Origin: Veillonella nakazawae
GTDB taxonomy: Bacteria; Bacillota; Negativicutes; Veillonellales; Veillonellaceae
DNA length: 64,000 bases
Direction of reading: 5' to 3'
NCBI RefSeq assembly: GCF_013393365.1
Contig: NZ_AP022321.1
Location: 1,936,501 to 2,000,500 of the forward strand
The notes beneath the pieces are model-generated. The model was not told the DNA's origin. It did no database searches and saw only the letters and a list, made by a program, of their open reading frames with translations. A program made the translations under genes and the position numbers. The first letter of the stretch is position 1. Each line of letters starts with the position of its first letter. Positions 1 to 64,000 of the stretch are shown here, piece after piece.

Positions 1-832
1 GGGATGCTAATTCCATTTTATTAGGCGCATATTTTTTCATGAAACGTTCGCCTTCAGCGTTAAGAAGGTAACCACCTTCACCACGAACCGCTTCAGACAT
101 CAAGATACCAGTACGACCAAGACCAGTTGGATGGAATTGGATCATTTCCATATCTTTCAATGCATTACCAGCGCGGAATGCTGCTGCCATACCATCGCCT
201 GTGGAAAGGAATGGGTTTGTAGTACGAGTCCAGAAAATACGACCTGCACCACCAGTAGACAAGATAACTGCTTTTGCTTTAATTTGTTCTACGCGACCTT
301 CTTTCATGTTCCACACAACTGCGCCACCAACGTGACCGTTTGCGTCTTTAACAAGATCTAAAAGGTACCATTCTTGTAAGAAGTGTACGCCTTCTTTCAA
401 GCATTGTTCATAAGTAGTGTGCAAAATTACGTGACCAGTTTTATCCGCAGAGTAGCAAGTACGTGGATAAGATTGACCACCGAAGTTACGTTGAGCAATT
501 TTGTTTTGCTCTGTACGAGAGAATGGAGCACCCATGTGGTCCATTTCAAGTACGCCTTCTGGACAACGAGAGCAGAAGAATTCGATCGCATCTTGGTCAC
601 CAAGATAGTCAGAACCTTTTACTGTGTCGAAAGTATGAGTTTCAACTGTATCTTCAGCTGCAACGTTATTCAAACATGCATTTACACCGCCTTGCGCCAT
701 TGCTGTTGCAGAGCGAGTTGGGAAAATTTTAGTAATAAGAGCTACATTTAAGCCTTTGCGACGACCAACTTCAAGAGCCGCGCGTTGACCAGCGCCACCG
801 CTACCTACTACTAGAACATCAAACTGTTCCAT
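1..832 (-). CDS. Fumarate reductase/succinate dehydrogenase flavoprotein subunit (N-terminal part)
   Basis: Catalytic flavoprotein of the membrane-bound fumarate reductase/succinate dehydrogenase, which reduces fumarate to succinate in the propionate pathway. The gene is cut by the window edge; about 277 N-terminal residues are visible. The start is the ATG at 832, read as MEQFDVLVVGSGGAGQRAA, with AGGAGG eight bases upstream. Visible motifs are the Rossmann GSGGAG, an AQGGV loop, an STGGAGR segment and the substrate-site HPTG. Odd point: the sequence after the Rossmann fold is TRSATAMAQGG, so the position that is His in covalently flavinylated FrdA/SdhA (RSHT) is Ala. The assignment to the family is secure. 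Whether it is called sdhA or frdA cannot be decided without the neighbouring subunits. Confidence 0.9.
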   Translation of the reverse strand, partial: MEQFDVLVVGSGGAGQRAALEVGRRKGLNVALITKIFPTRSATAMAQGGVNACLNNVAAEDTVETHTFDTVKGSDYLGDQDAIEFFCSRCPEGVLEMDHMGAPFSRTEQNKIAQRNFGGQSYPRTCYSADKTGHVILHTTYEQCLKEGVHFLQEWYLLDLVKDANGHVGGAVVWNMKEGRVEQIKAKAVILSTGGAGRIFWTRTTNPFLSTGDGMAAAFRAGNALKDMEMIQFHPTGLGRTGILMSEAVRGEGGYLLNAEGERFMKKYAPNKMELAS

Positions 833-1717
833 AATGACCTCCTCATAACTACCTATTAATAAGAAAATTTGTTAGACTATCTCATTTCAAAAACTTATAA
901 AAATTTTTGATAACCTAATCATTTTTCTTTCAAGAAAAGCCCCATACTTATGCGACTTTTCTTATAGCTTTACATATAATTATAGAGAGCATTTGGTGTG
1001 ATGTCTAAACCCTATTATGCATAATTAATTTTGATTAATCTAACTGATAATTTATTTCACTTAGTATTTTTCTTGTTTACTTATGAACATTTAAAATAGA
1101 TTTATGAATATTTCATACAAGAAGTTAAGGATATTACGAAAGTAATTCGGTTCCGAAATTTTTGTATATTTTTATTTCTTACAAGACATCAACTAGCCTT
1201 ATAAATACTGTGTTTATTCAACGTCGAAATCATTCATAATAATTAATATCCATTAAATTCCTACCAAAACTACCTCGATTTTAACCATCGAAAATCATTA
1301 AATTTCTACGACTATTATTGGTATTTATTTCTCTGATAATTATTATCACAAGTTTTTTTAGTGATTTCTTTCACACTCGCCAAAATTGGTAAAATCAGGT
1401 CTATCTATGCGCATACGGCAATCTTCGATATAGTTCATCTTCATTCATTAGCAGAATTCATTAAGTTTCAAGTTTTTCCCATCTTTTGGCTTTCAAAACA
1501 TGAAGAAGACGCTTATAAACTCGCATATACATTCATCTTTTGCTCATTCCTGTTGTATAAGGTATGATAATAGATAAATAAGTTATATAATATTATATAT
1601 ATAGTCACCCTTATATGGTGTTGTGGCTTTCACCAAAAAGAAAGCTTATATATATAATGACTATATTAATGTAGTTGGAGAGCTATATTTTTAACTCATA
1701 CATAAGGAGAACAGAGA
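833..1717. other. Long AT-rich intergenic region between frd/sdhA and a two-component system
   Basis: About 885 bp without a convincing gene between divergent transcription units. Seen in it: a 15-bp perfect palindrome at 1334-1348, two GTGAAAG-type heptamers in reverse orientation (1368 and 1627), and very AT-rich tracts at 1590-1665. It must carry promoters for both the flavoprotein operon (minus) and the regulator (plus). The AAGGAGA before 1718 is the regulator's ribosome site. Possible short reading frames here lack ribosome sites and family features. Confidence 0.6.
1334..1348. promoter_or_regulatory. Fur/PerR-like palindrome
   Basis: TGATAATTATTATCA is a perfect 15-bp palindrome resembling Fur-superfamily boxes (GATAAT motifs in inverted order). 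The 13-bp core GATAATTATTATC recurs at 45302-45314 upstream of the catalase gene, which suggests a shared regulator of the iron or peroxide type. This is inference from sequence shape. Confidence 0.4.
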
Positions 1718-2392
1718 ATGAAAATTTTACTTGTAGAAGACGAAGAAATGCTGAATGGCATTACCGCCAAATATTTACGTGCAGAGAATATGACGGTTGA
1801 TACATGCTTCAACGGTCAACAAGCGATTGATTATGTAAACACATCCAGCTATGACGTTATCGTTATGGATATCATGATGCCGATCCTCGATGGTATTAGT
1901 GCTCTTGCTCAAATGCGTAACGATGGCAATACAACACCTGTATTGCTTTTAACTGCAAAAGATTCCTTACAAGATAAAGTTACAGGTCTCAACACCGGTG
2001 CTGATGATTACCTTGTAAAACCATTCGATCTTGAAGAGTTAACAGCTCGTATTTATGCATTGGCTCGCCGTAACGCACGTCATGCACAAAATGATATCCA
2101 TGTTGGTCCTCTTACTATCAATGTGCCTCAACGTACTGTTAAACGCGACGGCGAAACAATCACATTGACTGCAAAAGAATTTGACCTCTTATACTATTTA
2201 GCAAGTAACGAAAACATCGTATTATCCCGTCAACAAATTCTTGATCACGTTTGGGAATATGATTATGAAAGCTACTCTAATCTTATCGATGTATACATCA
2301 AAGATTTACGTAAAAAGATCGATACTGATGAGAATGTAAAACTCATTCAAACAGTTCGTGGAGTAGGGTATGTCCTCAAAACAGAAAACTAA
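1718..2392 (+). CDS. OmpR/PhoB-family response regulator
   Basis: 224-aa DNA-binding response regulator. The receiver domain (about residues 1-115) has the acidic pair ED near residue 8, the phosphoacceptor Asp51 in VIVMDIMMP and the conserved Lys102 in YLVKPF. A winged-helix domain follows (about 130-222), ending in the typical TVRGVGYVL. The start is supported by AAGGAGA nine bases upstream. Its 3' end overlaps the kinase gene by 23 bp, so the two are translationally coupled partners. The signal it serves is not visible; long AT-rich DNA upstream separates it from the divergent flavoprotein operon. Confidence 0.95.
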   Translation: MKILLVEDEEMLNGITAKYLRAENMTVDTCFNGQQAIDYVNTSSYDVIVMDIMMPILDGISALAQMRNDGNTTPVLLLTAKDSLQDKVTGLNTGADDYLVKPFDLEELTARIYALARRNARHAQNDIHVGPLTINVPQRTVKRDGETITLTAKEFDLLYYLASNENIVLSRQQILDHVWEYDYESYSNLIDVYIKDLRKKIDTDENVKLIQTVRGVGYVLKTEN

Positions 2393-3785
2393 TGATCCTC
2401 ACCGAGATCTAGATACCATGTCTGGGGCAGCTACCGATTTATTTAATCGGCTGCCCCTAACTTTTAAAATCATGTCTTGGTATACCATCTTCTTGCTTAT
2501 CATTTTGATGGTTGCATCCGCATGGATTTATGCATATACGCACGAATCCGATAACAAAGAAGTTCGCGAGCGCTTACAGCAGCAAGCAATGATCATGGCT
2601 ACGGATATCCGTAAATTTAAACCGTACCAAGATAACACATTCTTCTTTGTATCAACCCAGGACGGCTATATTATTAAAGGTGCGCTACCAGATGGTTTCC
2701 CTAATCAAACAGTCCTATCCTTGGGTCAGGTTGGAGAAATCGCTGTTGGCGATGATACCTTCTACTACTACGATACACCGGTTAACGAACCAAATTATCG
2801 TGGTATTTTGCGCGCCGTTACAAAGGTAAAAACGGCCTCTAAAAAAACAGAAAACCTTTTATATAGTTTATTATTAGGTGATGTTATATTCTTGTTGATT
2901 TCATCATTAGGCGGTTATCTATTCATCAAGAAAGGTCTCAAGCCGGTCCGAACCTTGACGAAAACAGCTAAGGTTATCGGTAAGAATAACGACTTAAGTC
3001 GCCGTATAGATATTTCATCCCGTACAGCACGAGATGAAATATACGAGCTTACTACCACATTTAACCGCATGCTTTCAGGCCTTGAAGACTCCTCCAATCG
3101 GGAGAAGCAATTTAGTTCTGACGTATCCCACGAATTGCGCACACCGATTGCGGTTATTAAAGCGGAAAGTGAGTTTGCTTTAAAATACGGTCGTACTGAA
3201 GATGATTTACGCGAAGGTCTGACACATATCTTGGAACAAGCCAAGTTTATGACAAACCTCGTAAGCCAATTGCTCGATGTAGCACGCCTTGAAAATGCTC
3301 ATGACCTTAACTTAGTGCCTGTAGATGTGTCGTTAATGTTAACGAACATGGTACATGACTATACACGTCTCTGTGCAGAAAATACAGAAAAAAAGATTTC
3401 CATCACATCCACCATTCAACCTAATATCCGTATCATCGCTCATGAAGTATCCTTACGTCGTGCCATTACAAACTTAGTTGACAATGCTATCAAGTTTACG
3501 AATTCCACTATCGACATTTCAGCTAAGCTTGCAGGTGGTGAACTGATTATCACGGTAACAGATAACGGCATCGGTATCGAGCCAGAAAACCTCGAGCATA
3601 TTTGGGATCGAATGTATCAAACAGAGCAATCTCGGAACAAGAAATCCAACCACGGTATCGGCCTTGGCCTGTACTTTGTAAATAAAGTTATTAACTTGCA
3701 CCACGGCACAGTAACAGCCACAAGTGAACCTCAAGTAAAAACTACATTTACAGTTCGATTACCATACAATAGAATTGAAGAATAA
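2370..3785 (+). CDS. Membrane sensor histidine kinase
   Basis: 471-aa partner kinase of the preceding regulator. It has a cytoplasmic N-terminus, TM1 at about 35-57, an extracytoplasmic sensor region of about 100 residues, TM2 at about 163-186, a HAMP domain, the H-box with phosphoacceptor His254 (DVSHELRTPIAV), and an HATPase domain with N box (NLVDNAIKF), G1 (DNGIGI) and G2 (GIGLGLYFV) motifs. The start lies inside the regulator gene behind GGAGTAGGGT. Architecture resembles CssS/ArlS-type kinases of Firmicutes. The ligand cannot be told from sequence. Confidence 0.95.
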   Translation: MSSKQKTNDPHRDLDTMSGAATDLFNRLPLTFKIMSWYTIFLLIILMVASAWIYAYTHESDNKEVRERLQQQAMIMATDIRKFKPYQDNTFFFVSTQDGYIIKGALPDGFPNQTVLSLGQVGEIAVGDDTFYYYDTPVNEPNYRGILRAVTKVKTASKKTENLLYSLLLGDVIFLLISSLGGYLFIKKGLKPVRTLTKTAKVIGKNNDLSRRIDISSRTARDEIYELTTTFNRMLSGLEDSSNREKQFSSDVSHELRTPIAVIKAESEFALKYGRTEDDLREGLTHILEQAKFMTNLVSQLLDVARLENAHDLNLVPVDVSLMLTNMVHDYTRLCAENTEKKISITSTIQPNIRIIAHEVSLRRAITNLVDNAIKFTNSTIDISAKLAGGELIITVTDNGIGIEPENLEHIWDRMYQTEQSRNKKSNHGIGLGLYFVNKVINLHHGTVTATSEPQVKTTFTVRLPYNRIEE

Positions 3786-3808
3786 GCTAAAGCTTACATA
3801 CATATAAC

Positions 3809-3850
3809 AAAACGCTAGCACAGAGACATCGTCTCGTTGCTAGCGTTTTT
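3809..3850 (+). terminator. Terminator of the two-component operon
   Basis: Stem AACGCTAGCA/TGCTAGCGTT with a second inner stem (CAGAGAC/GTCTCG) followed by a T run. It lies 24 bp after the kinase stop. An 18-bp unit (TAGCGTTTTTGTATTATG) is then repeated directly at 3841-3858 and 3859-3876 with a third partial copy, probably a slippage product of the terminator's 3' arm. Confidence 0.85.
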
Positions 3851-3906
3851 GTATTATGTAGCGTTTTTGTATTATGTAGCGTTTATAGTATGTAACCTTG
3901 AATTGT

Positions 3907-5220
3907 TTAGCCTATGAATTGTTGCCATAGCGGCATATAAACGTATTCCAGGAAGGTCCATACAACAAGACCCGCTACAGCACCAACGATGGCACCATTA
4001 ATACGAATCCAGCTGAGGTCATCCTCCACCTTAGATTCGATGAAGTAAATAAACTTCTCTGTGCTAAGGCCGCCGAGCACTTGGCGTATGATAGTTTCAA
4101 TGAGATCATAGCCCTGTTCGAGGACATATATGCCAATATTGTGCAATGTATCTTCTATACGGTTTCTCAAATCTTCGGATTGACCATATACAGTCCACAA
4201 TTCAAGCGCAATATTCACGAGAACTTGTGCTGGTGTTTCCCCATTTTCATCCCCTACAAGCAATAGTTCCTCTACATAAGGGCATAAATGGTTTTCAATG
4301 ACAGATTCCCAATCTTGTTCACGAATCCAACGTTCCCACGCTTCATCGAGAGCATCACAAACCTCGCGGTTTTCTTCTATATGGCGAATTGGATCTACCC
4401 ATTGGCGAAGCCATGCAGTCCGTTCAGGACTATTCGGACGTTTCCAGTTTTCAAGCATAGCATAAGCCTCTTGGACTATGGCCTGTGCCAACTCATGATA
4501 GTTCACCACATCGGTCGCTTCAGACATGGAGATGAGGAAATCGGACCAAAAGCCTTTTCTCTTTTTCTTATGCGCCTCTTCTGCTACAACCGCTGTAAGC
4601 CATGTCACCATAGCTGGATGGTTGATACGTTCTTGAATTACGTTCAATACCTGTACAACCATGCTTTCATAGCGATTATGTTCACATAAATCGAGCAATA
4701 CGTGTTTTAACACAGGTACGAGGGAATGTTTTTCTAGTAAACCGCGAATACGTTTTGCCCCCCATTGAGCCCATTCCTCGCTGGTTTGAGATTTCCATAA
4801 TAGATGCAACCCTTGATGAATCACGAGACGCGCTGCCCGTTGCCCTTCCGGTGATAGCAAGAATTTTTCAAACAATGGAACAAATTCCACATTATTTAAC
4901 AATACCTTGCAACGATCCTTGGTAAGCATCTTTGTCTCAACGAGCTTGATAACGCCGTTGATAAGGCGATCCTTATTTCGAGGAATTAACGCTGTATGAT
5001 ACGGGAACCCGAGCGGCTTACGGAACAAAGCAGTTACGGCAAACCAGTCGGCTACACTGCCGATGAGCGCAGACTGTACAGCCCAATAAAGCGGCTGATA
5101 CCAGCTTTCATAGCCATAGAAAAATTGACCTATAAAAACAAAACAGTACAATACAGCAGTCAAACCAAGAATACCGTTTGCGCGCTGCCGCAAGGTGAGG
5201 GATTTCAAATACTGAATCAT
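3907..5220 (-). CDS. DUF445 family membrane protein (second of a pair)
   Basis: 437-aa protein with hydrophobic segments near residues 17-33 and 45-60 and one at the very C-terminus (about 410-432). It carries the DUF445 signature GSVADWFAVTALFRKPLG followed by IPRNKDRL. The long middle part is helical and soluble. Family members (YheB/YjiN-like) are membrane proteins of unknown function. It overlaps the next upstream gene, another DUF445 member, by four bases (ATGA), so the two are cotranscribed and probably form a heteromer; the shared C-terminal RINGAIVGAV/RINGSLVGAV motif supports common descent. Confidence 0.9.
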   Translation of the reverse strand: MIQYLKSLTLRQRANGILGLTAVLYCFVFIGQFFYGYESWYQPLYWAVQSALIGSVADWFAVTALFRKPLGFPYHTALIPRNKDRLINGVIKLVETKMLTKDRCKVLLNNVEFVPLFEKFLLSPEGQRAARLVIHQGLHLLWKSQTSEEWAQWGAKRIRGLLEKHSLVPVLKHVLLDLCEHNRYESMVVQVLNVIQERINHPAMVTWLTAVVAEEAHKKKRKGFWSDFLISMSEATDVVNYHELAQAIVQEAYAMLENWKRPNSPERTAWLRQWVDPIRHIEENREVCDALDEAWERWIREQDWESVIENHLCPYVEELLLVGDENGETPAQVLVNIALELWTVYGQSEDLRNRIEDTLHNIGIYVLEQGYDLIETIIRQVLGGLSTEKFIYFIESKVEDDLSWIRINGAIVGAVAGLVVWTFLEYVYMPLWQQFIG

Positions 5221-6452
5221 TTGAGCACCCCCTCTATCAAAAGGTATAAACCGTAGAATATACCACCTAAAACAGCCCCTACGAGTGAGCCGTTAATACG
5301 AACCATTTGAAGGTCATAGTACATCTTGCCGCGTACGATTTGGGTGATTTCCTCAGGTGAATAGCGAGATAGTTCCTGCCCTACCACCTTATCGATAAGA
5401 GGGTTCAATTTTTGTAACCACGGAATGCTACGAAGCAAGAAGAACCGTTCAAAGGGCGCTTGCTTATCTGGGTTCAACAAAATTTCCGTACCGAGCACAT
5501 TAAAGCGATCGATAACGATATCCATGAGGCGTTTCCAGTCCACAGTATCGCCGTCGATGAGCTTGCCTTCCCATTCTTCGAGAACCATTTTAATCCATTG
5601 ATCTTTGTGCTCTTCGATAAAAGCTTGCCACTCTGCATTAGTTTCCAAATTATTGAAGAAACGAATGGCTTGGCCCCATACGTAGCGACCTAGCGCAGAA
5701 TCAATGGACTCATTTTCCTTCAAGAATTGAACGGCCTTTTTCTGTACCGTTTCTACCAATCGTTCTGGTGAAAGCCCATCGCCGCCAAAGGCAATAGCCA
5801 ATTCACGGAAGAAAGAGTCCTTCGTATAGGTTTTCATAATGTCTAGCATAACGCGGTACAAGTACGGATATACTTGATTAGATGCGATGACACGCTGACA
5901 TGTACGGTTAAAGTAGAGCCAGAAAACACTTGCTGTTTGGCGCTCTAACATGCAGCGACCAAATAAGATAACGAGAGGTGTCGCCTTCCAATTTGTAACA
6001 CCTTTATATATAGCCTTGTTGATTTCCTGACGCATCGGCTCAATGTCCATATGAGACAAAACCTGATTACCTACACCATATAAAATATCGCGCATTTGGC
6101 CTTGCCCTACATCGCTCATGCCGTATTCGATGATACGGACCATAACGCGTTCTTTTTTTATGGCATAATACATCTGCGGCACGCGCAACAACTCTTCACT
6201 GAGCATGGTGCGCCCCATTTGAATAAGACGCTCCTTGCTACGCGGCAAGATGGCTGTCTTAAAGGGAATCCCCAAAGGCTTCGTAAAGAGTGCCGTTACC
6301 GCATACCAGTCCGCCAAGCCACCGATCATAGCGGCCCCAGATACGTGCATGATAAATGCCCAAAACATATCTTGCCGTTGTGGATATGAAATTAAAAATA
6401 TAATAGCCATGACAACTAATAGGGTAGTTGCCACTGGTTTAGTTTTCATCAT
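5217..6452 (-). CDS. DUF445 family membrane protein (first of a pair)
   Basis: About 411 aa with the same layout as its downstream neighbour: N-terminal membrane segments, GGLADWYAVTALFTKPLG and ILPRSKERL, a helical middle, and a C-terminal hydrophobic segment after VRINGSLVGAVLGG. Three consecutive possible starts (GTG 6455, ATG 6452, ATG 6449) stand behind a weak ribosome site; ATG 6452 is chosen. Biochemical role unknown. Tandem paralogues of this kind usually arise by duplication. Confidence 0.88.
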   Translation of the reverse strand: MMKTKPVATTLLVVMAIIFLISYPQRQDMFWAFIMHVSGAAMIGGLADWYAVTALFTKPLGIPFKTAILPRSKERLIQMGRTMLSEELLRVPQMYYAIKKERVMVRIIEYGMSDVGQGQMRDILYGVGNQVLSHMDIEPMRQEINKAIYKGVTNWKATPLVILFGRCMLERQTASVFWLYFNRTCQRVIASNQVYPYLYRVMLDIMKTYTKDSFFRELAIAFGGDGLSPERLVETVQKKAVQFLKENESIDSALGRYVWGQAIRFFNNLETNAEWQAFIEEHKDQWIKMVLEEWEGKLIDGDTVDWKRLMDIVIDRFNVLGTEILLNPDKQAPFERFFLLRSIPWLQKLNPLIDKVVGQELSRYSPEEITQIVRGKMYYDLQMVRINGSLVGAVLGGIFYGLYLLIEGVLK

Positions 6453-6524
6453 CACTTGATCCTAACTTACTAAATTACGTATATAGACTCTCCCCATATA
6501 ACGTAGTGACCATATAGGCCACGA

Positions 6525-6553
6525 ACTTTCACATACTACAACTTGTGAAAGTA
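6525..6553. terminator. Stem-loop built from two inverted GTGAAAG motifs
   Basis: ACTTTCACA and TGTGAAAGT form a perfect 9-bp stem with a 10-nt loop, four bases from the stop of the metallo-hydrolase gene. There is no clear T run. Each arm contains the overrepresented heptamer GTGAAAG. Paired, inverted uptake sequences acting as terminators are known in Neisseria and Haemophilus; here that is only an analogy. Confidence 0.5.
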
Positions 6554-6556
6554 TAT

Positions 6557-7258
6557 TTAGAATGTGCATTCATCGCCATCTTTTTGAGGCTCCCATACAG
6601 GAACATCGCCAAAGAGTGCTTTAAAATACACGGATGGTGTCCATAGTGGACCATTTAGATGCATAGGAATAAAGGCTTTTTTTACCTCTACACGGCGCAA
6701 GAACTCAATACTGCCCCACTCCATAGCGTCTTCTAGACGATTATCTACCGGGAACATCGCCACGTCTACAGATAAGCCGTCTAATTCCTTAAACTCACGC
6801 CATGCCATGCGTTTTGCATCAGCATTATTCTCCGGCGTATCACCAAGCCAATGCCACCAGTTAAGGTCACCTGCATGGAAGATAGAATCAGAGTCGATGT
6901 CAGCCGTATTTGTCTTTACGTAGAAAGAACCGCCTTCATCGGTGCTACCATACATATGGATGCCTACATCATCTAATGTGGCATCTTGGCCAGGGCGCAT
7001 AGTAATACATTTCTTTACCTTGCCCTCTAATGGCACATCTTGATGGCAAATATAACGAGTTTGAGGACCATCAAACTCCGTAATAGACGGATTGAAGTGG
7101 TCCCCATGAGTGTGGCTCACAAAGAACCAAAGCTCACGACCGCGTTTAGCTAATTGCCAAACTATATTATTAGGATCTTTATAATAATCAAACACATAGC
7201 AACGCTTACCATCATCTACGAGGAAGCCACTATGAGCTAAAAACGTAACATTTAACAT
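6557..7258 (-). CDS. MBL-fold metallo-hydrolase
   Basis: About 233-aa cytosolic protein of the metallo-beta-lactamase superfamily. The metal motif reads SHTHGDHFNP; an early Asp (FDYYKD), the HAGDLNWWHW segment and a late MHLNGP His supply further ligands. It resembles the stand-alone UPF0173-like/L-ascorbate-6-phosphate lactonase-like branch more than true beta-lactamases. The ATG at 7258 is preferred over an upstream TTG because GAGGT lies at normal spacing from it. Substrate unknown. Confidence 0.8.
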   Translation of the reverse strand: MLNVTFLAHSGFLVDDGKRCYVFDYYKDPNNIVWQLAKRGRELWFFVSHTHGDHFNPSITEFDGPQTRYICHQDVPLEGKVKKCITMRPGQDATLDDVGIHMYGSTDEGGSFYVKTNTADIDSDSIFHAGDLNWWHWLGDTPENNADAKRMAWREFKELDGLSVDVAMFPVDNRLEDAMEWGSIEFLRRVEVKKAFIPMHLNGPLWTPSVYFKALFGDVPVWEPQKDGDECTF

Positions 7259-7448
7259 TATTATCAATACCTCTATTTTATTGAGAATTTATATCATTCG
7301 TATTGTTTATTATATCATATTTTTCTTAATACATGTCATAAACAAATGGCTATTTATGACATATATAAAGGCCTTTTTAAAGCCTTATCAAATATATAAT
7401 GCCCCATGTTTATAATCATAATAAGGGCAGAAATGCCGCTGACATTGC

Positions 7449-7805
7449 TTAGATGCGGCCAGCGGCTTTCATATAGTCGATATATTGGTTACCCCAGTGT
7501 TCAAGGGATGCTAAAACAGTCTTAAAACCTGCCCCCACTTCGGTAAGGCTATATTCAACCTTTGGTGGAATGGTGCCGTATACTTCACGGTGCACAAGGC
7601 CATCATCCTCTAATTGGCGTAATGCTCTAGTAAGTGTTGCTTGTGTAATTGGGTATAAGCGGCGCTCTAATTCACGGAAACGCACAGGCCCTTCGGCTAA
7701 TTCGTGCATGATCAATAAAGACCATTTGCCGGCTAATAACTTTTGACTCGTTGCAAAAGGACAACGGCCCACTAAATCATGAACATTTACGAGTTGCTCT
7801 GCCAT
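7449..7805 (-). CDS. HxlR-type winged-helix regulator
   Basis: 118-aa one-domain regulator with the HxlR pattern: a Cys in the N-terminal segment (CPFATSQKLLAGKWSLLI), the recognition region FRELERRLYPITQATLTRALRQLEDDGLV and the wing VEYSLTEVG. In this family the N-terminal Cys often senses electrophiles or oxidants. It is divergent from the NAD(P)-binding reductase at 8238 and likely represses it and itself. Ribosome site AAGGAGAATTAC precedes the ATG. Confidence 0.92.
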   Translation of the reverse strand: MAEQLVNVHDLVGRCPFATSQKLLAGKWSLLIMHELAEGPVRFRELERRLYPITQATLTRALRQLEDDGLVHREVYGTIPPKVEYSLTEVGAGFKTVLASLEHWGNQYIDYMKAAGRI

Positions 7806-8237
7806 TGTAATTCTCCTTCTCTATATAGCTTAAGTAGCTCGTTATAACAAGGCTAAACCTCTATTGCTAAGCTCAACTATGTATAGCTATACTACTATTT
7901 CCATTTCAAGATTAGAAATATGTCTTTCTAATGTAGTTCAAATCATATCACAAATTTATCATATTGCAAGCATTTTACAGTATCTTTTTTTAGGGTACAA
8001 ATTATTTTGAAAAATTTTTAATCAGTAAATATCATAATTCTATCACTTTTGATAGTACCTCTCCAAAATGATTCTACTATTCAAAATAATGGCACACCTA
8101 TATAATGAGGTCATCAGGTGAACACAATAACAACTACGGAGCAAACTTTACTAACCTATATCTAGAAAATAACTTTACTCCATCACCAAAAAAACATGCT
8201 CTCAATAAAAGAGGCTTTCACAAAAAGGAGAATCATC
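7806..8237. promoter_or_regulatory. Divergent promoter region of HxlR regulator and reductase
   Basis: About 430 bp with no gene. It contains short dyads such as CTATCACTTTTGATAG near 8040-8056, suitable as a regulator site, and AT-rich DNA on both sides. Promoter positions cannot be fixed by eye. Confidence 0.4.
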
Positions 8238-8867
8238 ATGAATATTTTAGTAATCGGTGCAAATGGTAAAGCAGGTCATCGTATAGTAGAAAAAGCCCTC
8301 AAGGCAGGTCATCAAGTAACAGGCGTTGTTCGCCGTGAAGGCGCTATCGAAGGAATACCAACCATCGTAAAAGATGCGTTACAATTAACAAAACAAGAAC
8401 TAACTCAATTTGATGTAGTCGTAAATGCTACAAGCGCTTTCACACCAGATACATATCATTTACCAGCAGATTTGACATTATTGCTTGTAAAAGCATTAGC
8501 TAACACAAATACGCGCCTCATCGCTATAGGTGGTGCAGGCAGTCTCTATGTAGACGAAGATCACACAGTTCAATTAAATGATACACCAGAGTTTCCAAAA
8601 GAATTTTTAGCTCGTTCCAAAACTCATGGTAAATCTGACGATATCTTGCGTAAATTCAGCAATGTAGACTGGACAATGTTTACCCCACCACCAATCTTAG
8701 ATGCAGAAGGTCCTGAATCTAAAGACTATATATTAGGTAATGAAAATGTTATCTTGAACAAAGAAGGCAAGCCTTATATCTCTTATGATACATTCGCACA
8801 AATTCTAGTGGATGAAATCAACAACCACAAGTTTGGGCGTCAACGTTTTACTGCGGTACAAAACTAA
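8238..8867 (+). CDS. NAD(P)-binding Rossmann-fold reductase (atypical SDR)
   Basis: 209-aa protein with the dinucleotide motif VIGANGKAGHRI at the N-terminus and IAIGGAGSLYVDED in the middle, as in NAD(P)H-binding NmrA/YwnB-like proteins. The ATG at 8238 has AAAAGGAGAATCATC before it and is preferred over an upstream in-frame ATG at 8196. Divergent pairing with an HxlR regulator is typical of quinone- or aldehyde-responsive reductases; the substrate is unknown. Confidence 0.85.
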   Translation: MNILVIGANGKAGHRIVEKALKAGHQVTGVVRREGAIEGIPTIVKDALQLTKQELTQFDVVVNATSAFTPDTYHLPADLTLLLVKALANTNTRLIAIGGAGSLYVDEDHTVQLNDTPEFPKEFLARSKTHGKSDDILRKFSNVDWTMFTPPPILDAEGPESKDYILGNENVILNKEGKPYISYDTFAQILVDEINNHKFGRQRFTAVQN

Positions 8868-8979
8868 CAGCCTTTAACCAAAGTTATAATTCAGGTTCCC
8901 TGTCGATGACGGGATTTATTTTTGAAGGCAACAACTAGTACAAGTAAATAGCAAGATTATAGCTAAAAACAACTATAAA

Positions 8980-9030
8980 AGAGCCTCTACGGGCATTCCT
9001 TCATCAATAGGGAATCCATAGAGGCTCTTA
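8980..9030. terminator. Bidirectional terminator
   Basis: Stem AAGAGCCTCTA/TAGAGGCTCTT with an inner paired segment (ATTCCT/AGGGAAT), lying between convergent genes ending at 8867 and 9051. Confidence 0.8.
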
Positions 9031-9050
9031 TTTATATATTGAGTTTATAC

Positions 9051-9842
9051 TTAAACAAGTTGATTTACATCATATTTGAAAGCAGCCGTTCTTTCAGCCG
9101 CAGTTTTCTGCCATTCTGTAGGTGCTGTACCATCCTTTTCAAGGAAGAATCCAGAGTCAAGATAGCGAATGATGATATAGTTGGAATCTTTTTGATCAAA
9201 GCCATTACCACGACTGAAGTCAATGCCATGACCTGTATTGCGTGTTACAATGGCTTCCAATAATGGCAACGTAATAGCATTCAACGTGATTTTCATATCA
9301 GGAGAATCAAAGATTTTTTTAAGGAAAGAACTAGGCTTTTCTTCCTTGTACACTAAAAGCTTGCTAATCGTGCCATTAGATGCACATACTACGCGACGGA
9401 TTTCATTAATAGGAATATCTCCCTTACCATTAGAAATAACGCCGTTTTTAATGATAATTTCTCGTTTACCCATAAAGGAAGAGTCTAATGGCAATTGAAG
9501 AGTATCTAAGTTCGCAGGAAAATCTGCGGTCAATTTATTTCGAGCAAAGGCTGTAAGAATCGCTTTTGTTTCACGAATGTTATGACCAATGTTAGATCCT
9601 GTACGGTCCGTATCTAAATCTTGGCCTTCTATATTTTTCCAATTATGATCTCTAAACATAATCGTATAGTTACTATTTGAATTTAGATATCTTGTAAGAT
9701 ATAGCTCATTTACATCTTCAAAATCAATGTCAGTTACAACCTGTCTATTTGCATCTTTACAAAGCACTCCATTGTAACTAATAGTTAAAGTACGATCAGA
9801 ACCTTCAAAAACAACAGGATTTGTGTCAAATACAGAAATCAT
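9051..9842 (-). CDS. Hypothetical protein
   Basis: 263-aa soluble protein without signal peptide or membrane segment. It seems to contain beta-rich segments (DRTLTISYNGVLC; KREIIIKNGVIS) reminiscent of pleckstrin-like or short-C-terminal stress domains, but I recognise no family. It stands alone behind its own GAGAGGGCT ribosome site and before a terminator. Function unknown. Confidence 0.6.
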   Translation of the reverse strand: MISVFDTNPVVFEGSDRTLTISYNGVLCKDANRQVVTDIDFEDVNELYLTRYLNSNSNYTIMFRDHNWKNIEGQDLDTDRTGSNIGHNIRETKAILTAFARNKLTADFPANLDTLQLPLDSSFMGKREIIIKNGVISNGKGDIPINEIRRVVCASNGTISKLLVYKEEKPSSFLKKIFDSPDMKITLNAITLPLLEAIVTRNTGHGIDFSRGNGFDQKDSNYIIIRYLDSGFFLEKDGTAPTEWQKTAAERTAAFKYDVNQLV

Positions 9843-9981
9843 AGCCCTCTCCTTTTCACAACTTCAATCACAGTTCCCCAGCATATACTGGACATACCAC
9901 TGAAAAACATATATTGATTAAATATATTAATCAAATAATCTCAACTTAATCATACACCTTCTATATATATTTACACAAACA

Positions 9982-10012
9982 AAAAAGCTGATTCCGAAGA
10001 ATCAGCTTTTTC
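9982..10012 (-). terminator. Terminator downstream of pta
   Basis: Stem of 13 bp (AAAAAGCTGATTC/GAATCAGCTTTTT) with a CGAA loop and a T run on the minus strand, 40 bp after the pta stop. Confidence 0.88.
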
Positions 10013-10051
10013 TATTTCATTGAAAAGTTTCAAATGAAGTTTTAGTTGAAA

Positions 10052-11050
10052 TTAGATGCTTTCAACAGCAGCGATAGCAGCAACGTCTACAACGTCTTGA
10101 GCAGAGCAGCCACGGGAAAGGTCATGAACTGGTTTAGCCAAACCTTGAATCAATGGGCCAAGAGCATCAGCACCGGAGAAGCGTTGTACCAATTTGTAAC
10201 CAATGTTAGCAGCTTGAAGATCAGGGAAGATCAAGATGTTAGCTTTACCAGCTACGTTGGAGCCAGGAGCTTTCTTTTCTGCTACGGAAGGAACGATAGA
10301 AGCGTCCAATTGTAATTCGCCGTCGAATTTGAAGTCAACATTGCGTTCTTTCAAGATGTTAACAGCTTCTACTACTTTATCTACTTCTGGAGTGGAAGCG
10401 GAACCTTTAGTGGAGAAGGATAACATGGACACGCGAGGGTCAGCCATGCCAACAACTTTGCGAGCTTTTTCTACAGTGGATTCTGCGATATCAGCCAATT
10501 GTTCGCTAGTTGGGTTAGGCAATACGCCGCAGTCGGAGAATACGAGCATACCGTCGTCGCCATATTCTTTTTTGCTTGTGAACATGAACATGGAAGAAGA
10601 TACTGTTTTAAGGCCTGGTTTAGTACCTACAACTTGTAATGCAGCGCGCAATACGTTTGCAGTTGGGCAAGCAGAACCAGCAACCATGCCATCTACTGCG
10701 CCAAGACGAACAAGCATAGCGCCGAAGAATAAGCAGTCACCTTTCATAGTTGCGTCAGCTTTTTCAGGAGTCATACCTTTTTTAGCGCGCAATTCTACGA
10801 ATGTATCAACCATTTCTTGGTAACGATCGTAGTTAGCTGGATCGATGATTTCAGCACCTTCGATGGATACGCCAACAGCTTTAGCAGCTTCAGCGATTTC
10901 AGCAGGATTACCTACCAATACAGGTGTTACGAAACCTTCTTTCAAAATGATTTCAGTTGCTTTCAATACACGTTCATCTTTGTATTCTGGCAACACGATT
11001 TTTTTACCTAATGGTTTTACTTGGTCTTTTAATTTTTGAATTAAATCCAC
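10052..11050 (-). CDS. pta: Phosphate acetyltransferase
   Basis: 332-aa enzyme converting acetyl-CoA and phosphate to acetyl phosphate, the first step of acetate formation with ATP gain. It has the short catalytic PTA/PTB domain only: KIVLPEYKDERVLKA at the N-terminus, VDGMVAGSACPTANVLRAALQVVGTKPG, and the C-terminal ANILIFPDLQAANIGYKLVQR. The start is GTG at 11050, because AAGGAGG stands seven bases before it; an earlier in-frame start would leave an unrelated N-terminal tail. No acetate kinase gene is adjacent. Confidence 0.95.
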   Translation of the reverse strand: MDLIQKLKDQVKPLGKKIVLPEYKDERVLKATEIILKEGFVTPVLVGNPAEIAEAAKAVGVSIEGAEIIDPANYDRYQEMVDTFVELRAKKGMTPEKADATMKGDCLFFGAMLVRLGAVDGMVAGSACPTANVLRAALQVVGTKPGLKTVSSSMFMFTSKKEYGDDGMLVFSDCGVLPNPTSEQLADIAESTVEKARKVVGMADPRVSMLSFSTKGSASTPEVDKVVEAVNILKERNVDFKFDGELQLDASIVPSVAEKKAPGSNVAGKANILIFPDLQAANIGYKLVQRFSGADALGPLIQGLAKPVHDLSRGCSAQDVVDVAAIAAVESI

Positions 11051-11107
11051 GATTTTTGCCTCCTTAACATTGGCTTTATGCCATATCAATACTATTATTA
11101 TAGCAAG

Positions 11108-12388
11108 TTAACAGCTCTCTAACAACCATTCTAAAACATTTCGTTGTTTAATTCCGTCATAATTTGCATTTTTATTGAGTTCATCTAAGGTAAGCAAAAA
11201 CTTAGGATATTGATCATTGATAGCCTCTAGAGGCGCCAGTTCACGATTTAACGTATTTGGATCGAGCACAGTTTCACTAACCTGATAATATTCAGTAATG
11301 CCAGCTTTTTCTGCGACAAAATCAATTTCACCCTTAGCCAGTTGACCTACATATACAGTATATCCACGACGTATGAGTTCTAGAAAAACAATATTTTCTA
11401 ATATATGACCTGTATCGCGGCTTGTATTGCCAACAATCAAATTTCTCAAGGTTACATCAACACTATAATATTTCGCATTAATGCGTAGTAATTCTTTGCC
11501 TCGTACATCATAGCGATTCACCTTGTATAGTAATAAACTATCTTGTAACCCTTGTAAATATCGTTCTACCGTTTTATTATCAATCTTTCGGCCAGCACTA
11601 ACAAGAGATTTAGCTATTTTATTTGGTGAAAGCAAGCTTCCCACATTCGCCATAATATATCGCACAATATCTTGTAAAATCGTAACATCATTAATTTTTA
11701 ATCGAGCTACTACATCATTCAATAACAAGGTATTAAAAAGCCCCCGAAGATATTCTTGAATATCAAAATCTTCGCCACCCAATTGTTGTGTATAAGGGAA
11801 CGAGCTTTCACGAAGATACGCCTCATAGGCAGGAATCAAAGAGTACTGCTGTTCTTCATATTTGCTATAGTAAAATTCAGCAAAGGACAGTGGTAACATC
11901 TGAATTTCTACATATCGACCAGTCAATAGTGTAGCAATATCAGAAGACATAAAATATGCATTTGAACCTGTAATATAAATATCCGTGTTCTCTTTTACAA
12001 ATAGGCTATCTACAACACGATGAAATTGATCGACATGTTGAATCTCATCAAGAAAAATATAGTTCATTTGATTAGGCTGCATTTGATTTAATATATATTG
12101 ATACAGCGCATGATACTCTCGTAAAGGTTCGTATTCTAACTCCTCAAAATTTATAGATATAATCTGTTCCGGTTTTACTCCCTCTGCTAGTAGCTCATCC
12201 TTAAACAGACGAAACAATGTCGATTTACCGCAACGACGTATGCCAGAAACGACTTTAATAATAGATCGTTCACGATTCCGTCGTAAAAACTCTATATACC
12301 CATGGCGCTGAATCAACTTCATAAGGGCCTCCTCATCTATGTACTTGCTCATAGATGGAACCCAATTACTGTTATTGTCAGTCATCAT
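11108..12388 (-). CDS. AAA-type ATPase with DUF4143 domain
   Basis: About 426 aa. The N-terminal AAA_14 ATPase has Walker A GIRRCGKST (about residue 50) and Walker B YIFLDEIQH; the C-terminal DUF4143 part contains GRYVEIQMLPLSFAEFYY and the nuclease-like GEIDFVAEK segment. These orphan ATPases are common, horizontally mobile and of unknown function. An ATG at 12388 with AGGTG upstream is preferred to GTG 12397. Three 16-bp palindromic sites at 40-bp spacing lie immediately upstream. Confidence 0.85.
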   Translation of the reverse strand: MMTDNNSNWVPSMSKYIDEEALMKLIQRHGYIEFLRRNRERSIIKVVSGIRRCGKSTLFRLFKDELLAEGVKPEQIISINFEELEYEPLREYHALYQYILNQMQPNQMNYIFLDEIQHVDQFHRVVDSLFVKENTDIYITGSNAYFMSSDIATLLTGRYVEIQMLPLSFAEFYYSKYEEQQYSLIPAYEAYLRESSFPYTQQLGGEDFDIQEYLRGLFNTLLLNDVVARLKINDVTILQDIVRYIMANVGSLLSPNKIAKSLVSAGRKIDNKTVERYLQGLQDSLLLYKVNRYDVRGKELLRINAKYYSVDVTLRNLIVGNTSRDTGHILENIVFLELIRRGYTVYVGQLAKGEIDFVAEKAGITEYYQVSETVLDPNTLNRELAPLEAINDQYPKFLLTLDELNKNANYDGIKQRNVLEWLLESC

Positions 12389-12406
12389 ATCGATCACCTA
12401 CAAAAC

Positions 12407-12502
12407 TTGGATTCCATTCCAACTTTATACTAATATTACCACAAAGTTGGATTTCATTCCAAAATTTTATTGTATAGATACATAATTTGGATTTTATTCC
12501 TA
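12407..12502. repeat. Three 16-bp dyad sites at exact 40-bp spacing
   Basis: TTGGATTCCATTCCAA (12407-12422), TTGGATTTCATTCCAA (12447-12462) and a decayed TTGGATTTTATTCCTA (12487-12502). Each is an imperfect palindrome of TTGGA and TCCAA half-sites, and the starts are exactly 40 bp apart, just upstream of the ATPase start. Likely an array of operator sites or diverged tandem repeats of 40 bp. Confidence 0.7.
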
Positions 12503-12669
12503 TAATTAATCTAATAAATTGTAATACCTCACCTCTATTTGTTCTTATACCAAGGAAGATATATAGCTTTCATTGAACGCTAAGCCTATAAAACGATACA
12601 ATAGTAAATAGCAAACACTACTAATCGAAACATTAGCTTCTAATCACAAACACCCATTCAGGAGGACTC

Positions 12670-13347
12670 ATGGCGAATACAGAAACTACAATCAACGCAG
12701 TTATACATCCACAGCCTAACGAAACGCCCATAAATATTGAAAAGACAATCAAAGCCTTAGAGAGAAATAAATTCGTAGTTCATTATTTTGAAACGGGCGC
12801 CGAAGCCGTTGCGTATCTAAAAAATCGCATTCAAAACAAATGTGTAGCCATTGGCGATTCTCGCACTTTATTAGAAATAGGTGTTCATGATGCTTTATCT
12901 GAGGTCAACGAGGACATAACAGACATTCAGCGTCCACTACCTGGTGAAAGCTTTCGCGATACGGCGTTACGCACAATGGGACGCGATGTATTTCTCACCT
13001 CGGTAAACGCCCTTTCACAAACAGGAGAAATGGTGAACATCGACGGCACAGGCAATCGTGTGGCGGCCTCTCTATTTGGTTCTCAAGAGGTATTCTTTGT
13101 ATTAGGAGTTAATAAAATAACGCCTGACTTAGCATCTGCCATTTATCGAGCACGAAATGTAGCAGCCCCACTTAACAGTAAGAAAAACAAAAAGAGCTCT
13201 CTCAATCCGTGTGCTACCTTGGACGAAAAATGCTATGACTGCGGCTCTCCAGATCGTATATGTAATGCCTTAACTATTTACTATAAAAAGATGCGTAACA
13301 TGCAAACCATGGAGATTATTATCATCAATGAATCCTTAGGCTTCTAA
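12670..13347 (+). CDS. LUD domain protein (LutC/DUF162-like)
   Basis: 225-aa protein of the LUD family, which includes LutB/LutC of lactate oxidation. It has AIGDSRTLLEIGVHDAL and the family signature VFLTSVNALSQTGEMVNIDGTGNRVAA, followed by VFFVLGVNKI. Three or four Cys in a C-terminal stretch (LNPCATLDEKCYDCGSPDRIC) suggest a metal site. AGGAGG is seven bases before the ATG. It is not in a lut operon here, so the lactate link is only by family. Its 3' end overlaps the convergent XRE gene by 23 bp. Confidence 0.88.
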   Translation: MANTETTINAVIHPQPNETPINIEKTIKALERNKFVVHYFETGAEAVAYLKNRIQNKCVAIGDSRTLLEIGVHDALSEVNEDITDIQRPLPGESFRDTALRTMGRDVFLTSVNALSQTGEMVNIDGTGNRVAASLFGSQEVFFVLGVNKITPDLASAIYRARNVAAPLNSKKNKKSSLNPCATLDEKCYDCGSPDRICNALTIYYKKMRNMQTMEIIIINESLGF

Positions 13348-13600
13348 TGGTTTGAGGACCATTTAGAAAATCTTGTACGCTCATTTGCCCTAATCCAGAT
13401 ACAACCCTATAAATTGTGGACCACCGCGGATCAATAGCACCACTTTCAAGATCACTTATATAAGATTGAGCTAGCCCTGATTTATCTGCTAATTGATACT
13501 GTGTCATGCCCAATTGTCTACGCCAAAGTAAAATTAATACTCCTAGCTTGTGAACTTCTTGTCGAACCTGTATATCACGACAACATAGGATAGGATTCAT
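13325..13600 (-). CDS. XRE-family helix-turn-helix regulator
   Basis: 91-aa protein that is nearly all HTH_3: LGVLILLWRRQLGMTQYQLADKSGLAQSYISDLESGAIDPRWSTIYRV. No effector domain. It is convergent with, and overlaps, the LUD gene, so transcription of one runs antisense to the other. Target unknown. Confidence 0.85.
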   Translation of the reverse strand: MNPILCCRDIQVRQEVHKLGVLILLWRRQLGMTQYQLADKSGLAQSYISDLESGAIDPRWSTIYRVVSGLGQMSVQDFLNGPQTIRSLRIH

Positions 13601-13698
13601 AGCAACCTCTATCTACTTTCACACTCAACACATGGTTATGCCTTTACTATACGTCTAGCCCAAGGCCGTGACTAGTAGCAGTTGAAATGCGACAACAG

Positions 13699-13751
13699 AA
13701 AAGCCTCCATAAAAACTAAGGTATAAATTAGTTCTATCGAGGCTTTTTTCT
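13699..13751 (+). terminator. Terminator
   Basis: AAAAGCCTC and GAGGCTTTT enclose a second short stem (AACTAA/TTAGTT); the T run is on the plus strand, so it probably ends transcription from the LUD gene after it has run antisense through the XRE gene. The remaining AT-rich DNA to 14040 shows nothing else I can support. Confidence 0.7.
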
Positions 13752-14044
13752 TTGCATATTAAGTTATGTCCGATTTCATCAATTCGTGGAATTTTAGTAT
13801 ATCTAGAGATAATTAAGACTAAAAATACAGATATTGTACTCGATAAGCTCAGGTTTTATAAGTATTTATCGTGATTTCTATACATTATCTATGCAGGAAA
13901 CACAAATTTGAATTCTAATATCATACTGGATTAACCTACATCATAATAAGTACATATATACATGACTCTCTACTTTGACCGTAAACTGAAAACAATAATA
14001 AAACACTATAATAATCAAATCCTTATAGTAAAAAGAGGGTAGTA

Positions 14045-14077
14045 AAAAGGGGGCTATAGTAAGTATAGTCCCCTTTG
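14045..14077 (-). terminator. Terminator of the gltA-like gene
   Basis: GGGGACTATA/TATAGCCCCC stem with T run on the minus strand, 16 bp after the stop codon of the oxidoreductase. Confidence 0.8.
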
Positions 14078-14092
14078 ATTATCTCTATAAGA

Positions 14093-15445
14093 TTATTGAT
14101 TAGCACTTTCTTGAGCTTTTTTGATTTCCATGTATTTAACCATGCCATCAACAGCTTTTTTAGCTTCGCGCATAGCGAGTACTACTGTAGCAGGTTTATG
14201 TACAACGTCACCGCCAGCAAAGACGCCATCGCGATTAGTCATACCATATGGATCTTCAGATGTAATGATATAGCCTTTTTCATCTACTTTCAAGTTATTA
14301 CCTTCGCCGATAAGACGTGCATTTGGTTTGTGACCAGCAGCGATAATGATTTTATCTACAGGCATAACTTGGAAATTACCAGTACCGTGGATACCCGCAC
14401 CATCTTCATTAAGAGCCATCACTTCATATTTGAAGCCTTCTACCTTGTCTTTACCTTCTACACCCACTGGAGAAGCGAACCATTGGAATTGAACGCCTTC
14501 GGCACGTGCTTCTTCGTATTCAGATAACAATGCTGGCATTTGTTCTTGGCTGCGACGGTACGCTACCGTTACGGATTCACAGCCTAAACGTACGCATGTA
14601 CGTGCCGCATCCATCGCTACGTTACCACCGCCGATGATGATTACGCGATCGCCTTTTTTAACAGGAATTTGAGCTTTATCAAGCTCACCATTTTCTACGA
14701 GTTGTACGTTAGTCAACAAGTACATAGCTTGGAATACGCCATGAACTTCATCATTTTCCATGCGCACTTCTTGAGGAATATGGGTACCAGTACCGATAAA
14801 GATAGAGTCAAAACCTTCAGCGAAGAGTTCATCCAATGTTTTATCTTGACCGATAAATGTATTACATACGAATTTAACGCCTAAACCTTCAAGACGTGCG
14901 ATTTCACGACGTACAACGGATTTAGACAAACGGAATTCAGGAATACCGAATAAAAGTACACCACCTGGTTCAGATTGGCCTTCAAATACAGTTACATCAT
15001 AACCAAGTTTAGCGATATCGCCGGCTACGGACAAACCTGCAGGACCGGAACCTACAACGGCAACCTTACCAAGATCTTGTTTAATTTTCTTAGGTTTGCG
15101 AAGTTCATTGACGCTTTCAAAATCAGCAGCAAAACGTTCCAATTTACCGATATTGATAGGCGGTTTCTTCGCCTTATTCATGATACAGTTACCTTCGCAT
15201 TGGTTTTCGCGTGGACATACGCGGCCACAAATGGATGGCAAGTTTGTACGTTCTGCCAAGATATCGTTAGCTAAACCGAAGTTACCGTGTGCAATAGCTT
15301 GGATAAAACGAGGGATTTCGTTTTCAATAGGGCAACCCATACGGCACAATGGTTTTGGACAATTCAGACAACGTTTCGCCTCAGCGAGCGCTTCCTCCAT
15401 TGTATAATCCGCATCAAAATGTAGTGGTTTTAATTCGTTACTCAT
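14093..15445 (-). CDS. gltA: NADPH-dependent glutamate synthase small-subunit-like oxidoreductase
   Basis: 450-aa flavoprotein of the GltD/NfnB/PreT family. The N-terminal ferredoxin-like domain has Cys motifs CLNCPKPLCRMGCP and CGRVCPRENQCEGNC for two 4Fe-4S clusters, followed by an FAD site (VAVVGSGPAGLSVAGDIA) and an NADPH site (VIIIGGGNVAMDAARTCVRLG), ending in GVFAGGDVV. It shuttles electrons from NAD(P)H. No glutamate synthase large subunit or NfnA is adjacent, so whether it acts in glutamate synthesis, electron bifurcation or pyrimidine reduction is open. Start supported by AGGAGGCATGTGCC. Confidence 0.88.
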   Translation of the reverse strand: MSNELKPLHFDADYTMEEALAEAKRCLNCPKPLCRMGCPIENEIPRFIQAIAHGNFGLANDILAERTNLPSICGRVCPRENQCEGNCIMNKAKKPPINIGKLERFAADFESVNELRKPKKIKQDLGKVAVVGSGPAGLSVAGDIAKLGYDVTVFEGQSEPGGVLLFGIPEFRLSKSVVRREIARLEGLGVKFVCNTFIGQDKTLDELFAEGFDSIFIGTGTHIPQEVRMENDEVHGVFQAMYLLTNVQLVENGELDKAQIPVKKGDRVIIIGGGNVAMDAARTCVRLGCESVTVAYRRSQEQMPALLSEYEEARAEGVQFQWFASPVGVEGKDKVEGFKYEVMALNEDGAGIHGTGNFQVMPVDKIIIAAGHKPNARLIGEGNNLKVDEKGYIITSEDPYGMTNRDGVFAGGDVVHKPATVVLAMREAKKAVDGMVKYMEIKKAQESANQ

Positions 15446-15485
15446 GGCACATGCCTCCTAATAAGGATCCAGTACTATACTTATA

Positions 15486-15551
15486 CAGCGTTGCATGTAC
15501 CTGAGCAATCCGATGAGCCCTCTCACATAGGGATGCCGCCACATGCTGCTA
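15486..15551. other. GC-rich, potentially structured segment in the gltA/patB intergenic region
   Basis: A 66-bp island clearly richer in G+C than its surroundings. On the minus strand CAGCATGT (15541-15548) can pair with ACATGC and GCTG (15487-15498), enclosing a segment with CCCTATGTGAGAGGG. It lies 40 bp upstream of the gltA start and could be an RNA leader for it, or one for patB on the other strand. I tested it mentally against SAM, TPP, FMN, T-box, SRP and B12 consensus motifs and found no match. Confidence 0.3.
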
Positions 15552-15831
15552 AGATTTATCTTTTGTAACCATTCGATAGTCGTGTGGTCACTGGTCAGAC
15601 ACACACTATTCTATAGTATATTCTAAATTGTGAAAGTCCCAACAGTCAAGCAAATATAGCACCTTTTGTATACCAATATAGCCCCTATTCATGCAAGGAT
15701 TGCATAGAAAAAGAAGATACTGTAACAGCCATTCTTAAGGGTATATTTACATATATATCCATTCATGTATACTGATAATAGATAGAGTAATTAATTTCCA
15801 CCACATTAACATACACGTATAGAGGTTTACT

Positions 15832-17025
15832 ATGAGCACAATAGACTTTACTGAAACATACTATATCGATCGCCGTGGGTCGTACTCCCGTAAATGGGAC
15901 GGCGAGCACTTAAAATTTAGTCGCACCGATTTATTGCCCCTATGGGTGGCCGATATGGACTTTATGCCGCCTCAGTGCATACAAGAGGCTATTTGTACCT
16001 ATGTAAAAGCCCAACCTTTAGGCTATACCATGACAAATCCCAAGTATCTTGAAGCAGTCATAGATTGGTATAAGCGGCGCCACAACTGTATACTTTCTAA
16101 AGACTGGCTCACCAGTGCACCCAATGTCATTACAGGCCTCATGTGGTGTATCGGTGCTTTCACAAAAGCAAAGGATGCCATTGCAATCCTAACACCTGTA
16201 TATGGTGCATTCGACACAAGCGCTAGTGATGCACAGCGTCAAATCATCGCCGTTCCTATGAGTCGCGACGAAGATAATCGCTATTCCGTAGATTACGATG
16301 CCTTTGAAAAGGCCATCATCAAACACAATGTTACCTTGTTTATTCACTGCAATCCTCACAATCCTGTAGGGCATGTGTGGACAGAAGACGAGATGAATCA
16401 GCTATTTAGCATTTGTGAGCGTCACGGGGTGCTCATCATCAGCGACGAAATCCATCAAGACCTCATTACGGGACCGATAACCTTTATGCCAGCATTATCC
16501 GTATCTAACGACGCCTACGCAGATAACATACTCTCCATGTCATCTCTGTCAAAATCATTTAATATGGCTAGCTTGCACCACGCAGAAGTCATCATCCCTA
16601 ACGAGAAGCTACGAAGCCAATACAATGCCTTTAAAGGGCTTGTATACCATACTGATTCTGACGTTATTGCCGAAGCGGCCATCACCGTTGCCTACACCAA
16701 TCCAGAGGCGGAGGCATGGCTCACAGATGTACTAGCTGTTATACGTGAAAATTATGAATATCTGTGCCGAGAGCTTTGTACAGCATTACCACAAATCCGC
16801 ATCAGCCCTATGGACGGTACCTATTTAGCATGGATTGATTTTGGTGCCTATGTTAAGGCTGAAGATATGCACGACTTATTCGAAAATAAATGCCGCATTG
16901 CACCAAGCTTTGGCGAATGGTTTGGAGGCGAAAACTACGCCACCTTTGTACGCCTAAACTTGGCTACTAGCCTTGAAAATATTAAGACTGCTACCCATAA
17001 TATTATCAAGTACGTACTCCCTTAA
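15832..17025 (+). CDS. patB: PatB/MalY-family cystathionine beta-lyase
   Basis: 397-aa PLP enzyme of fold type I that typically cleaves cystathionine or cysteine to pyruvate, ammonia and a thiol. Visible: LPLWVADMDF near the N-terminus, the HCNPHNPVGHVW segment, PLP-phenol contact ISDEIHQDL, and the Schiff-base Lys in SSLSKSFNMASLHHA. The usual Gly after the lysine motif (FNxAG) is Ser here, a mild variation. Weak ribosome site AGAGG. Stands alone and ends before a strong terminator. Confidence 0.85.
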   Translation: MSTIDFTETYYIDRRGSYSRKWDGEHLKFSRTDLLPLWVADMDFMPPQCIQEAICTYVKAQPLGYTMTNPKYLEAVIDWYKRRHNCILSKDWLTSAPNVITGLMWCIGAFTKAKDAIAILTPVYGAFDTSASDAQRQIIAVPMSRDEDNRYSVDYDAFEKAIIKHNVTLFIHCNPHNPVGHVWTEDEMNQLFSICERHGVLIISDEIHQDLITGPITFMPALSVSNDAYADNILSMSSLSKSFNMASLHHAEVIIPNEKLRSQYNAFKGLVYHTDSDVIAEAAITVAYTNPEAEAWLTDVLAVIRENYEYLCRELCTALPQIRISPMDGTYLAWIDFGAYVKAEDMHDLFENKCRIAPSFGEWFGGENYATFVRLNLATSLENIKTATHNIIKYVLP

Positions 17026-17085
17026 TAGGAACCTCTCATCAGGAAATACATTAATCATATTAGAGAATTCATTTCGTACAAATAA

Positions 17086-17129
17086 AAGAGGCTGCTCTAG
17101 CATCATTCAATGTTAGAGCAGCCTTTTTG
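17086..17129. terminator. Bidirectional terminator
   Basis: AGGCTGCTCTA/TAGAGCAGCCT stem with T run, between the convergent patB and DUF438 genes. Confidence 0.88.
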
Positions 17130-17173
17130 TATCAAAGTTTCACTGTATCACATAACTAGTATTACACTAGTTT

Positions 17174-18751
17174 TTATTTAATTCTACCAAAATGTTCCTT
17201 TGCAAATTGCATATCTTGTACGAGTTCTAATGTACCAATATAGTTATTATTTTGATCGCGTACAGCCATGTAGTTTACATAGAATGGACGACCTTGTTTT
17301 TCAAGCCATACTGCCACATTATCGCGGTCACCTTTACGGAAGGAGTCGATAATACCGCGTACAATTGGTTCTACCTTTGGCGGATGACAGGAATACACGT
17401 CCCGGCCAATTGCTGTAGTAGGACGTTTGAACACCTTTTCACCATCGTTAAAGTAACGGTTAATATCTTCATGGTCAACGAAGGTTACTTCCATTGGCAT
17501 TGTATTGAGCATAGCATCTAGTTGGTCTACAGTTAAGGCACCACCAATTAAACCGATAGCATTATTATCACCACTTAGTTTTGTAGTTTGCGCAGCTAAT
17601 GCGGCATCAGCTTCTGGCCAAGCAATGCGTGTTACACCAAAGATGTCTTCATACTGCGCTGTATCTTTGTAAATTTGATACCAATCTTCTTTGCTAAAGT
17701 TTTCTGCACAGATTGGGAACAAGATATTTTGTTCTTTGTAGATCATTTCTTGAGCACGTGTAAGAAGTTCATCAAAACGTCTATACCAATCATCTACACT
17801 TTGGCTAGATTTTGCTAGATCACCTAATTGGTCGCGAATATCGCCATCAACAGTCCACATAACCATGGATGGACCACCGATTGCATAATCCACTTTCAAT
17901 TTTGGATATAATAAATCGCCTTTTTTAGCATAGTGAACAGATAGTTGACGCACTGTATTCACATCATCATAAGTGGCAGTTTTATCTGCTACTTTTGGAC
18001 GAATAGCCTCAATCAACTCGTCGAGCGCTTTATTTTCTTCGGTTAATCGGTTTAACGGATGACCTGCAGTCTCTACCAAAGCCACAACGCTCTTGCTCTT
18101 TTCTTGAGCCTCTAGAACAGCCTCTACTTTAGCATGTTCAGCATCCATTTGTTCATGAATGGTGGAACCATGGAACAATGCAGAGTGAAGGTCACATAAT
18201 TGTTGTACCTCTTCTAAAGGTGTACCTTCGCACATAAGACCTTGTTCGGCTTTCATGATTTCACTAGCCTCAACATGTTTGAATTGGCTCGCAAAATCTT
18301 CACGAACAGAACCAAGCTCTTCGCCTGTGCCCAAACGTTTCAAGAAGCCTTTCAATTGCTCTACACGTTCGCTATCTGTAACAGTATCCTCTACATTAGC
18401 TTCTACATTTTTAGTAGCATTAGCTTCTGCATTGTCATTAGCATTAGATGCCTCTGTGTGAGTAGCAGCTACCCCTGCAGGAGCACCCTTAGCAGATGCA
18501 TCATCACCATGTAGGTTTGGCATTTCACCTTCCAATGTAAAGCCAGCTTTCATAAATGCGCTCACGATATCCATCATGGATACGCCTTTCATTTTAGCCC
18601 CTTTAGGAATGGTCATGATTTTACCAACAGAGTTCAACATCACTTTATTAGTGATTTCGCTGAACCCTAATTCTTTCATAATATCTACTACTTCAGGATA
18701 TTCTGTTACCAAATCATATACGGATTTGGACAAATCTAATTTCTTTTCCAT
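17174..18751 (-). CDS. DUF1858/DUF438/hemerythrin/PAS sensor protein
   Basis: 525-aa cytosolic protein with four parts: DUF1858 at about 1-75 (VYDLVTEYPEVVDIMKELGF), a low-complexity Ala/Asn/Glu linker at about 80-125, DUF438 at about 125-200, a hemerythrin-like helical bundle with His/Glu ligand candidates (HPLNRLTEENKALDEL; LSVHYAKKGDLLYP; EQNILFP), and a C-terminal PAS domain (FVDHEDINRYFNDGEKVF; GRDVYSCHPPKV). Relatives are thought to sense O2 or NO in anaerobes. No output domain is fused, so it may act through protein contact. It sits beside sodA, in keeping with a role in oxygen response. Confidence 0.88.
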   Translation of the reverse strand: MEKKLDLSKSVYDLVTEYPEVVDIMKELGFSEITNKVMLNSVGKIMTIPKGAKMKGVSMMDIVSAFMKAGFTLEGEMPNLHGDDASAKGAPAGVAATHTEASNANDNAEANATKNVEANVEDTVTDSERVEQLKGFLKRLGTGEELGSVREDFASQFKHVEASEIMKAEQGLMCEGTPLEEVQQLCDLHSALFHGSTIHEQMDAEHAKVEAVLEAQEKSKSVVALVETAGHPLNRLTEENKALDELIEAIRPKVADKTATYDDVNTVRQLSVHYAKKGDLLYPKLKVDYAIGGPSMVMWTVDGDIRDQLGDLAKSSQSVDDWYRRFDELLTRAQEMIYKEQNILFPICAENFSKEDWYQIYKDTAQYEDIFGVTRIAWPEADAALAAQTTKLSGDNNAIGLIGGALTVDQLDAMLNTMPMEVTFVDHEDINRYFNDGEKVFKRPTTAIGRDVYSCHPPKVEPIVRGIIDSFRKGDRDNVAVWLEKQGRPFYVNYMAVRDQNNNYIGTLELVQDMQFAKEHFGRIK

Positions 18752-19182
18752 TTTGATCCCCTCGTGTCAAAAATATTGTTTATTACTTATGTGAGTAGCC
18801 CTCTATACGTACTACTGTGTATACAAGGCAATATATACTTTGAAAGGTTTATCTAAAATAACCTATGCCCCTATGATAAACGATATCGATTGGAAAATCT
18901 GTATCCATGGCTATACTTTTGAAAGTTCTTTCTAAAAATATCAAAATTTCATATAAAAATAACAGATAGCTGAGTATTCAAAGTCACCTAAGCAATCAAA
19001 GCGCTTTGAACCAACTATCCGTTATCTATTAAAATATATATCTAGTTTTTAGAAAGATGAAAGTTCTGAGAGATTTATTAGTTTTGAAAGGTTTAGTATT
19101 TTGAGAGATAGTAAATTTGAGAGATTTACATGTTTCTGAGATCAACTAGTTTGATAGATATACCAATACTAAAAACTACCTC
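18752..19182. other. Intergenic region with repeated TGAGAGAT-type motifs
   Basis: About 430 bp between the sensor gene and the disrupted sodA. Within 19060-19165 a short motif recurs as TTCTGAGAGATTTA, TTTTGAGAGATAGT, TTTGAGAGATTTA, TTTCTGAGATC and TTTGATAGATATA, spaced about 15-30 bp. No gene seen. The sensor promoter must lie near 18760-18850. Confidence 0.4.
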
Positions 19183-19660
19183 TTATTGATGATGAGGTTT
19201 CAAGGCTTTTTCGTAGTTTTCAGAAACCTTATCCCAGTTAATAACGCGGAAGAATTCCTTGATATAGTCTAGGCGACGATTTTGGTAGTGCAAGTAGTAT
19301 GCATGTTCCCAAACATCTAGGCAAAGGATGGCTTTTTTACCTTCTAATAGAGGATTGTCTTGATTCGTAGAGGATGTTACTTCTAGTTTGCCATCTTTAT
19401 TTACCACAAGCCAAGCCCAGCCAGAACCAAAGCGTGTAGCTGCCGCAGCGGAGAAGCTTTCAACAAAGGCATCATAGCCACCAAGTTCAGCGTCGATAGC
19501 CTCTTTCAAAGGGCCTTCCAATTTAGACGTATCTGGTTTTGTCATGACTTCCCAGAACATAGTGTGGTTCTTGTGACCGCCACCATTGTTGATAACCGCT
19601 TGGCGGATGTCCTCTGGCACATTAGCGATGTCGGGGTTATAGGACAAAAAGTGTGTGTGA

Positions 19661-20788
19661 CTAATCCCAATAAGTTGGAAAATCTGTAGACATATGTAGC
19701 TCATTCCAAACAGGAGCATCACCCCATTGAGGTATTGAGCGATCTATTTGGCAATAATCAGATAACCGTTTGTAGATAGCAGCAATCGATTCATCTGTAG
19801 GCATACAATTTAATATATCTGAAATAGAAAGCGGTCTTGGTGAGTGCATATAGCACCACCAATAGACCGCTTTTAGTCTTCTTTCAAGTGAAAGGCCCCT
19901 ATGAGATCGTAACATACTTCTTAGTTGAGCATTTACTCCACCTTCAATACGATTATTTGTTGTAGGTACTGTAATATCAATACATTCCAAAAATGTAAAT
20001 AAAGTTTGTTGCCTAATCAGACGCCATAATGATGATTCGGCTTTAAGCAAACGCTCATGTGTAGAGCGTTTGTTCCCGAATTCATCAATCGTCATTTCTC
20101 GTAAAAAATCAGAATATGTCATTCGCCACGCTGAAAGTTCATTAATCCATACAAGAGCTTGATCCATTGTTTTCACATTAAATAAATCTTTAGCCAGAGT
20201 ATAAAGATCCTTTCCTGCTAACGTTTTAGGTCTACTTGTCGTATATCGTCTAACCTGACAAAAAATGTGAAACAAGCATCTTTGGTGACTGCTATGAGGC
20301 CAAACTTTACGTAATGCTTTAGGCAAACCATTAGCACCATCAGACACAACAACTTTAGGTTCGGCAATCCGTTCCATTAAACACTGCCAAGCTCTAGCAT
20401 GCTCATAACGACAGACATACCATCCTAGAACATGAGTATCATTGCAACAAATCAAAACACATAAATTCCTAGCTAAGTAAATTCCATCAAGATATACCAC
20501 ATCATGTACTTCTTCCACTTTTGGTGGCAATGGCCATATGGACCAAAATTTAGCGGTTTTACGCCTGAATGTACGACCTTTACCAGGCATATCAGCTTGA
20601 ATATTGGTGCTGAATAACCAATTCAAGAATAGGCTTAACTCTTTACTTAAATTATTAATTTTAACGGTAAATGCCACCTTACAATGTTTGCAAAACCAAC
20701 GCTGAGAACCAGATTTTAAAACACCGTGTTTAATACATGTTTCATTACAATCAGGACATTTTATTTGTCGCATAAACTCTTCCTCCAT
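19661..20788 (-). CDS. IS1249-like transposase, copy 1
   Basis: 375-aa mutator-type (IS256 family) transposase. An N-terminal zinc ribbon (CPDCNETC and CKHC) is typical of the IS1249 branch. The DDE domain shows YLDGIYL (first Asp), [13 protein letters not shown] (second Asp) and [12 protein letters not shown]; the third acidic residue lies in the NNRIEGG region (Glu). Ribosome site GGAAGAG overlaps the first codons. An alternative start is the ATG six codons later (MRQIKCPDC). Confidence 0.9.
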
Positions 20789-20900
20789 ATTTGTTTATAT
20801 ATAGGAAGATATAACCTCATTTTAGTCAGTAATTACAAGGGTTAATTGATGTTTTCACCCACACTTTTTGTCCACCCTCAAACTTCTCCAAAAAAAGATT

Positions 20901-20943
20901 AAACCCTTATAACACTAGTAAATATCTAGTGTTATAAGGGTTT
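20901..20943. terminator. Long palindrome inside the IS near the transposase promoter side
   Basis: Arms of 18 bp (AAACCCTTATAACACTAG/CTAGTGTTATAAGGGTTT) flank 7 bases, followed by T runs. It stands between the element's end and the transposase start and would stop transcription arriving from the disrupted gene, as impinging-transcription terminators do in other IS. Copy 2 has the same structure at about 59392-59434. Confidence 0.75.
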
Positions 20944-21157
20944 TTACACACACTTTTTGTCCTATAAGCCCGATGTCGCCGAGGATGCAGTCTACACAGC
21001 CATAAGCTAGATCAGGGTATTTCGCGATAGCAGCATTCAAATTATTAACATACGCTTGATGGTGCTTATCATGATGCAATTTCATTGTTTCTGCGTCGAT
21101 AACAGGCTCAAGATAATCGTAAGCATACGGTAATGGTGCGAGTTCGAAAGGTTTCAT

Positions 21158-21475
21158 AATAGTCCTCCTTAAATTTAGGGCATGGAACGATATGTATCAG
21201 TACGTATCGTTCTAGTGAAAGCGTTTCGATGCACCTGCATCTTTATTTTATTTAATTAATATGAATTATCATTCTTCATTTATTGTGCACTCTATATAGA
21301 AAATCGTCAATGTAAATACCCATAGAAAAAGGCTATAGGATAACCTATAGCCTTTGGGTTCGTTTACCAATATAAAATTCTAATACTCAATGCTATATGT
21401 TTACTATGCATCAATAGTATATGTTAATCACTATACACCGATGTAATTCAATCTACTATAGTGATAACAAGATAA
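21158..21475. promoter_or_regulatory. sodA upstream region
   Basis: Contains the AGGAGG ribosome site of sodA, a partly palindromic segment (GATATGTATCAGTACGTATCG, split over 21188-21208), one GTGAAAG motif, and GAATTATCATTC near 21263, similar in part to a Fur-type box. The terminator at 21328-21355 belongs to the gene upstream. Confidence 0.4.
21328..21355 (-). terminator. Terminator of the isochorismatase-family gene
   Basis: Perfect 12-bp stem AAAGGCTATAGG/CCTATAGCCTTT, loop ATAA, T run on the minus strand. Confidence 0.85.
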
Positions 21476-22015
21476 TTATTCAACGATACATTGGCACATT
21501 TTCATTGTTGTTAATGCTGCTTGATGGGATTCTTCCGTAACACCTGCACAGCAGCTAGAGTCTACATAAACAGGGATTTCTGGCAAGCCTGCTTTCAGTA
21601 TAATCGCATTAGAAACAACGCATATATCGGTACATAAACCAACGAGCGTGATAGACTCAATAGGGTTCACCGAATTCATGCCTTCCAAACGGGATAATAG
21701 TTCAAGGGATCCGAAATTTGGCTTATCGATAAAGGATACAGGGCTCATGATAGGACGCCCTTCTGCTGCCTCGATTAAGCCAGACACAATATGCCAACCT
21801 TCTGTATTCTTCACACAATGTGTCACAGGTAAAAACTTGCCCTCTTGGCTTTCAAGATAATTAGTATCATGCGTATCACGTGTAAATATGATAGGCCCGT
21901 CAAAGTTCTCAATTTTTTTGCGTACATTATCTACAATCATCTGTGCTTGCGCTGAACCAAGGGCACCATCTACGAAATCTTTTTGCATATCGATAACAAC
22001 TAGAACCTTTTGCAT
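21476..22015 (-). CDS. Isochorismatase-family cysteine hydrolase (nicotinamidase-like)
   Basis: 179 aa. Asp9 in VVIDMQKDFVDGALG, a Lys in SQEGKFLPVTHCV and the nucleophile Cys in LVGLCTDICVVSNA form the expected catalytic triad. Members include nicotinamidases of NAD salvage; the FTRDTHD segment fits the metal-site region. Ribosome site AGGAGG precedes the ATG at 22015. Exact substrate not proven. Confidence 0.87.
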   Translation of the reverse strand: MQKVLVVIDMQKDFVDGALGSAQAQMIVDNVRKKIENFDGPIIFTRDTHDTNYLESQEGKFLPVTHCVKNTEGWHIVSGLIEAAEGRPIMSPVSFIDKPNFGSLELLSRLEGMNSVNPIESITLVGLCTDICVVSNAIILKAGLPEIPVYVDSSCCAGVTEESHQAALTTMKMCQCIVE

Positions 22016-22109
22016 AGTTCCTCCTGTATATAGTCTACATAGAATACATTAATTATTCATTTCACTACTAGTTATACTCTTAATTTTTAATAACATCAAT
22101 AGCAAGAAT

Positions 22110-22628
22110 TTATGCTTTTTCCTCAGCCAACGCATGGCGCACCCGGTGAGGTTCATTATGTGCAAGTTTCCCCGCTGCAGCAGCCGCCACGGCCCCCACT
22201 AAATCATCAAGGAATGTATTACAATGGCCACCAGCCTTGCTATCTAACTTTTTAATGATGCCGGGCTTTACCTTATCTAAATAGCCATAGTTCGTAAACC
22301 CTATGGAACCATATAAATTTACGATAGAAAAGGCTAAGATTTCATCGATACCATACAGGCTTTCATCATTCTCTACAATCCCTTGTAATGGTTGAGACAG
22401 TTTATTTTGTTCCGTTAATTTATCTAGCTCAATGCCCGTAATAATCGCATTGTGTACCTCTCGTTTTGAAAGCACGGATGCCACATGTTCACGGCACTCT
22501 TCAATCTTTAAATTCGGCATATATGGTTTTTGAACATATAAAACGAGCTCTGCAATATCCTCTAGCGTAACGCCACGCTCCGCCAGCAGATTGTAAGTGT
22601 ATTTTTCTAAATCCTTTGTAGATTCCAT
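22110..22628 (-). CDS. Phosphatidylglycerophosphatase A-like protein
   Basis: 172 aa of the PgpA/YutG family. Visible: AELVLYVQKPYMP, the DESLYGIDEIL segment and GGHCNTFLDDLVGAVAAAAAG at the C-terminus. Firmicute members of this soluble type are usually annotated as low-temperature-requirement or PgpA proteins that dephosphorylate phosphatidylglycerol phosphate. Start ATG 22628 follows AAAGGAGC; an earlier frame start has no such site. Located ten bases behind the next upstream gene, so cotranscribed. Confidence 0.75.
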   Translation of the reverse strand: MESTKDLEKYTYNLLAERGVTLEDIAELVLYVQKPYMPNLKIEECREHVASVLSKREVHNAIITGIELDKLTEQNKLSQPLQGIVENDESLYGIDEILAFSIVNLYGSIGFTNYGYLDKVKPGIIKKLDSKAGGHCNTFLDDLVGAVAAAAAGKLAHNEPHRVRHALAEEKA

Positions 22629-22638
22629 AAGTGCTCCT

Positions 22639-23034
22639 TTATTTTTTATGAGGATGATCACCTGATACGATTACAATACTAACTGGAATTGTCACAACTA
22701 ATGCTTCATCAGTATCCACATGTTTTGTATGCCAAGCGGCCTCTTTTGCAGCCTCTTCAAAGATGGGGTAAGCCTCTCGATCTAATTTCCAATTATTAGG
22801 CCCCGCTTCAACAGCCACAATATTACCCTTATCATCAGTCTTAATCTCCACTGGAACAATCAAGGTACCGTCAGCACTTGTTTTGAAAGCCTCACTAGGA
22901 ATGATGACATTATAAGAGATTTGTTGCTGTAATTCATAGGTACGCTTATCTGTAGGCTTTAAATCAGCCGCCAAAGAACTAACAATTCCCATCGTAGACG
23001 CCAATACGGCTAGTAACACAACACGTTTTAACAT
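22639..23034 (-). CDS. Exported protein with a TonB C-terminal-like domain
   Basis: 131-aa protein with a signal peptide (MLKRVVLLAVLASTMGIVSSLAA, cleavage after about residue 22) and a beta-alpha-beta domain (GTLIVPVEIKTDDKGNIVAV...EEAAKEAAWHT...ALVVTIPVSIVI) resembling the energy-transducer TonB_C fold without transmembrane anchor or Pro-rich linker. Likely periplasmic. The start follows GAGAGGAAACT. Function unknown. Confidence 0.65.
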   Translation of the reverse strand: MLKRVVLLAVLASTMGIVSSLAADLKPTDKRTYELQQQISYNVIIPSEAFKTSADGTLIVPVEIKTDDKGNIVAVEAGPNNWKLDREAYPIFEEAAKEAAWHTKHVDTDEALVVTIPVSIVIVSGDHPHKK

Positions 23035-23097
23035 AGTTTCCTCTCGCCTAAATACTTTCACAATACACGCAATATACGTTGATTATACCACGAAAAA

Positions 23098-23127
23098 ATC
23101 CCTACTGATGCATAATCAGTAGGGATT
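23098..23127 (-). terminator. Terminator of the phnA-like gene
   Basis: 13-bp stem AATCCCTACTGAT/ATCAGTAGGGATT followed on the minus strand by TTTTTT. Confidence 0.88.
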
Positions 23128-23136
23128 GATTCATAA

Positions 23137-23481
23137 TTAGATTTTCTTAACCATTTCTGATTTCAATGCCATCGCACCGAAACCATCGATTTTGCAATCG
23201 ATATCGTGGCCATCGCTCGCATCAGAAATGAGGCGAATGTTTTTAACGCGCGTACCTTGTTTCAAGATGCCCGCACCTTTTACTTTGAGGTCTTTTACAA
23301 CAACAACTGTATCGCCATCAGCTAGCTCGTTGCCGTTAGCATCGCGAATGATACCTGCTTCAGCTGCAGCTTGCGCGTCAGCCGCTGTCCATTCATTGCC
23401 GCACATAGGGCAGATAAACATATGACCATCTTCGTATGTGTACTCATCGCCGCACTTAGGGCAGTTAGGTAAATTTGCCAT
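23137..23481 (-). CDS. PhnA/YjdM zinc-ribbon protein
   Basis: 114 aa: an N-terminal zinc ribbon ([25 protein letters not shown]) and a small SH3-like C-terminal domain ([30 protein letters not shown]). This is the conserved YjdM/PhnA family. Despite the name no phosphonate genes are present, and the true role is unknown. Ribosome site GAAAAGGAAATCTAA before the ATG. Confidence 0.92.
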
Positions 23482-23609
23482 TTAGATTTCCTTTTCTCAC
23501 TACATAATGAAAGTATTATACCATACCTTAGAAGTCGAGCTCTATATTGATATGATGACCATTGGCTTCATATTGATACAAAGGCTATATAATATCTACA
23601 ATAAAAAAC

Positions 23610-23972
23610 CTAATCAATCTCATTTCTCTTTATAAAAGTTTCATACAACTCTAACTTATCTTCTAGATTATTCTTATAGCCTTCCAATCGTTTAATTTCG
23701 GCCTCAATAAACCGATAATGGTCTTCTAGTAATGTCATTCTTTCATGGACCGTATGAGATCCGGCATACCGCAAGTCCGCATATCGCTTGATGTTCGCAA
23801 GCGGCATTCCCATATCTTTCAAGCGTTTAATAAACTGCACAAAACCCACATCCTCCGCATGGTAATTGCGAATGCCGTTCTGCCGCTCGATGTGAAGGAA
23901 CCCTTGATCCTCATAATATCGCAATGTAGAAATAGACAGTCCCACCAATTTTGAAAATTCACCGATTTTCAT
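23610..23972 (-). CDS. MerR-family regulator
   Basis: 120 aa. The winged HTH is at the N-terminus (MKIGEFSKLVGLSISTLRYYEDQGFL) and a coiled-coil dimer helix at the C-terminus (about 75-118). No Cys metal-binding set is seen, so it belongs to the small-molecule or oxidative branch (AdhR/NmlR-like). It is divergent from the carboxymuconolactone decarboxylase-like gene and the intervening promoter has the stretched 19-bp spacer typical of MerR targets. Confidence 0.92.
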   Translation of the reverse strand: MKIGEFSKLVGLSISTLRYYEDQGFLHIERQNGIRNYHAEDVGFVQFIKRLKDMGMPLANIKRYADLRYAGSHTVHERMTLLEDHYRFIEAEIKRLEGYKNNLEDKLELYETFIKRNEID

Positions 23973-23984
23973 ACTTTCACCACC

Positions 23985-24015
23985 TTGACCTCAAGTATAC
24001 TCGAGCATATATCAT
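23985..24015 (+). promoter_or_regulatory. MerR-type promoter with 19-bp spacer and dyad
   Basis: -35 TTGACC (23985-23990), 19-bp spacer, -10 TATCAT (24010-24015). The spacer holds the near-perfect palindrome CTCAAGTATACTCGAG (23990-24005). This is the classic MerR arrangement in which the activator untwists an overlong spacer. It drives the gene at 24039. Confidence 0.88.
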
Positions 24016-24038
24016 ACGTCTAGACGGAGGTAATAATT

Positions 24039-24416
24039 ATGAAAGAAACACGTTTTAACATCGGTATGAACACATTGAAACAAATTGACGGGCTGCACGG
24101 CGAGGAGGTGTATAAAACAATTCAAGAGATTTCACCGGCCATAGCCGATTTATTGGTCGAACTATTTGGCGACATCTACACGCGCCCCAACCTGGATTTC
24201 AAGGAACGGGAACTAATTACGCTCGCGTCCCTGCTAACGCTGGGCGGTTGCGAGGCTCAACTGAAAGTACACACCAATGCGGCACTCAATGTCGGTATTG
24301 CACCCGAGCAAATCGTAGAGGTCTGCACCCACTGCATCCCCTATGCGGGATTTCCACGCGTGCTGAACGCACTATTTACGGTAAAAGCGGTCTTTGAAGA
24401 ACGAAACATACTGTAA
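24039..24416 (+). CDS. Carboxymuconolactone decarboxylase-family protein
   Basis: 125 aa of the AhpD-like CMD fold: FKERELITLASLLTLGGCEAQLKVHTNAALNVG followed by EVCTHCIPYAGFPRVLNAL. The Cys in GGCEAQ and the CTHC pair could be redox-active, as in peroxidase-coupled members, but the strict AhpD CxxC followed by His pattern is not complete. Controlled by the divergent MerR regulator, which suggests a response to electrophiles or oxidants. Ribosome site GGAGG. Confidence 0.85.
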   Translation: MKETRFNIGMNTLKQIDGLHGEEVYKTIQEISPAIADLLVELFGDIYTRPNLDFKERELITLASLLTLGGCEAQLKVHTNAALNVGIAPEQIVEVCTHCIPYAGFPRVLNALFTVKAVFEERNIL

Positions 24417-24474
24417 TTAAGAAACGACCGCAACAAAAATCTATTACTAAATATTAGTCTATTTATAACTAACA

Positions 24475-24506
24475 AAGGGAGACTCTTGATAAAGTCTCCC
24501 TTTTAT
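24475..24506 (+). terminator. Terminator of the CMD gene
   Basis: AAGGGAGACT/AGTCTCCCTT stem and TTTATT tail. Confidence 0.85.
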
Positions 24507-24574
24507 TCGTGTAAAAGTTGTACGAAATTAATTCGTATTTTTCAATATTCAAAATCCGCTATATACTAATAACG

Positions 24575-24834
24575 AAAGAGCCATTAACGTGAGTTAGGTT
24601 CATCTCCGTCTTTTCGAGGGAGGTGACATTATGACTGTATACGAAGCATTATCATTAATGATTTTATTCGCTACCCTCGTAGTGTTAATTCTTAAAAAGT
24701 AACTAGTAAATAGTTACAAAATAAGATAAACCTAACGTTTAAGACTAAGTACTGCAATACTTAGACACGTTAGGTTTATCAAATTCGTAATTCTTTGATG
24801 AGCCTAACGCCTAGAACACGTTAACTGGCTCTTT
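24575..24834. repeat. Nested inverted repeats framing a type I toxin gene
   Basis: The outer left arm, 24575-24604 (AAAGAGCCATTAACGTG...GTTAGGTTCATC), is complementary to the right arm 24797-24834 (GATGAGCCTAAC...CACGTTAAC..GGCTCTTT). An inner perfect hairpin, 24727-24779, has 13-bp arms (GATAAACCTAACG/CGTTAGGTTTATC) and a second paired core (CTAAGTA/TACTTAG). The motif GTTAGG(T/C)T(C/T)ATC thus occurs four times in alternating orientation. The toxin frame lies between the left arm and the inner hairpin. Confidence 0.85.
24631..24702 (+). CDS. Type I toxin-like small hydrophobic peptide
   Basis: 23-aa peptide starting MTVYEALSLM and ending LILKK: a single hydrophobic helix with a basic tail. 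It matches the putative holin-like toxin family (BsrG/TxpA-like, starting M-[ST]-[VT]-Y-E). Ribosome site GGGAGGTGACATT is strong. A candidate -10 TATACT lies at 24562-24567. Such peptides insert into the cytoplasmic membrane. Too short for routine gene calling, but the ribosome site, peptide pattern, antisense promoter and hairpins all agree. Confidence 0.85.
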   Translation: MTVYEALSLMILFATLVVLILKK

Positions 24835-24837
24835 TGT
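24718..24837 (-). ncRNA. Antisense RNA antitoxin (predicted)
   Basis: A consensus promoter on the minus strand (24844-24872) would start an RNA near 24837 that runs through the right arm and stops at the bidirectional hairpin 24727-24779 followed by TTATTTTG. It would be about 120 nt. Its 5' segment is almost identical to the toxin mRNA 5' end because the DNA arms are inverted. If the toxin transcript runs past the hairpin, it is fully complementary to this RNA. Confidence 0.75.
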
Positions 24838-24843
24838 ACTTAT

Positions 24844-24872
24844 AGTATAGTCTGAATTCTAGAGGCTGTCAA
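24844..24872 (-). promoter_or_regulatory. Strong sigma-70-type promoter for the antisense RNA
   Basis: Minus strand -35 TTGACA (24872-24867), 17-bp spacer, -10 TATACT (24849-24844). Near consensus, as expected for an antitoxin RNA that must exceed its target. Confidence 0.85.
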
Positions 24873-24964
24873 TTTACATCGTCCTTATAGGATATTATAA
24901 AATGAAATAGAATATAAATAACAAGCTATTCTTTAACACCAATCATACCAAATCAACTAAACAT

Positions 24965-25291
24965 CTACAATCCTTGCAGAAGTTGTAAATAATCTTGTCG
25001 TTGACTAAATATATTATATATACGCGCTTCTTTTTCATCATCAAAGACACGATACAAAATAATATTTTTATTAATGATCAACATACGATAGTTTTTATTA
25101 CGTAAAACAGTATGTCTTGGAATCGTGCCCATATAAGGATCATCCGCTAATAAAAGGATTCTATCCTTAATCTCTTGATAAACAGCCTTGGCAATTTCAT
25201 TGGAAAAAGATTGCTTTACATGCAGAACAATATGATGCAATGCCTGATCGGCCTGTGCCATAATAATGATACGATAAGCAGTGTCTTCCAT
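24965..25291 (-). CDS. RelE/ParE-family toxin
   Basis: 108 aa: MEDTAYRIIIMAQADQALHHIVLHVKQSF at the N-terminus, then GTIPRHTVLRNKNYRMLIINKNIILYRVFDDEKEARIYNIFSQRQDYLQLL. This is the RelE/ParE fold, in which members either cut ribosome-bound mRNA or poison gyrase; catalytic residues do not settle which. Follows its antitoxin gene by two bases. Confidence 0.9.
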   Translation of the reverse strand: MEDTAYRIIIMAQADQALHHIVLHVKQSFSNEIAKAVYQEIKDRILLLADDPYMGTIPRHTVLRNKNYRMLIINKNIILYRVFDDEKEARIYNIFSQRQDYLQLLQGL

Positions 25292-25293
25292 AA

Positions 25294-25575
25294 CTATTCG
25301 GCCTCAGCTAACAACGCTTCTATGCTGATAAAAGTATCCTCAATAGGACCCATTCTACCTTTTCGTTCGTCTTCCTCAGCCAATGCAATAGCCTCTAATA
25401 ATTCGATCTGTGCTTTCAATTTATTATAGGTTTCATATCCCATACATACCGTATCACCACGACCATTTACCGTCATAATACAAGCTTCGTCCCCTGTTTT
25501 CAAAACTGTAGAGATTTCATTATATTTATTTCTTAAATCCGACGATGGTCGGATACTTTCACGTAATAGCCCCAT
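25294..25575 (-). CDS. Phd/YefM-family antitoxin
   Basis: 93-aa antitoxin. The N-terminal DNA-binding part (IRPSSDLRNKYNEISTVLKTGDEACIMTVNGRGDTVCMGYETYNKL) is typical Phd/YefM; the acidic C-terminal tail binds the toxin. First gene of the pair; GAGGAGGTG before the ATG lies inside a 31-bp palindrome, so the complex probably represses its own operon. Confidence 0.9.
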   Translation of the reverse strand: MGLLRESIRPSSDLRNKYNEISTVLKTGDEACIMTVNGRGDTVCMGYETYNKLKAQIELLEAIALAEEDERKGRMGPIEDTFISIEALLAEAE

Positions 25576-25588
25576 AAAAGCACCTCCT

Positions 25589-25619
25589 CATATACAAATT
25601 ATATCATAATTTGTATATG
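25589..25619. promoter_or_regulatory. Operator palindrome of the RelE/Phd operon
   Basis: CATATACAAATTAT and ATAATTTGTATATG form perfect 14-bp arms around three bases, directly upstream of the antitoxin ribosome site. A conventional autoregulatory site for this kind of toxin-antitoxin operon. Confidence 0.8.
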
Positions 25620-25637
25620 AATTGTGAATCACTAATC

Positions 25638-26135
25638 CTATCCTAATCGTTTACGCAAGATAGCATATAAAATCATGCTAATAATAACGCTCATAACGGC
25701 TTGAATGGTATTGGTCACAATACTAGCAATGGCTACGCCTGGATCGAATACAAAGTATTCGGCGATAAAGTAGCCTGCTACGATGGTAATGCCACCTACA
25801 ATGGTTGCCACCAAGGCAGAGGTAGTTGTCTTATTGTTATAGACAGTACCGACAAGATAGCCTTCAATGCCTTTCACCACGAAGGTGATTGGTACAAAGA
25901 CTGCGTAGCCGAGGAATAAATCAGCTAACGCTGGGCCGATAGCACCAATATAGGCGCCATATTTTCGACCTAATAATAGAGCTGACGTCATAATAACGAC
26001 ATCTCCAACATTGAAATAGCCGCGAATGCCAGGTACTGGAATTTTTGTGTACATGGTAAACAGTGTTGCGAGGGCAATCAATACGGCTGTGAGTACTAAC
26101 GCGGACGTAGTACTGCGGGTTTGAACGTGTTGCAT
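25638..26135 (-). CDS. ECF transporter S component
   Basis: 165-aa integral membrane protein with five to six helices. PGIRGYFNVGDVVIMTSALLLGRKYGAYIGAIGPALADLF is the substrate-pocket region of the PF07155-type vitamin-uptake S components. It would dock onto a shared EcfA-A'-T module encoded elsewhere. The vitamin is unknown: no riboswitch is visible upstream. Start ATG 26135 behind AGGAGG. Confidence 0.85.
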   Translation of the reverse strand: MQHVQTRSTTSALVLTAVLIALATLFTMYTKIPVPGIRGYFNVGDVVIMTSALLLGRKYGAYIGAIGPALADLFLGYAVFVPITFVVKGIEGYLVGTVYNNKTTTSALVATIVGGITIVAGYFIAEYFVFDPGVAIASIVTNTIQAVMSVIISMILYAILRKRLG

Positions 26136-26158
26136 AGCGTCCTCCTTATAAAGAAAAT

Positions 26159-26187
26159 AGGCATGTGAATAATTACATCACATGCCT
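26159..26187 (-). terminator. Terminator closing the acidic-protein gene cluster
   Basis: AGGCATGTGA/TCACATGCCT stem with a T-rich tail on the minus strand, 60 bp after the DUF2695 gene stop. Confidence 0.8.
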
Positions 26188-26247
26188 TTACTATATACCT
26201 TTATGGTAACACCTGCAAATACATAGAATTAACTATAAAAAATACTA

Positions 26248-26541
26248 TTAACAGTACTCTTCAAAACGTTCCTCTACATTGTAGAGAACCTCGCAATCAC
26301 AACCGCCACCTTCGTTGATAATCCAGTCTAGTACGCTTTCAACATCTACCTTTTGTTTTTCTAAAAACTCTCTTGTGAAAGTCAGACTATGATCGCAACC
26401 GTCATTTGTTTCTAATTTCTCGTCTACATAATCAAAGAGATTCCAAAATAATTCTTCGTCCATAGGTAAACTATCTTTAAAATTCTGTTTTTCTTTAGCT
26501 TTATAGCCTTTCAATAATTCCTTTTTACGCGCTTTGTCCAT
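26248..26541 (-). CDS. DUF2695 family protein
   Basis: 97 aa. The C-terminal half has the family pattern DHSLTFTREFLEKQ and NEGGGCDCEVLYNVEERF, with Cys/His residues that may bind metal (CDHS, GCDC). The N-terminus is basic and helical (RKKELLKGYKAKEKQNFKDSL). Function unknown; it is the last gene of the co-directional cluster running down from 32.7 kb. A clear ribosome site (AAAAGGGAG) precedes it. Confidence 0.8.
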   Translation of the reverse strand: MDKARKKELLKGYKAKEKQNFKDSLPMDEELFWNLFDYVDEKLETNDGCDHSLTFTREFLEKQKVDVESVLDWIINEGGGCDCEVLYNVEERFEEYC

Positions 26542-26598
26542 TATGATTACTCCCTTTTATGTATTATAAGTTATAGCTCATGACTTATATCTCAAGCC

Positions 26599-27363
26599 TT
26601 ATTTCTCATATAATTCTGGTCGTTCTAAAACTGTGCCATATTTTAATTTTGGTAGTTTAACGAATTGAGGATACAACTGCTTAACCTCTTTACAAGATTT
26701 TAACGTAAGATGTTCTAGATTATTGAGTTCTAAAATGGGAGAGTAGTCTTTATCTATCACCTTTGCCGTTAAAAAGCTAAAAAAACGCAACTGTTTCATA
26801 TGGCGTAAAAATCCTAATGATTGAACCTTAAGAATTTTGGGCGATGCAAAATCACCTTCTAAGGCGAGACTTTCAAGATGTTTTAGATTAGCTAATGGCG
26901 TATAATCATCAATTTGTTGAAAGTTTTCAATCGACAGCGCTACTAAATTTACTAATCTGGAAATAGGATCTAAGCTCGATACACTTCTTCCGGACCCAAT
27001 ATGTAGGTATTCTAGTTCTTGTAAGTTCTCTAATTTTGAAATATCTGGATAAACGCCCCATTTTATATGTAATTTTTTGAGTCTCTGTTGGGCACACACC
27101 GCATCAAATAACTCCTGTGGCATTCTTGTACAAAACATGAGCTCTGTAAAATTATCTGGATGTTCAACTAAAAAATCACACCACTCCATCCAAATTCGCT
27201 TCTTATCTTTAGCAGAATAAGACTCATCTAACTGTGTGCAGTTGATTATCAGCTTGTCTTCACCATCATATTCAGAGACCTCTACCACAGATTTAGGCCG
27301 TGCGTCATCCTTATGATAGTAGTCAAAGCCATATTTAATTTGCTTTTCCGTTAACACTGCCAT
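26599..27363 (-). CDS. Leucine-rich-repeat protein
   Basis: 254 aa, soluble. From about residue 95 it shows degenerate leucine-rich repeats (LKKLHIKWG, LENLQELEYLHIGSG, LVNLVALSIENF, LKHLESLALEGDF, LNNLEHLTLKSC), a protein-binding solenoid. No signal peptide, so not a surface internalin. ATG 27363 follows GAGGAATTGTAAC and is preferred to an upstream start. In this gene block it could be an intracellular inhibitor, but that is inference. Confidence 0.75.
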   Translation of the reverse strand: MAVLTEKQIKYGFDYYHKDDARPKSVVEVSEYDGEDKLIINCTQLDESYSAKDKKRIWMEWCDFLVEHPDNFTELMFCTRMPQELFDAVCAQQRLKKLHIKWGVYPDISKLENLQELEYLHIGSGRSVSSLDPISRLVNLVALSIENFQQIDDYTPLANLKHLESLALEGDFASPKILKVQSLGFLRHMKQLRFFSFLTAKVIDKDYSPILELNNLEHLTLKSCKEVKQLYPQFVKLPKLKYGTVLERPELYEK

Positions 27364-27441
27364 GTTACAATTCCTCTTCTTCGCTAGTCGCATAATCAGT
27401 TAAGCTATAACTAGATCCATAACCAACAAATTTTAATGAAC

Positions 27442-27948
27442 TTAGCAAATCGATACAAGTACATGCCCATTAGTGTCTAGCACTTGTTTATAGAACACCT
27501 TCATCTGCTCGAAATCGTGGAGAATCTCATCTTTGATTTCCTCCTCTTCTTCGTCGTAGTCCCAAATATTTGGGTATAGTTCTGCTTCTTTGCAAGCAGT
27601 CATATCAAAAGATTCCAGTGCACTTTCAATATCAAATTGATCTAGAGCTGCCACGATATTGGCTAAATGATTGTGTTCTGTATATGCTACATAGTCTGAT
27701 ATATCCTCAACAGCCATTACGCCTAGTACCGCTTGGCTAAGAGGATTTTTATCGTCTTTATGGTCAGTGCCCACACCAGTTAGCACAAAGTGAAGTACAT
27801 CCCACATCTTGTCGATATCAAGCAATAATTCATCATCGTCATTCCACTCTTCAACGCTCTCAAGAATTTCCTCTTCTTCTGAGCCCATGGCTTTAAGCTC
27901 TTTTAAATTTACATCGCTTAAACAGCTATAATTGGCAATTAGTCCCAT
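27442..27948 (-). CDS. YfbM-like DUF1877 protein
   Basis: 168-aa acidic protein with the DUF1877 signature DIDKMWDVLHFVLTG and NPLSQAVLGV, and the C-terminal MKVFYKQVLDTNGHVLVSI. Homologues such as E. coli YfbM are small cytosolic proteins of unknown biochemical role that often sit in immunity-gene arrays. Neighbouring genes follow on the same strand with short gaps. Confidence 0.8.
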   Translation of the reverse strand: MGLIANYSCLSDVNLKELKAMGSEEEEILESVEEWNDDDELLLDIDKMWDVLHFVLTGVGTDHKDDKNPLSQAVLGVMAVEDISDYVAYTEHNHLANIVAALDQFDIESALESFDMTACKEAELYPNIWDYDEEEEEIKDEILHDFEQMKVFYKQVLDTNGHVLVSIC

Positions 27949-27979
27949 AATTAAATCCTTTCATAAACTCTTCTAACCA

Positions 27980-28522
27980 TTAGAAAAATAAATTTTCCGA
28001 TTCTGTAATACTTCCATCATCTTCATGGAAATAGCAGGTATATACAGGTTCACGATGCGCCGCATCATAGAATTTCTGTAATACAAGTGAAAGTTTCATG
28101 TCTATTGGCATATGTAAAGCTTTCACAATGGGTTCCCATAGTTCCATTGGCGAATAAGAGATAATCTGAGACTGCTTATTCTGACCATATTCTTCAAGTA
28201 CTGCCGCATCAGAATACTTACTTGAGTCACAGTAATCATGCCAACAAATACTAAAAACGATTAAGTGAAATAAATCGTCTATACTTTCAGCTAAACGGCC
28301 AGCGGCACCCTCGCTACTCCAATACCCTATGGATCCGTCCTCCAATAGATGATATTCACCGCCAGCGCCATCTACAGCAAATGCCATACCGGGCACAGAG
28401 AACGTGCAGCGACCTTCAGCCGTATCTCGTTCCTCCAACGCATCTAGCAAGCGAAAATCAAATAGTGTATCAAAATTTTCAGCTAACTTGGCATCATTTC
28501 GCAATATATCTAAATAACCCAT
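27980..28522 (-). CDS. Hypothetical acidic protein, possibly SUKH-like
   Basis: 180 aa. The segment GEYHLLEDGSIGYWSSEGAAGRLAESIDDLFHLIV recalls SMI1/KNR4 (SUKH) immunity proteins, where a displayed-status strand is followed by a helix with Ala/Asp; the rest is not diagnostic. No transmembrane or signal segment. It starts two bases after the end of the upstream gene, so the two are cotranscribed. Family assignment tentative. Confidence 0.55.
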   Translation of the reverse strand: MGYLDILRNDAKLAENFDTLFDFRLLDALEERDTAEGRCTFSVPGMAFAVDGAGGEYHLLEDGSIGYWSSEGAAGRLAESIDDLFHLIVFSICWHDYCDSSKYSDAAVLEEYGQNKQSQIISYSPMELWEPIVKALHMPIDMKLSLVLQKFYDAAHREPVYTCYFHEDDGSITESENLFF

Positions 28523-28523
28523 C

Positions 28524-29120
28524 TTACACGCTCCTATTAGCAGAAATTATTCCTAGCAATTTAGCCTCTCCTTCATCAGATGTATCTAATAGCGGAATAG
28601 CTAACAAAAGTACTTGCAAGGAGTAATAATAAAAGCTAAAGAATAAATCATCAGGGAATACGTCCTCTTCCTCATATCTAAGAACATCTTCGTCTTCATC
28701 ATATTCTTCCGACCAAAGGTATTCTTCGTTGAGCATATCTTCAAAGTTCGGCAATGGATCTGCATGCTCTAGCATAAGACCATCTCGAATGCACTCAGCA
28801 ATCACAACAAACAACTCAACCAATTGTTCTGCTAAATACTGAGCCACCTCATTATGAGCGCTCTCTTCCTGAGCTTCCTTAAAAATACGGAGCAAGAAAA
28901 TCATGGCAAATGGTGTAGCATGCCACAACGTCGATTGATGCTCAATATTCTGTGCTAACGCCTCACCAGCCGCATCAACAGTTTCCATGCTTTCCATGTT
29001 CCACAACACATCAAGTTCTGTAGGAAAGTCTGTAGCACGGCCATAGGTTGTGGTTAACCGATGCCACGGTATATCACTGACTTTTACCGTTTCTATATAT
29101 TGTTTCGTCATAGTATCCAT
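28524..29120 (-). CDS. Hypothetical acidic protein with DIPWHRL motif
   Basis: 198 aa, strongly acidic (EEYDEDEDVLRYEEEDVFPDD). The N-terminal VSDIPWHRLTTTYGRATDFP and later HQSTLWHATPFAMIFLLRI pattern matches a widespread group of helical-repeat cytosolic proteins found near polymorphic toxin immunity genes. Start ATG 29120 is behind AAAGG; the longer frame from 29183 would overlap the upstream gene. Function unknown. Confidence 0.6.
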   Translation of the reverse strand: MDTMTKQYIETVKVSDIPWHRLTTTYGRATDFPTELDVLWNMESMETVDAAGEALAQNIEHQSTLWHATPFAMIFLLRIFKEAQEESAHNEVAQYLAEQLVELFVVIAECIRDGLMLEHADPLPNFEDMLNEEYLWSEEYDEDEDVLRYEEEDVFPDDLFFSFYYYSLQVLLLAIPLLDTSDEGEAKLLGIISANRSV

Positions 29121-29172
29121 TATAGTTATACCTTTATATATACGCCCATGTAGAAACGCCTTCGGCCAATGA

Positions 29173-29979
29173 TTATTTCTCAATAACCGCTTTCACCAAT
29201 TCATAGGTATCTATAAGGCGAAGTCTACCTATTCTTGGCTCGTCTGTAATCTCCTCATAGATATCCTCAAGCGTTCTTCTTGGTGCTAGTGTCCATAATT
29301 TACACGGATATAGTTCAACTGTCCCGATAATTTCCAAATTATCCAGTAACAAGCCTAAGTCCTTATGATTAAACCAACAATCTGTATCGATACCAAAATT
29401 TGTATTATCTTTCCGGCATGCGATTTTGCTATTTAAAAATTGCTCCATCGTTGGTTTTTCTTCTTGTAAAAGCCGCGTACAGGCTAAATGATATTCGATT
29501 TTCCGCGGCGATTGATCCACGTCAGAGACGAATATAGCACCATACTTGTTTTCAAACTTAACAGCTAATACGTCCCCCATCTTAAAATGAGGTTCTCTCT
29601 TCGTTTTAGATTTACGAACCTTAACAGGCTTCGGATTTTCGCTCTGTAGCTGCAGGGCTAACTTATCTAATACCTTTTGACGCTGTTTAAGGGCCTTATC
29701 ATCGATTTCTAGCCAAAACTCATGAGGACCCTGAGCGATTATATCTAAGGCTTTCTGTTTAATGTCATCTGTTAGATGCCCTATCTTCCACAACGAATAA
29801 GCCACAGCAGTCCAATAAATCTCTGTGTAAAACTCATCAATGCAAAAATTTTGTTCTTCACTTAAGATTTCAGAAATTATGGTATCAACACTGACGCCAT
29901 CCTTGTACCGCTCAACAATGGCATTATAAATATCATGACCGTCATCACTATCTATGATTTTCACACCGTCAATTGCCAT
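29173..29979 (-). CDS. Hypothetical protein, Imm26-like C-terminal part
   Basis: 268 aa. An N-terminal helical half (DIYNAIVERYKDGVSVDTIISEIL, a YxxAIVWKLG-like ALWKIGHLTDD region) is joined by a basic linker (KPVKVRKSKTKRE) to a beta-rich half beginning FKMGDVLAVKFENKYGAIFVSDVD, the pattern of immunity-type domains such as Imm26. It lies in the same-strand acidic gene block. Assignment tentative. Confidence 0.55.
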   Translation of the reverse strand: MAIDGVKIIDSDDGHDIYNAIVERYKDGVSVDTIISEILSEEQNFCIDEFYTEIYWTAVAYSLWKIGHLTDDIKQKALDIIAQGPHEFWLEIDDKALKQRQKVLDKLALQLQSENPKPVKVRKSKTKREPHFKMGDVLAVKFENKYGAIFVSDVDQSPRKIEYHLACTRLLQEEKPTMEQFLNSKIACRKDNTNFGIDTDCWFNHKDLGLLLDNLEIIGTVELYPCKLWTLAPRRTLEDIYEEITDEPRIGRLRLIDTYELVKAVIEK

Positions 29980-29990
29980 ATGAATCTCCT

Positions 29991-30491
29991 CTAGGACTCT
30001 CGTAATGCCAGTAGTGCAAATACTTCGTCCATATCAAGATTAAACATGTTACTTTCAAGATTGATAGGTTCAAAATAGTAACGAACTGTATCTGCCCCAA
30101 ATTCATCGTTTAATTTAGCCCATTCTGCCCCTGAAAGCACGGTAAACCCAAGCGTATCGTTTCCAAGGCTTTCAGTAAACCAGCGTACCTCATAATCAGG
30201 TTTAACAAATTCGTTGAAGTATTTGATCGTTACATCCCGCTCTTTCTCATCACCGTAAGGAATTAAGAGTTCTTTATCGCCCTTTTGTAACACAATATCG
30301 TCACCATAGGACTTGCCATTACTAACGGTTTGAATGTCGATAGGTTCATCCATCATATCATTGAAATAGTTCACCACATCTTCGTCATCCTCGCGCCAAT
30401 CAATCCAGATAATAGCTTCAGAATCAAATAAATCAACTAAATCCATATCATGACTAAAGAAATCTTTAACTAATGTATACATATCTTCCAT
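29991..30491 (-). CDS. Hypothetical acidic protein
   Basis: 166 aa, very acidic and Asp-rich. It contains WIDWREDDEDVVNYFNDMM and YFNEFVKPDYEVRWFTESLGNDTLGFTVLSGAEWAKL, the latter typical of short phage-like or immunity proteins with no assigned function. ATG 30491 follows AGGAGAGAGACC and is preferred to an upstream in-frame start. Twelve bases before the next gene. Confidence 0.6.
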   Translation of the reverse strand: MEDMYTLVKDFFSHDMDLVDLFDSEAIIWIDWREDDEDVVNYFNDMMDEPIDIQTVSNGKSYGDDIVLQKGDKELLIPYGDEKERDVTIKYFNEFVKPDYEVRWFTESLGNDTLGFTVLSGAEWAKLNDEFGADTVRYYFEPINLESNMFNLDMDEVFALLALRES

Positions 30492-30562
30492 GGTCTCTCT
30501 CCTGCATATCACTTATATTTTTAGGTAGAATACAACACCAGTATCACCACTTTAATACAACT

Positions 30563-30994
30563 CTATAAGGTTTCATAAATCACATCTTGTTGAACCGTAA
30601 AGTTTTCATCAAAAGAAACCAAAACATATAGATGTCCTGCTGGGGATTCTCCCACATCATAGCCTAGTGCAAATGCATCGTAACAACCTGATTTATCTAA
30701 CATTATATCCGTTAGCATCAGTACAACAGACTCTTCTTGCGGTATTTCCTGTTGTATGAGTTCCTGTGCTAGTTGATCTAATTCATCTAATTCAACAGAT
30801 AATTGTTTCCACATTGGTAGTGAAAGCACCTCAACCTCAGTATAACTGGTGCAACTAATATTAAGTTTTTGAAAGGCTTGTCCTACCTTCTCTAAACAAT
30901 TAGTGCCCAATCTGCGAGATACAAAGTAAACGCCATACGGTTCTTCAGACCAGCTTTCAACATTCCATAATGTCATTAATTCCGATTTTCTCAT
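30563..30994 (-). CDS. Hypothetical protein
   Basis: 143 aa, no membrane segments. Features a WNVESWSEEPYGVYFVSRRLG N-terminus and SPAGHLYVLVSFDENFTVQQDVIYETL C-terminus. I do not recognise a family. The gap to the gene upstream is about 20 bp, so it belongs to the same transcription unit. Confidence 0.55.
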   Translation of the reverse strand: MRKSELMTLWNVESWSEEPYGVYFVSRRLGTNCLEKVGQAFQKLNISCTSYTEVEVLSLPMWKQLSVELDELDQLAQELIQQEIPQEESVVLMLTDIMLDKSGCYDAFALGYDVGESPAGHLYVLVSFDENFTVQQDVIYETL

Positions 30995-31014
30995 TAGGAT
31001 GCTCCATTAATTGA

Positions 31015-31830
31015 TTATCCTGCAATATCCGCATCAGTAGGATTTCCATCTGCATCAATATGAGCTATGATGCAGTGCCCCCAGAAGATATCGTCATCGT
31101 CATAATAGACCTCTATGGTGCCATCATTGCGAAACGCCAATTCTCCCATCGTAATACGCTTAGCAAATACGTCTGACGTAATCGGATCTTGGTCGTCATT
31201 GTCGAGCCAATAATTAGCGAGTTCTAACAAGGTCTCACTAATATAGGTACTAATTCGTTGTTCAAATGCTTTGAAATTATCGATTGTATTGAAAGTAGCC
31301 AATGCTACGGTACAGCTTTCATCAGAACCCTCATCCACATCAAGGGTGAATGCATAATCATCAATTCTGGCTGTGTAATATTGATACTCTCGATTTAACA
31401 GGAAATCACCCCTATCAGTATGAAGGTATTTAGGGGTTTTCAAATAAGCCGACAAGGCCTCTAACTCACTATGTTTAGCATGTTCCTCTAACACCTCAAG
31501 CACATAATAGCGATTATTCCAAGAAGGACGCATATAGCCCAAGTCCTCTAAAGGCTTTGCTTTCTTAACCAACAATTTGTAAACGCCATGGGGCTCAAAA
31601 GAATAACCCCATCTATCGTCAAGGCCCTCAATAATCCACGTCAAAATGCCTTCGCTACGGTCAAGCATACCAGTTCGAGTATCTAGGATAGCATCGGTGT
31701 CCACCAGTGGTCTATGGTACTTCTCTAAATAAGGACTAGCCCCATTCGCATCACTGCGTGGTAATGCATAAATTTCAAACTCTTCCGATTCAAACTCTGC
31801 TTCATATTCTGGTAGACGTACAATACTCAT
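31015..31830 (-). CDS. DUF2262-like protein
   Basis: 271-aa acidic protein. The C-terminal part (RITMGELAFRNDGTIEVYYDDDDIFWGHCIIAHIDADGNPTDADIAG) has the DUF2262 pattern; the N-terminal half contains FEPHGVYKLLVKKAKP, a segment common to DUF7021-type proteins that pair with DUF2262. Function unknown; family members are frequent in immunity-gene arrays. Confidence 0.7.
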   Translation of the reverse strand: MSIVRLPEYEAEFESEEFEIYALPRSDANGASPYLEKYHRPLVDTDAILDTRTGMLDRSEGILTWIIEGLDDRWGYSFEPHGVYKLLVKKAKPLEDLGYMRPSWNNRYYVLEVLEEHAKHSELEALSAYLKTPKYLHTDRGDFLLNREYQYYTARIDDYAFTLDVDEGSDESCTVALATFNTIDNFKAFEQRISTYISETLLELANYWLDNDDQDPITSDVFAKRITMGELAFRNDGTIEVYYDDDDIFWGHCIIAHIDADGNPTDADIAG

Positions 31831-31893
31831 ATGACTCTCTCCTATTTATCTCACATACAAGCAAATATATAACTAGTCTATAGCCTAACATCA

Positions 31894-32724
31894 TCATAAT
31901 CGCTCAGCTACATCGATTCTATGTAATAATTCTTTCGCTAGTTCTTTGGCTGTTTTAAATTCCTCATTTGAAAGCACCATAAGTACAAAGCTATCGGTTC
32001 CTGTGTCCATGCCTGCTAACGTATAGTTTTCCCACGTAGAATTAAGACTAGCACACCAGTCCATAATAACTTGATCTTCATCTAATGCTGCTGTATCAAT
32101 AGTTAGATTTTCTCTAGTATCTAAAGACTTATTACGTATTAACTTCTGTACATGATAAATAAAATCCTCTAGTTCACATTTACAGTCTAACTCTACGGCA
32201 TATCCTTTAGAGAGTAGTTCCTCATAGAAGTTCCACCAGCTATCTTCCAATTCTTCCAGGGAGCTCAACTTTACCTTGGTCATAAACGATTTAGCTTGTT
32301 TTGCATCGCCTAGCAACAACGTTGCTAATTCTGTAAATGTAGATCGCATCTGATCAATATCTAGATACACTGCTTCTACACATGAACTACAATCAGGTAC
32401 TCTGCGTTTTTTCATAAAAGCCCGCATCATCTTCACTGCGTCAGGATAACTTACATCAGCCATACGATAGGTCTTGCCATCTATATCTAAGAATAAATCT
32501 ACTGCATCCTGCGTTTTACCTACACGTGCTTTCATGGCTGTACATCCATCGATGGCATGAGGTGGGTATAACTCCATGTACATATAAAATCCATCATGCA
32601 TAGCCTTTAAGGTATTATCTATTCCGACTATATTAAAACCGTTTCCATTAGAACCAGGGCTCTTCAAGCGCCATTCTTCGAAATTATCAAATAGTTTTTC
32701 TTGAATCCAATTGTAAAAGCTCAT
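31894..32724 (-). CDS. DUF6630-like protein
   Basis: 276 aa. The C-terminal part ends in SLNSTWENYTLAGMDTGTDSFVLMVLSNEEF, similar to DUF6630 domains (a WE..L...D..SDSYVL pattern). The N-terminal half is unassigned. ATG 32724 is preferred over a GTG two codons earlier; GGGGGAGAG lies upstream. First gene of the block of ten, so the cluster promoter should be in 32725-32860, which is AT-rich with repeated ATATGTAACT-like words. Confidence 0.6.
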   Translation of the reverse strand: MSFYNWIQEKLFDNFEEWRLKSPGSNGNGFNIVGIDNTLKAMHDGFYMYMELYPPHAIDGCTAMKARVGKTQDAVDLFLDIDGKTYRMADVSYPDAVKMMRAFMKKRRVPDCSSCVEAVYLDIDQMRSTFTELATLLLGDAKQAKSFMTKVKLSSLEELEDSWWNFYEELLSKGYAVELDCKCELEDFIYHVQKLIRNKSLDTRENLTIDTAALDEDQVIMDWCASLNSTWENYTLAGMDTGTDSFVLMVLSNEEFKTAKELAKELLHRIDVAERL

Positions 32725-32861
32725 ATACACTCTCCCCCATATACTGTTGCTTACATATAATGTTTAGCTGACTATGTAACTAATATGTAACCGAATATGT
32801 AACTGAATATATATCTTAATTATATCATTATTAAGGAATACTTATAATAAAAGCATAATAT

Positions 32862-32902
32862 AATCAAAACTCCTACAAGAGAAACCTTGTAGGAGTTTTG
32901 AT
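32862..32902 (-). terminator. Terminator of the adhesin gene
   Basis: 18-bp perfect stem AATCAAAACTCCTACAAG/CTTGTAGGAGTTTTGATT, directly behind the adhesin stop codon at 32907. Confidence 0.9.
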
Positions 32903-32906
32903 TATA

Positions 32907-35051
32907 TTATTTAGATTCTAATTTAGCTGCTAATTCACTATATTTTTGTGCTAGTTCATTATACTTTTCAGCTAAGTCTTTCATATCTTTCTTAAGTTGT
33001 GCAGCGTCTTCAGTAGTTACCTCTTCAGAGCTTTTACCAAATTTGAAATTAGCACCTAAGCTAATAGAATTACGGCCGTTACCAACGGTAGTAGCCGCAT
33101 TAAACATTGTGTTTTTATTAGGGCGATAGAACGCACCTAACGCCGCTGCATTAGCATTTTTATAGTTACCAAAGCCAACGGAGTAGGACCATTTATCATG
33201 TTTATCGAAATCTAATGGATGCAAGCCAGCGAGTGCTGCAGAAGCCGCTGCTACGCTAGATACTTGTTGATCAGTGTAGGATTTAGCTTCATTTAAGCTA
33301 TTAGCGCCACCATTAACAATACGATTATTTAATGTATTAATATCGCCTTCTATGGTAGTGATACGGTTTTCATGATTATCTACCACGTCTTTAATGGCAT
33401 GTAATTGGGACCCATTGACTGCATCAGTAGAGGTTGCAGATACACGGCCTGCTGCTACATTTGTAATGGTACGTTCTGCACCACTATCACCAATACTCAA
33501 TGTACCAACCGCATTTCCTCCAGCAAAACTATATGTTCTGCCGCCGATTATACCGGAACTAGTAGATACAGCTGTATCAGTAACAGACTTAGCACCTAAC
33601 GCGATACTATTATCTGTAGCAGCCTTCGCATTTGTACCAATAGCGATGGAATTTTCATTAAGAGCTTTAGCTGCATTGCCTATTGCTGTAGCATTCTTGC
33701 CAGAAGCCTCTGCGACAAAACCAATAGCATTGGATGCAAAGCCTGTCGCTTTAGAGAGGCCAATCGCATTAGCGGCTCTGCCGGACGCTACGGAAGACAC
33801 ACCAAGTGCTGTAGAATATGTATCAGATGCTTGCGCATTATCACCGATAGCAGTGGATTGAGCACCAGTTGCTTTGGAAATAGTACCTACTGCAGTACCA
33901 CCCCAGCCAGTTGCTACAGAGTCAGTACCGATGGATACGGCTAATTCATCAGCCGTCGTATTTCTACCAATTACAATACTACCTGCCTTAGCAATATTAG
34001 CTGCTTTACCGATAGCAATAGAATCAACGCCATCTACAGTCGCATTCGTACCGATAGCGATGCCATTTTCCTTTGTTGTAGTTGCGCTATGACCGATTGC
34101 TAAAGAGTCCTTTTCTGCTGCGTTAGCTAATGTACCAGCAGCAAAGGCACTTTTACCAGCACTAGTAGAATAGTTGCCTAATGCTACAGAGTCCTCATTA
34201 GAAGCTGCAGTTTTAAAGCCCAATGCGGTAGAATACGCACCGCTAGCATTTGCATAAGATCCCACTGCAGTTGTATTCATAGCAGTTGCTTCCGAATTGA
34301 AACCAAATGCAGAGGACTGATTACCAGAACCTGTGGAGCTATAACCTACTGCTGTAGCGTAATCATTTTTTGCTTTTGCATTATAGCCAATCGCTGTGCC
34401 CATAATGTTATTGGCCTTTGCATTATTACCAATAGCAACTGTATTTAGAGCAGTTGCTTCTGCTTTACGACCAATGGCATACGCATCATCGCTTGTTGCT
34501 TTCGCAGTATCACCAAAGGCGATAGCATTATTGCCTTGCACCTTAGCACCAGTACCACCTACCAAAGCATTATTACCTTTAATGGTATTATTCTTACCTA
34601 AAGCCACAGAGTCATGTCCGTCAATACTATTATATGAACCAACTAATAAAGAATTAATTGCATTGTCATTATTGGCATGGCCAAAGCCGCCTACGATATT
34701 ATTAGTACCACCAACAGTATTGCTAGTACCTACTACCAAGCTGTGAGTAGCAGAGTTTGTATTATACCAACCTGCTACGATACTCCCTGGGCCAGATACA
34801 GTATTATTAGTACCAGAGGTGATAGTATCATTAGCGGAAGGTCGAACGGTATTCTTGTCGCCACCAAGCAATATATTTTTTACAGGGGAGAACATACCCT
34901 GCTCAACTTTATTATCCCCACCATAGGCAATAGAATTTTGCATGCTTAGTGGCGCAGCAGTTGTAGCACTAATATCTAAATTAGATGCTGCAAAGGCTGT
35001 AGTAGTAATACTTGCGGTAATCATAGCCGTTAACAGTAATTCTTTTTTCAT
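32907..35051 (-). CDS. Trimeric autotransporter adhesin (YadA/Hag-like)
   Basis: 714-aa surface adhesin. Signal peptide at 1-21 (MKKELLLTAMITASITTTAFA). A head of about 400 residues is made of 14-residue YadA head repeats of the form SxAxGxxAxA (e.g. NSIAIGTNAKA). Then a neck (ATSTDAVNGSQLHAI), a short coiled-coil stalk, and the YadA anchor barrel (GLHPLDFDKHDKWSYSVGFG ... NSISLGANFKFG). Odd: about 45 residues follow the barrel, including a coiled coil (LKKDMKDLAEKYNELAQKY), whereas most YadA anchors end at the last strand. Start ATG 35051 behind AAAAGGGGAAACC. Short compared with giant Veillonella adhesins. Confidence 0.93.
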   Translation of the reverse strand: MKKELLLTAMITASITTTAFAASNLDISATTAAPLSMQNSIAYGGDNKVEQGMFSPVKNILLGGDKNTVRPSANDTITSGTNNTVSGPGSIVAGWYNTNSATHSLVVGTSNTVGGTNNIVGGFGHANNDNAINSLLVGSYNSIDGHDSVALGKNNTIKGNNALVGGTGAKVQGNNAIAFGDTAKATSDDAYAIGRKAEATALNTVAIGNNAKANNIMGTAIGYNAKAKNDYATAVGYSSTGSGNQSSAFGFNSEATAMNTTAVGSYANASGAYSTALGFKTAASNEDSVALGNYSTSAGKSAFAAGTLANAAEKDSLAIGHSATTTKENGIAIGTNATVDGVDSIAIGKAANIAKAGSIVIGRNTTADELAVSIGTDSVATGWGGTAVGTISKATGAQSTAIGDNAQASDTYSTALGVSSVASGRAANAIGLSKATGFASNAIGFVAEASGKNATAIGNAAKALNENSIAIGTNAKAATDNSIALGAKSVTDTAVSTSSGIIGGRTYSFAGGNAVGTLSIGDSGAERTITNVAAGRVSATSTDAVNGSQLHAIKDVVDNHENRITTIEGDINTLNNRIVNGGANSLNEAKSYTDQQVSSVAAASAALAGLHPLDFDKHDKWSYSVGFGNYKNANAAALGAFYRPNKNTMFNAATTVGNGRNSISLGANFKFGKSSEEVTTEDAAQLKKDMKDLAEKYNELAQKYSELAAKLESK

Positions 35052-35234
35052 TTGGTTTCCCCTTTTAAGACAACACAAACAATAAATCTAAAAAAAGATT
35101 CAAAGCTATCTAATGAAACCTGAATCTTATTGTATCCCTCTATACACTATTCATTGTCAAAATGTGAATAAAATATGAATATTACTCTAATATTATAATT
35201 CTAGCTCATAAGAAATGCAAGAAAATGCAATCAT

Positions 35235-35956
35235 AACCACCCGTAGAACGGGTGGTTTGCTCTGACCCTATAAGGGTCTTTCTCTAGTGGTGGCCCTCTA
35301 AAGAGGGCATTGAATGATCTGACAACCACTCTATTACCACTGGCTGCCCCCTACTCGGGGGCTTTTGTTTTGCCTATTTTACTGGCTCACCCGTAAACGG
35401 GTCGGTGTATTCTTTAAAGTTTAATGTATCTTGCGCTATATCCTCTTGTAGTTGATTGCGAATATACTCTTTTATCGCTCCTTCATATCGTCCTACCGTA
35501 TCCACATAATATCCTCTACACCAGAAATGTCTATTTCCATACTTATATTTTAAATTTTCGTGTTTATCGAATATCATGAGGCTACTTTTGCTTTTTAAAT
35601 ATCCCATAAAACTCGATACGCTTAAATGTGGTGGTATCGTTACTAGCATATGAATATGATCCGGACAGCATTCCGCTTCTATAATCTCTACATTTTTCCT
35701 CTTACATAAATCTCGTAAGATTTTACCTACATCAACTTTTATCCGACCATAAATTATTTGTCTTCTATACTTTGGAGCAAAAACAATATGATATTTACAT
35801 CTCCATTTACTATGTGATAAGCTTTTTACGTCATTCATTGACATTGAACCTCCTATGTTGAAATGTTGTGGTTGCCAGACCAACTTCATTCTATCATTAG
35901 GAGGTTCTTTCCTTTTCTCTAAGAATTTTTACCAACCCCCAGTTTAACTGGGGGTT
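35235..35956 (-). mobile_element. IS200-like element (IS200/IS605 family)
   Basis: A single tnpA with subterminal hairpins instead of inverted repeats. Right-end side hairpins: AACCACCCG/CGGGTGGTT at 35235-35257 and GCCCCC/GGGGGC at 35346-35362. Left-end hairpin: AACCCCCAGTT/AACTGGGGGTT at 35934-35956. No target duplication is expected. Exact ends are not certain within about 20 bp. It stands next to the cas9 terminator, so it interrupts nothing visible. Confidence 0.8.
35374..35844 (-). CDS. tnpA: IS200/IS605-family transposase TnpA
   Basis: 156-aa HUH single-strand transposase (Y1). The HUH motif reads CCPDHIHMLVTIPP, and the catalytic Tyr lies in GAIKEYIRNQLQ; KYRRQIIYG and RHFWCRGYYVDTVG are family hallmarks. 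ATG 35844 follows AGGAGG. GAACCTCCTA (35846-35855) pairs with TAGGAGGTTC (35898-35907), sequestering the ribosome site, a known way of keeping TnpA low. No accessory TnpB. Confidence 0.93.
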   Translation of the reverse strand: MSMNDVKSLSHSKWRCKYHIVFAPKYRRQIIYGRIKVDVGKILRDLCKRKNVEIIEAECCPDHIHMLVTIPPHLSVSSFMGYLKSKSSLMIFDKHENLKYKYGNRHFWCRGYYVDTVGRYEGAIKEYIRNQLQEDIAQDTLNFKEYTDPFTGEPVK

Positions 35957-35980
35957 TAGTCATGCCTATTCGGCGTACAA

Positions 35981-36022
35981 AAAAGAAGGCATACGGCTTT
36001 TATAAGCCGTATACCTTCTTTA
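35981..36022 (-). terminator. Terminator of the cas operon
   Basis: Stem AAGAAGGTATACGGCTT/AAGCCGTATGCCTTCTT with TTTTTT on the minus strand. It probably ended the original cas9-cas1-cas2 operon. Confidence 0.85.
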
Positions 36023-36043
36023 TATGATATTTTTTAATCAAAA

Positions 36044-36156
36044 TTATTTACTAAAAAATAAATCACTTATCTCTTTATAATTTCTTTCAAATAGACTACG
36101 ATTAACCAATCATTTGATACCGACTCATCTTATATAATAATTGTCCGCCAACCCAT
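36044..36156 (-). pseudogene. cas1: Remnant of cas1 after cas9
   Basis: Twenty-one bases after the cas9 stop, behind GGGAGAGCACATT, the frame at 36156-36130 reads M-G-W-R-T-I-I-I-stop. MGWRT plus hydrophobics is the usual N-terminus of type II Cas1. What follows, up to the operon terminator, is only about 110 bp with no cas1 or cas2 core. A 20-codon open stretch ending at 36044 (NRSLFERNYKEISDLFFSK) could be the C-terminal tail of a deleted downstream gene. This looks like an internal deletion of the adaptation genes. Confidence 0.7.
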
Positions 36157-36176
36157 AATGTGCTCTCCCTGCAACA

Positions 36177-39100
36177 TTAAATCGTAACATCAAATTCTAG
36201 CTTTTCACCCATAACTTTATATTTATTACCTAATACATCAACATTGAATTTAGTTAAATTCTTTAAAGAGGTTTTCACAGATAGCCGTTCTTGTTTATTT
36301 GTAGGTCGATCTATATACGAAATTTCTATTTTATGTTCCTTCTCACTATTCATACATTTAAATATACAACTTAAAACTTCTCCTTTATATTCGTAAGATA
36401 TAAAATCTCCTCTATAAAGAGACATAATAAACTTAGCTTTCTCTGATATACTCTGATTTTTTTTAGCCTTATAATACTGATCTTGATTAATTAAATACTT
36501 TCCATTTATAAATTGGACCATATCATATGGTACATTTAGTACTAAATAGTTATTCCCTTCTTGATAAATATCTGTACGTAAACTTTTTATCTTCAAGAAT
36601 ACAGATTTATTATGTCCTTGCTGTTTTGTATTAACACGATGAGCACCTAATTGTTTATCGCGGAATTTAACTGATTCAATAATTGGACCATTTCCTCTTT
36701 TTGAATATTTACGAATTGGCCCATGATCTTCTTTATAAGCTGCAAAGGGATTAGATTCGTCTCCATATTGTTCTACAATCTTTTGAAAAATCTCAAAAGT
36801 TTTAGGATCATGGTGATACATCAACAATTTATCAGGAGACTCTAAAATCATTTTTTTTAGTTTGCTTCCAACATTACCAGCACCTGTATTATAAATATCA
36901 CTATATTTAGTGATAATATAGGTCACTTCTTTATTATCTTCAACAAAGCTTCGAGTTGCTTTTATCTGTTGATCATATAAAGCTCTATTAGGTTTACGAT
37001 CTACCTTATGAGAATATAACGGTTCTATACGTTCAATATGTTTTAAGAACTGAATATAGTTAGATACATTCTCTGATTTATCAAATAATTCTTGTTCTAG
37101 TACTTCGCCTGTTTCAGAATTTATAATATTACCATCTACCTCTACAATAGATTCCTTATTATTCAAACTTTCCGAGAAGGCACCTATTTTCGAGAAAAAT
37201 TTTATCAGTTTCGTATTAGCAAAACCAGCAATAATCATAGCATCTTGTGCATGATGAGCATATGTTTCTTCTCTATTTTTTGATAGGTACGCTTTTTTTC
37301 TAAAGTAACTTGTAGCAGAACCATTTATAACTTTAACATTAGTATTTATATTATGGTAATCAAAAAAGGATTTTAATAAATTATAGGTTTCACGTGATGC
37401 ATAACGTGTATCGACCAAATTGCGATCAATAAAGCCTTTCATATCTTCAACTGGATTTCCAAGATACAATAAGTTTCTCTTCTTAGCATTACTAAAATTC
37501 GAGTTTCTAATAACATATTCTTTAAATATTTCAAAAGCTATTTCTGCTTTACCACTACTGAAATATTGGAATGGTGACCGTTGGCCTTTCGCTTGATTTT
37601 CTTTCTGATATACAAGAACTTTATTAGACTGAGCATCACTTAGAGATATAGATAAAGGAATAATATGATCAACTTCTAAAAGGCCTGCTTTAAATACATC
37701 AGATAACTCTATAGGCTTTAAAGAATATGCGCATTTAAAATCCTGTTCTAACAATAAACTAATACGTTCAAGCTCTGCACGCGTAAGCTTCCTGTTTTCA
37801 ACAAGTTCCATGATTTTATAGCGTTTTTCCTCATTAGCCTTCTGAATTTTCTTAATCAGATCTTTCTTTTCCTGACTATTTTTTTCTCGTGCTAATTCAA
37901 CTACTACATCACTAAATTCAGCGTCATCTCCATTTTGTTTTTTAAGATATTTACGCAGTGCATTAAATACCTTAATAGTCTCATTAATAGAGCGTTTAAC
38001 AACAGGTGATACAATCCAATCAGATAAATTAGCACATAACTGATTGTTCTGTGAAAAGTTATGATTATATGGCTTTATACCTGCTTCAGTATATAGTTCT
38101 ATTTGGTTCTTACTAGTTCTCAATAAATCATCTAAGATTAAATTAATAGCCTTAAATGATAAAGAATGATATGTAGTAAAACCTCCCGATTTTGCAATTT
38201 CTTTAGCTAAACTAGTAGATAATTTTAAATCATCTACTAATTTTCTTTCACGAACTTCTATACTTTTTTCTTTAGTTAGAATTTCAGATGTATCATCTAC
38301 TAATTGTTTATTACCTTCAATTGTAGCTTCTTCGTTTACAGATTTTGCAATTTTTAATAACTCGTTGTAACCTTCAAATTTTGTAAAAACTGGTTTTTCC
38401 GATTTATCTATTCTAAAGCCAAAAATATCTTCCTTTTTAACACCACATACTTTTGCAATAGCAGGAATCGTTACTGATTTACCTTTATTTACATACTCAT
38501 TAATCAACTCTTGTTTCTGAGCTTCAGTTATCTTTATACCTTGAAGCGTTAAATTATTTAAATCATTTAACAAATTAAATAAGCATGCACTATAGCTCCA
38601 TTTAGGTGCTCTTAATTCATTAGGAAAATATGTACACGTACCACGCATTTTATCAATCAAATTAATCTTAATGACATTACCATTTTCATCTAATTGGTAA
38701 CTTCCATAAGGTGTAGGACTTTTATAACTACCGGGCCCCTCATAGTACTCACGTTTAGAGTCATATATACATAAAACCTCATCTGTTATCCCTTTTAATT
38801 TTGGATAAAATGATGATTGGACCTCAAGAAGCTTAATTAATTCACTACGATACGATTCATGAGTAAACTTATTTTCAATACCTCGTACTGTTCCCGTAGT
38901 GTTCAACTTCTCTAACTGAACATGACAAGGATAAATTCCATCCATAAGTTTATTCTCATTATTTCGGATAATATCTGCTGAACTTCGATTACTTCCGTCC
39001 TCAGTAGCAAGATCCTCTGGACTCAGATAAAAGATACCTCTATGTTTTGCCAATTGAATGATAACAGCTACCAATTCATCAGGCAAAAGCTTATTACTAA

Positions 39101-39371
39101 GTCCTCTAACTCTAATTTCATAAAGATTTGTATAAGACTTATTTCCACTTACCCCTAGTACATTTGACAAGAGTTCTTTTAATCGCTCTAATCTATGATG
39201 ACTCCGCCTCACACCTCTACGACTACTTCTGAACCCTCTACGTGCTACATTCTCTTCTGCCATTCCTTCTCGAAATAATCTTACCCCACTAATTAGAACA
39301 TTATAGTTTTCATCAATAATTGCATAACCAACAGAAGCAACCCCGATATCTAATCCCAGTATATATCCCAT
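36177..39371 (-). CDS. cas9: CRISPR-associated endonuclease Cas9 (compact, type II-C-like)
   Basis: 1064-aa RNA-guided DNA endonuclease; length fits type II-C. RuvC-I Asp8 in MGYILGLDIGVASVG; the Arg-rich bridge helix at about 44-70 (RRGFRSSRRGVRRSHHRLERLK); RuvC-II Glu492 in VVVELARE; HNH His569 in LLEVDHIIPLS with the CAYS Cys before it; RuvC-III HHAQDAMIIA with His706/707 and Asp710. All catalytic residues are present and the frame is open throughout. AGGAGAGGG precedes the ATG. Base composition is AT-richer than the core genes. cas1/cas2 are lost downstream, and an IS30 copy sits 40 bp upstream, separating the gene from its likely native promoter; expression is uncertain. Confidence 0.97.
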   Translation of the reverse strand: MGYILGLDIGVASVGYAIIDENYNVLISGVRLFREGMAEENVARRGFRSSRRGVRRSHHRLERLKELLSNVLGVSGNKSYTNLYEIRVRGLSNKLLPDELVAVIIQLAKHRGIFYLSPEDLATEDGSNRSSADIIRNNENKLMDGIYPCHVQLEKLNTTGTVRGIENKFTHESYRSELIKLLEVQSSFYPKLKGITDEVLCIYDSKREYYEGPGSYKSPTPYGSYQLDENGNVIKINLIDKMRGTCTYFPNELRAPKWSYSACLFNLLNDLNNLTLQGIKITEAQKQELINEYVNKGKSVTIPAIAKVCGVKKEDIFGFRIDKSEKPVFTKFEGYNELLKIAKSVNEEATIEGNKQLVDDTSEILTKEKSIEVRERKLVDDLKLSTSLAKEIAKSGGFTTYHSLSFKAINLILDDLLRTSKNQIELYTEAGIKPYNHNFSQNNQLCANLSDWIVSPVVKRSINETIKVFNALRKYLKKQNGDDAEFSDVVVELAREKNSQEKKDLIKKIQKANEEKRYKIMELVENRKLTRAELERISLLLEQDFKCAYSLKPIELSDVFKAGLLEVDHIIPLSISLSDAQSNKVLVYQKENQAKGQRSPFQYFSSGKAEIAFEIFKEYVIRNSNFSNAKKRNLLYLGNPVEDMKGFIDRNLVDTRYASRETYNLLKSFFDYHNINTNVKVINGSATSYFRKKAYLSKNREETYAHHAQDAMIIAGFANTKLIKFFSKIGAFSESLNNKESIVEVDGNIINSETGEVLEQELFDKSENVSNYIQFLKHIERIEPLYSHKVDRKPNRALYDQQIKATRSFVEDNKEVTYIITKYSDIYNTGAGNVGSKLKKMILESPDKLLMYHHDPKTFEIFQKIVEQYGDESNPFAAYKEDHGPIRKYSKRGNGPIIESVKFRDKQLGAHRVNTKQQGHNKSVFLKIKSLRTDIYQEGNNYLVLNVPYDMVQFINGKYLINQDQYYKAKKNQSISEKAKFIMSLYRGDFISYEYKGEVLSCIFKCMNSEKEHKIEISYIDRPTNKQERLSVKTSLKNLTKFNVDVLGNKYKVMGEKLEFDVTI

Positions 39372-39447
39372 ATATACCCTCTCCTAATAATCATTAATTT
39401 TATTAATACATGATGAATTGTAAAATATATTGCGACAAGTAAAAAGA

Positions 39448-39516
39448 CTCATATTGGAGATCTCGTGTAAAATGTAAATAACCACAAATACATGACACGG
39501 AGGTCTCTAATATGAG
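39448..39516 (+). promoter_or_regulatory. Hairpin masking the IS30 transposase start
   Basis: CTCATATTGGAGATCTCGTG (39448-39467) is complementary, with few mismatches, to the segment 39495-39516 that contains the ribosome site GGAGGT and the ATG. Transcripts that begin outside the element would fold and hide the start, limiting transposase made by read-through. Confidence 0.7.
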
Positions 39517-40450
39517 CTACATACATCTTACCATAGAAAAACGAAGTCAAATAGAAGTTTTACGAAAAGAAGGATACTCTGTTCGTAGAATTGCTAGCTT
39601 AATCGGTGTCCACCATTCTACTGTAGCAAGAGAATTAAATCGCGTTAAAGGTGAATATTCTGCGATTAAAGCTCAACAGTTAGCAATTAGTAAGTCTGCT
39701 AATAAAGGTAGACCAACAAAGTTAACCCCTCAATTAGCGGCTTTAATTGAATCCAGGTTACAACAAACTTGGTCTCCAGAAGAAATAGTTGGTTCTGAAT
39801 TAGTTGGGGTTCTAAGCTTTAAAACAATATATTCTTGGATCCATCGTGGTTTTCTTGCTGTAACAGAGAAAGTACTTCGCCGGAAAGGCAAAAAACCTGG
39901 TACTCAAGAAAAGCGTGGACGCTTCAATGTGAAAAAGACCATTAAGGACCGACCTCAAGAAGTTGAAAACCGGGAGACTTTTGGTCATTGGGAACTAGAT
40001 ACAATGGTGTCTTCCAGAGGTCAAAGTAAAGGGTGTTTAGCTACATTTGTTGAACGTAAAACTCGATTCTATATAGCAATAAAGATGGATGACCGATCTA
40101 AGGATTCTATGTTTTTAGCTATTAGTTCCCTATACAACACATTAACAAGTAAATTACTTAAAACCTTTACCGTGGACCGTGGTAAAGAATTTGCGTGCTT
40201 TGAACAGGTTGAAACCGAGTTTGGGATACCGATGTATTTTGCTGACGCCTATGCAGCATGGCAACGTGGCTCTAATGAAAATAGTAATGGTTTACTTCGA
40301 GAGTTTTTTCCTAAGAAAACCGATTTAGCTAAAGTAACACTAGATAAACTAACAGAAGCACTAGTGCTGATTAATAATCGACCGAGAAAATGCCTTGGGT
40401 TTAAAACACCATTTGACATGTTTAAACATGAGATTAGAAAATTGATTTAG
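39512..40450 (+). CDS. IS30-family transposase
   Basis: 312 aa. The N-terminal HTH (MSYIHLTIEKRSQIEVLRKEG, then SVRRIASLIGVHHSTVARELNR) binds the ends; the DDE core shows HWELDTMV (Asp), FTVDRGKEF (Asp) and QRGSNENSNGLLREFFPK (Glu). Intact frame. Transcribed against cas9. Confidence 0.95.
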   Translation: MSYIHLTIEKRSQIEVLRKEGYSVRRIASLIGVHHSTVARELNRVKGEYSAIKAQQLAISKSANKGRPTKLTPQLAALIESRLQQTWSPEEIVGSELVGVLSFKTIYSWIHRGFLAVTEKVLRRKGKKPGTQEKRGRFNVKKTIKDRPQEVENRETFGHWELDTMVSSRGQSKGCLATFVERKTRFYIAIKMDDRSKDSMFLAISSLYNTLTSKLLKTFTVDRGKEFACFEQVETEFGIPMYFADAYAAWQRGSNENSNGLLREFFPKKTDLAKVTLDKLTEALVLINNRPRKCLGFKTPFDMFKHEIRKLI

Positions 40451-40486
40451 TTTTGTCGCATTACTTATTGCAATTCATCACATAAA

Positions 40487-40492
40487 ATTATA
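40487..40492 (-). promoter_or_regulatory. Likely original cas9 -10 box, cut off by IS30
   Basis: TATAAT on the minus strand, with TG-rich DNA upstream but no good -35. The start point predicted from it lies within a base or two of the IS30 junction. Confidence 0.4.
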
Positions 40493-40522
40493 ACAATCAG
40501 AAAATCATTATTTTTTACTCTA

Positions 40523-40947
40523 GATTTATCATAAGCAACAATCATAAAATACTAAAACCTTGTGTAAGTGAACACTCTTAATGGTATTTTTAATCGAAAA
40601 TTACAAAGTATTAAAACAAGCCGTTTTTGAATTTTGACCTCACAAAAGACTTATCATAGCGAAAAATTACAGAGTACTAAAACAACCCAACCTATATAGA
40701 ATTGAATATTATTGTTTTATCATAGCGAAAAATTACAGAGTACTAAAACAATCAATCTCACTATATCGAACTTCCAAAAGTTTTATCATAGCGAAAAATT
40801 ACAGAGTACTAAAACTGCTGCATTTTGTCCATTTGTACAAAGTCAGTTTTATCATAGCGAAAAATTACAGAGTACTAAAACATGCTCCGCTGTCTAAATT
40901 AATGTCATGTCGTTTTATCATAGCGAAAAATTACAGAGTACTAAAAC
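40523..40947 (-). CRISPR. Type II CRISPR array, seven repeats
   Basis: 36-bp repeats (plus strand GTTTTATCATAGCGAAA...GAGTACTAAAAC) at 40714, 40780, 40846 and 40912 are identical; that at 40648 has two changes. 40583-40617 and 40523-40558 are decayed (the last about 28/36 identical). The five spacers next to intact repeats are each 30 bp. Decay at the low-coordinate end and the tracrRNA strand both place the leader at the high end, so crRNAs are read on the minus strand, repeat starting GTTTTAGTACTCTG. Near the repeat's 3' end TATGAT precedes the spacer by five bases and could serve as an internal -10, as in Neisseria II-C arrays. Confidence 0.95.
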
Positions 40948-40967
40948 CTCAACAACGAAGTTATGCA

Positions 40968-40995
40968 CCTTTGTAAGCTTTCGCTATAACAAAAC
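40968..40995 (-). ncRNA. Second, truncated anti-repeat beside the array leader
   Basis: The minus strand reads GTTTTGTTATAGCGAAAGCT followed by TACAAAGG. It matches the 5' half of the tracrRNA anti-repeat (GCGAAAGGTTACA) better than the array repeat, but lacks the lower-stem half and the nexus. It lies 20 bp from the first repeat and would be in the pre-crRNA leader, where it could pair with the 3' half of a repeat. Probably a fragment of a duplicated tracrRNA. Confidence 0.6.
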
Positions 40996-41000
40996 ATAAA

Positions 41001-41174
41001 CAAAAAGAGCACAGATCATAAGACCTGTGCTCAAAATTTCACACAAAAACATTAGTAATATGTACTACTAACTCAATTTACATATACTATTGTTAATAAC
41101 TACTTAAAAGTAGTGATTTCGACATAAAGTCTTATTTTAGTAGATTCTGTAACCTTTCGCTATGGTAAAATCTA
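41001..41174 (-). ncRNA. tracrRNA
   Basis: The anti-repeat is at 41171-41135 on the minus strand (ACCATAGCGAAAGGTTACAG, then AATCTACTAAAAT) and pairs with the crRNA repeat along nearly its full length, with a bulge (C against AUC) eight pairs from the repeat start. A nexus hairpin GAC-UUUAU-GUC and a second hairpin ACTACTT/AAGTAGT follow. The RNA ends at a terminator with stem GAGCACAG/CTGTGCTC (41007-41032) and TTTTT. Length about 170 nt. Upstream is a consensus promoter. The plus-strand alternative has no such tail or terminator. Confidence 0.92.
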
Positions 41175-41179
41175 ATTAC

Positions 41180-41208
41180 ATATTATATCAGTATTACTTA
41201 TATGTCAA
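41180..41208 (-). promoter_or_regulatory. tracrRNA promoter
   Basis: Minus strand TTGACA (41208-41203), 17-bp spacer, TAATAT (41185-41180); a TATAAT two bases earlier gives a 15-bp spacer. Start expected near 41174. Confidence 0.85.
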
Positions 41209-41307
41209 CACTTTCTAATTTTTATTCATCAATTCATTATATTTTTATCAAATAACCTTAATTACTCTATTATTGTCTTCATAAAAAGATAATTTAAAAT
41301 AATCAAA

Positions 41308-41410
41308 AGAGGAAAAGGACACAAATAAATTGTGTCCTTTGATTTCGGCATAAGGCCCTACCTTAATAGATTCTCACGAGTATTAAGGCGAAACTGCAGC
41401 TCTATCCTAC
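41308..41410 (-). ncRNA. Natural single-guide-like RNA behind tRNA-Arg
   Basis: Directly after the tRNA CCA, minus strand in order: a 21-nt guide-like segment (41410-41390); repeat-like GCCTTAATACTC (41389-41378; array repeat GTTTTAGTACTC); GUGA tetraloop (41377-41374); anti-repeat-like GAATCTATTAAGG (41373-41361; tracrRNA GAATCTACTAAAA); nexus GGC-CUUAU-GCC (tracrRNA GAC-UUUAU-GUC); the same CGAAATCA linker; and an 11-bp terminator stem AAAGGACACAA/TTGTGTCCTTT. Over 34 aligned positions, 27 equal the tracrRNA and the other seven are transitions, several compensated in the paired strand. Likely co-transcribed with the tRNA. Function inferred, not shown. Confidence 0.8.
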
Positions 41411-41487
41411 TGGTGCGCCTAGAGGGAATCGAACCCCCAACCTACAGTTTAGGAAACTGACGCTCTCTCCGGTTGAGCTATAGACGC
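41411..41487 (-). tRNA. tRNA-Arg (anticodon CCU)
   Basis: 77 nt including encoded CCA. Acceptor GCGTCTA pairs with TAGGCGC; D arm GCTC/GAGC; anticodon loop TTCCTAA gives CCT, reading AGG; T arm GGGGGTTCGATTCCCTC. The 27-43 pair is a T-T mismatch. Followed without gap by the single-guide-like RNA, which ends at the only visible terminator, so both share one transcript. Confidence 0.95.
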
Positions 41488-41498
41488 ATGTATACTTT

Positions 41499-41528
41499 AT
41501 TATATCGTTTTTAATAAAGTATACGCAA
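41499..41528 (-). promoter_or_regulatory. Promoter of the tRNA-Arg/guide-like RNA unit
   Basis: Minus strand TTGCGT (41528-41523), 18-bp spacer, TATAAT (41504-41499). An inverted repeat GTATACTTTATTA/TAATAAAGTATAC (41490-41524) overlaps it and may also act as terminator for plus-strand transcription. Confidence 0.7.
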
Positions 41529-41535
41529 GGCGTCC

Positions 41536-42525
41536 TTATTGTTGTAGGTATTGGTTATTTACTTGTTTTTGTTCTTCTGGGCTGAGGTTTTGGTAGCCTT
41601 TAGCTAATGCACTTACCCAAGATCCGTAAGCAGGGTTTGGGAATACTACAAAGGTAGTGCCAAAGTCTTCTTTGTGTGCATCGATGATGCCATTTCTTTC
41701 AGCTAGTGTCTTACCTTTTGTACCGATTGGGAAATCACCAGCGTTATCACCCATGTATAGAACGACATAATATTTTTTAGCAATCGCATCAAAGCGAGGT
41801 TGTTTGTCAGAGTCTTTTTCGAATAGTAGTACATGGTCTTTATCGACGGATGGGAATCCTAGTTCCTTAAAGTTTTGTACTGTTGCATCATAGTTAACAG
41901 GTGCATAGCGGTTTGAAACATAGAATATTTCAACACCTTGTTTATGTACTTCATTTAGGAATTCAACAGCGCCAGGCATGGCTTGTGATTTCCCTTGATG
42001 TACCGCTTGGCGCCACCAAGGAGCATCGAAGCGGCCATTGCCGTTAGCGATGCTTTCACCCATCAGTTTTGTATTGTCTACTACTGTTTCATCCGCATCA
42101 AGAACGATAGCTAAAGGTTTTCTTTGATGAGATGGATCAGTAACAGCCATTTTAACAAGATTCATCGCCACATTATACCCCTGATATGCCAGTGCTCTAT
42201 ACTCCGCAGAAGTGCGCATCCATAACAGCCCCATCGTCTCAGTATCAGCTTGGTACTGCTGCTTTTGCTTGAGTGCTGCTTGTTCATCTAGTACTACTGC
42301 AGCTTTTGCCGGCTCACTATTAGCAGCTACAGTATTAGCTACCGTATTCGTAGCCGCTATACTATTAGTCGGTTGAGTTGATTGAACCTGCGCTACCATC
42401 ACTGTAGGAACTACAGGATTTACCTTCACTGTCGTCGGAGAATCCGCCTGTACTACAGAACCTACGCAAAGGCTACCACCAAGGCAAGCCACCGCTACAT
42501 ACCATGCCAAACTACTACGTTTCAT
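41536..42525 (-). CDS. Class C (lipoprotein e(P4)-like) acid phosphatase
   Basis: 329-aa secreted HAD-superfamily phosphatase that would dephosphorylate nucleotides or NMN outside the cytoplasmic membrane. Signal peptide at about 1-27, without a clear lipobox (ending VGSVVQA), then a Val/Thr/Asn-rich linker to about residue 85. The catalytic domain has IVLDADETVVDN (nucleophile Asp), FYVSNRYA (motif II) and YMGDNAGDFP (motif IV). Homologues aid NAD or phosphate salvage. ATG 42525 follows AGGAGG. No operon partner. Confidence 0.9.
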   Translation of the reverse strand: MKRSSLAWYVAVACLGGSLCVGSVVQADSPTTVKVNPVVPTVMVAQVQSTQPTNSIAATNTVANTVAANSEPAKAAVVLDEQAALKQKQQYQADTETMGLLWMRTSAEYRALAYQGYNVAMNLVKMAVTDPSHQRKPLAIVLDADETVVDNTKLMGESIANGNGRFDAPWWRQAVHQGKSQAMPGAVEFLNEVHKQGVEIFYVSNRYAPVNYDATVQNFKELGFPSVDKDHVLLFEKDSDKQPRFDAIAKKYYVVLYMGDNAGDFPIGTKGKTLAERNGIIDAHKEDFGTTFVVFPNPAYGSWVSALAKGYQNLSPEEQKQVNNQYLQQ

Positions 42526-42712
42526 AATTGCCTCCTAACCACATTTGTTCTCTGTATAAATACAATACACAATGTAATTCTACATAGGTATACGAAAGTC
42601 CTCTATAGATTTATATACTATCTGTATCTTTTAAATCGATCTACACAAGAACTATGCTATAATACAGCTGTTGATAGTATTAGAGAGTTCTTATAGAAAA
42701 GAGGTATATGTA

Positions 42713-43594
42713 ATGAAAGTATGTAAACGATCAATTATTACCAGTTCACTATTAGCTGTATTGGCTATATCATCTGCGTACGGGGCTACACCTGTACAGC
42801 CAAGTGAAAGCACAGACACTGCAGTGGTTGATATGGATTATTCTAATATTCCAGAGTTAAAAAAATCTATCGAAAGCGCAACACCTGCTATGGTGCAATC
42901 TACGCTTGATGCTTCTAAAGGAAAACCTACTAAAGATAAGCCCATCTATTCAACGGTGACTATGTCTGGTAACCGTGTTGTATCTGTAAAAACTTACAAA
43001 ACTAAAGAAGAACAAGAAAAAGCCATATTAAAAGAGCGTAAACGCTTAGACAAGGTCACTGCTGAACGTCAGGCTAAAAGAAAAGACGAAACACGCACAG
43101 ATATGCTAAAAGGTTTAACACCAATACCGTCCTATCCACCGGTAAGCGAAACACGCGTATTACAAAGCGAAATGTTCTCTAGACCATTCGGCAGACAACT
43201 AGATTTGCGTTTAGTAGAGGCCTATACACAAGATTATGACAAGGCTAAACCTGGCGATATTTATGTCTATGCAGATTATGTGGACTACACATCTAAGCAG
43301 CTATTAGGTGAAAAAGATGGTACCACTGCTATTTCAGCTATGATACTACGTGTAATCATGAGAAAAGACGAAAACAAAGCTTTCAGCATTGATGTAAATG
43401 CGTACTTCATAAATCCAACAACACATACCATTTCCATAAGTCGGTCCGAAGATGTAAAGGGTATCGATATCAAGAAAGAGGAAAGAGCTGAAGCTGTATT
43501 TAAACTACCATCACACCAATTACAAGCCGGCGATCCGCAGTATGAAATCGCTAAGCTTATGTATCAAGACCTAACAAATAAAAAATTTGACTAG
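42713..43594 (+). CDS. Exported hypothetical protein
   Basis: 293 aa with a signal peptide (MKVCKRSIITSSLLAVLAIS..AYGA, cleavage near 24). The mature part has a basic helical stretch (EEQEKAILKERKRLDKVTAERQAKRKDETR) and a beta-rich C-terminal half. I do not recognise the family. ATG 42713 follows AGAGG; the upstream in-frame start lacks a site. Divergent from the acid phosphatase, convergent with catalase, with its own terminator. Confidence 0.7.
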   Translation: MKVCKRSIITSSLLAVLAISSAYGATPVQPSESTDTAVVDMDYSNIPELKKSIESATPAMVQSTLDASKGKPTKDKPIYSTVTMSGNRVVSVKTYKTKEEQEKAILKERKRLDKVTAERQAKRKDETRTDMLKGLTPIPSYPPVSETRVLQSEMFSRPFGRQLDLRLVEAYTQDYDKAKPGDIYVYADYVDYTSKQLLGEKDGTTAISAMILRVIMRKDENKAFSIDVNAYFINPTTHTISISRSEDVKGIDIKKEERAEAVFKLPSHQLQAGDPQYEIAKLMYQDLTNKKFD

Positions 43595-43620
43595 TAATAG
43601 TTAAATATACCCGCCACGAC

Positions 43621-43669
43621 AAAAGCCCCTCCTTACTATGAGCTACATAGCAAGGAGGGGCTTCGTTTT
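43621..43669 (+). terminator. Terminator
   Basis: Long stem AAGCCCCTCCTTACTATG/CATAGCAAGGAGGGGCTT, followed by TCGTTTTA. Confidence 0.88.
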
Positions 43670-43744
43670 AATTTAAGGAAGTTCTTTTAATCGTCAGTGT
43701 TATTCAGAGAGAGTATCTCTGTTATGTAAAAAGTATTTATAATG

Positions 43745-45208
43745 CTATTTCACATCGCTGAAATCAATGTTCATGCCCAATGCTTTAGCAATGCCTTCAC
43801 CATAAGCTGGATCACATTGGTAGCAATGTTTTGCATGACGTTCTTTGATGAAATCAGGTACACCATTCATAGCCGCTGCCGTATTGTCAAACAAGGCTTG
43901 TTGTTGTTCAGGGCTCATGAGGCGGAACAATTTACCTGGTTGTGTAAAGAAGTCAGAGTCGTCTTCATAGAAGTCATATTGGTAGGCTGGACCAGATACG
44001 TCGAGAGGAGGATTTTTGAATTCCGGTTGTTCAGCCCATTCACCAAAGCTATTTGGTGCGTAGCCAATTGTAGACCCATGGTTTCCATCTATACGTCCTT
44101 GACCATCGCGATGATAGATATTTACAGGACATTTAGCGGCGTTAACAGGGATTTGATAATAATTTGCTCCTAGACGATAACGTTGCGCATCCGCATAGGA
44201 GAACAAACGACCTTGAAGCATTCTATCAGGAGAGAAAGAGATACCAGGAACGATAGTAGTCGGTGCAAATGCAGCTTGTTCTACATCTTGGAAATAATTT
44301 TCTGGGTTGCGATTAAGTTCCATCACACCAACTTCAATCAATGGGAACTCATCGTGATACCATACTTTAGTTAAGTCGAATGGATTGTATGGCATATTGT
44401 TAGCTTGTTCTTCCGTCATCACTTGGATGCATAATTTCCATTTAGGGAAATCACCTTTTTCAATAGCCTCAAAGAGGTCGCGTTGGTGACTTTCACGGTC
44501 ACTAGCTACCACATTAGCCGCCTCAGCGTCGGAAAGATTTTCAATCGGCTGTTGGCAAATCCAATGGAATTTAACCCATACGCGCTCATCGTTTTCGTTG
44601 ATAAGACTGTATGTATGACTGCCAAAACCATGCATTGTGCGGTAGGATTTAGGAATACCACGGTCACTCATGACGATTGTTACTTGGTGGATCGCCTCTG
44701 GCAAGCTAGTCCAGAAATCCCAGTTTGCTGTCGCATCGCGAAGATTTGTTTTCGGATTCCGTTTTACAGCGCGGTTCAAATCAGGGAATTGCAATGGATC
44801 GCGGATAAAGAATACCGGTGTATTGTTACCTACGAGGTCCCAGTTTCCTTCTTCCGTATAAAATTTTACGGCAAAGCCACGAATGTCGCGTTCTGCATCG
44901 GCCGCACCACGCTCACCAGCAACGGTGGAGAAACGCACGAATAACGGCGTTTGCTTGCCTACTTCAGAGAAAATTTTTGCTTTCGTATATTTTGTAATAT
45001 CGTTAGTTACTGTGAAAGTACCAAATGCACCGGATCCTTTAGCATGCATTCGGCGTTCAGGAATCACTTCGCGCTCAAAATGAGCTAATTTCTCCATAAG
45101 CCAAACATCTTGCATCAGTACAGGACCACGTTTACCTGCTGTAGCAGAGTTGCGATTATCTGGTACGGGAGCGCCAAAGGCGGTTGTTAGTTTCTTTTCA
45201 TTATTCAT
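43745..45208 (-). CDS. katA: Monofunctional heme catalase
   Basis: 487-aa small-subunit (clade 3-type length) catalase converting H2O2 to water and oxygen. His55 in [14 protein letters not shown], Asn128 in [15 protein letters not shown] and the proximal heme Tyr in [17 protein letters not shown] are all present, so it should be active if heme is available. With sodA broken nearby, it is the intact oxidative-defence enzyme of this window. Upstream palindromes suggest Fur/PerR-type control. Ribosome site AGGAG before the ATG. Confidence 0.97.
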
Positions 45209-45271
45209 ATTACAAACTCCTACTTAGAGATCAAAATAAAAGTAATTTACTTTACATAATTTTTAGATTAT

Positions 45272-45315
45272 ATATCTCAATTAAGATAAATATTATTAAC
45301 GGATAATTATTATCC
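45272..45315. promoter_or_regulatory. Two palindromes upstream of catalase
   Basis: GGATAATTATTATCC (45301-45315) is a perfect palindrome sharing the GATAATTATTATC core with the site at 1334. TATCTCAATTAAGATA (45272-45287) is a near-perfect one. Both lie 64-107 bp before the catalase start, fitting peroxide- or iron-responsive repression. The rest of 45209-45521 shows no gene. Confidence 0.5.
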
Positions 45316-45521
45316 ATTAATCTATAATTAGAATATCACATTTTTTTTAACAGAACAACCCTAAACCTTTATAAATCTTGTATACACGATATCATTTACA
45401 AGGACCAAAATGAGAATTGTGGCATTATATATATTTAAATGCGAACTAAATCTCTCTATCAAAATAAAAAACACCTTGCTTCTATCATCAACTTGTAGAT
45501 CACAAGGTGTTTTCATTCAAT

Positions 45522-45806
45522 TTATGCTGGACGGCTCCAGTCGACTTGTACGTCGATAGCTTCCCACATGCGTGTTAAAGCTAATTTTAGGTTATCCAAA
45601 GATTCTAATGGTTTTACAGTCAAGCGTTCATATGTATCAAGACCTGTAGCATGCTCGATGGCATGTTCGTCGTTCAAGTAAGCGATAACCTTATCAACCC
45701 ACTCTTGTTCAGGTAAATCTACGGACACTGTTTTTGCTTCTGTGTCATAGGACAAGAAGCCATTGCTGTTGATGCCATAATGGATGGCTACGCGAAATAA
45801 ACTCAT
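45522..45806 (-). CDS. Hypothetical protein
   Basis: 94-aa soluble protein (MSLFRVAIHYGINSNGFLSYDTEAK...). No family recognised. ATG 45806 follows AGAGAGGTATAGAT and is preferred over an upstream in-frame start. It lies between catalase and dinB with its own gaps on both sides. Confidence 0.6.
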   Translation of the reverse strand: MSLFRVAIHYGINSNGFLSYDTEAKTVSVDLPEQEWVDKVIAYLNDEHAIEHATGLDTYERLTVKPLESLDNLKLALTRMWEAIDVQVDWSRPA

Positions 45807-45914
45807 ATCTATACCTCTCTTGCGGTAATTTTTAAACACTATATCCATATTGTAACATGAATAAATATATTAGCGAAAGTATTCAATATAAACTTTATGA
45901 GTCTATGTATCGAG

Positions 45915-47348
45915 TTATATGTCTTCGTTAATGTCGCCTACATCACTATTCTTATATAGGTCACGGCCCTTATCCATTTTAGTAGATTCCACATCCTCAT
46001 TAGTAGATTGTGCATCTACTGCGGCCTTTAGCTCCGATCGTTTTCTACGCGTTCCATTGTCTCCGTGAAAGCGCTGCCATAATGCGCCACTCATAACGGC
46101 TGTTTCACCAAATTTAGATTCTAATGAATCTAATATGCCAGCTAGTTTATTTTCAGTCTCATATTTAGGTGATTCGAAAAGACTATCTTGCATAGGTACC
46201 TCTTCATCGAGACCACTCACAGTAAGGCCCAATAAACGGATAGGTCCAGGTGGATCCATCCATCGGGTTTCCTCAGAAGAATACGTACAGGCTTTATCCT
46301 GTATCTTAGTTGTAGCACCTAAGGATTCAAGCTCTTTTGCTTTTCCTTTAGGTTTCTTGCTCGTCTTATCTTGCATCAGTTTATTCCATAAGAGCAAAGC
46401 CGTTTCAAAGAACACATGCTCATGGTCTGATGGCGTGTCTAACCGCTTTTGCCGGGATACGGTGGTGAAATCATCGTACCGAACCTTAATGGATACGGTA
46501 TGACCTAAGAGATTACGTTTTCTCAATCGTTTTGATAAGCGGTTCGCAAAGTATCTAAACTCTAGTTCAATAGCACTACCATCCGTTAAATCTTCTTCGT
46601 ATGTCTCCTCAGCTCCGATAGATTGTATTTTGCGATCTGTTTCCACCGGTCTATCGTCAATCCCGTTCGCTAGTTCCCATATGCGGCGCGCCTGGTTGCC
46701 CACGAGGGGAATTAAACTGCTTTCATCAGGTAACGCTTGAATATGACGCATCAAGTGAAAGCCTCCTGTTTTCAAGATTTTTTCTGTACGAGGACCTACG
46801 CCCCAAATGCGTTTAATCGGTAATGGAGCTAAGATCTCTTTTTCACGACCATAAGGTATGACTACAAGGCCGTCGGGCTTATCTAAATCGGATGCCAATT
46901 TGGCAAGGAATTTATTCGGTGCTAGCCCTGCAGAGATAATAAGACCTGTTTTCTCAAACACTCGGTCTTTAATGGCTCTGCCCAGTGCTTTTGGTCCACT
47001 ATACATGGTAGACATACCGCTAACCTCGAGGAAGGCTTCGTCAATAGATAGAGGCTCAATGTGAGGCGTAAATTCTTTCATAATAGAAAAAATCTGATGG
47101 GATACCTCTTTGTAACGATCCATACGCGGATACACATAGATGCCATCGGGACAGAGTTTCTTAGCACGAGAGATGGGCATGGCGGAGTGAACGCCAAATT
47201 TACGAGCCTCATAGGAGCAGGTAGCAACGACGCCACGTGAAGAAAGACCACCCACAATTACGGGGTGGCCTTTATATTCTGGATGATCCAATTGTTCGAT
47301 GGACGCGAAAAATGCATCCATATCAACATGCATAATCCATCGTCTCAT
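45915..47348 (-). CDS. dinB: DNA polymerase IV
   Basis: 477-aa Y-family translesion polymerase. Catalytic residues in HVDMDAFFASIEQ and LSIDEAFLEVSG; helix-hairpin-helix IKRIWGVGPRTEKIL; little-finger domain with RLSKRLRKRNLLGHTVSIKVRYDDF. The C-terminus is longer than usual for the family (about 350 aa) with a low-complexity charged insert near 335-360 and an about 60-residue polar tail; a short PLL/QxSLF-like clamp motif (MQDSLF) is present. It follows the ArsR gene by two bases and is cotranscribed with it. Confidence 0.95.
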   Translation of the reverse strand: MRRWIMHVDMDAFFASIEQLDHPEYKGHPVIVGGLSSRGVVATCSYEARKFGVHSAMPISRAKKLCPDGIYVYPRMDRYKEVSHQIFSIMKEFTPHIEPLSIDEAFLEVSGMSTMYSGPKALGRAIKDRVFEKTGLIISAGLAPNKFLAKLASDLDKPDGLVVIPYGREKEILAPLPIKRIWGVGPRTEKILKTGGFHLMRHIQALPDESSLIPLVGNQARRIWELANGIDDRPVETDRKIQSIGAEETYEEDLTDGSAIELEFRYFANRLSKRLRKRNLLGHTVSIKVRYDDFTTVSRQKRLDTPSDHEHVFFETALLLWNKLMQDKTSKKPKGKAKELESLGATTKIQDKACTYSSEETRWMDPPGPIRLLGLTVSGLDEEVPMQDSLFESPKYETENKLAGILDSLESKFGETAVMSGALWQRFHGDNGTRRKRSELKAAVDAQSTNEDVESTKMDKGRDLYKNSDVGDINEDI

Positions 47349-47350
47349 TG

Positions 47351-47695
47351 TTACGCTTCTTTTTCGTGCTCAGAAATACGGCAGTATTTAATTTGCGCGC
47401 AAATACACTCATCCTTAGATTTATATAGTTGAGGGATGATTTCTAAAATATCGCCAAATGTAGCTTCATTAATGGAATAACGAGTCCATAAGCCATTACG
47501 TTGAGAATTAACTACACCTGCATCAATTAAGATTTTCATGTGGTAGCTCAACGTAGATTGGGACAAATTGAAGCTAGCTAAAATATCAGCTGCACATAAT
47601 TCATTGCAAGACAACATATCGATGATGTGTAATCTTGTTTCATCGCTTAATGCCTTAAAAATCGTAGCTAAACGTTCGTAAGAAACTTCAACCAT
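47351..47695 (-). CDS. ArsR-family regulator
   Basis: 114 aa winged HTH: FKALSDETRLHIIDMLSCNELCAADILASFNLSQSTLSYHMKILIDAGVV. ELCAAD resembles the alpha-3 metal site ELCVCD but has one Cys fewer; further Cys at the C-terminus (ECICAQIKYC) could supply ligands. Coupled to dinB, an unusual pairing that would put translesion synthesis under metal or redox control. Inference only. Confidence 0.88.
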   Translation of the reverse strand: MVEVSYERLATIFKALSDETRLHIIDMLSCNELCAADILASFNLSQSTLSYHMKILIDAGVVNSQRNGLWTRYSINEATFGDILEIIPQLYKSKDECICAQIKYCRISEHEKEA

Positions 47696-48236
47696 ATCTT
47701 TAACTCCTCAAATCCGTATCAAAAAATGTCAATCTACTTTATTGACTCTATTATATACTATTTCTTAATGTAAATCTATTTTTTTCTTTATATTTGTATC
47801 TTAATAATTTATTATGAATATCATTTTTATATAGATGAGTAATTTTTACCACATTATAAACTAATTTAAGCACGTCATAGTTTGTATATTGTGAATATTT
47901 TAAATAAATTTTCATCTCATAGATTTATTTAGTTATACATAATTCTGCATATATAAAAGTTGCGTAAAATATTCTTCTATAGAATTTTCGATATACGCAT
48001 TTTCTGATAACCTTATAGCATACTTCGATATACCGCACTATATTAGCAATCTAAAGGATTAGATATAAACTATACCGATTTTGTGTTCTAATGACTTTCA
48101 ATACAAAAGACCCCTCATAGAGGGGCCTTATCTGTATAATTCTATAAGTCGATTGTATAGTAGGAAAAACATAGAATTTATAATGATGAATTCTAGTCTA
48201 CTCTAGAGCAATCCTATTATATCAAATTAGTATAGC
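47696..48236. other. AT-rich intergenic region
   Basis: About 540 bp. Contains the promoter region of the ArsR-dinB operon near 47710-47800 and the purA terminator at 48105-48130. I see no gene or repeat in the remaining part. Confidence 0.5.
48105..48130 (-). terminator. Terminator of purA
   Basis: Stem AAGGCCCCTC/GAGGGGTCTT with TTTTG on the minus strand, about 105 bp past the stop. Confidence 0.8.
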
Positions 48237-50757
<2,521 letters not shown>

Positions 50758-50877
50758 ATAACCTCCTAAAATAAATAAAAACAGGTAGATATAGCCAACA
50801 CCTAATGCATGTGCCATAGGCTTGTTGGTCTATACCTACCCTAATCTTTCATATGTTATGTGGGAAGTACCCTACAA

Positions 50878-52173
50878 TTATAGGCCAAAGCGAGCCATGA
50901 TTGTATCTACATGTTTCAATAATTTATGAGGATCGAAGCATGCATCGATTTCTTCAGCAGTCATGTATTTCTTGATGTTTTCATCAGATTTAAGACCTGT
51001 AGCGAAATCTTTACCTTCAAGCCAACGTTCCATAGCGTATTTTTGAACCCAACGGTATGCTTCGTCACGTACGGCACCTTTGTCTACAAGGTGAGTCAAA
51101 ATTGTTTGGCTGAATACAAGACCACCTGTAAGGTTAAGGTTTTTAAGCATTGTTTCAGGATATACCAACAATTTATCAATTGTACGGATTGTAAGGTGAA
51201 GCATGTAGTTCAACGAAATTGTTGCATCTGGTAAGATGACACGTTCTACAGAGCTATGGGAAATGTCGCGTTCATGCCACAAAGCTTGGTCTTCGTAAGC
51301 AGATTGAGCATAGCCACGAAGTAAGCGAGCCATACCGCAAATTCTTTCACATGTAATCGGATTACGTTTATGAGGCATCGCAGAGGAACCCTTTTGTTTA
51401 GGGCTGAAATATTCTTCCGCTTCGCGCACTTCTGTACGTTGCAGATGACGAATTTCCAAAGCGATTTTATCCAATGTACCGCCTACAACAGCGATAGTGG
51501 ACAACAATTCAGCGTGACGGTCACGTTGTACGACTTGTGTAGCGATTTTAACAGGTTCAAGACCTAATTTTTCGCATACATATTGTTCTACGAATGGATC
51601 GATGTTGGAGTATGTACCAACAGCACCGGACAATTTACCAACAGCTACGCTTTTACGAGCGTGCTCCATGCGTTCGATATCGCGTTCTACTTCAGCCATC
51701 CACAATGCTAATTTCAAACCAAATGTAGTAGGTTCACCATGAATACCGTGAGTACGGCCAATCATAGGTGTATATTTGAACTCAGCTGCGCGGCGACGCA
51801 ATACTTCGTGCAAACGTTTCAAATCTTCAATCAAGATGTCGCATGCTTGTTTCATCATGTAACCAAGTGCTGTATCTTTAACGTCAGTAGATGTAAGGCC
51901 AAGGTGGATGTATTTAGCCGCTTCAGGACCTACGTATTCGCCTACTGCTGTTACGAAGGAAATAATATCGTGGTTTGTTTCCTTTTCGATTTCATGAATG
52001 CGTTCAACGTCGAAATTGCCCTTTTCACGAATGGCTTTAGCCGCTTCTTTAGGGATAACTCCCAACTCAGCTTGCGCCTCGGATGCCAATGTTTCTACTA
52101 ATAACATTGTGTCAAACTCGTTGCGTTCGCTCCAAATATGGCCCATTTCTTCTCGTGTATAACGTGGTATCAT
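50878..52173 (-). CDS. purB: Adenylosuccinate lyase
   Basis: 431-aa enzyme of the fumarase/aspartase superfamily, splitting adenylosuccinate and SAICAR with release of fumarate. Signature SSAMPHKRNPITCERICGMARL is complete, with the catalytic Ser in its flexible loop; GRTHGIHGEPTTFG holds the His region. Acts twice in purine synthesis and works with PurA. AAGGAGACATC precedes the ATG. Confidence 0.97.
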   Translation of the reverse strand: MIPRYTREEMGHIWSERNEFDTMLLVETLASEAQAELGVIPKEAAKAIREKGNFDVERIHEIEKETNHDIISFVTAVGEYVGPEAAKYIHLGLTSTDVKDTALGYMMKQACDILIEDLKRLHEVLRRRAAEFKYTPMIGRTHGIHGEPTTFGLKLALWMAEVERDIERMEHARKSVAVGKLSGAVGTYSNIDPFVEQYVCEKLGLEPVKIATQVVQRDRHAELLSTIAVVGGTLDKIALEIRHLQRTEVREAEEYFSPKQKGSSAMPHKRNPITCERICGMARLLRGYAQSAYEDQALWHERDISHSSVERVILPDATISLNYMLHLTIRTIDKLLVYPETMLKNLNLTGGLVFSQTILTHLVDKGAVRDEAYRWVQKYAMERWLEGKDFATGLKSDENIKKYMTAEEIDACFDPHKLLKHVDTIMARFGL

Positions 52174-52518
52174 GATGTCTCCTTTGCATGATAAAAGCTA
52201 GATTTCTTATAGGATAATTGTACCATATGTGAAAGCTCCATTCAATGAATGGACCTAAATTTTCCGAATGATAATTATATTAAATTTACTAATCGTTCGT
52301 ATTTGTTGAAGATGACAGCCATTCATTGAAGTCTTATGATACGTTTTGACTTATGATGACTTTACTTATGATGACTTTGCTTATGATGCCTTTCTAAATA
52401 AACAATTAATAGAATTGAGTTATATTAACTCCGTCTCTATGTATTCGTGCTAATAAAATGATATACTAGAATTATCTGAAATATACATAAACTTGTATAT
52501 CATTATCGGGAGGCTTTC
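52174..52518. other. Intergenic region with a 15-bp tandem repeat
   Basis: 345 bp between the divergent purB and a small membrane-protein gene. At 52349-52393 three 15-bp units stand in tandem: ACTTATGATGACTTT twice and GCTTATGATGCCTTT once, with a degenerate fourth before them. One GTGAAAG heptamer at 52226. No gene. Confidence 0.7.
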
Positions 52519-52929
52519 ATGGCAAATTTAAATCGCAAAGAGCGTCGTGCACAGCGCAATGAATCGAATATTATAGGCATGCTATTACGCCTATTCTTTG
52601 GGCTCAGCTTTATCGGCTTGGCTGTAGTTCTATTTGGAGAGTTTGATCTCAACTATGTATTCTCCATCTTTACAGCAGACATCATCGTATCCTTAATTTA
52701 CGTGATACTCAATAAATCTCGCATCACTACATCCTTAGCGGTTAATACCAATGTACGCGTTATCATTGCATTCCTCATCATGCTAGTAACAATGTTCTTC
52801 TACGCCTTCGCATTATGGCGCGTCGATCAATTTAGCGCACCTATGCAAATCACTTTATTTATCGGTGGCGCCATCGTATACCTTGCGGTGTTCAACTCCA
52901 CTAAGACAATGCTTACTAATCAAGACTAA
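52519..52929 (+). CDS. Small four-helix membrane protein
   Basis: 136 aa: basic N-terminus (LNRKERRAQRNE) then about four membrane helices (residues 19-40, 45-62, 80-100, 108-126). No family recognised. GGGAGG before the ATG. Ends before a strong terminator shared with the convergent malic enzyme gene. Confidence 0.7.
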   Translation: MANLNRKERRAQRNESNIIGMLLRLFFGLSFIGLAVVLFGEFDLNYVFSIFTADIIVSLIYVILNKSRITTSLAVNTNVRVIIAFLIMLVTMFFYAFALWRVDQFSAPMQITLFIGGAIVYLAVFNSTKTMLTNQD

Positions 52930-52941
52930 TACAAACATAAC

Positions 52942-52989
52942 AAAAGAGGCATATCTTACATACATGCGTATGTGAGGTATGCCTCTTGT
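52942..52989. terminator. Hairpin downstream of the malic enzyme gene
   Basis: AAGAGGCATATCTTACATAC pairs with the segment 52968-52987. Bidirectional between two convergent genes. The left arm is identical for 22 bp with the hairpin at 54738 on the other side of the malic enzyme gene. Confidence 0.85.
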
Positions 52990-53017
52990 TATTATTTATG
53001 TATCTGTTAATGAACTA

Positions 53018-54646
53018 TTATTGATTATTTTTGTATTCTGGTTTCCACAAGATAGCATCAATGGCAGCATCAACATCTTGTTCAGGTGCCAAGCCTTCTT
53101 TGATGGCACATTCGGCAACAGCTTTAGCAACTGTACGAGAGAATTGTGTTAATTTTTCTACTGGTGGTAACGTAGCTGCACCTGGTTTTGTAGTATCTAC
53201 AATACCTTGTAAGGCATGAGCTGCTGCGGAAATCATAGCATCACTTAAGCGAGTTGCATTGACAGCTAATACACCAAGACCTACGCCTGGATAAATGAGT
53301 GCATTGTTAGCTTGGCCAATATCATATGTTACACCGTTAAGTTCAATAGGTGAGTATGGTACGCCTGTTGCGATGAGCGCCTTTCCATCTGTCCACGTTA
53401 ACAGATCTTGTGCACTTGCTTCTGCTAATTTTGTCGGGTTAGATAATGGGAAAATAATCGGTCTTTCCACATGACTAGCCATTTCTTGGACAACCTCTTT
53501 TGTGAAAGTGCCTGGTGCTGTCGATGTACCAACGAGGATGCCTGGTTGTACCGCTTTAATGACAGCATGTAAATTAGTTAATTCATTAGCATTAGTGAAT
53601 TCAGAACGTTTACGAGCGAACGGTTTTTGCTCGATTGTTAAGTCTGTCATATCATCGAATAGGAGACCTTGTTTATCTACGAGGTAGAAACGACTTCTAG
53701 CTTCCTCTTCAGATAGCCCTTGCGCTACCATTTCAGACATTACGAGGTTAGCGATACCTACACCTGCTGTACCTGCGCCAAAGCACACATATTTCTTATC
53801 AGTTAATGTGTCACCACTAATTTTGAGTGCCCCTAAGATACCTGCAAGGGAAATGATACCAGTACCTTGGACATCATCATTGAAGGTAGCAATTTGAGGA
53901 CGATATACTTTTAAAATTTCAGTAGCATGGTCGCGACCAAAATCTTCCCAATGTAGGTATAATTTAGGGAATTTAGATTCTACGTAACGAACAAAAGTTT
54001 CTATAAATTTGTTGTATGCATCTCCTGTGATGCGGTTTTTACGAACCCCTAAATATAATGGATCGTCAAGAAGCTCTTGTCTATTTGTACCTACATCAAG
54101 TACAACTGGTAGTACCCATTCAGGATTTACGCCTGCTGCTGCAGTGTAGACCATTAATTTGCCTACGGAAATATCTACGCCGTTAGTACCCCAATCGCCA
54201 ATACCCAAGATTTCTTCTGCGTCAGTAACTACAATTAAGCGAATATCACGACTATCTGCAGCTCGATCTAAAATAGTATCAAGTTGATCTATATTTTCTT
54301 CTGTAATATAGGCTGCATATTCTGGATCAATAAATTCGTGGCTAAAACGTTCTATACTTTCAGCTATGACAGGATCATAAACGATTGGCATCATTTCAAC
54401 AACATGATTGCTAAATACTTTGAAGAATAGAGTGCGATTTGTGGAGAAAATACGCATCAAGAATTCACGTTTTTGTAATAGAGAATCTTTGCGACTAAAT
54501 AATTCATAAGTTTGAATTGCTTGCTGTTCTAACGTTTGTACAACTGGAGGCAATAAACCTTCAAGACCAAGGTTTTTACGTTCTTCCTTTGTAAAGGCGG
54601 TACCTTTATTTAGGAAGGGATTATTCAAAATTTCATAAGCTTTCAT
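53018..54646 (-). CDS. NAD-dependent malic / malolactic-type enzyme
   Basis: 542 aa. Close in layout to lactic-acid-bacterial malolactic enzyme (MleS): [20 protein letters not shown] N-terminus ([20 protein letters not shown]), [13 protein letters not shown] [29 protein letters not shown], the metal Asp/Glu site [10 protein letters not shown] and [10 protein letters not shown], and the NAD loop [13 protein letters not shown]. It converts malate to pyruvate plus CO2, or to lactate if it is a true malolactic enzyme; sequence alone does not decide. Malate is a major substrate of this group. AGGAGG before the ATG. Confidence 0.9.
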
Positions 54647-54737
54647 ATAAACCTCCTAATAGGAACTACTTGGTACGACTTACTACTGTACCTACTTTAA
54701 TTATATACTAAATGTCAAGAAAGTTTTATAAACATAA

Positions 54738-54780
54738 AAAGAGGCATATCTTACATACATTTGTATGAGATATGCCTCTT
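54738..54780. terminator. Hairpin upstream of the malic enzyme gene, terminator of tonB
   Basis: AAGAGGCATATCTTACATAC with its complement ending at 54780, overlapping the tonB stop codon. Near copy of the hairpin at 52942. T run on the minus strand makes it the end of the exbB-exbD-tonB operon. Confidence 0.85.
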
Positions 54781-55625
54781 TATTGTCCTAGAATAACGGG
54801 AACTGCTAAGTAAACAGGTTCACCCCGTCGGTTAACGATAGATCCACTGCTTTTGATGATGCGCAGTGCTTCGTCTCGTACAGCTGGTGGTACATCGTCC
54901 ACGATCAGTGGCGTATGTTCGCCAACGATGACATTACCGTTAACATCAAAGTTAACTCGTACTACCACCTTGCCTGTTACGACAGATGCTCGCCCCTGTT
55001 CTTGCACAGTCCGCAAGTAGTCATGAGGATTAATATCTGGTTTTTGTAAAAGCGCTTGTTGTCCTGGCGTCAATAAACTCAATGCTAAATCAGATAAGAC
55101 AGATAAGTCACTAGATTCAGGCAATCCATCTCCAGTTGCATTCGGATCTGATGTTATCTCTTTACCGATAGGCGCTTTACTATTCTTGGAAGATTTTCCA
55201 TTCTTAGAATCTGCTCCGTGCGTAACTACAGCTTGTTCACTGCTACTCGTTTCCGATTCAATAGCCTTTGGAACGGTCCATTCTCGGCGCACACTAGATG
55301 CTGCTGTACTTTCACTTAACTCTTTAGTACGTTCCTCCTCTGGCTTGCGCTCATTCACCAAAGAATTCGCCTTAGGTGCCGCGCCTTCTGGAGTTATATT
55401 CTGTGGTTTTTCCATAGGATTTTCCGCTGGTTTCGGTGCAGTGTCAACAGCCTCAACCCCTGTATCGCTTTCACCATCATCAGGCAAATTAAAGCTAATT
55501 TCCGCCGCATCATGGGCAGCACCTGTACCTGCCATACCACGCAAAGAAAGGCCCATACCAGAGATGAGGATAATTGTAATTCCCAAGGACACAATAAACG
55601 ATTTCAAATAATGCGATTCAAACAT
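54780..55625 (-). CDS. tonB: TonB-like energy transducer
   Basis: 281 aa. One N-terminal membrane helix (about 12-32; FIVSLGITIILISGMGLSL), a long Pro/Glu/Ser-rich periplasmic linker, and a C-terminal TonB_C domain (VVTGKVVVRVNFDVNGNVIVGEHTPLIVDDVPPAVRDEALRIIKSSG). With ExbB and ExbD it transmits the proton-motive force to outer-membrane receptors. ATG 55625, four bases after the exbD stop, is chosen over an upstream frame start. Confidence 0.9.
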   Translation of the reverse strand: MFESHYLKSFIVSLGITIILISGMGLSLRGMAGTGAAHDAAEISFNLPDDGESDTGVEAVDTAPKPAENPMEKPQNITPEGAAPKANSLVNERKPEEERTKELSESTAASSVRREWTVPKAIESETSSSEQAVVTHGADSKNGKSSKNSKAPIGKEITSDPNATGDGLPESSDLSVLSDLALSLLTPGQQALLQKPDINPHDYLRTVQEQGRASVVTGKVVVRVNFDVNGNVIVGEHTPLIVDDVPPAVRDEALRIIKSSGSIVNRRGEPVYLAVPVILGQ

Positions 55626-55629
55626 AGAA

Positions 55630-56034
55630 TCACTTCCGTTCCGTAGCGACGCTAATATATTTAGCGCCATTCACCTTGAGCATGTCCAATAGGGCGATAA
55701 CCTCGCTATAGTAAACATCCTTAGATGCCCGAATGACAAAAGCTTGTCGAGGTGCCTGTTTCACGATAGATTGTACCTCTTCAGCCAATCGTTCGGAAGA
55801 GATTTCCTGATTGTCGATATATAGCGTGTGCGTTGTGGTGAGCGTAATCGTAATAGGTTCAATAGATTTTGCTGTAGATGTGGATGCAGATGGCAAATTG
55901 AGCGGAATTTGTTGCTCTGTATTCATGTACAGCGTGCCAACCATGAAGAATACCAATAAGAAAAATACGATATCGATCATAGGGATAATCATGATGGTCG
56001 GTTCTTTTTTAACCCCTAATGTGCGTCGTCTCAT
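55630..56034 (-). CDS. exbD: ExbD/TolR biopolymer transport protein
   Basis: 134 aa with one N-terminal transmembrane helix containing the essential Asp (IIPMIDIVFFLLVFFMVGT) and a periplasmic domain ending in DMLKVNGAKYISVAT. Its start overlaps the exbB stop by four bases. Confidence 0.93.
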   Translation of the reverse strand: MRRRTLGVKKEPTIMIIPMIDIVFFLLVFFMVGTLYMNTEQQIPLNLPSASTSTAKSIEPITITLTTTHTLYIDNQEISSERLAEEVQSIVKQAPRQAFVIRASKDVYYSEVIALLDMLKVNGAKYISVATERK

Positions 56035-56636
56035 ATATCATGTTCCTCGTTGTACGCATCGAGGATGTTGCCGCACTCATGCTCTAAGGTAGTAATAGAA
56101 TCGTTTACCTTTGCCGCACAGTAACTGTGAAAGCCAAGCGCGATAATCGCTACAGTCAAGCCTGTAGCCGTTGCCACTAAGGCTTCAGATACACCGCCTG
56201 TAATGATGGTAGGCGCACCAATATCGCCACCTACAACAGCAAAGGCGCGAATCATACCCAGCACTGTCCCCAACAGCCCCAACAACGGTGCCATCGTTAC
56301 AATCATACTAAGCCAGCTAAGGCCGCGTTTTAAACGCTCATCGGCGTAAGATACTACGTCTTGCAAACGGTTTTCTAGACCATTATAGTTCTTTGCACTG
56401 CGCATAGCACGAGCAAATAAAGCGCCAAGCTCCTCTGTGTCGCGTTCCAGAACACTTGGTAACATGACCCAAGATTGATTCTTCTCTAACACCTTATTAA
56501 AGCGGCGCAAGTCCTTTGTAAACTTACGATATAAAATGATACGCTCAATGCCAATCATCAATGCAAAGAGCAAAAAAATTACTAGCGGATACATAACAAA
56601 TCCACCAGCCACAAATAAATGCGCTATGCTACTCAT
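56031..56636 (-). CDS. exbB: ExbB/TolQ proton channel protein
   Basis: 201 aa, MotA/TolQ/ExbB family with three membrane helices: MYPLVIFLLFALMIGIERIILYRKF, SMIVTMAPLLGLLGTVLGMI and VATATGLTVAIIALGFHSY. The GLLGTVLGMIRAF motif lines the proton path. First gene of the exbB-exbD-tonB operon; ATG 56636 after GGAGG. Confidence 0.95.
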   Translation of the reverse strand: MSSIAHLFVAGGFVMYPLVIFLLFALMIGIERIILYRKFTKDLRRFNKVLEKNQSWVMLPSVLERDTEELGALFARAMRSAKNYNGLENRLQDVVSYADERLKRGLSWLSMIVTMAPLLGLLGTVLGMIRAFAVVGGDIGAPTIITGGVSEALVATATGLTVAIIALGFHSYCAAKVNDSITTLEHECGNILDAYNEEHDI

Positions 56637-56725
56637 ACTAACCTCCAAAAGCCTTCACCCTCTAGGCCCCATTAGAGTTAATTATATCACGTTTTAAGGC
56701 ATCTAAAAATATGTATGAGACAAAA

Positions 56726-56767
56726 AAAGGCTATACTAATCATGATACACATATTAGTATAGCCTTT
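56726..56767 (-). terminator. Terminator
   Basis: 15-bp stem AAAGGCTATACTAAT/ATTAGTATAGCCTTT and a long T run on the minus strand, behind the small membrane-protein gene at 56854. Confidence 0.88.
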
Positions 56768-56853
56768 AACTTTGCTTTAATTTTGCTTCTATTTTGCCTT
56801 TGCTGATCCTTAATTCCGTCATGATTTAATCATAGCATGACCATAAGTATGAT

Positions 56854-57114
56854 TTATTGATCTTTTTTAAGGAATTTCACAAGTATGCCACCGATTGTTA
56901 AGGATAAACCGAAGCCACTACAGAACATACCGATGGAATACATCCACGCATAGGTTTGATTGTTAGAGGAAATTGCTTTAGCTGCATCTCGTGCATTAGT
57001 AGCATTTCTTGCAATTTCCAAATTCGTTGTAGCAGGATCTGGATTCAACAATAAGATAATAACACCTATGATTAAAACAACTACACCAACGGGTAACAAC
57101 ATTTTTTTACTCAT
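56854..57114 (-). CDS. Small two-helix membrane protein
   Basis: 86 aa: helix at about 5-25 (LLPVGVVVLIIGVIILLL), a polar stretch with NLEIARNATNARDAAKAI, and a second helix at about 58-78. No family recognised. ATG 57114 behind AAAGAGGG. Follows the DUF3829 lipoprotein gene by about 48 bp; possibly cotranscribed. Confidence 0.65.
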   Translation of the reverse strand: MSKKMLLPVGVVVLIIGVIILLLNPDPATTNLEIARNATNARDAAKAISSNNQTYAWMYSIGMFCSGFGLSLTIGGILVKFLKKDQ

Positions 57115-57162
57115 TTTAAGACCCTCTTTAACATTATACGAAACGGTATATACCATTAGATA

Positions 57163-58053
57163 TTATTTATCAAGTTTGTTCATATCCAAACGATTCATAC
57201 TGCCAATAAAGCTATTATAGGATTCAACCATATCATTATAATGGTCATTTGTTTGGTCACCTAAGAATGTACGAATTCTACCAATAGCTGTATTTAATGA
57301 ATTCTTAGTACTGTTATATTCCGGACTAGTAATACTACTGGATACATCCATGATACCTTGCAACTCTTGGTTAGCCGCATTTACATCAATTTGCTTGCCT
57401 TCTTCAAAGCCATCCAATAATGCAGTTAAACGTAAATGAACTTCTTGAGCTGCCGCTGCATTTTTCTTACCAGAATCCTTAAGTTCTTTCAATTGTTCTT
57501 GTTGATTTTCTGTATTATGTTTGTGAATTACTGTGTCTAGTTGATTATACGCTGCATAGAACTGATCATATAATTGAACGTATTTAGGTCCTAATTGTTG
57601 TTCCTTAGCATAATTATCTGCTTGATATGAATTAGTTTCGTAGTACGTATCCAATTCACTGGCTACTGGTACAATATCCTTTAATACAGCCAATACATTA
57701 TCTAAAGGTTCTTTCATATCATCATATGGCACGCCAGCATCCTTAGCGGCTTGTAAGTTCTTTTGTAAAGAATCAAAATGTGGTGCCATAAAGCTTGTTA
57801 AATGTTGACCTTCTCTTAGTTTTTGAATGTCTGGGCCGATAGCATAGCCAAAGCGCACTGTATGACTGTTAAAATCGCCAACGGCTTTAATGTAGTTGTT
57901 AAACACTTTAACGTCATCTTGTGATTTCTTTTGAACACCTTGTTGTACGCTATTGGCAACCTTAGAAACACTACATCCTGTCAAGAATAATGGTGCTGTT
58001 AGAGTTGATGCGCACAATACTACTGTTAGCATTTTCTTTACTAGTGGTTTCAT
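57163..58053 (-). CDS. DUF3829 lipoprotein
   Basis: 296-aa lipoprotein: signal peptide with lipobox LFLTGC, mature Cys at 27. The rest is helical with the DUF3829 pattern (FNNYIKAVGDFNSHTVRFGYAIG; then helices with DVLP..ELDTYYET-like spacing). Role unknown; likely faces the periplasm. An IS1249-like copy begins 71 bp upstream of its start, so the native promoter may be displaced. Confidence 0.85.
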   Translation of the reverse strand: MKPLVKKMLTVVLCASTLTAPLFLTGCSVSKVANSVQQGVQKKSQDDVKVFNNYIKAVGDFNSHTVRFGYAIGPDIQKLREGQHLTSFMAPHFDSLQKNLQAAKDAGVPYDDMKEPLDNVLAVLKDIVPVASELDTYYETNSYQADNYAKEQQLGPKYVQLYDQFYAAYNQLDTVIHKHNTENQQEQLKELKDSGKKNAAAAQEVHLRLTALLDGFEEGKQIDVNAANQELQGIMDVSSSITSPEYNSTKNSLNTAIGRIRTFLGDQTNDHYNDMVESYNSFIGSMNRLDMNKLDK

Positions 58054-58124
58054 AATGACCCTCTCTTTTTAATCACATACAAGTAACAATCTATGATTAA
58101 ATTATATATCATATATGATATTTA

Positions 58125-59461
58125 GGGTTATAGGACAAAAAGTGTGTGTGACTAATCCCAATAAGTTGGAAAATCTGTAGACATATGTAGCTCATTCCAA
58201 ACAGGAGCATCACCCCATTGAGGTATTGAGCGATCTATTTGGCAATAATCAGATAACCGTTTGTAGATAGCAGCAATCGATTCATCTGTAGGCATACAAT
58301 TTAATATATCTGAAATAGAAAGCGGTCTTGGTGAGTGCATATAGCACCACCAATAGACCGCTTTTAGTCTTCTTTCAAGTGAAAGGCCCCTATGAGATCG
58401 TAACATACTTCTTAGTTGAGCATTTACTCCACCTTCAATACGATTATTTGTTGTAGGTACTATAATATCAATACATTCCAAAAATGTAAATAAAGTTTGT
58501 TGCCTAATCAGACGCCATAATGATGATTCGGCTTTAAGCAAACGCTCATGTGTAGAGCGTTTGTTTCCGAATTCATCAATCGTCATTTCTCGTAAAAAAT
58601 CAGAATATGTCATTCGCCACGCTGAAAGTTCATTAATCCATACAAGAGCTTGATCCATTGTTTTCACATTAAATAAATCTTTAGCCAGAGTATAAAGATC
58701 CTTTCCTGCTAACGTTTTAGGTCTACTTGTCGTATATCGTCTAACCTGACAAAAAATGTGAAACAAGCATCTTTGGTGACTGCTATGAGGCCAAACTTTA
58801 CGTAATGCTTTAGGCAAACCATTAGCACCATCAGACACAACAACTTTAGGTTCGGCAATCCGTTCCATTAAACACTGCCAAGCTCTAGCATGCTCATAAC
58901 GACAGACATACCATCCTAGAACATGAGTATCATTGCAACAAATCAAAACACATAAATTCCTAGCTAAGTAAATTCCATCAAGATATACCACATCATGTAC
59001 TTCTTCCACTTTTGGTGGCAATGGCCATATGGACCAAAATTTAGCGGTTTTACGCCTGAATGTACGACCTTTACCAGGCATATCAGCTTGAATATTGGTG
59101 CTGAATAACCAATTCAAGAATAGGCTTAACTCTTTACTTAAATTATTAATTTTAACGGTAAATGCCACCTTACAATGTTTGCAAAACCAACGCTGAGAAC
59201 CAGATTTTAAAACACCGTGTTTAATGCATGTTTCATTACAATCAGGACATTTTATTTGTCGCATAAACTCTTCCTCCATATTTGTTTATATATAGGAAGA
59301 TATAACCTCATTTTAGTCAGTAATTACAAGGGTTAATTGATGTTTTCACCCACACTTTTTGTCCACCCTCAAACTTCTCCAAAAAAAGATTAAACCCTTA
59401 TAACACTAGTAAATATCTAGTGTTATAAGGGTTTTTACACACACTTTTTGTCCTATAAGCC
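58125..59461 (-). mobile_element. IS1249-like element (IS256 family), copy 2
   Basis: 1337 bp, same ends as copy 1. The 8-bp target duplication GATATTTA is intact at 58117-58124 and 59462-59469. It lies between the DUF3829 lipoprotein gene and meaB, upstream of the former. Its transcription direction is the same as that lipoprotein gene, so an outward promoter could drive it. Confidence 0.95.
58152..59279 (-). CDS. IS1249-like transposase, copy 2
   Basis: 375 aa, identical to the copy at 19661 except for one residue seen (IIVPTTNN here, ITVPTTNN there). Zinc ribbon, then the mutator DDE core. Intact and presumably active. Confidence 0.9.
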   Translation of the reverse strand: MEEEFMRQIKCPDCNETCIKHGVLKSGSQRWFCKHCKVAFTVKINNLSKELSLFLNWLFSTNIQADMPGKGRTFRRKTAKFWSIWPLPPKVEEVHDVVYLDGIYLARNLCVLICCNDTHVLGWYVCRYEHARAWQCLMERIAEPKVVVSDGANGLPKALRKVWPHSSHQRCLFHIFCQVRRYTTSRPKTLAGKDLYTLAKDLFNVKTMDQALVWINELSAWRMTYSDFLREMTIDEFGNKRSTHERLLKAESSLWRLIRQQTLFTFLECIDIIVPTTNNRIEGGVNAQLRSMLRSHRGLSLERRLKAVYWWCYMHSPRPLSISDILNCMPTDESIAAIYKRLSDYCQIDRSIPQWGDAPVWNELHMSTDFPTYWD

Positions 59462-59531
59462 GATATTTATGAAAGTATCAACCGTGTTTTTTATGAAATT
59501 TGTTTCATGAATATGCTTTCACAGGCACATA

Positions 59532-59596
59532 AAAAGGCATAGTATACATCTTCATTGGGCTAAACCCAATAGTAATGTTTATACTATGCCTTTTCT
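59532..59596 (-). terminator. Terminator of the mut-meaB operon
   Basis: Branched hairpin: outer stem AAAAGGCATAGTATA/TATACTATGCCTTTT, inner stem ATTGGGTTTAGCCCAAT; T run on the minus strand. Confidence 0.85.
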
Positions 59597-59693
59597 GGAT
59601 ACATCTTATATGTCTAAATCAGTATGATAGCTAATCGGAGTGTCTTAATAGATAAGTTATGCCATCTTATCAAATAGGTATGTAGCTATCTAC

Positions 59694-60938
59694 TCATTTA
59701 ATAGACTTGTCAAAAACCCCAATTAATTCTTCAACGGCTTGAGATTCGCTCATTTCACCGTCTAAAACAGCTGCTTCGACTTCGCCCATACGACCTTGAA
59801 TGACTACATTATTAAAGAATAGGTTGTGCAAGTGTTCGTCAATCATATCACGTACCCAACGGAGGGATTGTTCTTGACGGCGTTTTAAGAAGACGCCATT
59901 TTCTTTACCTTGTTCAGCAAATTCTTGGATTACATCCCACAATTCGTCGAGACCATCCTTCGTAACAGCTGAACAAGTATAGGCTTGTGTTTTCCATTTT
60001 TCCGTAGCTGGACGGATGTAATGTAACATCCGATCGTAATCGCTACGAGCGATGAGAGCACGCTTGAGGTTGTCCCCATCAGCCTTGTTAACCACAATAG
60101 CATCAGCCAGCTCCATAACGCCTTTTTTGATGCCTTGCAATTCATCGCCTGCACCAGTTAAGACGATGAGCATAAAGAAGTCTACCATGGAGCGCACAGT
60201 GACTTCGCTTTGCCCAACCCCTACGGTTTCGACGAGAATAATATCGTACCCAGCAGCCTCGCAAAGTAGCATCGTTTCTCTACTTTTACGAGCCACACCG
60301 CCTAGTGTACCACCAGCCGGCGACGGACGAATATAGGCTTCAGGATGTTTCGTCAACGTTTCCATCCGCGTTTTATCGCCCAAAATACTGCCTTTTGTGA
60401 CTTGGCTTGTAGGGTCTACAGCGAGTACGGCAACCTTGTAACCAGCTTCAATGAGCATGTTGCCAAAGGCTTCAATAAATGTACTTTTACCGGCCCCAGG
60501 CACACCAGTAATACCGATGCGCAACGCCTTGCCCGTGCGAGGCAATACGGCTTGCAATACTTGTTGAGCTAGTTTGAAATGGTCCTTATTATTACTTTCT
60601 ACTAATGTGATAGCCCGTGAAAGTATAACGCGGTCCCCCTGCTCGATACCGCGTACATAATCAGCGACAGTTAACTTCTTTCGCCGCTGTACGGGACGTA
60701 CCGACGGAGCCAGATGAGCAGAGCTAGACAAGAGGCCGTCGTGCATTTCCTTGACGCCTTTCATCACGTGACACGCAAAGGTATCATCTTTTTTCGCATC
60801 TTCTGGCACCCAGTCGGGACGATACGTACTACCCTCGGCATTTGCGTTTTTTACACCTAATTCAGGGGCGCTACTTTCACCAGTGGCAACCTGTGTATTA
60901 CGCAATATATCCGGAGTAGGCCGTTTATTATCAGTCAT
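59694..60938 (-). CDS. meaB: Methylmalonyl-CoA mutase-associated GTPase MeaB
   Basis: 414-aa G3E GTPase that guards B12 loading and reactivation of methylmalonyl-CoA mutase. Walker [14 protein letters not shown], switch regions [21 protein letters not shown] and [13 protein letters not shown], and base-recognition VVNKADGDN are all present. An N-terminal extension of about 85 residues precedes the usual start of the family ([10 protein letters not shown]). It overlaps the mutase gene by 8 bp, so both are translated from one message. Confidence 0.95.
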
Positions 60939-63120
60939 TGCCTTCGTCTTGAACGTGGCTAGTCAATGTTTCTAGTAATTTTTTCGCCGCTACTGGCAAA
61001 ACTGTACCAGGGCCAAAGATAGCCACTGCGCCATGTTCGCGTAGGAACTCATAGTCCTGAGCAGGGATTACGCCACCGATGGCAACCAAAATATCTCCAC
61101 GACCTCGCTTGTTGAGTTCTTCTACAAGTTGAGGTAACAATGTTTTGTGACCTGCCGCAAGGGAACTGAAGCCGACGATATGAACGTCATTATCCACCGC
61201 ATCTTGCGCTGTTTCTTCTGGCGTTTGGAACAAAGGTCCGATATCTACGTCAAAGCCCATATCCGCGAAGGATGTAGCGATAACTTTGGCACCGCGGTCA
61301 TGACCGTCTTGGCCCATCTTCGCAATCATAATACGAGGGCGACGACCTTCGAGTTCTTCGAAATCATCTGCCATTTGGCGAACTTCTTTGATAACATCAT
61401 CATCTTCATATTCACTAGAATATACGCCAGAAATAGAGCGGATAACTGCTTTATGACGGCCACAAACCTTTTCAACAGCAAAGGAAATTTCACCCAAGGA
61501 TGCACGAGCACGAGCGGCTTCAAGCGCAAGAGCAAGCAAGTTGCCTTCCCCGGATTCTGTAGCATTTGTAATCGCTTCGAGACAGGATTGAACCTTATCT
61601 TCGTCACGGTTAGCACGCAATTGTTCGAGACGACGAATTTGCGCTTCCCGTACAGCTGTGTTATCTACGTCTAAGATATCCAATGGATCTTCTTTATCTA
61701 GACGATATTTATTGATACCGATAATCGCTTCACGGCCAGAGTCGATACGAGCTTGGCGACGAGCTGCCGCTTCTTCGATACGCATCTTAGGAAGACCAGT
61801 ATCAATCGCTTTCGCCATACCACCAAGGGATTCGATTTCTTGGATATGACCCCAAGCACGACGGATCAATTCATCAGTCAAGGCTTCTACATAATAGGAA
61901 CCGCCCCATGGGTCGATAACTTTACATACCTTAGTTTCGTCTTGGATGTAAAGCTGAGTATTACGAGCAATACGCGCGGAGAAGTCCGTAGGTAACGCGA
62001 TGGCTTCATCAAGCGCATTTGTATGTAAGGATTGTGTATGGCCCAAAGCGGCACCCATTGCTTCCATACATGTACGAGCTACGTTGTTGAATGGATCTTG
62101 TTCTGTCAAAGACCACCCAGATGTTTGGCTATGTGTACGAAGTGCCATTGATTTTGGATTTTCAGAACCGAAGCTCTTAATAATCTTAGCCCACAACATA
62201 CGAGCTGCACGCATTTTCGCTACTTCCATGAAGTAGTTTTTACCGATTGCCCAGAAGAAGGACAAACGTGGAGCGAATTTATCTACGTGAAGGCCTGCAT
62301 TTACACCGGTACGGATGTATTCAAGACCATCGGCCAATGTGTAACCTAATTCGATATCTGCAGTAGCGCCTGCTTCTTGCATATGATAGCCAGAAATGGA
62401 GATACTGTTGAACTTAGGCATGTACTGAGAAGTGTAAGCAAAGATATCGCCGATGATGCGCATGGACGTAGCTGGAGGGTAAATATAGGTATTACGTACC
62501 ATGAACTCTTTCAAGATATCATTTTGGATTGTACCAGCCATAACCTTTTTATCAACGCCTTGTTCTTCACCAGCTAGGATATAGAACGCCATGACAGGCA
62601 ATACGGCGCCGTTCATTGTCATGGATACGGACATTTGGTCAAGAGGAATACCGGAGAATAGAATTTCCATATCGAGGATGGAATCTACCGCAACACCTGC
62701 TTTACCAACGTCACCTACTACGCGAGGATGGTCGGAGTCGTAACCACGGTGTGTGGCAAGGTCAAAGGCGATAGATAAACCTTTTTGGCCCGCTGCCAAG
62801 TTACGACGGTAAAACGCATTGGATTCTTCTGCTGTGGAGAAACCAGCGTACTGACGTACTGTCCAAGGACGAGTAACATACATTGTGGAATAAGGTCCAC
62901 GCAAGAATGGAGGTACACCAGCCATATAGTCAAGGTGTGTCATACCTTCATAATCCATCTCTGTGTAGAGAGGTTTTAGTTGGATTTGCTCCATTGTCGT
63001 ATTATATAAATCTTCAAAGCTTTTTCCTGTTTCTTTTTGAAGTTCAGCAAGCCATGCATCGCGAGATGTCGGCGACTGAGATCCCAAGCCAAGAGAGGAG
63101 AAGTCTGGATTTTTAAACAT
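60931..63120 (-). CDS. mutB: Methylmalonyl-CoA mutase large subunit
   Basis: 729 aa. A TIM-barrel catalytic domain ([51 protein letters not shown]) and a C-terminal B12 domain with the base-off motif [13 protein letters not shown] (axial His) and [10 protein letters not shown]. Converts succinyl-CoA to methylmalonyl-CoA in propionate formation. ATG 63120 ([11 protein letters not shown]) is chosen over an upstream frame start because GGGATGTG-type spacing and homologue length fit. It lies four bases after mutA. Confidence 0.97.
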
Positions 63121-63124
63121 GAGC

Positions 63125-64000
63125 TCACATCCCTTTCTTATCTTGTAACGTATGTAAGATTTCGTAGCAATTTGCACGAACGGAAATGAAGTCGTCTACG
63201 CCAGCTTCACGGTATACAGGCTCAAGGTCCTTAGGAGGTGCCCCTGCCAAAATAACTGTTACATTCGGCATAGTTTCTTTCAACTCTTTAGCGAGTGGTG
63301 GTACTAACTCAGGATATGTATCATCTGTGGAACAGATAACCACAACATCGGCACCACTTTCACGGGCAGCCTTCGCCGCATCAGCCGTTGTTTCATGGCC
63401 ATCATTTTTAATAACTTCAAAAGCACCTACTTCGAAGAAGCCTGTGGAGAAGTCCGCACGAGGTTTATGTTGAGGGATTGGGCCCATATTTGCCAAGAAT
63501 ACCTTCACATTATCTTTCGTACGTTGTTTATACGATTCCGTACGCATACGGAGGGCTTCAAATTGTTCAGTCCAGCGATGTGCAATAATTGGTTCGATTG
63601 TTTCAGAAGAAATATCGCCTGCATCTAAAGCCTTACGGATTTGGCGGATTGTCAATTTTTGTAATGCCCCAAGCTCAATAAGACCAATCAACGCACCTGG
63701 TTCTGTTGTACTTGCTTCTAGAGTAGCCTGTGCTTTCACAACTGCATCAGTCTCTGCACCTGCCAAGTACTCATCAATTTGAGCAGCTCGTTTTTGACAC
63801 AATGTTTCTTGATTTTCTGGTTTAGGATCAAGTAACTCTTCTGTCATATTCGCATACATATTGTTACCAACTGCTACGTCCTTACGGAATGCAAGGTTCT
63901 TAAAGCGTTCATCGAGGATGGCTTTCACTTGAGCTTGAGGATAGCCTTCTTTCAATGCGGCAATGATGCCACCTTTAGACTCGATTGTTTGGAACTCAGA
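63125..64000 (-). CDS. mutA: Methylmalonyl-CoA mutase small subunit (C-terminal part)
   Basis: Partner of the large subunit in the heterodimeric mutase; structural, with a degenerate B12 domain ([41 protein letters not shown]) lacking the DxHxxG His. The frame is open through the window end, so the N-terminal part is outside; about 291 residues are visible. First visible gene of the mutA-mutB-meaB operon. Confidence 0.93.

What the first reader, a model, noticed from the sequence alone, without database searches (positions are those of the whole stretch)
41308..41410. A natural single-guide RNA fused behind tRNA-Arg, next to a type II CRISPR locus
Directly after the CCA of tRNA-Arg(CCU), the minus strand encodes, in the order of an engineered sgRNA: a 21-nt segment, a 12-nt repeat start (GCCTTAATACTC against array GTTTTAGTACTC), a GUGA (GNRA) tetraloop, an anti-repeat (GAATCTATTAAGG against GAATCTACTAAAA), a nexus hairpin, the linker CGAAATC and a terminator stem. 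The alignment to the local tracrRNA (27 of 34, all differences transitions) shows covariation: C-to-U in the anti-repeat is matched by G-to-A in the repeat part, AA-to-GG by UU-to-CC, and nexus A-U by G-C. Chance should not preserve both strands of the duplex. Known relatives in concept are tracr-L of Streptococcus pyogenes (natural single guide repressing its cas promoter) and scaRNA of Francisella novicida, but neither is tRNA-linked or so short. Inference: processing at the tRNA 3' end would set the guide's 5' end, and Cas9 with this RNA may regulate a chromosomal gene. A weak lead: 11 nt of the guide-like segment match the plus strand inside the adhesin gene at 34203-34213, with a mismatch at the last guide base; this may be chance.
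Basis: partly seen in the sequence, partly recalled or inferred. Interest (0 to 1): 0.95.

Follow-up and report, generated by a model that had tools for sequence, protein, structure and literature searches.

The report
Natural Cas9 guide against ancestral tRNA-Arg
Directly behind its own altered tRNA-Arg gene, a Veillonella CRISPR-Cas9 island carries a short stretch predicted to form a ready-made single guide RNA, and its guide part matches 20 of 21 letters of the older form of that same tRNA gene in sister species, so Cas9 would likely cut rival versions of the very site where the island sits and may thereby protect or spread itself.

Summary
Minus-strand 41410-41314 is laid out like an engineered SaCas9 sgRNA: 21-nt guide, repeat start, GTGA loop, anti-repeat, nexus, terminator. 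It is kept in V. parvula SKV38 (2 differences in 100 columns, against 22 in 104 just downstream).

The guide gives the key. It is the D-loop-to-anticodon part of tRNA-Arg(CCU), the gene it follows, but in the ancestral allele: 20/21 in six of 13 genus genomes read, 19/21 in one. The resident tRNA is another allele (15/21, two mismatches at seed positions 8-9, a broken 27:43 pair) that does not follow the flank tree. The Cas9 locus sits between this tRNA and the sequence that directly follows it in empty-site genomes, a spot that elsewhere holds restriction systems.

Best reading (inferred): a site-directed guide. Cas9 would cut the alternative allele of its own insertion site, opposing loss of the island by transformation and possibly driving its copying, as homing endonucleases, CAST delocalized crRNAs or engineered cleave-and-rescue do.

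Against: the PAM fits two of three inferred positions; no 21/21 target found; expression and cutting untested; two carriers only.

The parts
41411..41487 (-). tRNA-Arg(CCU), derived 'B' allele; 15/21 to the guide, mismatches at guide positions 8, 9, 15, 19-21 counted from the PAM side
   Evidence: ARAGORN, Rfam tRNA 66 bits, allele comparison
41499..41528 (-). Putative promoter TTGCGT-18-TATAAT of the tRNA; the consensus scan listed no promoter-like site on this strand between it and the sgRNA
   Evidence: read by eye; not listed by the scan itself
41390..41410 (-). 21-nt guide, starts directly after the CCA; 20/21 to the ancestral tRNA-Arg(CCU) D-loop to anticodon
41341..41389 (-). sgRNA scaffold: repeat start 41389-41378, GTGA loop, anti-repeat 41373-41361, nexus 41357-41347, linker
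   Evidence: fold, alignment to the tracrRNA, conservation
41314..41340 (-). Terminator-like hairpin of the sgRNA; stands where other species have a hairpin behind the tRNA
   Evidence: other species' downstream sequence, read by eye
41090..41170 (-). tracrRNA gene (anti-repeat, nexus, terminator-like stem), identical in the aligned SKV38 stretch; promoter-like TTGACA-17-TAATAT at 41208-41180
40523..40947 (-). CRISPR array: five clear 36-nt repeats (30-nt spacers), then degenerate repeats at the far end
39512..40450 (+). IS30-type transposase (HTH_38 + rve) between array and cas9; absent there in SKV38
36177..39371 (-). cas9, 1064 aa, SaCas9-like, catalytic motifs present; 92% identical to SKV38 Cas9
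36130..36176 (-). Stub of the start of cas1; cas1 and cas2, which follow cas9 in SKV38, are missing beside cas9 here
36022..41410 (-). Approximate extent of the Cas9 island relative to empty-site genomes G001, G011, G012

Best explanation
[quoted passage not shown] Shown: sgRNA-like layout and predicted fold; conservation in two strains with the same Cas9; guide equal to the ancestral tRNA allele at 20/21; a resident tRNA allele that matches at only 15/21; insertion of the island directly behind the tRNA; tRNA alleles that do not follow the tree of the flanking DNA. Inferred: the guide is co-transcribed with the tRNA and freed near the CCA; Cas9 cuts ancestral-type alleles and spares the resident one; in these naturally competent bacteria this kills or reverts recombinants in which foreign DNA with the ancestral tRNA replaced the island, and when the island enters an ancestral-type cell, cutting of remaining copies would favour repair from the island copy. 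The derived tRNA is then the linked, cut-resistant rescue.
For: Guide against the orthologous tRNA: 20/21 in G001, G004, G005, G008, G010, G012 and 19/21 in G011, of 13 genus genomes read; chance of 20/21 or better anywhere in a 77-nt gene about 2e-9 with equal base frequencies. The ancestral form is family-wide: 14 of 14 non-Veillonella family genomes have a site within 2 mismatches (their gene context was not read); the derived form is in 5 of 61 order genomes, all in the genus. Resident tRNA 61/77 to the common ancestral allele, while 800 bp upstream is 92.5% identical to G001, which has that allele. Derived alleles break pair 27:43, under guide seed position 8. Tree of 1.15 kb of flank from 8 genomes: alleles interleaved, at least three changes forced by supported branches. 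Empty site: window +6257 aligns to +125 from the tRNA start in G001, G011 and G012. The guide gene itself is followed by GCCTTA, which does not fit the inferred PAM. cas9, tracrRNA and sgRNA look intact although cas1/cas2 are gone beside cas9. SKV38 is naturally competent (PMC5397411, passages) and transformation tends to delete inserted elements (PMC4774983, passages).
Against: PAM inferred from four spacers only (six sites, five different flanks): TTAACA, ATTGCC, ATAGGC/ATAAGC, TGTAGG; the tRNA flank CTAAAC fits A/T at +3 and A/G at +4 but not C/G at +5. No genome of 61 has a 21/21 target; the common ancestral allele mismatches at position 9. The derived allele also occurs without the element (G006, G009; relatives of it in G003, G014), so it may predate the guide. 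G008 keeps an ancestral allele with McrBC-type genes. Only two carriers seen. No transcript, cleavage or drive data. Incoming transforming DNA is single-stranded (recalled). tRNA-Arg(CCU) may not be essential, since tRNA-Arg(UCU) can read AGG (recalled).
Confidence: 0.5

Rival explanations
1. Hard-wired defence guide: the sgRNA aims Cas9 at tRNA-Arg(CCU) genes carried by phages or other mobile DNA, a conserved target, while the host tRNA has been changed to avoid self-cutting.
For: Five of five IMG/VR hits of AGGATAGAGCNGCAGTTTC read by eye as tRNA genes of viral contigs; 253 and 208 phage records match the derived and the ancestral tRNA at 60-90% identity, ten listed each, mostly annotated as tRNAs of various kinds.
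Against: I saw no Veillonella phage with such a gene, but made no separate search for one. It does not explain why the guide fits the allele of its own insertion site.
Confidence: 0.2
2. Relic of autoimmunity: a spacer taken from the cell's own tRNA-Arg was fused to a tracrRNA copy; the tRNA was then replaced by an uncuttable allele, and the sgRNA now does little.
For: The guide could be a truncated spacer; its upstream join shares CA with the tRNA (GCTCA|GTAGG against CACCA|GTAGG). The derived allele has a poorer anticodon stem.
Against: The RNA is kept (2 of 100 columns differ against 22 of 104 beside it), with paired stem changes relative to the tracrRNA, and the cas9 frame survived loss of cas1/cas2.
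Confidence: 0.17
3. Regulator like tracr-L: Cas9 with this RNA binds a partly matched promoter (cas9's or another) and represses it without cutting.
For: tracr-L is a natural single guide that represses the cas promoter; an 11-base match suffices (PMC11417352, passages).
Against: No seed match of 8 or more in the window or in the 19-kb SKV38 CRISPR region apart from the guide itself; ten further seed matches of 10-11 in SKV38, all inside open reading frames. The window strain's other chromosomal DNA is not held and was not searched.
Confidence: 0.1
4. Chance resemblance, not a guide RNA.
For: None beyond the lack of RNA data.
Against: Fold z -5.4, 26/33 to the tracrRNA with four pairs changed on both sides, recurrence in SKV38.
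Confidence: 0.02

Closest known systems
tracr-L of Streptococcus pyogenes (natural single guide; PMC11417352, passages seen)
   Same: One RNA holding guide, repeat-like part and tracrRNA scaffold, used by a type II Cas9
   Different: Here a separate gene copy behind a tRNA with a shortened GTGA-capped duplex; 21-nt guide matching a tRNA allele of sister species; no promoter target found
Delocalized crRNAs of CRISPR-associated transposons I-F and V-K (PMC11656645, passages seen)
   Same: Guide encoded outside the array with only partly repeat-like sequence, matching a home site near a tRNA gene where the element sits
   Different: No Tn7-like transposition genes seen; effector is a nuclease-type Cas9; the resident tRNA is changed, so the guide matches the other allele better than the resident one
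Cleave and Rescue gene drive elements (engineered; PMC7951863, search listing and start of abstract only)
   Same: Cas9, guide against the wild-type gene, and a linked changed copy that escapes the guide
   Different: Natural and bacterial; action not shown; whether the tRNA is essential is unknown
Homing endonuclease genes (recalled)
   Same: Site-directed cutter sitting at its own target, whose occupied allele is resistant
   Different: RNA-guided; resistance through a divergent tRNA allele rather than disruption by the insertion
scaRNA of Francisella novicida Cas9 (recalled)
   Same: Non-array RNA partner of Cas9
   Different: scaRNA works as a regulator with tracrRNA; this is a self-contained single guide

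Membership tests
Natural single guide RNA for a type II Cas9 | Guide, repeat-like, loop, anti-repeat, nexus and terminator in one stretch, scaffold matching the local crRNA:tracrRNA | tested here: met
Natural single guide RNA for a type II Cas9 | Expressed and bound by Cas9 | not testable with these tools
   no RNA data
tracr-L | Longer transcript of the tracrRNA locus itself | tested here: not met
   separate copy, 26/33 to the tracrRNA core, 226 bp upstream of it
tracr-L | Seed match to the cas promoter | tested here: not met
   no seed of 8 or more in window or SKV38 CRISPR region apart from the guide
CAST with delocalized crRNA | Guide outside the array matching a site next to the element | tested here: met
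   matches the ancestral allele of the adjacent tRNA
CAST with delocalized crRNA | Tn7-like transposition genes in the element | tested here: not met
   window island: cas9 and an IS30-type transposase; SKV38: cas9, cas1, cas2 and a 302-aa ORF without family hit
Cleave and Rescue | Guide matches the wild-type gene; linked copy diverges at the target | tested here: met
   20/21 against 15/21
Cleave and Rescue | Target gene essential; cleavage and rescue shown | not testable with these tools
   bench work needed
Homing endonuclease logic | Cutter inserted at its own target site | tested here: met
   island starts at the tRNA 3' end; the matched stretch lies in the same tRNA of sister species
Homing endonuclease logic | Target is cuttable (PAM) | tested here: inconclusive
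   fits two of three inferred PAM positions; four spacers, six sites
Cas9, SaCas9-like | RuvC and HNH motifs present, full-length frame | tested here: met

The most novel reading that the evidence does not exclude
A natural Cas9 gene-drive-like element in bacteria: a defence island that carries Cas9, a tRNA-linked single guide against the ancestral tRNA-Arg(CCU) allele of its own insertion site, and a linked cut-resistant tRNA-Arg as rescue. It thereby converts or eliminates empty-site alleles in naturally competent Veillonella populations, and it leaves resistant tRNA alleles behind in lineages that later lost it.
Probability: 0.35. Interest if true: 0.97.

Novelty: new variant of a known kind. 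Interest (0 to 1): 0.88.

Why it matters
It may be the first natural case in which Cas9 is aimed, by a built-in single guide, at the alternative allele of its own chromosomal site, joining CRISPR immunity to homing and to conflict over deletion by transformation. It also offers a nature-made, tRNA-linked sgRNA with a GNRA loop for an SaCas9-like enzyme. The key claims (RNA present, ancestral tRNA cut, resident tRNA spared, island stability) can be tested in a genetically tractable, naturally competent strain, SKV38.

Tried and rejected
Promoter targets of the tracr-L kind: none in what was searched. Adhesin match: chance level. Phage target: no exact match found. The SKV38 array against INPHARED: no match at E 0.1. 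Five single-spacer scans of viral contigs: four empty, one hit whose flank equals one already known (flank). Spread of the element: a short-loop sgRNA pattern in 380 class genomes matched in 5, of which only SKV38 reads as an sgRNA by eye; scaffold 20-mer not in viral contigs; no match in plasmids, and in phages one 29-base match at E 0.4. A 51% identical Cas9 in G057 has no tRNA within the 20 kb fetched.

Link of derived allele with defence cargo: 5 of 6 loci with restriction or CRISPR genes have the derived allele against 1 of 8 others (p 0.026). If the candidate-defence ATPase PDC-S01 in G005 and G010 is counted as cargo, this becomes 5 of 8 against 1 of 6 (p about 0.14, my own arithmetic, no call). 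Rows are not independent (window and SKV38 share the island), G002 was dropped because no comparable tRNA hit was found, and G009 (barstar-like ORF) was counted as without cargo; so I give this little weight.

PAM rows: sites were kept with at most one mismatch in the last 10 bases and at most 8 in all. Three weaker sites seen fail that filter and were left out; their flanks are CATACT and CGTACA (fit all three inferred positions) and GTAATC (fits +3 and +4 only, as the tRNA does).

Full report
THE OBSERVATION. The minus strand reads tRNA-Arg(cct) 41487-41411, then at once 21 nt, a 12-nt repeat start, GTGA, an anti-repeat, a nexus hairpin, a linker and an 11-bp terminator-like stem ending at 41314. 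Against the local tracrRNA core 26 of 33 positions agree and against the array repeat start 9 of 12; all ten differences are transitions and four pairs change on both sides. Sliding the tracrRNA core along both strands of the window, the best score after the tracrRNA itself is this site (26/33; next 21/33). The 77-nt scaffold folds at -27.1 kcal/mol against -12.7 +/- 2.7 for shuffles, in the same bracket pattern as a model of the local crRNA:tracrRNA apart from the shortened upper stem (the model joins the two RNAs with a loop that I added). So the sgRNA-like element is real as sequence and predicted structure.

THE LOCUS. Next on the minus strand come the tracrRNA, an array of five clear repeats plus decayed ones, an IS30-type transposase on the other strand and cas9, 1064 aa. 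Its best PDB matches (E about 1e-172, such as 5axw and 7enr) are SaCas9 by recall, and it keeps the RuvC and HNH motifs. In SKV38 cas1 and cas2 follow cas9; here only a stub of cas1 remains. The element occurs in 1 of 14 and a close relative of this cas9 in 1 of 14, the same genome (three others match weakly in parts). The window's own assembly is not held. Full-length proteins at 84-92% identity to this Cas9 are numerous in the protein collection, but their surroundings could not be seen, so the two carriers are a floor.

CONSERVATION. Between window and SKV38 the 100 alignment columns of the sgRNA show 2 differences (guide position 20 and a loop indel), the following 104 columns show 22 (Fisher p 1.4e-5; alignment). 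A pattern for a short-looped SaCas9-type sgRNA was searched in 380 genomes of the class; 5 genomes matched, and only the SKV38 match reads as an sgRNA.

THE GUIDE IS A tRNA ALLELE. With up to 3 mismatches the guide's last 18 bases hit tRNA-Arg(CCU) in 13 of 14 genus genomes. Reading the locus in those 13: six carry an ancestral 'A' form matching the guide at 20/21 (mismatch at position 9 from the PAM side), G011 matches at 19/21 (positions 15 and 20), G007 at 18/21; SKV38, G006 and G009 share the window's 'B' form letter for letter (15/21), and G003 and G014 have close relatives of it (15/21). G002 gave no comparable tRNA. In the order, 23 of 61 genomes have a site within 2 mismatches of the guide: seven Veillonella tRNA genes, SKV38's own sgRNA, all 14 non-Veillonella members of the family, and G040 (tRNA context outside Veillonella was not read). 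None is 21/21. B-type sequence was found in 5 of 61, all in the genus. I infer that A is ancestral and B derived.

THE RESIDENT tRNA DOES NOT FIT ITS BACKGROUND. The window's 800 bp upstream are 92.5% identical to G001, but its tRNA is 61/77 to G001's. A tree of 1.15 kb of flank from eight genomes (G011 in neither group) interleaves A and B, all five inner branches supported, and forces at least three changes; A and B are not clustered on it more than shuffled labels. Recombination inside the flank could also disturb that tree. All B-type alleles lose pair 27:43 (T.T, C.T or C.C instead of G-C), under guide position 8. Whether B arose to escape this guide or was there before is open: G006 and G009 have B without the element.

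THE SITE. In G001, G011 and G012 the sequence right behind the tRNA is what lies beyond the island in the window (window +6257 aligned to +125, both from the tRNA start; the hairpin region that follows their tRNA reappears in the window at about 36021). The island is thus inserted directly behind the tRNA, and the sgRNA hairpin stands where that hairpin was. The same spot holds a type I restriction system in G006, MmeI-like type IIG enzymes in G003 and G014, and McrBC-type genes in G008. The first ORF behind the tRNA in G001, G011, G012, G004 and G007, and the first two in G009, gave no PADLOC family; G005 and G010 have a candidate-defence ATPase. It is a cargo hotspot.

PAM AND SELF. Six sites for four SKV38 spacers (at most one mismatch in the last 10 bases, 0-6 in all; none for three sets of shuffled spacers; array search) have flanks TTAACA, ATTGCC (two sites), ATAGGC, ATAAGC and TGTAGG: A/T at +3, A/G at +4, C/G at +5. 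The tRNA target flank CTAAAC fits the first two only. The sgRNA gene's own flank GCCTTA fits none of the three, so it should not be cut. The resident tRNA has the same flank as the target and would be spared only by its mismatches.

HOW IT MOST LIKELY WORKS (inferred). tRNA and sgRNA are transcribed together from the tRNA promoter (read by eye; no consensus promoter listed between them); tRNA 3' maturation would give a guide of 21 nt or one with a 5' extension. Cas9 then cuts A-type alleles. Natural competence is common among V. parvula isolates, SKV38 included (PMC5397411, passages). Transformation tends to delete inserted elements, and mobile elements counter this (PMC4774983, passages). A guide against the alternative allele of the insertion site would stop such loss, and in a cell with both alleles would favour copying of the island, with the B tRNA as the surviving gene. 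Shown are anatomy, match, mismatch of the resident allele and site; cutting, protection and drive are not.

COMPARISON. tracr-L shares the single-guide form, not locus or target. Delocalized crRNAs of CASTs share the logic of a non-array guide for a home site near a tRNA gene (PMC11656645, passages), but no Tn7-like genes are here. The layout also resembles engineered Cleave and Rescue elements (PMC7951863, listing and start of abstract only) and homing endonucleases (recalled). Searches for natural single guides, Veillonella Cas9 with tRNA, CAST homing, natural gene drive, and guides near tRNA genes listed no paper whose title or shown abstract start describes such an element; some searches showed only 20 of 3,014, 15 of 280 and 15 of 31 papers, none was read in full, and most subscription papers are not held.

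VERDICT. A real, conserved natural sgRNA whose guide fits the rival allele of its own insertion site. Its function is inferred, at 0.5.

Noticed in passing
window 36022-41410; L195, L197, L199, L202: The 3' end of tRNA-Arg(CCU) is a cargo hotspot in Veillonella: type I and MmeI-like type IIG restriction systems, McrBC-type genes or CRISPR-Cas9 in different genomes.
   Followed up: yes
window 39512-40450 and 35374-35889: IS30-type transposase between array and cas9 (not there in SKV38), and an IS200-type transposase just beyond the island (not there behind the tRNA in G001, G011, G012).
   Followed up: partly
L157:5984-6892: 302-aa ORF after cas2 in SKV38 without Pfam or NCBIfam hit, at the place where a csn2-type gene would be expected.
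   Followed up: partly
L004-L009 (G007, G009, G010): Other Veillonella carry a larger, only distantly related Cas9 (open frames of 1354-1432 aa).
   Followed up: no
window about 41488-41530: A 13-bp inverted repeat (GTATACTTTATTA / TAATAAAGTATAC) encloses the -10 region of the tRNA-Arg promoter in window and SKV38; its right half is seen in 9 of the 13 genus loci shown.
   Followed up: no
window 19183-32730: Run of small ORFs (DUF6630, DUF2262 and others) beyond the adhesin, with homologues at shifted places in other Veillonella genomes.
   Followed up: no
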